In this document: in pieces, positions 1 through 17,417 of the stretch
Position numbering within the stretch: the stretch's first letter is position 1
How the letters are laid out: each line of letters starts with the position of its first letter
Assembly (NCBI GenBank): GCA_035288405.1
Contig: DATEAK010000007.1
Location: forward strand, 1-17,417
DNA length: 17,417 bases
Direction of reading: 5' to 3'
DNA from: JACPSX01 sp035288405 [NCBI: bacterium]
GTDB taxonomy: Bacteria; JACPSX01
Translations under genes and position numbers: made by a program
Notes under the pieces: model-generated
Told to the model about the DNA's origin: nothing
Databases searched by the model: none
The model's input: only the letters and a program-made list of their open reading frames with translations

Positions 1-1
1 A

Positions 2-1207
2 GTGGTTATTGACAAGGACATAGATGCCTGGAAGGTGATCCCCATGATCTCCCACACCAAGAGAGATCCCGGGCGCACACTGGGCGGCGGGAATACGCTG
101 GTGACGGGCAAATATTTTTGGGGCGGGACACACATCAGTTACAACCGCATGAACTTCCGCGGACCCAATTTCTCCAGCTTCCAGATTTCTCCGGGTTCCC
201 ACACAGATATGATTGCTACGGAGTGGTACCGCAAGGAGCCGATCCCCATGACGATCAATATGGGGGTGCCCCCCGCCTGCACGCTGATGGCGGGAGCGGG
301 TTTCGTTTATATGATCCTGCACAAGGGTTCTGATGAGCTGGGCGTGGCGGGAGCCATGCAGGGTTCTCCCATCGAGATCGTCAAGGCCCGCACCGTGGAT
401 GCCTACTCCATCGCTCAGGCTGAGTATGTTATCGAGGGGTATCTGGATACGACTCAGAAAGTCTGGGAGAGCGAGGAAGCCGAGAGGACCGGAAAACAGG
501 GAGTCTATCCGTTCCATCCGGAATGGTCCGGATACATGGGTAAGGCCTACCGGACTTACAAGTTCGTGGTGACTGCCATCACTCACAGGGCCGAGAAGCC
601 GATTTATTACCCGCTCGTCGTGCACGGGTTCGACGATCATTACATCGACGTCATGATGCGGGAAGCCTGCTTCCTCGAGCTTGCCGATCGGATCAGCCCC
701 GGTCTCTGTGTGGATACCCACATTCCCATGTCCATGACCGATTGGGGCGGAGCGATCTTCCAGATCAACAAGCGGCGCCAGCGCGACGAAGGCTTGCAGC
801 GCAACATTCTCTCCGCGGCTCTTTCCTCTTCCTTGGGAATGAGAATGGCGATCGCAGTCGATACGGACATCGACATCTACAATGTGGAAGATGTCATGTG
901 GGCGCTGGTAACCCGCACGACTCCCTACCATATCCAGCCGGTTTGCCAGGGTGGATTCGGTCAGACCTTCCAGCCCGCCGAGAGAAGCTCGGCTGGAGAT
1001 CGGGACTGGACTCAGACGAACATCCGCTTTTCGGGCGGGATGGCGGTCGACGCCACGGTCCCGTTCCAGTACCGGGAGGCGTTTCAGAGACCCCCGTACC
1101 CGATCGAGGTGGCGGATCTAAGCAGGTGGTTCAGCAAGCAGCAGATTGAAAAGGCCAAAGAGGGGATGACGGAATACGGCAAGTATCTGGCCCAGACGGG
1201 ATTCTAG
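2..1207 (+). CDS. UbiD-family decarboxylase, divergent, 5' end cut by the window edge (possible aroyl-CoA/phthaloyl-CoA decarboxylase type)
   Basis: The last 401 codons of a UbiD-fold decarboxylase; roughly 100 N-terminal residues lie outside the window, so the true start is not visible. UbiD enzymes use prenylated FMN for reversible non-oxidative decarboxylation of aromatic or unsaturated acids. Against the two canonical UbiDs further right, the catalytic Arg is R49 of the fragment (in SYNRM), and the metal ligands align as H44 (Asn in canonical enzymes), H67 and E112. The canonical EGPFGE catalytic motif is replaced by VYPFHPEWSGYMG: the second Glu is kept (E174) but the first is gone. This points to a separate subfamily rather than a ring-hydroxybenzoate decarboxylase. 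Two CaiB-type CoA-transferase genes and ubiX follow, the combination known for phthaloyl-CoA decarboxylase. Family is secure; substrate is inference. A terminator follows the stop by 24 bases. Confidence 0.85.
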   Translation: MVIDKDIDAWKVIPMISHTKRDPGRTLGGGNTLVTGKYFWGGTHISYNRMNFRGPNFSSFQISPGSHTDMIATEWYRKEPIPMTINMGVPPACTLMAGAGFVYMILHKGSDELGVAGAMQGSPIEIVKARTVDAYSIAQAEYVIEGYLDTTQKVWESEEAERTGKQGVYPFHPEWSGYMGKAYRTYKFVVTAITHRAEKPIYYPLVVHGFDDHYIDVMMREACFLELADRISPGLCVDTHIPMSMTDWGGAIFQINKRRQRDEGLQRNILSAALSSSLGMRMAIAVDTDIDIYNVEDVMWALVTRTTPYHIQPVCQGGFGQTFQPAERSSAGDRDWTQTNIRFSGGMAVDATVPFQYREAFQRPPYPIEVADLSRWFSKQQIEKAKEGMTEYGKYLAQTGF

Positions 1208-1231
1208 TGGAATTTCAGCGAATATCAGACA

Positions 1232-1263
1232 AGAGGCAGGGAACAATCCCTGCCTCTCGTTTT
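1232..1263 (+). terminator. Rho-independent terminator after the first UbiD gene
   Basis: An 11-bp perfect inverted repeat (AGAGGCAGGGA at 1232-1242, complement at 1247-1257) with an ACAA loop, followed two bases later by TTTT at 1260-1263. It lies 24 bases after the UbiD stop and 55 bases before the CoA-transferase start. It should end or attenuate transcription between these two genes. Confidence 0.85.
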
Positions 1264-1318
1264 GTGTCGGTGTTCCGAGTGCAGGCAGGATAGATTCAGG
1301 CGGAGGGAGAGCCGGGCG

Positions 1319-2587
1319 ATGGATAAGGTTTCGAAGCAGCCTGAGGGAATCTTAGCTCCTTATCGGGTTCTCGATCTGACCGACGATCTCGGTTTTCTGT
1401 GTGGAAAAATTCTGGGGGATATGGGGGCCGATGTTATTAAGGTGGAACCCCCCGGAGGCGATCCTTCCCGGAATATTGGCCCGTTTGTGGACGGTGTCCT
1501 CGATCCGGAAAAGAGTCTCTACTGGTTTGCGTACAACACCAGCAAGCGCGGGATCACCCTCAACCTTACCGAGAGAACAGGTCAGGAACTCTTCAAACGT
1601 CTGGCCAGGAAGGCTGATTTCGTCATTGAATCTTTTCCTCCGGGGACAGTGGAGAGTTGGGGGCTTGGTTACGAGACTCTGAAGCGGGAAAACCCTCGGA
1701 TCCTCCTTACCTCCGTCACATTTTTTGGTCAAACGGGACCCTATAGCCGTTATAAAGCTTCCGACATCGAAATTATGGCCACGTCGGGAGCCATGTCGCT
1801 GTCCGGCGAGAGAAACGGGCCGCCTCTCAGGATTTCATTCCCCCAGTCTGCGATGTGGACCGGCATGCACGCGGCGGCGGGGACGCTTCTGGCTCATTAC
1901 GAGCGCGAGCTGAGTGGCGAGGGCCAACACGTGGATGTGTCGGCTCAGGCAAGCACCCTTTCCTCCTTGGCTCACGCTCCTGCCTGTTGGGATTTGAACC
2001 GGGATGACCCACACCGGGAAGGCATCCTGATGACGGGGCGCAGTATTACAGGGGCCGTGATGCAAGTGTTCTGGCCGTGCCAGGATGGATACATTAATTT
2101 TATTGTCTATGGGGGCCCGGCCGGCCGCAAGACGAACCTGGAGCTCGTGAAGTGGATGGACAGCAAAGGGATGGCTCCCGCCTATCTCAAAGAGATTGAT
2201 TGGGACAAGTTCGACATTTCCACAGCGACGCAGGAGCAAATCGACGCCATCGAGAAACCCGCCGGGGAATTCCTTAAAACATTAACCAAAGCCGAGTACT
2301 TCGCCGGCGTCGTGGAGAGAGGCATGCTCGGATACCCGGTCCAGAACCCGGAAGATATCTTCAACGATCCCCAACTGGAGGCCAGGAACTTTTGGGTGAG
2401 CCTGCCTCATCCTGAGCTGGGGCGAGAGATTCCCTATCCTGGTGCGGCGGCCCTTTTCTCGCAGGGGAGTTGCACTCCCCGCTGCAGGGCCCCGCTGATC
2501 GGGGAGCACAATCGCGAGATCTATGAAGGGGAGTTGGGTCTCAGTCACGAGGAACTGACGATTCTCAAGCAAGCGGGCGTCATTTGA
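1319..2587 (+). CDS. CaiB/BaiF (class III) CoA-transferase, subunit lacking the catalytic Asp
   Basis: A 422-residue class III CoA-transferase. Family features include the N-terminal GDMGADVIKVE segment (residues 33-43), NTSKRGITLNL (73-83), and the GEGQHVDVS segment after the active-site helix. Members move CoA between acids through an aspartyl-CoA thioester. Aligned to the formyl-CoA transferase active-site segment (DSNTGMH), this protein reads AMWTGMH, so the catalytic Asp is Ala178 (codon GCG at 1850-1852). It is therefore probably the non-catalytic partner of the next gene, 27 bases downstream, as in the two-subunit enzymes for benzylsuccinate and phthalate. I chose ATG 1319, preceded by GGAGGGAG at 1302-1309; a longer frame starting at 1262 would begin inside the terminator tail. 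Substrate (phthalate or another aromatic acid) is inferred from context. Confidence 0.9.
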   Translation: MDKVSKQPEGILAPYRVLDLTDDLGFLCGKILGDMGADVIKVEPPGGDPSRNIGPFVDGVLDPEKSLYWFAYNTSKRGITLNLTERTGQELFKRLARKADFVIESFPPGTVESWGLGYETLKRENPRILLTSVTFFGQTGPYSRYKASDIEIMATSGAMSLSGERNGPPLRISFPQSAMWTGMHAAAGTLLAHYERELSGEGQHVDVSAQASTLSSLAHAPACWDLNRDDPHREGILMTGRSITGAVMQVFWPCQDGYINFIVYGGPAGRKTNLELVKWMDSKGMAPAYLKEIDWDKFDISTATQEQIDAIEKPAGEFLKTLTKAEYFAGVVERGMLGYPVQNPEDIFNDPQLEARNFWVSLPHPELGREIPYPGAAALFSQGSCTPRCRAPLIGEHNREIYEGELGLSHEELTILKQAGVI

Positions 2588-2614
2588 CCCCGCGTTGAAA
2601 GAGGTAAGATCGCC

Positions 2615-3832
2615 ATGGCAAAGCGGGCCCTGGAAGGAATCAAGGTGGTGGAGTTTGCCGCCTTTGCGGCGGGACCCGGGATCGGCAAGCACCTGGCTGA
2701 TCATGGCGCCCAGGTGATCCGAGTCGAGTCCAGGAGCCGCCCCGATGGATTTCGAACTCATTATCCTCCCTTCAAGGACAACAAACCGGGGCTGAACCGG
2801 TCGGGCTGCTTCTCTTTCTTCAACAATAACAAATACAGCGTAACCATCAATCTCAAGGTCCCGGGGGCAGTGGAGCTGGCTAAGCGCTTGGTGGCGCGAG
2901 CGGATATCGTCATTGAAAACATGACCCCGGGCACGATCGGACGCTTGGGACTGGGATATCAGGAGCTGATCAAGGTGAAACCCGACCTGATCATGCTCAG
3001 TACTTGCAATCAAGGGCAAACCGGGCCTCACGCTTCCCATCCCGGCTTCGGATCCCACCTTTCTTCATTGAGCGGATTTAGTCACTTTACGGGGTATCCG
3101 GGAAAAACCCCGCTGCTGCTTTATGGCCCCTACATTGATTTTATCGGTGAAGGATATGGGTTAATCTGTATTCTTGCGGCCCTGGACTATCGCAGACGTA
3201 CCGGGAAAGGCACCTTCATCGACTGCGCTCAGTACGAGAACGGCGTCCAGTTTCTCATTCCTGCCATGCTCCACTTTACAGTAAACGGCAAAATCATGGA
3301 ACGCATGGGCAACCGCCATCCAGCGGCGGCCCCCTGTGGTGCCTTCCCTTGCCAGGGGGATGACCAATGGTGTGCCTTGAGTGTGTTTGCAGACGGCGAA
3401 TGGCAGGCCTTGCGTAAGGTTATGGGGAATCCCTCCTGGGCCCTGGATCCCAAATTTGACACGGTCCTGGGTCGCAAGAAGCATGAGGACGAACTGGAGG
3501 AAAAGATCGCCGGATGGACCCGGCTTTTGACGCGGGAGGATCTCATGGAGAACCTCCAAAACGTCGGGATTCGGGCGGGCATCGTAAATACCATGGGGGG
3601 ACTGTTCAGCGATTTGCAGCTTGATCATCGCAAGTTCTGGCGCGGCATCAACCATGCGGAGATGGGCTGGCACCATTATAAGACGGGGTCGTTTTTCCTC
3701 ACGAAAACTCCCCCAGAGGTGACCATGCCGGCACCTTGTTTGGGGGAGCACAACCGTTACGTGTTCCTTGAAGTTCTGGGGATGGCCGAAACAGAGTTCG
3801 AGGAACTGGTCTCACGGGGCGTTGTCGAATAA
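2615..3832 (+). CDS. CaiB/BaiF (class III) CoA-transferase, catalytic subunit
   Basis: A 405-residue class III CoA-transferase, homologous to the preceding gene. It carries LADHGAQVIRVES (27-39), NNKYSVTINL (71-80) and the active-site segment PYIDFIGEG, in which Asp175 (codon 3137-3139) aligns with the catalytic Asp that forms the aspartyl-CoA thioester. The C-terminal part has the CaiB small-domain pattern ending in PAPCLGEHNRYV. GAAAGAGG at 2597-2604 precedes ATG 2615. Together with the upstream Asp-less paralogue it probably forms a heteromeric succinyl-CoA (or other CoA donor):aromatic acid CoA-transferase, cytoplasmic, supplying the CoA thioester for the UbiD-type decarboxylase. Donor and acceptor cannot be read from the sequence. 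Benzylsuccinate-type or carnitine-type CoA-transferase is the alternative, made less likely by the UbiD/UbiX neighbours. Confidence 0.92.
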   Translation: MAKRALEGIKVVEFAAFAAGPGIGKHLADHGAQVIRVESRSRPDGFRTHYPPFKDNKPGLNRSGCFSFFNNNKYSVTINLKVPGAVELAKRLVARADIVIENMTPGTIGRLGLGYQELIKVKPDLIMLSTCNQGQTGPHASHPGFGSHLSSLSGFSHFTGYPGKTPLLLYGPYIDFIGEGYGLICILAALDYRRRTGKGTFIDCAQYENGVQFLIPAMLHFTVNGKIMERMGNRHPAAAPCGAFPCQGDDQWCALSVFADGEWQALRKVMGNPSWALDPKFDTVLGRKKHEDELEEKIAGWTRLLTREDLMENLQNVGIRAGIVNTMGGLFSDLQLDHRKFWRGINHAEMGWHHYKTGSFFLTKTPPEVTMPAPCLGEHNRYVFLEVLGMAETEFEELVSRGVVE

Positions 3833-3846
3833 ATCGTGGGACTTTC

Positions 3847-3875
3847 TTGACAACGGTGTCTGAAACGGATAAAAG
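3847..3875 (+). promoter_or_regulatory. Candidate sigma70 promoter for ubiX
   Basis: A perfect TTGACA (3847-3852) is followed after 17 bases by TAAAAG (3870-3875, four of six consensus bases). Transcription would start near 3882 and give a leader of about 45 bases to ATG 3926. It lies in the 93-base gap after the CoA-transferase gene, so ubiX could be expressed separately from it. Confidence 0.5.
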
Positions 3876-3925
3876 GTCCAAATAAACCGTACTAGCCAAA
3901 CGTCTCAAGAAAAATAAAGAAGGCA

Positions 3926-4534
3926 ATGATGCCAGAAGGGTCGGAGCAAAAGAGCCGTGTTCGTAGGTTGACGGTGGCCATCTCCGGGGCTTCCGGGGCG
4001 ATTTACGGAGTGCGGCTTCTGGAGGCCCTGCAGGGTACCGATATCGAAACCCACCTGCTGTTATCGAAGCCCGGAGAGCGCACGGTGGTGGAGGAGACGG
4101 GCTATCGGCTGGATCGGGTGAAAGCCATGGCTACTGTGGTTCACAACATCCACGATATCGGGGCAAGCATCGCCAGCGGTTCCTATAAAACCATGGGAAT
4201 GGTCATTGCGCCCTGTTCCATCCATACTCTCTCCGCGATTACCTACGGCATTACGGATAACCTGATGACCCGGGCCGCCGATGTGGTTCTCAAGGAGCAC
4301 CGGAAGCTGGTCTTGCTGGTGCGCGAGACACCACTCCACGTTGGACACCTTCGTACTATGCTAGCCGCAGCCGAAATGGGAGCCATTATCCTCCCCCCGG
4401 TACCGGCGTTTTACAGTTTGCCGAAGACCCTTACAGATATGATTAATCACACGGTTGGAAGGGTCTTGGATCATTACGATATCGATCACCGCCTGGTGAA
4501 TCGTTGGGGGGAAGAAAAACCTGAAGAGCCCTAG
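3926..4534 (+). CDS. ubiX: UbiX flavin prenyltransferase
   Basis: A 202-residue UbiX/Pad1 family protein that joins a dimethylallyl group from DMAP to reduced FMN to make prenyl-FMN, the cofactor of UbiD enzymes. Visible family motifs are GASGAIYG (21-28), the SK..E segment (47-56), ASGSYKTMGMVIAPCS (83-98), RAADVVLKEHRK (116-127), RETPL (133-137) and PAFYSLP (160-166). K123, R133, E134, Y163 and R179 fall at the spacing of the DMAP-phosphate-binding residues of Pseudomonas UbiX (recalled as K129, R139, E140, Y169, R185), so the enzyme looks active. The full usual length is present plus a short charged N-terminus. AAGAAGG precedes the double ATG at 3926/3929; either could be used. It would serve all three UbiD genes in the window. 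Confidence 0.96.
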   Translation: MMPEGSEQKSRVRRLTVAISGASGAIYGVRLLEALQGTDIETHLLLSKPGERTVVEETGYRLDRVKAMATVVHNIHDIGASIASGSYKTMGMVIAPCSIHTLSAITYGITDNLMTRAADVVLKEHRKLVLLVRETPLHVGHLRTMLAAAEMGAIILPPVPAFYSLPKTLTDMINHTVGRVLDHYDIDHRLVNRWGEEKPEEP

Positions 4535-4731
4535 AATTCGGGGCAATAGGAAGCTTCTTTTTCGCTGGACTGTATACCGGCAAAAATGTACCATTGCACT
4601 TCATTCTAATTCACGGAAAACAGCGAGAATGGCCGGTTCAGGGGGGCTCGGAGGGGAAGGTGCATATCTGGGCCCGGTCATTATCCAAGCACTTAACGAG
4701 CACCATTTAGACTTCTCAAGGGAGGAAAATC

Positions 4732-5577
4732 ATGGCGGATGAGACCAAAGAAGAGGTATTGCTCGACATCTCCGTCAAGGATGCGTCGGGGCTCTACAAG
4801 TTTTACCTGAACAACGAGCGGCTCATCATCGGGGTTGTTGGGGTATTCCTGTTCCTGTTCATTTGGGAATACGTGGGGGCCATTGGAGAGCTCGTCAACC
4901 CGATCTTTATGAGCGCCCCCTCGCGCATCATTAAAGCGGGCTATGCGATGTTCGCCTCCGGGGAGATTTATAATGACCTGCGGGTAAGCGGATTGGAGCT
5001 GGCTTACGGCTTCGGGCTTGCCATCGTGACGGCGATTCCCCTAGGCTTGGCGGCGGGCTGGTACCGGCGCCTGAACTATGCGGTGGACCCCTTTCTGGAT
5101 GCGCTCAATGCGACCCCCCGGGTGGCGCTGCTGCCCTTGATCATCATCTGGGTGGGCATTGGGATCATGTCCAAGGTGGTCATCGTCTACCTGGGGGCGT
5201 TTTTCCCTATCATCATCAACACGCTGGCCGGGGTGAGAACGACGGATGTTCGCCTTCTGAAGGCGGCCCGCAGTTTTAAGTCGAACGATGCGCAGATTTT
5301 CAAGACCGTGATTTTGCCCAGCACGGTGCCCTTTATCATGTCGGGATTGCGGCAGGGACTGGGGAGAGCGTTGGTGGGCGTCGTGGTGGGAGAGTTGTAC
5401 GCGGCGACGGCGGGCATTGGGTTCATGATCACGGTGGCGGGGGCCACTTTCCAGACGGACAAAGTCTTCGTAGGAGTGATTATCGTTGCCGCCGCCGGGG
5501 TGGCGCTCACCAAGATTATCGCCGCCTTTGAGCGCCGCTTCGACAAGTGGCGGCCCGGTTTTGAGGGTGTGCAGTAA
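4732..5577 (+). CDS. ABC transporter permease, TauC/SsuC type
   Basis: A 281-residue inner-membrane permease of the nitrate/sulfonate/taurine importer group (BPD_transp_1 domain). A hydrophilic N-terminus of about 30 residues precedes a first membrane helix (31-50). Further hydrophobic segments lie near 87-108, 131-168, 211-230 and 245-266. The cytoplasmic EAA loop that docks on the ATPase is seen as KAARSFKSNDAQIF (177-190) followed by VILPSTVPFIMSGLR. A strong GGGAGG site precedes ATG 4732. The ATPase gene follows 75 bases later and the two form an importer. Its position between ubiX and the UbiD genes suggests an aromatic carboxylate or related anion as substrate, which is inference. No periplasmic binding protein is in the window. 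The 197-base gap before the gene shows no convincing promoter. Confidence 0.93.
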   Translation: MADETKEEVLLDISVKDASGLYKFYLNNERLIIGVVGVFLFLFIWEYVGAIGELVNPIFMSAPSRIIKAGYAMFASGEIYNDLRVSGLELAYGFGLAIVTAIPLGLAAGWYRRLNYAVDPFLDALNATPRVALLPLIIIWVGIGIMSKVVIVYLGAFFPIIINTLAGVRTTDVRLLKAARSFKSNDAQIFKTVILPSTVPFIMSGLRQGLGRALVGVVVGELYAATAGIGFMITVAGATFQTDKVFVGVIIVAAAGVALTKIIAAFERRFDKWRPGFEGVQ

Positions 5578-5652
5578 TCATTGGTAATCTTGTGATGAGT
5601 TCGAAGTCGTGAAAATCGCCATTTCAACGGACGGGGGAGTGGAGAGGGAAAT

Positions 5653-6462
5653 ATGGCCCAAGCAAAACTACAGGCAGTAGGGGTTAGTCTGGAGTATTAC
5701 CAGCCTCGAACCGGAGGCAGGCTCTTGGCTCTGGACTCGGTCAATCTGTCGGTCCATGAGGGAGAATTCGTCAGCATCGTAGGACCGAGCGGCTGCGGGA
5801 AAACGACCTTCCTGAATATCGTCGATGGGTTGCTCGGTGCCACGGCCGGCAAAATTTATCTGAACGGAAAGGAAATTAACAGGCCTGACGTGGACCGGGC
5901 CGTGGTCTTCCAGGATGCGTCCCTATTGCCTTGGAGGACGGTGTTTAAGAACGTGATGTACGGTCTGGAATGCCAGGGACGCAACGACGAAGCCGGGGAA
6001 AAACGGGGCAAGGAGTTTATCCGGCTGGTAGGTCTTGGCGGGTTCGAGCACCACTTTCCCCACGAGCTTTCCGGGGGCATGCAGCAAAGGGTGAACTTGG
6101 CCCGGGCCCTGACCGTGGATCCGGAGATCCTGCTGATGGATGAACCGTTTGCCGCCCTGGATGCCCAGACTCGGGAGATGATGCAGGCTGAGCTGCTGCG
6201 AATCTGGGGGGAAACCAGAAAGACGGTGCTCTTCATCACTCACCAGATCAACGAAGCGGTCTTTCTCTCGGACCGGGTGATTGTGTTCAAGTCTCGACCG
6301 GGCAAGGTCAAGGAAACCGTGAAGGTTGACTTGCCCCGACCCCGTACCCTGCACTTAAAAAGGGATCGAGCCTTTCTGGATCTGGAAGACCAGGTCTGGA
6401 CACTGATCGAGGACGAGGTGAAGCGCACCATGGCGGCCGATCAGGTCGTTCACACCTTGTAG
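5653..6462 (+). CDS. ABC transporter ATP-binding protein, TauB/SsuB type
   Basis: A 269-residue nucleotide-binding subunit of the nitrate/sulfonate/taurine family. All ABC motifs are present and intact: Walker A GPSGCGKTT (44-52), Q-loop Gln87 in VVFQDASLLPW, signature LSGGMQQR (139-146), Walker B ILLMDE (159-164), D-loop AALD, and the switch histidine H197 in ITHQINEAV. It powers the permease encoded 75 bases upstream, on the cytoplasmic face of the membrane. The length and the C-terminal PRPRTLHLKRD segment are typical of this family. Start ATG 5653 follows a GAGAGGGAAAT site. Substrate is not determinable; context favours an aromatic acid. Confidence 0.95.
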   Translation: MAQAKLQAVGVSLEYYQPRTGGRLLALDSVNLSVHEGEFVSIVGPSGCGKTTFLNIVDGLLGATAGKIYLNGKEINRPDVDRAVVFQDASLLPWRTVFKNVMYGLECQGRNDEAGEKRGKEFIRLVGLGGFEHHFPHELSGGMQQRVNLARALTVDPEILLMDEPFAALDAQTREMMQAELLRIWGETRKTVLFITHQINEAVFLSDRVIVFKSRPGKVKETVKVDLPRPRTLHLKRDRAFLDLEDQVWTLIEDEVKRTMAADQVVHTL

Positions 6463-6551
6463 GGCCTCACAGGAGTTCTCCGCGTTTCCCTCATCTACCC
6501 CAGCGAGGGGTTGCCCGGAATACGCCTGCGTGTCACAGGAAGGGGTCTGTC

Positions 6552-7982
6552 ATGGGATCATACAAAGACCTTAGAGAGTGGCTCCAAAGGGTTCAGGAGT
6601 TCGGCGAACTGAAGGTCATTGAGGGTGCCCATTGGAACCTGGAGATGGGTACGATCTCCGAAATCATCTGCCAGGAGAAATCTCCGGTGCCGGCGATCCT
6701 CTTCGACCGGATAGTGGATTATTCCCCTGGATACCGGGTTCTCTTCGGACAGAATGCTTCCTTTAAGCGCATGGCCCTGAACCTCGGACTTCCTGTGGAC
6801 TTGACCAGCATGGCGCTGGTGACGGCGTTGCGGCGCAAGCTGGCCGAGATGAAACCGATTCCACCGCGCTTCGTATCGTCCGGTCCCGTGTGTGAGAATG
6901 TCTTGACCGGCGATCGTGTGGATCTTCTGAAATTTCCCGTCCCTTTCATGCATGAGTTGGACGGAGGACGTTACATCGGTACTGCCTGTCTGGTGATCAC
7001 CCGGGATCCCGACGAAGGGTGGGTGAATTTCGGCACCTATCGAGGGATGGTCCACGACAAAAACTCGATGGCGCTTTATATCTCTCCGGGGAAACATGGT
7101 CGCATGCAGCGGGATAAATATTTTGCCCGAAACGAACCCTGCCCGGTGGTAATTTGTGTCGGCCAGGACCCTCTTCTTTTCATGTCCGCGGGCAACGAGT
7201 CCGATTACGGACTTTCCGAATACGACTTCAGTGGAGGCCTGAAAGGGGAGCCCATCGAAGTCTTCGAGGGCCGGGAGACGGGTTTGCCGATTCCAGCCCA
7301 AGCCGAGATCGTCATCGAGGGGTTCATGGAACCCGGTGATGTGAAGGCCGAAGGACCCTTCGGAGAATGGACCGGCTACTATGCCAGCTCTACCAGGCCT
7401 GAGCCGGTGGTGCGGGTGAAGACGATTTATCACCGCAACGACCCGATCTTGTGCTGCGCCCGTCCGGGCCGGCCGCCTTCCGACTACTCGATTGCCAAGT
7501 GCCTGGTCAAATCGGCGCTGATTTGGGATCAGGTGGAGCGGGCCGGGATACCGAATGTTCGTGGCGTTTGGTGCCACGAGGCCGGGGGAGGGCGACTCCT
7601 CAATATCATCTCCATTGAGCAGGCATATCCAGGGCACGCCCGCCAGGCAGCTCTGGTGGCCTCTCAGGTTCACGCCGGAGCGTATCTGGGGCGGTATGTG
7701 ATCGTGGTCGATGAGGACATCGACCCGGCCGATACGTTTGACGTGTTGTGGGCCATCTCCACGCGCAGTGATCCGGAGACTTCCATCGACATTTTGCGGC
7801 GGTGCTGGAGCGGGCCGTTGGATCCTATATTCCCCAAAGGGAAAAAGGGCTTCAACTCGCGGGCGATCATCGATGCTTGCAGGCCTTACGAGTGGCGGCA
7901 GGATTTTCCGCCCGTGGCCGAATCGTCCCCGGAAGTTAGATCGCAGGTTTTGGAGAAATGGCGAAAGGTAATTTTCGAGTAG
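6552..7982 (+). CDS. UbiD-family decarboxylase, canonical active site (first paralogue)
   Basis: A full-length 476-residue UbiD-family (de)carboxylase dependent on prenyl-FMN. The catalytic triad is visible: R164 in GTYRGMV, and E267 and E272 in EGPFGEWTGYY, equivalent to R173, E277 and E282 of Aspergillus Fdc1. Probable metal ligands are N159, H182 and E223. The C-terminal half has the family segments RAGIPNVRGVWCHEAGGGR and DEDIDPADTFDVLWA. It is clearly paralogous to the UbiD at 8508-9932, sharing long identical stretches such as LDPI.PK...KGFNSRAIID. AGGAAGGGG precedes ATG 6552. The stop overlaps the presumed Shine-Dalgarno of the riboflavin-kinase-like gene 7 bases downstream, implying one transcript. 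Likely acts on an aromatic carboxylate; which one cannot be read. Confidence 0.95.
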   Translation: MGSYKDLREWLQRVQEFGELKVIEGAHWNLEMGTISEIICQEKSPVPAILFDRIVDYSPGYRVLFGQNASFKRMALNLGLPVDLTSMALVTALRRKLAEMKPIPPRFVSSGPVCENVLTGDRVDLLKFPVPFMHELDGGRYIGTACLVITRDPDEGWVNFGTYRGMVHDKNSMALYISPGKHGRMQRDKYFARNEPCPVVICVGQDPLLFMSAGNESDYGLSEYDFSGGLKGEPIEVFEGRETGLPIPAQAEIVIEGFMEPGDVKAEGPFGEWTGYYASSTRPEPVVRVKTIYHRNDPILCCARPGRPPSDYSIAKCLVKSALIWDQVERAGIPNVRGVWCHEAGGGRLLNIISIEQAYPGHARQAALVASQVHAGAYLGRYVIVVDEDIDPADTFDVLWAISTRSDPETSIDILRRCWSGPLDPIFPKGKKGFNSRAIIDACRPYEWRQDFPPVAESSPEVRSQVLEKWRKVIFE

Positions 7983-7989
7983 GATCCGG

Positions 7990-8442
7990 TTGGTCGTGAG
8001 CCGGCTGGTCATTACAGGTCAGGTCCTCTCCGGTTTGGGAAGAGGGGGCGGCTTTGTCGCCCTGGAATGGGTGCGCCGGGAAATCCTGCAGAAGTTCGGT
8101 TTCGAGCCTTACCCGGGTACGCTGAACCTCAAGGTTCTAGATTTTCAGAGCCGCAAGAATCTGGAACTCGCCCGGTCCCTGAGTCCCATTACAATTGAGT
8201 CCCCGACCGCCGATTTTTGCAGTGCTCCCGGAGTCCGAGCCAGCGTGGAAGGGATGCCGGCGGCGCTCATCTTTCCTGAAGCCACGGTTCACGAGGAGGT
8301 TATCGTGGAAGTGGTGGCAGCGCTCCATATCCGCAGTGCCCTGAGCTTGCAGGATGGGGACCTGGTTCATATCGAGACCGAAATTGGCGGGTCAAACCCG
8401 GGTTCCGAGAAGACAAATTCCGTTGACTTTCAAAAGGGCTGA
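7990..8442 (+). CDS. CTP-dependent riboflavin kinase-like protein (DUF120/RibK family)
   Basis: A 150-residue protein matching the archaeal RibK family, which phosphorylates riboflavin to FMN with CTP. Diagnostic segments are GQVLSGLGRGGGF (10-22, nucleotide-binding glycine-rich region), GFEPYPGTLNLKV (37-49, with the Thr/Asn pair that binds Mg), the segment AALIFPEATVHEEVIVEVVA (91-110), and the barrel end LQDGDLVHIE. The length is near that of Methanocaldococcus MJ0056 (about 136 residues) plus a polar C-terminal tail. Bacteria normally make FMN with the unrelated ATP-dependent RibF. The gene sits between two UbiD genes, 7 bases after one and 65 before the other, so it could feed FMN to UbiX. 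The start is TTG 7990 (AGGA at 7981-7984) or GTG 7996; this is uncertain. Kinase activity is inferred; a flavin- or CTP-binding role without catalysis is possible. Confidence 0.82.
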   Translation: MVVSRLVITGQVLSGLGRGGGFVALEWVRREILQKFGFEPYPGTLNLKVLDFQSRKNLELARSLSPITIESPTADFCSAPGVRASVEGMPAALIFPEATVHEEVIVEVVAALHIRSALSLQDGDLVHIETEIGGSNPGSEKTNSVDFQKG

Positions 8443-8495
8443 GGATACTCTACGGCCCGCGGAATCCCACGGTGGTTTCCCTGCGCACCGAAATG

Positions 8496-8503
8496 AAGGA
8501 GGT
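8496..8503 (+). promoter_or_regulatory. Ribosome binding site fixing the start of the second paralogous UbiD
   Basis: A perfect AAGGAGGT lies four bases before ATG 8508. This sets the start there, twelve codons inside a longer open frame that begins at 8472. The protein from 8508 also begins in register with the paralogue at 6552. Confidence 0.85.
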
Positions 8504-8507
8504 AGAA

Positions 8508-9932
8508 ATGGCGTTCACGGATTTGCGGGATTTTATCGAAAAGGCTAAGGCAATCGGAGAACTGCGGGTTGTCGAAGGCGCCGATTGGAATCTGGAGATC
8601 GGCGTCCTCACCGAACTGGCCTGTCATCATGAAAGCCGGCCTGCGATTCTTTTTGACAAGATCAAGGGATACCCCGAGGGGTACCAGGTGCTGGCTAACT
8701 CCCTGGGATCCCTCAAGCGGACCGCCCTCACACTGGATCTGCCCGATAACCTCGGCGCCATGGACTTCATCAGAGCCTGGCGCGAGAAGTCAAAGTCCCT
8801 CAAGATGATCCCGCCGCGTGTGGTAAAGACCGGACCTCTGATGGAAAACGTTTACAGCGGCAAAGAGATCAACATGCTCAAGTTTCCAACCCCCTTGTGG
8901 CATGAGCATGATGGAGGGCGTTATCTCGGCACCGGCAGCATCGACATTACCCGTGATCCGGACGAGGGGTGGGTGAATCTTGGTACGTACCGGGTCATGG
9001 TCCACAACGAAGATACGTTGGGGTTTTATATTTCTCCCGGAAAGCATGGCAGGATTCAGAGAGAGAAGTACTTCAACCGTAATGAGTCCTGCAAGGTAGC
9101 CGTGTCCTTCGGGCACGACCCTCGCTACTTCCTGGCCGGAAGCATTGAGCTCGATTACGGCCTCTCCGAATACGATTTCATTGGGGCATTGAAAGGCTCC
9201 CCCGTGGACGTGATCGATGGGGATTATTCCGGACTACCGATTCCCGCGGATGCTGAGATTGTCATCGAAGGAGAAGCCTTGGCATCGGAACTGATGGCAG
9301 AAGGACCCTTCGGTGAATGGACCGGCTATTACGCCAGTTCCACGCGCCCCGAACCGATCATCAAGGTGAAGCGTCTCTACCATCGCAACAACCCCATCAT
9401 CCTGGGTTCACCTCCCATGAGGCCCCCCTCTGAGTTGACCGCATACCGGTCCTACATGCGCTCGGCGCTGATCTGGGAAGAGATGGAGCGCGCCGGGATT
9501 CCCGATGTGAAGGGCGTGTGGTGCCATGAAGCTGGAGGAACTCGTCTTCTGGTCATTGTTTCGATCCAGCAGCGCTATCCGGGGCATGCCAAGCAGGCAG
9601 GGGTTGTCGCTTCCCAGTGCCACGCAGGCGCTTACCTGGGACGCTATGTGATCGTGGTTGATGAGGACATTGATCCCAGCAACACGTACGACGTTCTCTG
9701 GGCAATGTCTACCCGCTCGGATCCGGAGAAGGACATCGATATTTTGCGGCGCTGCTGGAGCGGTCCCCTGGATCCCATAATCCCCAAAGCGTTGAAGGGC
9801 TTCAACTCGCGGGCCATCATCGACGCCACTCGTCCGTTTGAATGGAAAGATGAATTCCCAAGGGTCGCGGAGTCGAGCCCGGAGTTGAGGGAAAAAGTTC
9901 GCAAAAAGTGGGAGAAGGTCCTGTTCGGTTAG
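8508..9932 (+). CDS. UbiD-family decarboxylase, canonical active site (second paralogue)
   Basis: A 474-residue UbiD-family prenyl-FMN (de)carboxylase, full length. The catalytic residues are R162 in GTYRVMV and E265/E270 in EGPFGEWTGYY; the probable metal ligands are N157, H180 and E221. It resembles the gene at 6552-7982 along its whole length, with differences concentrated in the N-terminal domain (for example SLGSLKRTALTLDLPDN) and in residues near 199-235 that could shape the substrate pocket. The pair may be isoenzymes with different substrates or subunits of a mixed oligomer. The gene probably belongs to the transcript that includes the first paralogue and the riboflavin-kinase-like gene. 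Its stop TAG shares four bases (TTAG, 9929-9932) with the stop of the convergent flavin-binding gene. Substrate unknown. Confidence 0.95.
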   Translation: MAFTDLRDFIEKAKAIGELRVVEGADWNLEIGVLTELACHHESRPAILFDKIKGYPEGYQVLANSLGSLKRTALTLDLPDNLGAMDFIRAWREKSKSLKMIPPRVVKTGPLMENVYSGKEINMLKFPTPLWHEHDGGRYLGTGSIDITRDPDEGWVNLGTYRVMVHNEDTLGFYISPGKHGRIQREKYFNRNESCKVAVSFGHDPRYFLAGSIELDYGLSEYDFIGALKGSPVDVIDGDYSGLPIPADAEIVIEGEALASELMAEGPFGEWTGYYASSTRPEPIIKVKRLYHRNNPIILGSPPMRPPSELTAYRSYMRSALIWEEMERAGIPDVKGVWCHEAGGTRLLVIVSIQQRYPGHAKQAGVVASQCHAGAYLGRYVIVVDEDIDPSNTYDVLWAMSTRSDPEKDIDILRRCWSGPLDPIIPKALKGFNSRAIIDATRPFEWKDEFPRVAESSPELREKVRKKWEKVLFG

Positions 9933-10417
9933 TACGGTTCCAGGATGAGCAGTTCCCGGTGGCCAAACCCCTGGGAATTGTCGATGAACCAAATGCGCGC
10001 CGGGACAATCCGGTAAAAACGCACATTGCCCACCTTGCGGGCCGTCTCGGAGTCCAGACCTGTTTTAGCCACAAGGAATCGTGCGGCAAAGGGGAATTTC
10101 TTCAAATAGAGGGCCAGAACCCCGGCTTCCTTGAGCTTTCCCTGCACCAGAGTGGCTTCTCCCTCGATCTGTAATCCTTTGATCTCTTTCCAGTTGTCTG
10201 GATCCTCGTTGATGGTGGCCGCCACGGCCGGCGAGGTCCGTAAGTTGTTTCCGTGCCGGGAGGATGGGTCTGAGACAAAGTAGAGGGTGAAGCGGGAATT
10301 CACATAGAAGAGAGCAGCCGCTTGGGGAGCATTGCTCCCCTGTGTAGCAAGAGAAAGGGTGTTATGGGTGGCGAGATAATGTAGAATATTTTTTTGTAAC
10401 GTCTTCGTATTATCCAT
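9929..10417 (-). CDS. Pyridoxamine 5'-phosphate oxidase-family FMN-binding split-barrel protein
   Basis: A 162-residue protein of the PNPOx-like FMN-binding split-barrel group. Visible family traits are the opening helix followed by TLSLATQGSNAPQAAALFYV (20-39), the strand LYFVSDPSSRHGNNL with the usual S..SRH..NL pattern, AVAATINED, and KGLQIEGEATLV. The C-terminal half (FYRIVPARIWFIDNS) resembles the general-stress and YhbP-like small members, which bind FMN or F420 and reduce or sense small molecules. It is not a true PdxH by length or motif. It is the only minus-strand gene among the catabolic genes, convergent with the UbiD gene and overlapping it by four bases. No strong ribosome binding site precedes ATG 10417. 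Cofactor and substrate cannot be read; a flavin cofactor would fit the flavin theme of the locus. Confidence 0.82.
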   Translation of the reverse strand: MDNTKTLQKNILHYLATHNTLSLATQGSNAPQAAALFYVNSRFTLYFVSDPSSRHGNNLRTSPAVAATINEDPDNWKEIKGLQIEGEATLVQGKLKEAGVLALYLKKFPFAARFLVAKTGLDSETARKVGNVRFYRIVPARIWFIDNSQGFGHRELLILEPY

Positions 10418-10465
10418 TGCCGGTCGATCGAGTTCAGCCCCAGGTTTCCCCGGGTGGGTGATTCA

Positions 10466-10494
10466 GTGACGCGCTCATTCGCGTGGTCTAAAAT
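10466..10494 (+). promoter_or_regulatory. Candidate promoter of the hydratase/benzoate-CoA ligase unit
   Basis: GTGACG (10466-10471) is followed after 17 bases by TAAAAT (10489-10494, five of six consensus bases). It lies in the 130-base gap between the divergently transcribed flavin-binding gene and the hydratase gene at 10548. A moderate match; the -35 has four of six bases. Confidence 0.4.
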
Positions 10495-10547
10495 AGCATG
10501 CCTTGCTGGCGGTGTAAACGAAAGGGCTGAGCGGAAAGGAGGAAGGA

Positions 10548-11321
10548 ATGGCGGGTCAGTGGGAGCGGATTCTATACTCTCGAGAAGAGGATGTGTTGCG
10601 CATCACGTTAAATCAACCACCGCTCAACATTCTCGATATCCCCATGATGAAGGAAATCAATGAAGCGATACAGGAGGCCCGTAAGGAAAAGGGGCTGAAG
10701 CTCCTCGTCATCCAGGCCAATGGAAAGTTTTTCTCGGCCGGGGTGTCGGTGCAGGATCACACGGATGATAAAGTCGAGGAAATGACGAAGGTGTTTCATC
10801 AGATGTTTCATAGTCTCCAGGAACTCGATGCGCCCATCCTGGCCCTTGTCAAGGAATCCGCCTTGGGCGGAGGCTGTGAGCTCGCCCTCTTTTGCGACAT
10901 GGTTCTCGTGTCCGAGCACGCCAAGCTGGGCCAGCCGGAAATCAAGGTCGGCGTCTTCCCTCCGGTGGCGTGTGCAGTAACCCCCTGGCTTATGGGGCTG
11001 AAGAAATCTTACGAGTTCGTCCTCGCGGGCGACAACCTGACGGGCTCTGAGGCCAAAGAATACGGCCTTGCGAATAGGGTCATTCCCGCGGAGCGTTGGG
11101 ATGATGAGGTGAATCGATTCATCAGCCGGATCACAGCCCAGAGTTCGAAGGTTCTCAGCTTGACCAAGAAAGCGGTGAGAACCGCGCTGGACATTCATTT
11201 CCGGGAGACGATTTCCAGTCTCGAGAATCTCTATCTGAAGGATCTCATGTCCACTGAAGATGCTCATGAGGGAATTCAGGCATTTCTGCAAAAGCGTAAG
11301 CCCGTGTGGAAAGGAAGATAA
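10548..11321 (+). CDS. bamR: Enoyl-CoA hydratase family, probable cyclohexa-1,5-diene-1-carbonyl-CoA hydratase
   Basis: A 257-residue crotonase-fold protein. The CoA-binding and oxyanion-hole segments are FFSAGVSVQDHTDDKVEEM (61-79) and ALGGGCEL (105-112). The two catalytic glutamates of hydratases are present as E111 (GGGCEL) and E131 (GQPEI). The segment GVSVQDHT.DKV.EM.KVFH and the start NQPPLNILDIPMM closely resemble dienoyl-CoA hydratases (Dch/BamR), which add water to cyclohexa-1,5-diene-1-carbonyl-CoA after benzoyl-CoA ring reduction. Start ATG 10548 follows AAAGGAGGAAGGA. The benzoate-CoA ligase begins 14 bases after its stop, with its Shine-Dalgarno touching the stop codon, so the two are co-transcribed. 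Family is certain; the specific reaction is likely from motif and context. The symbol assumes the class II benzoyl-CoA pathway, whose reductase is not in view. Confidence 0.85.
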   Translation: MAGQWERILYSREEDVLRITLNQPPLNILDIPMMKEINEAIQEARKEKGLKLLVIQANGKFFSAGVSVQDHTDDKVEEMTKVFHQMFHSLQELDAPILALVKESALGGGCELALFCDMVLVSEHAKLGQPEIKVGVFPPVACAVTPWLMGLKKSYEFVLAGDNLTGSEAKEYGLANRVIPAERWDDEVNRFISRITAQSSKVLSLTKKAVRTALDIHFRETISSLENLYLKDLMSTEDAHEGIQAFLQKRKPVWKGR

Positions 11322-11327
11322 AGGAGG
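11321..11327 (+). promoter_or_regulatory. Ribosome binding site fixing the start of the benzoate-CoA ligase
   Basis: AAGGAGG overlaps the last base of the hydratase stop (TAA, 11319-11321) and stands eight bases before ATG 11336. It rules out an in-frame GTG at 11306, which would place the site inside the coding sequence, and suggests translational coupling between the two genes. Confidence 0.8.
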
Positions 11328-11335
11328 AAATCGGG

Positions 11336-12919
11336 ATGGACACTCCAAGGATCGAGGTTCCCGATCAGTTCAACGTAGCCACGGCCATGGTAGATGAGAA
11401 TGTGACCAGCGGGCGGGGCGACCGGGTGGCCATTTATTATGGGGAGCAGCGCTTCACCTACCGGGACGTCCAGAGCATGGTCAATAAAATGGGAAATGCG
11501 CTCAAGGGGTTGGGATTGGAACCCGAGCAGCGCGTTTTGTTGCTGCTCCTGGATTGCCCCGAGTTTGTGGCGAGTTTCTTCGGAGCGATCAAGATAGGGG
11601 CTGTGCCCATTCCCACAAATACGATGATGAAACCCGCCGATTACGAGTACTTTCTCAATGACAGCCGGGCGCCTGTGCTCGTGGTGCAGGACAGTCTCTT
11701 GGAGGTGATCGAACCAATTCGCAAAAACTTGAAGTACGTGCGGCAAATTGTGGTTGTCGGCGAGCCTGCAAAAGGTTACCCGTCCTACAATGAACTGACA
11801 GCCAAGGCTTCCGCTGATTTGAAGGCCGCCGAGACCTCCAAAGACGACAGCGCCTTTTGGCTTTACAGTTCGGGGAGCACCGGGTTCCCCAAAGGGGCGG
11901 TTCACCTTCATCACGACATCATCTATGCCGTCGACCTCTATGCGCGGCAGGTTTTGGGCATTACGGAAAACGATATTATGTTCTCCGCGGCCAAGCTCTT
12001 CTTTGCTTACGGCTTGGGCAATAATCTGTACTTTCCCTTCCGGGTGGGAGCCGCTGCGGTCCTCTATCCGGGGCGGCCGCTTCCCGACAAGATGTTCGAG
12101 GTGATCACCCGGTACCGTCCGACAATTTATTACGGCGTTCCGACTCTGTATGGCTCCATGCTTCAATACAAGGAAGACCTGGAGAAAGCGAATCCGGAGA
12201 TGAAGAAAGTCAACGAACTTAGCTCCGTGCGGCTCTGCGTTTCCGCGGGGGAGGCTTTGCCCGCGGATATTTTCAACCGTTGGAAGGAGAAGTTCGGCGT
12301 CGAGATCCTGGACGGTATCGGTTCCACCGAAGTGCTCCACATCTTTCTCTCCAATCGCCCCGCCCAGGTCAATCCGGGGAGCAGTGGCACCTTGGTTCCC
12401 GGATACGAGGCCAGAATTGTGGATGAGAAAGGGATCGAACAACCTGTAGGTGAAATTGGTAACCTGATGATCAAAGGGGAAAGTACCTGCGCCTACTACT
12501 GGAACAAGCACCAGAAGACCAAAGAGACCATCCTTGGTGAGTGGATCAATACGGGAGACAAATACTACCAGGACAAGGATGGGTATTTCTGGTATTGCGG
12601 CCGGGCCGATGACATGCTGAAGGTTGGAGGGATCTGGGTTTCTCCCGTGGAAGTGGAGAATACTCTCATCGAGCACTCCGCTGTCCTGGAAAGCGCCGTC
12701 GTGGGGCACGTGGACGAAGAGGGCTTGGTCAAGCCCAAAGCCTTTGTGGTTCTCAAGCCGGGGTACAAGGGGAATCCGGATCTGGCCGGTGAACTTCAAA
12801 ACTTCGTGAAGAGCAAGATTGCCCTGTACAAGTATCCGCGTTGGATCGAGTTCGTCGACGAACTCCCGAAGACTGCTACGGGGAAGATCCGTCGCTTTGT
12901 CTTGCGCAGTAAAGGGTAG
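11336..12919 (+). CDS. Benzoate-CoA ligase (AMP-forming)
   Basis: A 527-residue adenylate-forming acyl-CoA ligase that activates benzoate or a close analogue with ATP and CoA. All core motifs are intact: the P-loop YSSGSTGFPKG (177-187), GIGSTE (327-332), TGD (406-408), the hinge GRADDMLKVGG (422-432), and the catalytic lysine K517 in TATGKIRR. The segments FSAAKLFFAYGLGNNLYFPF, YYGVPTLYGSML, CVSAGEALP and DGIGSTEVLHIFLSN are those of the benzoate-CoA ligase subfamily (BadA/BclA/BamY). Length is as usual. It follows the dienoyl-CoA hydratase-like gene and precedes two cupin genes by 155 bases. The product, benzoyl-CoA, is also what phthaloyl-CoA decarboxylation would give. Hydroxybenzoate or another ring acid as substrate cannot be excluded, so no symbol is assigned. 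Confidence 0.93.
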   Translation: MDTPRIEVPDQFNVATAMVDENVTSGRGDRVAIYYGEQRFTYRDVQSMVNKMGNALKGLGLEPEQRVLLLLLDCPEFVASFFGAIKIGAVPIPTNTMMKPADYEYFLNDSRAPVLVVQDSLLEVIEPIRKNLKYVRQIVVVGEPAKGYPSYNELTAKASADLKAAETSKDDSAFWLYSSGSTGFPKGAVHLHHDIIYAVDLYARQVLGITENDIMFSAAKLFFAYGLGNNLYFPFRVGAAAVLYPGRPLPDKMFEVITRYRPTIYYGVPTLYGSMLQYKEDLEKANPEMKKVNELSSVRLCVSAGEALPADIFNRWKEKFGVEILDGIGSTEVLHIFLSNRPAQVNPGSSGTLVPGYEARIVDEKGIEQPVGEIGNLMIKGESTCAYYWNKHQKTKETILGEWINTGDKYYQDKDGYFWYCGRADDMLKVGGIWVSPVEVENTLIEHSAVLESAVVGHVDEEGLVKPKAFVVLKPGYKGNPDLAGELQNFVKSKIALYKYPRWIEFVDELPKTATGKIRRFVLRSKG

Positions 12920-13074
12920 CAGCGGCTCCGATTTCTCCACTGCGAGGATGGAAGGAGGCGGCGCCGGATCCGGATGGCCGGCCCTGCGGAACGGCGAGAC
13001 GCAGATGGAGTTTCAGGGCAGTAAGGACTGAGGCACAAGGGAGACTTTCTTCCTGGAACAGGAAAGGAGGCGGC

Positions 13075-13608
13075 ATGGTTGAACTTGAAAAGCTCCGCGA
13101 GGCGGAACCAGAAGCCCACCGCATGGCCGGCTACGAGGACCTGTTTACTATGTGGCAGAATTGCCAGGCTCGGGCCCGGGAAGGGAAGGTAGTGATCAAG
13201 TCCAGCGAGCGCGGCTGGGAGGAAGCACGGCAAGGGGTCCTGAAGTGGTTTATCCACCCGATGGCACCGGATTGTAATACGAGCCACTGGTACGTATTCC
13301 TGCATGATATCCGTACCCACTCGGGGCGGCACCGCCACCAGGGAGGGCTCGTCATCTTCGTGGTTGAGGGGAAGGGGTACACGATCGTGGACGGCAAACG
13401 GATCGATTGGGAGGAAGGGGATCTTATTTTGCTGCCGATCAAGCCCCAAGGGGTTGAGCACCAGCATTTTAACCGGGAGCCGGGCAAGCCCTGCAAGTGG
13501 CTGGCGTTTATCAATGAACCGTTCATCGAGGCTCTGGGCGCTGAAATGCAGCAGGTGGAGACCTCCCCGGATTGGCGCAAGCGGGAGGAAGGTCACGAGC
13601 ACGCCTAA
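13075..13608 (+). CDS. Single-domain cupin with an intact three-histidine metal site
   Basis: A 177-residue protein with a cupin beta-barrel in its middle. Cupin motif 1 reads GRHRHQGGLVIFVVEGKGY (84-102) and motif 2 GDLILLPIKPQGVEHQHFN (115-133). H86, H88 and H129 would form a three-histidine metal site, with no glutamate ligand in motif 1, as in gentisate dioxygenase-like cupins. The protein is about half the length of gentisate 1,2-dioxygenase and lacks its second barrel, so I do not call it that. A conserved N-terminal helix (LFTMWQNCQARAREGK) precedes the barrel. A strong AAGGAGG precedes ATG 13075. It is paralogous to the next gene, 23 bases downstream. Function unknown; binding or conversion of an aromatic acid is a guess from its place after the benzoate-CoA ligase. 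Confidence 0.85.
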   Translation: MVELEKLREAEPEAHRMAGYEDLFTMWQNCQARAREGKVVIKSSERGWEEARQGVLKWFIHPMAPDCNTSHWYVFLHDIRTHSGRHRHQGGLVIFVVEGKGYTIVDGKRIDWEEGDLILLPIKPQGVEHQHFNREPGKPCKWLAFINEPFIEALGAEMQQVETSPDWRKREEGHEHA

Positions 13609-13631
13609 GTTAGGATAGAGGAGAAAAGCGG

Positions 13632-14306
13632 ATGCCCCCCAAGACCAAGTCGAAAAAGAAACCCTTGCCGCGCCGGCCTCACAAGAAGGCTGCGCGCGCA
13701 GCCCGCCGTGGAGGGTCCAAGGCGACTCCCAAGAAAACTGCACGTGCATCTGTGAAACGTGCGGCGACCAGCCGTAAGAGCGCTCCTCCCGCCAAACGGG
13801 GAGTTTTGAAAAAGGCTCCGGTTAAAAAACTCGATCGCTTGGAGGAACTCTTCGCGCAGAGGGACCAGTGGCGCGGACTTCTCCGGAAGGCGATTTCTCT
13901 GGTAGAAGGGAAAAAGCTCAAGTGGGAGATCAACCGCCAGGGCAAGATGCGCTGGTACCTTCACCCCAACATCACGAACACTTCGCTGCGCTCTCTGTTG
14001 GTTTTCATGCAGGAGATCCCCCCCGGGAGTCGCAGTGGAAAGCAGAAGCATCAAGGCGGCATCGTGCATTTCGTTCTAAAGGGGAGGGGGTACACCGTCG
14101 TTAATGGGAAGCGTCACGACTGGGAAGCCGGTGACACGATCAGCCTTCCGGTTTTCCCGGATGGGATCGAGTACCAGCATTTCAACTCCGATCCCGGTGC
14201 CCCGGTTGTGTTTATTGCTGCGCAGGCAAGCCTTGGAGATCCTCTGGGAGTTGATATGGGATCGGGCTTGGAACAGATCGAGAATTGCCCCGAATACAAA
14301 GGCTAG
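13632..14306 (+). CDS. Cupin with a lysine/arginine-rich histone H1-like N-terminal tail and a degenerate metal site
   Basis: A 224-residue protein in two parts. Residues 1-66 are a basic, Ala/Pro-rich, probably disordered tail with 26 Lys or Arg and no Asp or Glu, resembling bacterial histone H1-like tails. Residues 67-224 are a cupin paralogous to the preceding gene, sharing the pattern G.GYT.V.GKR.DWE.GD and the QHFN element. The metal ligands have changed: Q138 replaces the first His, H140 is kept, and Y181 replaces the third His, so canonical metal binding is unlikely. The tail suggests contact with DNA, RNA or another polyanion. GAGGAG at about 13618-13623 precedes ATG 13632. Function unknown; a DNA-associated ligand sensor for aromatic acids is one possibility. 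The tail is in frame with the cupin with no sign of a frameshift. Confidence 0.85.
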   Translation: MPPKTKSKKKPLPRRPHKKAARAARRGGSKATPKKTARASVKRAATSRKSAPPAKRGVLKKAPVKKLDRLEELFAQRDQWRGLLRKAISLVEGKKLKWEINRQGKMRWYLHPNITNTSLRSLLVFMQEIPPGSRSGKQKHQGGIVHFVLKGRGYTVVNGKRHDWEAGDTISLPVFPDGIEYQHFNSDPGAPVVFIAAQASLGDPLGVDMGSGLEQIENCPEYKG

Positions 14307-14373
14307 TATTGTCCCGGCAAAATCCCGTTAAATCGTTCGTGTGAGAAGCGCAGGGCCCTGTTTATTGATTTGT

Positions 14374-14412
14374 GGAGCTCTCCCGGATTCTTAACAGATT
14401 CGGGAGAGCTCC
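14374..14412 (+). terminator. Hairpin terminator between the convergent cupin and AAA+ genes
   Basis: A perfect 12-bp inverted repeat (GGAGCTCTCCCG at 14374-14385, complement at 14401-14412) around a 15-base loop whose outer three bases can also pair, one as a G-U wobble. It lies 68 bases after the cupin stop and 10 bases from the end of the minus-strand ATPase gene. There is no long T-tract on the plus strand; the minus strand continues AT-rich. It probably acts in both directions. Confidence 0.6.
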
Positions 14413-14421
14413 CGGGACGTG

Positions 14422-16575
14422 TTAACTCTCTTCCGAACCAGAGCCTTCGTAAAAGCGGTGGGAGGCTCTCACTCGTTTGAGAGCCGCTTCGAAGTGGGAC
14501 AGGTCCAAAGGCAGAGTGTGAGCAAAGTCTACCTGTCTCAAAGCGGCGAGCTTCGCTTCCTGACAAATTGCCTGCAGCTCCGCCCCACAAAATCCTGAAG
14601 TCTGCTCGGCCACAGTACGGATGATCGACTGTGCGGATAACCCGGCCTTGAGCGGAACCCCACGCAGATAGATCCGGAGGATTTGCTCCCGCTCCCCGCA
14701 ATCCGGCAGAGGCACGTGGATGTGGATCCCGAAACGGCCGGACCTCAAGATTGCCGGATCGAGGAGATCGATACGGTTGGTGGCCGCCAACACGGTAATT
14801 GAGATCAATGGTTCAATCCCGTCCAATTCCGCCAGGATCTGATTGACGACTCTCTCACTGGCCCTGCTCCCGCTGCTGGCGCTACGGACCGGGGCCAGAG
14901 CATCGATCTGGTCGAAAAAGATGACCGCCGGGGCTACCTGCCGAGCGACCCGGAAAATATGGCGGATTCCCTCTTCCGATTCACCCAACCACTTGCTGAA
15001 GATCTCGGTTCCCTTGACGGAAAGGAAATTGGCCTGAGCTTCGCTGGCCAGCGCCTGGGCGAGAAGAGTCTTGCCGGCGCCCGGGGGTCCGTAAAGCAGG
15101 ATGCCTGTTGGTGGCTTCAGATTCATGTCCCGAAAGACATCGGGATGTAGCATCGGCTGCTCTACGATTTCCCGGAGCTGGCGCTTGACCTCTTCCAGCC
15201 CTCCGATGTCCTCCCAACGAATTTCCGGAACCGTGGCCAGGGTTTCGCGGAGAGCCGAGGGCCTCATCCGGGAGAGGGAGAATCGCAGGTCCTGAGGCTC
15301 CACAATAAGACGGTCAAGGGCTACCGAGAGTTTGCTGTGGCCGTTCCATTGCGCTCCCAGTTGGCGGCGCATGGCGTTTAATCCCGCTTCCCGGCACAGC
15401 TCCATGAGGTCGGCCCCCACATAGCCGTGGGTGCGGATCGAGAGTTCTTCCAGAGAGGCCACGGCCTCGGGCGAGAGCGGCATTCCCCTGGTGTGGATAC
15501 GCAGGATTTGCAGCCTGCCAACTTGATCGGGAGGCCCCATGTAAATTTCCCGGTCGAAGCGGCCGGGGCGCCTCACTGCCGGATCCAGGGAATCGATACG
15601 ATTTGTCGTCCCTACGACCAAAATCCCTTCCACTTTCTTGAGGCCGTCCATGAGTTCCAAAAACTGGGTGGCCATGCGGGTATCGGCTTGGGTGCCGGAC
15701 TCCCCTCTTTTGGGGGCGATGATGTCCAGTTCATCAATGAAGATAATGGAGGGGAGATGATGGGAAGCCTCATTGAAGATTTTTCGTAAGTTGGCTTCGG
15801 TCTCTCCATAAGTGGAGCTGACAATGTCAGGCCCGTTGATGTAGAGGAATTGGGCCGCCAACTCGTTGGCGATTGCCCGGGCCAGGTGGGTTTTGCCGGA
15901 ACCCGGCGGACCGTAAAAGATAATCCCGCGTGGAGGGGAAATGCCCAGTTTGCGAAAGATATCGGGAAACCGCAAAGGGATTTCGACGAGCTCGCGCACC
16001 TGGCGGATCTGAGTTGACATTCCTCCAACGTCCTCGAAAGTGACTTCCGTGGTCATCCCCGGCCAGACGTTAAAAATATATTTGAGCTCCACTGCGGTTT
16101 TTGGAGTAATGAGACCAGGGCCTGGAGAGAGATCCATGACTTTGAACGCGGAGCCGCTGTGGGCTCCTGGTACAGTGGCGTAGAGGATGGCTCCGGGCGT
16201 CGCCATTAAACCCCGGGCGGCGAAATTTTCAGCCAGGAATCGACCCAGATTTTCCACCTGAGACAGATCCAGAAAGGGCGCCAGGACGATCCTCTCCACG
16301 GGAGAAACCTCCGCAAGTTCCATCTCGACTTGGTCCCCAATCAGCGCTTTGATGGACTGCCGCAGGTACTGATCGATCCTTATAGTGCCGAGCCCGCGAT
16401 CTTGGGCTAGAGGGGGGCCCACCCGGGCAAGGACACGCTTTCGAAACTGGTTGCTGATCTCGATGATTTGTTTGGTCCGGATCCCATGTTTCTTCATGAC
16501 TTGGGGATCCAAGAGAGCCAGACCTCGAGCCGTATGTTGCTCGGGGCATGATTCCACTTGCAGCATAATTCCCAT
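14422..16575 (-). CDS. CDC48/VAT-type double AAA+ ATPase, second Walker B changed to Gln
   Basis: A 717-residue homologue of p97/CDC48/VAT, hexameric unfoldases that thread proteins through a central pore. An N-domain (about 1-150, with GLGTIRIDQYLRQSIKALIGD) precedes D1 and D2. D1 is complete: Walker A GPPGSGKT (222-229), Walker B IIFIDE with E282, sensor N325, and arginine fingers R336 and R339. D2 has Walker A GPPGAGKT (496-503), pore residues KWLGESE, sensor N600, and arginines R611 and R614. Its Walker B reads VIFFDQ: the hydrolytic glutamate is Q556 (codon CAG, minus strand 14910-14908). D2 should bind but hydrolyse ATP poorly. I chose ATG 16575, preceded by AGGAG; the longer frame from 16620 begins next to the promoter -10. 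No link to the catabolic genes is evident beyond proximity. Confidence 0.94.
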   Translation of the reverse strand: MGIMLQVESCPEQHTARGLALLDPQVMKKHGIRTKQIIEISNQFRKRVLARVGPPLAQDRGLGTIRIDQYLRQSIKALIGDQVEMELAEVSPVERIVLAPFLDLSQVENLGRFLAENFAARGLMATPGAILYATVPGAHSGSAFKVMDLSPGPGLITPKTAVELKYIFNVWPGMTTEVTFEDVGGMSTQIRQVRELVEIPLRFPDIFRKLGISPPRGIIFYGPPGSGKTHLARAIANELAAQFLYINGPDIVSSTYGETEANLRKIFNEASHHLPSIIFIDELDIIAPKRGESGTQADTRMATQFLELMDGLKKVEGILVVGTTNRIDSLDPAVRRPGRFDREIYMGPPDQVGRLQILRIHTRGMPLSPEAVASLEELSIRTHGYVGADLMELCREAGLNAMRRQLGAQWNGHSKLSVALDRLIVEPQDLRFSLSRMRPSALRETLATVPEIRWEDIGGLEEVKRQLREIVEQPMLHPDVFRDMNLKPPTGILLYGPPGAGKTLLAQALASEAQANFLSVKGTEIFSKWLGESEEGIRHIFRVARQVAPAVIFFDQIDALAPVRSASSGSRASERVVNQILAELDGIEPLISITVLAATNRIDLLDPAILRSGRFGIHIHVPLPDCGEREQILRIYLRGVPLKAGLSAQSIIRTVAEQTSGFCGAELQAICQEAKLAALRQVDFAHTLPLDLSHFEAALKRVRASHRFYEGSGSEES

Positions 16576-16620
16576 GGATTGGCTCCTGAATTGTTTCGGG
16601 TGGTGTTGCGGGGTCACCAC

Positions 16621-16650
16621 ATACTAAAAAAACAGCGGAATACCTGTCAA
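16621..16650 (-). promoter_or_regulatory. Sigma70-like promoter of the AAA+ ATPase gene
   Basis: On the minus strand a perfect TTGACA (16650-16645) is followed after 18 bases by TAGTAT (16626-16621, four of six consensus bases). The start of transcription would fall near 16613, giving a leader of about 38 bases to ATG 16575. This also excludes translation from 16620. Confidence 0.55.
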
Positions 16651-16675
16651 ATGGAATCGCTCCGCGCCGACGGGT

Positions 16676-17101
16676 TCAAGCTTTATAGTCCTGCAGCGCC
16701 TGGACAATGTGAGAAGGGAGCGGAGCGGCGGCCATTTTCCCCCGGGGCCCCTTGATGTCCAGCCCCCAAATTCGGACGACATGCCCTTTCGCGGTCAATT
16801 CCTGGCCTCGGTGGACCTCATGATCCAGCCGAAACGCCCGGGTTCGAATTTCCCCCACGGTCGTCACGATTCGGATGGTGTCATTGTAAAAGAGGGGGAG
16901 AAAGAACCAACTTGTAGCTTCAACAATCGGCAGTCCCAGGATGTTTTCCCGGACAAAGAGAGTGGGCCAATCCAAGCCCATGGCCCGAAACATCTCCTCG
17001 GCGGCCAGATCGAACCATTCAAAGTACTTGGGGAAATAGATCGTTCCTGCCTTATCCAGATGAGACCAGCGCACTGGGAGCTCCAGAACATGGGGGGGCA
17101 C
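16676..17101 (-). CDS. Acyl-CoA thioesterase, 4-hydroxybenzoyl-CoA thioesterase (hotdog) family
   Basis: A 141-residue single hotdog-fold protein, the usual length for the family. The N-terminal active-site signature RWSHLDKAGTIYFPKYFEWFD (11-31) has the catalytic Asp at D16, as in Pseudomonas 4-hydroxybenzoyl-CoA thioesterase. The later strands LPLFYNDTIRIVTTVGEI and FRLDHEVHR fit the fold. It would hydrolyse an acyl-CoA, plausibly an aromatic one, releasing CoA in the cytoplasm. The start is GTG 17101, with AAAGGAG six bases upstream and a promoter behind that; no in-frame ATG lies nearby. It is separated from the ATPase by 100 bases and each has its own promoter. Tol-Pal-associated YbgC-type thioesterases are the alternative, but no tol genes are near. 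Confidence 0.88.
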   Translation of the reverse strand: MPPHVLELPVRWSHLDKAGTIYFPKYFEWFDLAAEEMFRAMGLDWPTLFVRENILGLPIVEATSWFFLPLFYNDTIRIVTTVGEIRTRAFRLDHEVHRGQELTAKGHVVRIWGLDIKGPRGKMAAAPLPSHIVQALQDYKA

Positions 17102-17145
17102 CGGGATTCTCCTTTCTTCATGATTGTTTTTCTCGACGAGGCTTA

Positions 17146-17174
17146 CTCATAGAGGAGAAAGGGCACTTTGTCAA
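17146..17174 (-). promoter_or_regulatory. Sigma70-like promoter of the thioesterase gene
   Basis: On the minus strand a perfect TTGACA (17174-17169) and, after exactly 17 bases, TATGAG (17151-17146, four of six). It would start transcription near 17140, about 40 bases before GTG 17101. It stands back to back with the rplC promoter. Confidence 0.5.
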
Positions 17175-17196
17175 TGACACTTCTTTGAATTTCCGG

Positions 17197-17225
17197 TTGT
17201 CTCAAGACAATACTTGTGTTATAAA
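17197..17225 (+). promoter_or_regulatory. Sigma70-like promoter of rplC
   Basis: TTGTCT (17197-17202) and, after 17 bases, TATAAA (17220-17225, five of six). The leader to ATG 17273 would be about 40 bases and includes a GGAAGGAG ribosome binding site. It implies that rplC starts its own transcript here. Confidence 0.55.
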
Positions 17226-17272
17226 ACTCAATTCGTATCTTTGGCATGGACATTTCGGGAAGGAGTGGAGTC

Positions 17273-17417
17273 ATGGCACTTGGTTTAATTGGTAAAAAGT
17301 TAGGAACAAATCGCATTTTTAACCCTGACGGCGATGTGATTCCCGTAACGGTCATTGAAGCGGGACCCTGCATGGTGATCCAGGTTAAGGATGAGAAAAA
17401 AGACCATTACAGCGCGG
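17273..17417 (+). CDS. rplC: 50S ribosomal protein L3, 3' part beyond the window
   Basis: The first 48 codons of ribosomal protein L3, recognised from the family N-terminus [11 protein letters not shown] followed by [21 protein letters not shown]3 is an early-assembling 23S rRNA-binding protein of the large subunit. The usual GMTRIF element reads GTNRIF here. A GGAAGGAG site precedes ATG 17273. In most bacteria rplC follows rpsJ in the S10 operon; here the upstream gene is a divergent thioesterase, so rplC is first in its transcript. The rest of the gene and any following ribosomal genes lie past the right edge. Confidence 0.93.

What the first reader, a model, noticed from the sequence alone, without database searches (positions are those of the whole stretch)
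7990..8442. Archaeal-type CTP-dependent riboflavin kinase homologue set between two UbiD genes
The protein carries the RibK/DUF120 signatures (SGLGRGGGF, GFEPYPGTLNLKV and the DGD segment). Archaeal RibK makes FMN from riboflavin with CTP. Here it lies in what looks like one transcript with two prenyl-FMN enzymes and downstream of ubiX. The locus would thus encode riboflavin to FMN (RibK), FMN to prenyl-FMN (UbiX), and prenyl-FMN use (UbiD): a self-contained cofactor line. That a bacterium would need a private FMN source for UbiD maturation is, to my knowledge, not a textbook arrangement. The protein might also act as a flavin carrier.
Basis: partly seen in the sequence, partly recalled or inferred. 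Interest (0 to 1): 0.82.

Follow-up and report, generated by a model that had tools for sequence, protein, structure and literature searches.

The report
Archaeal-type flavin kinase among UbiD genes
A bacterial gene cluster that probably breaks down the plasticiser acid phthalate carries a small relative of the archaeal enzyme that makes the flavin FMN, and its relatives in other bacteria often sit next to enzymes that make or use a modified FMN, which suggests a dedicated flavin supply or delivery step that can now be tested.

Summary
Window 7990-8442 (+) encodes a 150-aa PF01982/DUF120 protein (100.8 bits); its model matches MJ0056 at Z 18.4. The recalled Mg ligands Thr43/Asn45 and Glu107 are kept; the nucleotide loop has drifted. 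It lies 7 nt after one UbiD gene and before another, in a cluster with ubiX, a phthaloyl-CoA decarboxylase homologue (E 1.6e-133) and two class III CoA-transferases: probably anaerobic phthalate breakdown. The linkage is real: UbiD or UbiX lies within 8 kb in 51 of 82 bacterial relatives but 1 of 38 archaeal RibK genes; in 40 Desulfobacterota-type genomes UbiD is near in 21, against 0.97 expected. Against a sole FMN source: all 15 bacterial genomes tested also have a RibF-type flavokinase, and 21 of 47 survey loci show no UbiD or UbiX nearby. The bacterial proteins form a derived group, some fused to HAD phosphatases in either order. Best reading: an accessory, locus-dedicated riboflavin kinase feeding UbiX (about 0.5); main rival: a catalytically silent flavin or prFMN carrier.

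The parts
7990..8442 (+). DUF120 / archaeal-type riboflavin kinase homologue (150 aa, TTG start, AGGA 5 nt upstream; no HTH domain found by Pfam)
   Evidence: Pfam PF01982 100.8 bits, the only family found; PDB hits 3cta, 2oyn, 2p3m; model pLDDT 87.9, Z 18.4 to 2vbv; sequence
6552..7982 (+). UbiD family decarboxylase A, directly upstream (7 bases between its stop and the TTG)
   Evidence: PF01977 223.2 bits; TIGR00148 287.3 bits over cut-off 244.85; best solved relative 7pda, E 3.5e-114
8508..9932 (+). UbiD family decarboxylase B, directly downstream (ORF listed from GTG 8472; ATG 8508 behind AAGGAGGT is the likelier start)
   Evidence: PF01977 209.2 bits; TIGR00148 298.6 bits over cut-off; sequence
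3926..4534 (+). UbiX flavin prenyltransferase
   Evidence: TIGR00421 234.2 bits over cut-off 108.9; PDB 6qlg (PAD1) E 5.7e-55
2..1207 (+). UbiD family member, phthaloyl-CoA decarboxylase homologue, 5' end cut by the window edge
   Evidence: phmmer to PDB 8oz5/8pmk (phthaloyl-CoA decarboxylase) E 1.6e-133
1262..2587 (+). class III CoA-transferase (candidate phthalate CoA-transferase subunit)
   Evidence: PF02515; 46% identical to a CoA-transferase beside the Aromatoleum EbN1 phthaloyl-CoA decarboxylase homologue
2615..3832 (+). class III CoA-transferase, second
   Evidence: PF02515; 47% identical to the second EbN1 CoA-transferase
4732..5577 (+). ABC transporter permease between ubiX and ubiD
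   Evidence: PF00528; 32% identical to the EbN1 cluster permease
5653..6462 (+). ABC transporter ATPase
   Evidence: PF00005; 47% identical to the EbN1 cluster ATPase
9929..10417 (-). PNPOx-like protein (a family known to bind flavin, recalled), convergent with UbiD B; a PNPOx-like gene also follows DUF120 in three Chloroflexota-type loci
   Evidence: PF01243 37.6 bits; L197, L198, L199
10548..11321 (+). enoyl-CoA hydratase family
   Evidence: PF00378 158.8 bits
11306..12919 (+). benzoate-CoA ligase family protein
   Evidence: TIGR02262 667.8 bits over cut-off 375.25
13075..14306 (+). two cupin-domain genes (13075-13608, 13632-14306)
   Evidence: PF07883

Best explanation
The protein is a derived, bacterial member of the archaeal CTP-dependent riboflavin kinase family, recruited to loci rich in prenyl-FMN enzymes. 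It most likely phosphorylates riboflavin to FMN (donor CTP or another NTP, Mg at the TxN motif) close to UbiX, which adds the dimethylallyl group, so that the UbiD enzymes of anaerobic aromatic breakdown are loaded without competing for the FMN that housekeeping RibF makes and passes on to FAD (that last point is recalled and inferred). In the window it would serve a probable phthalate cluster with three UbiD-family genes. Shown: family, predicted fold, retained residues, gene order, conserved linkage, presence of RibF in relatives' genomes. Inferred: kinase activity, donor nucleotide, hand-over to UbiX, benefit to UbiD, the phthalate substrate.
For: Fold: Z 18.4 to 2vbv (MJ0056 with CDP and FMN) and 18.8 to 5trd_B (RbkR with CTP). 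Residues: T43, N45, E107 kept in 82 of 82 bacterial relatives and in the window; R115 is R in 52 and K in 26 of 82, R in the window. Keeping both recalled Mg ligands fits phosphoryl transfer better than plain flavin binding. Linkage: UbiD or UbiX within 8 kb in 51 of 82 bacterial loci, 43 of 82 within 300 nt on the same strand, against 1 of 38 archaeal RibK with the same mean flank searched, 12.7 kb a locus; UbiD near in 21 of 40 against 0.97 expected. UbiD gene number: 36 of 37 DUF120+ genomes have UbiD (median 4) against 24 of 38 without DUF120 (median 1). Order ubiD-ubiX-DUF120-Nudix in the annotated Azoarcus KH32C phenol operon. HAD phosphatase fusion in 15 of 132 rows resembles the plant FMN hydrolase/riboflavin kinase fusion (PMC2972280 passages).
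Against: A RibF-type flavokinase domain is present in 15 of 15 bacterial relatives' genomes, so FMN is made anyway. The nucleotide loop is altered in the window (E17R, R19G, Y20G); T99, a flavin contact by recall, is T in only 6 of 82 relatives (kept in the window); Tyr27 of the archaeal enzymes (38 of 38) is Val in 79 of 82. Scores lie far below the NCBIfam RibK equivalog cut-offs. 31 of 82 loci show no UbiD or UbiX within 8 kb, some because contigs end. 19 of 35 genomes with a strong PpsB match lack DUF120, as do the two genomes with the best-scoring phthaloyl-CoA decarboxylase homologues, 73% identical. Archaeal paralogues of the same type show no UbiD or UbiX nearby (0 of 6).
Confidence: 0.5

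Rival explanations
1. It is a catalytically silent flavin or prenyl-FMN carrier: it binds FMN or reduced prFMN in the old kinase pocket and passes it from UbiX to apo-UbiD, as LpdD does with a different fold.
For: LpdD is described as a prFMNH2-binding chaperone that activates apo-UbiD (PMC10865409, abstract and passages). RibF redundancy. Altered nucleotide loop in the window and uniform residue switches in the bacterial group (Y27 to V in 79 of 82; C73 in 82 of 82 against G in 35 of 38 archaeal). Placement directly between two UbiD genes.
Against: Both recalled Mg ligands T43 and N45 are invariant, which a plain carrier might not need. The fusions to HAD phosphatases point to phosphate chemistry.
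Confidence: 0.28
2. It is a kinase for another alcohol of the same pathway, for example dimethylallyl alcohol to dimethylallyl phosphate (the UbiX co-substrate), or a prenylated riboflavin.
For: UbiX was shown to bind and use dimethylallyl monophosphate (PMC7662398 passages); group-specific residue changes could mean a new acceptor. A Nudix gene nearby (18 of 82 loci within 8 kb) or a fused HAD could belong to the same supply, for instance DMAPP to DMAP (inference).
Against: No direct evidence; the characterised members phosphorylate riboflavin (recalled), and Glu107, a flavin contact by recall, is invariant.
Confidence: 0.1
3. It is a small structural or regulatory subunit of the neighbouring UbiD enzymes, like VdcD of vanillate decarboxylase, with no separate flavin chemistry.
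For: UbiD operons can encode small partner proteins that are integral subunits (VdcD; PMC10865409 passage). The window gene is sandwiched between two UbiD genes.
Against: Found also without UbiD nearby and as HAD fusions; recalled catalytic residues fully conserved.
Confidence: 0.07
4. Chance neighbour or ordinary operon hitch-hiker without a role in prFMN metabolism.
For: 21 of 47 survey loci lack UbiD or UbiX within 8 kb. Many betaproteobacterial operons are near copies of one arrangement.
Against: 21 of 40 against 0.97 expected, maximum 8 in a million simulations; linkage is found in several parts of the tree.
Confidence: 0.05

Closest known systems
Archaeal CTP-dependent riboflavin kinase RibK (MJ0056) and RbkR (Thermoplasma)
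   Same: PF01982 domain, predicted fold (Z 18.4 to 2vbv, 18.8 to 5trd_B), T43/N45/E107/R115
   Different: No HTH domain (unlike RbkR); altered Gly-rich loop; derived group in the tree; genomes of its bacterial relatives also have RibF; sits among ubiD/ubiX genes
Unassigned DUF120 gene of the anaerobic phenol operon (AZKH_RS23515 of Azoarcus sp. KH32C; probably 'orf9' of Thauera aromatica, recalled, source not held)
   Same: Same family and group, next to ubiX and ubiD
   Different: 36% identity; followed by a Nudix and an AMP-binding gene; phenol rather than probable phthalate pathway
Plant FMN hydrolase/riboflavin kinase (AtFHy/RFK)
   Same: Riboflavin kinase joined to a HAD phosphatase (PMC2972280 passages), as in 15 of 132 DUF120 rows here
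   Different: The plant kinase part is a eukaryotic-type RFK, not DUF120; the window protein itself is not fused
LpdD prFMNH2 chaperone
   Same: Small partner protein encoded with a UbiD, shown to help cofactor loading (PMC10865409, abstract and passages)
   Different: Different fold (resembles Pba3/4 per the abstract); no kinase ancestry
Phthalate-type cluster of Aromatoleum aromaticum EbN1 plasmid 2
   Same: UbiX, phthaloyl-CoA decarboxylase homologue, two CoA-transferases, ABC transporter, further UbiD genes
   Different: No DUF120 among the 17 annotated features of the stretch or by tblastn of the stretch

Membership tests
PF01982 (DUF120, CTP-dep_RFKase) | Score above the Pfam gathering cut-off over the whole domain | tested here: met
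   100.8 bits against 25, profile 1-120 of 121
PF01982 (DUF120, CTP-dep_RFKase) | Fold of MJ0056/RbkR | tested here: met
   AlphaFold model pLDDT 87.9; Z 18.4, rmsd 1.9 over 127 residues to 2vbv_A; 18.8 to 5trd_B; best row outside these kinases 6.9. A predicted model, not a solved structure
Functional archaeal CTP-dependent riboflavin kinase | Mg ligands Thr43 and Asn45 and flavin contact Glu107 (MJ0056 numbering; roles recalled) | tested here: met
   Present in the window, in 82 of 82 bacterial and 38 of 38 archaeal rows
Functional archaeal CTP-dependent riboflavin kinase | CTP-binding Gly-rich loop (MJ0056 GLGEGRYF) and KLRE segment (roles recalled) | tested here: inconclusive
   Window GLGRGGGF: E17R, R19G, Y20G; HIRS in place of KLRE; R115 kept
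NCBIfam ribK equivalogs (NF040694, NF010762) | Score above the curated equivalog cut-off | tested here: not met
   71.8 of 168 and 82.1 of 279 bits; so not filed as a RibK equivalog
Functional archaeal CTP-dependent riboflavin kinase | Catalyses riboflavin + CTP to FMN + CDP | not testable with these tools
   Needs an assay
LpdD prFMNH2 chaperone | Sequence or fold of LpdD; binding of prFMNH2 | not tested
   Only the paper was consulted; no LpdD sequence or structure was compared
Anaerobic phthalate cluster (for the surroundings) | Phthaloyl-CoA decarboxylase, two class III CoA-transferases, UbiX | tested here: met
   E 1.6e-133 to 8oz5; PF02515 twice; UbiX; same set in EbN1. Substrate not tested

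The most novel reading that the evidence does not exclude
The bacterial DUF120 group is a dedicated prFMN-maturation factor rather than a housekeeping-type kinase: a former riboflavin kinase turned flavin hand-over protein or kinase of a prFMN precursor, working with UbiX and, by fusion or neighbourhood, with HAD or Nudix hydrolases, as a modular prFMN supply line of anaerobic aromatic catabolism in several phyla.
Probability: 0.35. Interest if true: 0.78.

Novelty: new variant of a known kind. Interest (0 to 1): 0.6.

Why it matters
Some UbiD enzymes, of interest for CO2 fixation and for breaking down aromatic pollutants, resist isolation in active form (PMC10865409 abstract). A flavin-kinase homologue conserved beside many of them suggests that cofactor supply or loading is a bottleneck that nature solves locally, and gives a concrete gene to co-express. 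It would also give a testable role to the DUF120 gene of the phenol operon, annotated in Azoarcus only as 'DUF120 domain-containing protein'.

Tried and rejected
Chance neighbourhood: rejected. A first genome scan with the single protein found no relative; A2 in viral contigs found none; A1 in viral contigs gave one distant DUF120 (L002). Phenol-operon link as the whole explanation: PpsB matches up to E 1e-40 (221 of 395 genomes) included many longer PEP-synthase-like proteins, so I used only genomes whose best match was 4e-95 or better (35; 16 with DUF120); that cut was chosen after seeing the list. NCBIfam and PDB searches did not fix the substrate of the Nudix or HAD partners. Neighbours scanned around loci without UbiD gave no common theme beyond HAD genes. 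Absence from fold lists was not used as evidence.

Literature, from search listings only: 'UbiD' + 'riboflavin kinase' (1 paper, on trypanosomatid symbionts), 'DUF120' (15 papers, none about this by title and start of abstract; the term also matches longer DUF numbers), 'CTP-dependent riboflavin kinase' (2), 'UbiX' + 'UbiD' + 'RibK' (0). The held library lacks most subscription journals; the 2004 phenylphosphate carboxylase paper is not held and I did not look for the MJ0056 structure paper itself.

Caveats on counts: the bacterial class was defined by a Trp near MJ0056 position 26, so that Trp being invariant in the 82 is by definition. Left out of the 82: two bacterial rows without it (L153, L200, neither with UbiD or UbiX), a row from a viral contig (L002) and the window. 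Three Thermofilaceae rows that met the Trp rule were moved by hand to the archaeal set because they carry the long archaeal form; two archaeal rows of a divergent kind (L066, one of two from L077) were left out of the 38; one gappy row of 135 was dropped. Of the 82, 35 come from similarity searches (34 from the best 80 of 283, one from the plasmid search; 25 of 35 linked) and 47 from genome surveys (26 linked); some genomes give two loci. The 38 DUF120-negative genomes were the first of the list, not a random draw. UbiD numbers of G056 and G218 are lower bounds (35 candidates scored of 60 and 63), so the expected 0.97 is slightly low. The tree used a short alignment and a quick search; the window sits on a long branch and in no starred set. 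Phylum names for the genome search groups are inferred from the named loci used as centres.

Full report
OBSERVATION. The ORF at 7990-8442 (+) encodes 150 residues from a TTG start with AGGA 5 nt upstream. Pfam assigns PF01982 (DUF120, CTP-dependent riboflavin kinase) with 100.8 bits over residues 12-129 and no other family. phmmer finds the solved archaeal riboflavin kinases 3cta, 2oyn and 2p3m. Seven bases separate the stop of UbiD A (6552-7982) from its start, and UbiD B follows; the ORF list gives GTG 8472 for B, but AAGGAGGT at 8496-8503 favours ATG 8508. ubiX is at 3926-4534.

SURROUNDINGS. The window is most likely part of an anaerobic phthalate cluster. The gene cut by the left edge (2-1207) matches solved phthaloyl-CoA decarboxylase with E 1.6e-133. 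It is followed by two class III CoA-transferases, ubiX, an ABC permease and ATPase, UbiD A, DUF120 and UbiD B. A stretch of plasmid 2 of Aromatoleum aromaticum EbN1 holds homologues of these genes except DUF120, at 32-51% identity (its UbiD aligned best to UbiD B). Phthaloyl-CoA decarboxylase as a prFMN-dependent UbiD enzyme acting after CoA activation is described in PMC8269228, which also places phthalate genes of A. aromaticum on a plasmid (passages). In a survey of 395 genomes of the phylum of a Desulfobacterales locus, six hold a homologue at E 1e-60 or better; the two best are 73% identical over the whole query, so the window may come from a Desulfobacterota-type bacterium (inference).

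FOLD AND RESIDUES. An AlphaFold model from 20 sequences has mean pLDDT 87.9. It aligns to MJ0056 with CDP and FMN (2vbv) at Z 18.4, rmsd 1.9 over 127 residues, and to RbkR with CTP (5trd_B) at Z 18.8; the best row outside these kinases is 6.9. In MJ0056 numbering T43, N45 and E107 are present in the window and in each of 82 bacterial and 38 archaeal rows; R115 is R in 52 and K in 26 of the 82 and R in the window. I recall T43 and N45 as Mg ligands, T99 and E107 as flavin contacts, and the Gly-rich loop and KLRE segment as nucleotide contacts; these roles come from no call. The window loop reads GLGRGGGF where MJ0056 has GLGEGRYF. Bacterial rows have Val for Tyr27 (79 of 82) and Cys at position 73 (82 of 82), where archaeal rows have Gly (35 of 38). 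T99 is kept in the window but is T in only 6 of the 82. So the recalled chemical core is kept while the surroundings have been remodelled.

FAMILY. In a quick tree of 133 rows the bacterial rows except L200 fall in one group of 90 (SH-aLRT 86) that also holds six standalone archaeal paralogues and the window; apart from L200 the rest of the tree is archaeal. Resolution is poor: the window sits on a long branch, in no starred set, in an SH-aLRT-91 group of 19 with Desulfobacterota- and Chloroflexota-type loci. Five of six archaeal genomes with such a paralogue also hold a second, better-scoring DUF120 gene. All 15 bacterial genomes tested hold a RibF-type flavokinase domain (one match partial) and none of the six archaeal ones does. 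The bacterial protein is therefore an addition to, not a replacement of, the housekeeping enzyme.

LINKAGE. By phmmer on six-frame ORFs, UbiD or UbiX lies within 8 kb in 51 of 82 bacterial loci, and within 300 nt on the same strand in 43 of 82; for archaeal RibK the figure is 1 of 38, for archaeal paralogues of the bacterial type 0 of 6; the mean flank searched is 12.7 kb a locus in both the 82 and the 38. Thirty-five of the 82 come from similarity searches (25 linked) and 47 from genome surveys (26 linked). In 40 genomes of the Desulfobacterota-type survey UbiD is near in 21, and UbiD or UbiX in 23, where 0.97 is expected for UbiD from gene numbers and genome sizes, with a maximum of 8 in a million simulations. 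Genomes with DUF120 carry more UbiD: 36 of 37 have any, median 4, against 24 of 38 and median 1 (the 38 were the first listed, not a random draw). DUF120 itself is uncommon: 40 of 395, 5 of 95, 8 of 301 and, over the cut-off, 5 of 248 genomes in four groups. In Azoarcus sp. KH32C it is annotated as a DUF120 protein directly after ubiX in the phenylphosphate synthase and carboxylase operon and before a Nudix gene; the same order recurs in many Rhodocyclaceae-type loci. A UbiD-UbiX-Nudix transcript was reported from a benzene-degrading consortium, with the Nudix-like protein taken for a hydroxylase candidate (PMC5852087 passage).

AGAINST THE LINKAGE. It is not obligatory. Of 35 genomes with a strong PpsB match (E 4e-95 or better), 16 have DUF120 and 19 do not; this is still an enrichment over the other 360 (24 with DUF120). 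Of six genomes with a phthaloyl-CoA decarboxylase homologue, four have DUF120 (Fisher p 0.001), but not in the fetched stretch around the decarboxylase, and the two with the best-scoring homologues have none; a third, 78% identical over 289 residues, has a DUF120 of another form elsewhere. Thirty-one of 82 loci show neither UbiD nor UbiX within 8 kb, some because contigs end.

FUSIONS. Fifteen of 132 DUF120 proteins are fused to a HAD phosphatase domain, four as HAD-DUF120 and eleven as DUF120-HAD (Pfam support for L160, L161 and L065). Some HAD parts keep the DxD motif, others have DxE or DxG. Plants carry an FMN hydrolase of the HAD type fused to a riboflavin kinase of another family (PMC2972280 passages). 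This parallel favours flavin-phosphate chemistry, but the HAD substrate is unknown.

MECHANISM. I favour an accessory riboflavin kinase that raises local FMN for UbiX, because the recalled Mg and flavin residues are invariant and the gene travels with UbiX and UbiD. The main rival is a flavin or prFMN carrier, for which LpdD is a precedent of another fold (PMC10865409, abstract and passages). FMN might also serve a UbiD-type enzyme directly: for the phenylphosphoamidate carboxylase of Desulfatiglans anilini FMN is reported to suffice (PMC7500099 passage). A kinase for dimethylallyl alcohol, a UbiD subunit and mere hitch-hiking are less likely. Sequence cannot decide between kinase and carrier; assays can.

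NOVELTY. The DUF120 family and its archaeal function are known. I found no mention of the bacterial UbiD-linked group or of its HAD fusions in the listings searched, which exclude most subscription journals; the DUF120 gene of the phenol operon is annotated without function. I rate it a new variant of a known kind.

Noticed in passing
G003 (genome of L014, Chloroflexota-type MAG): 89 UbiD-domain matches in one 6.5-Mb genome; G056 and G218 show at least 35 each and G153 26: very large UbiD expansions.
   Followed up: no
L057, L065, L076, L195 (HAD-DUF120); L160, L161, L165, L172, L175, L179, L184, L186, L187, L188, L189 (DUF120-HAD): DUF120 fused to HAD phosphatase domains in both orders; L161, L175 and L187 carry a further HAD gene next to the fusion.
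   Followed up: partly
L001:15389-15934: A Nudix hydrolase follows DUF120 in phenol operons; it might supply dimethylallyl phosphate or FMN (from FAD), substrate unknown.
   Followed up: partly
L197, L198, L199; window 9929-10417: PNPOx-like genes lie directly beside DUF120 in three Chloroflexota-type loci, and one lies convergent after UbiD B in the window.
   Followed up: no
L002:1760-2074: A divergent DUF120-like stretch lies in a viral contig, among ORFs that look to me like phage structural genes (their families were not tested).
   Followed up: no
window 14422-16620 (-): A double-AAA ATPase with a CDC48 N-terminal domain, a type better known from archaea and eukaryotes (recalled).
   Followed up: no
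L035:8704-9999 and L192:6793-7977: In two Rokubacteria-type loci DUF120 follows a class III CoA-transferase within 10 nt, without UbiD or UbiX within 8 kb (Pfam for the L035 gene).
   Followed up: no
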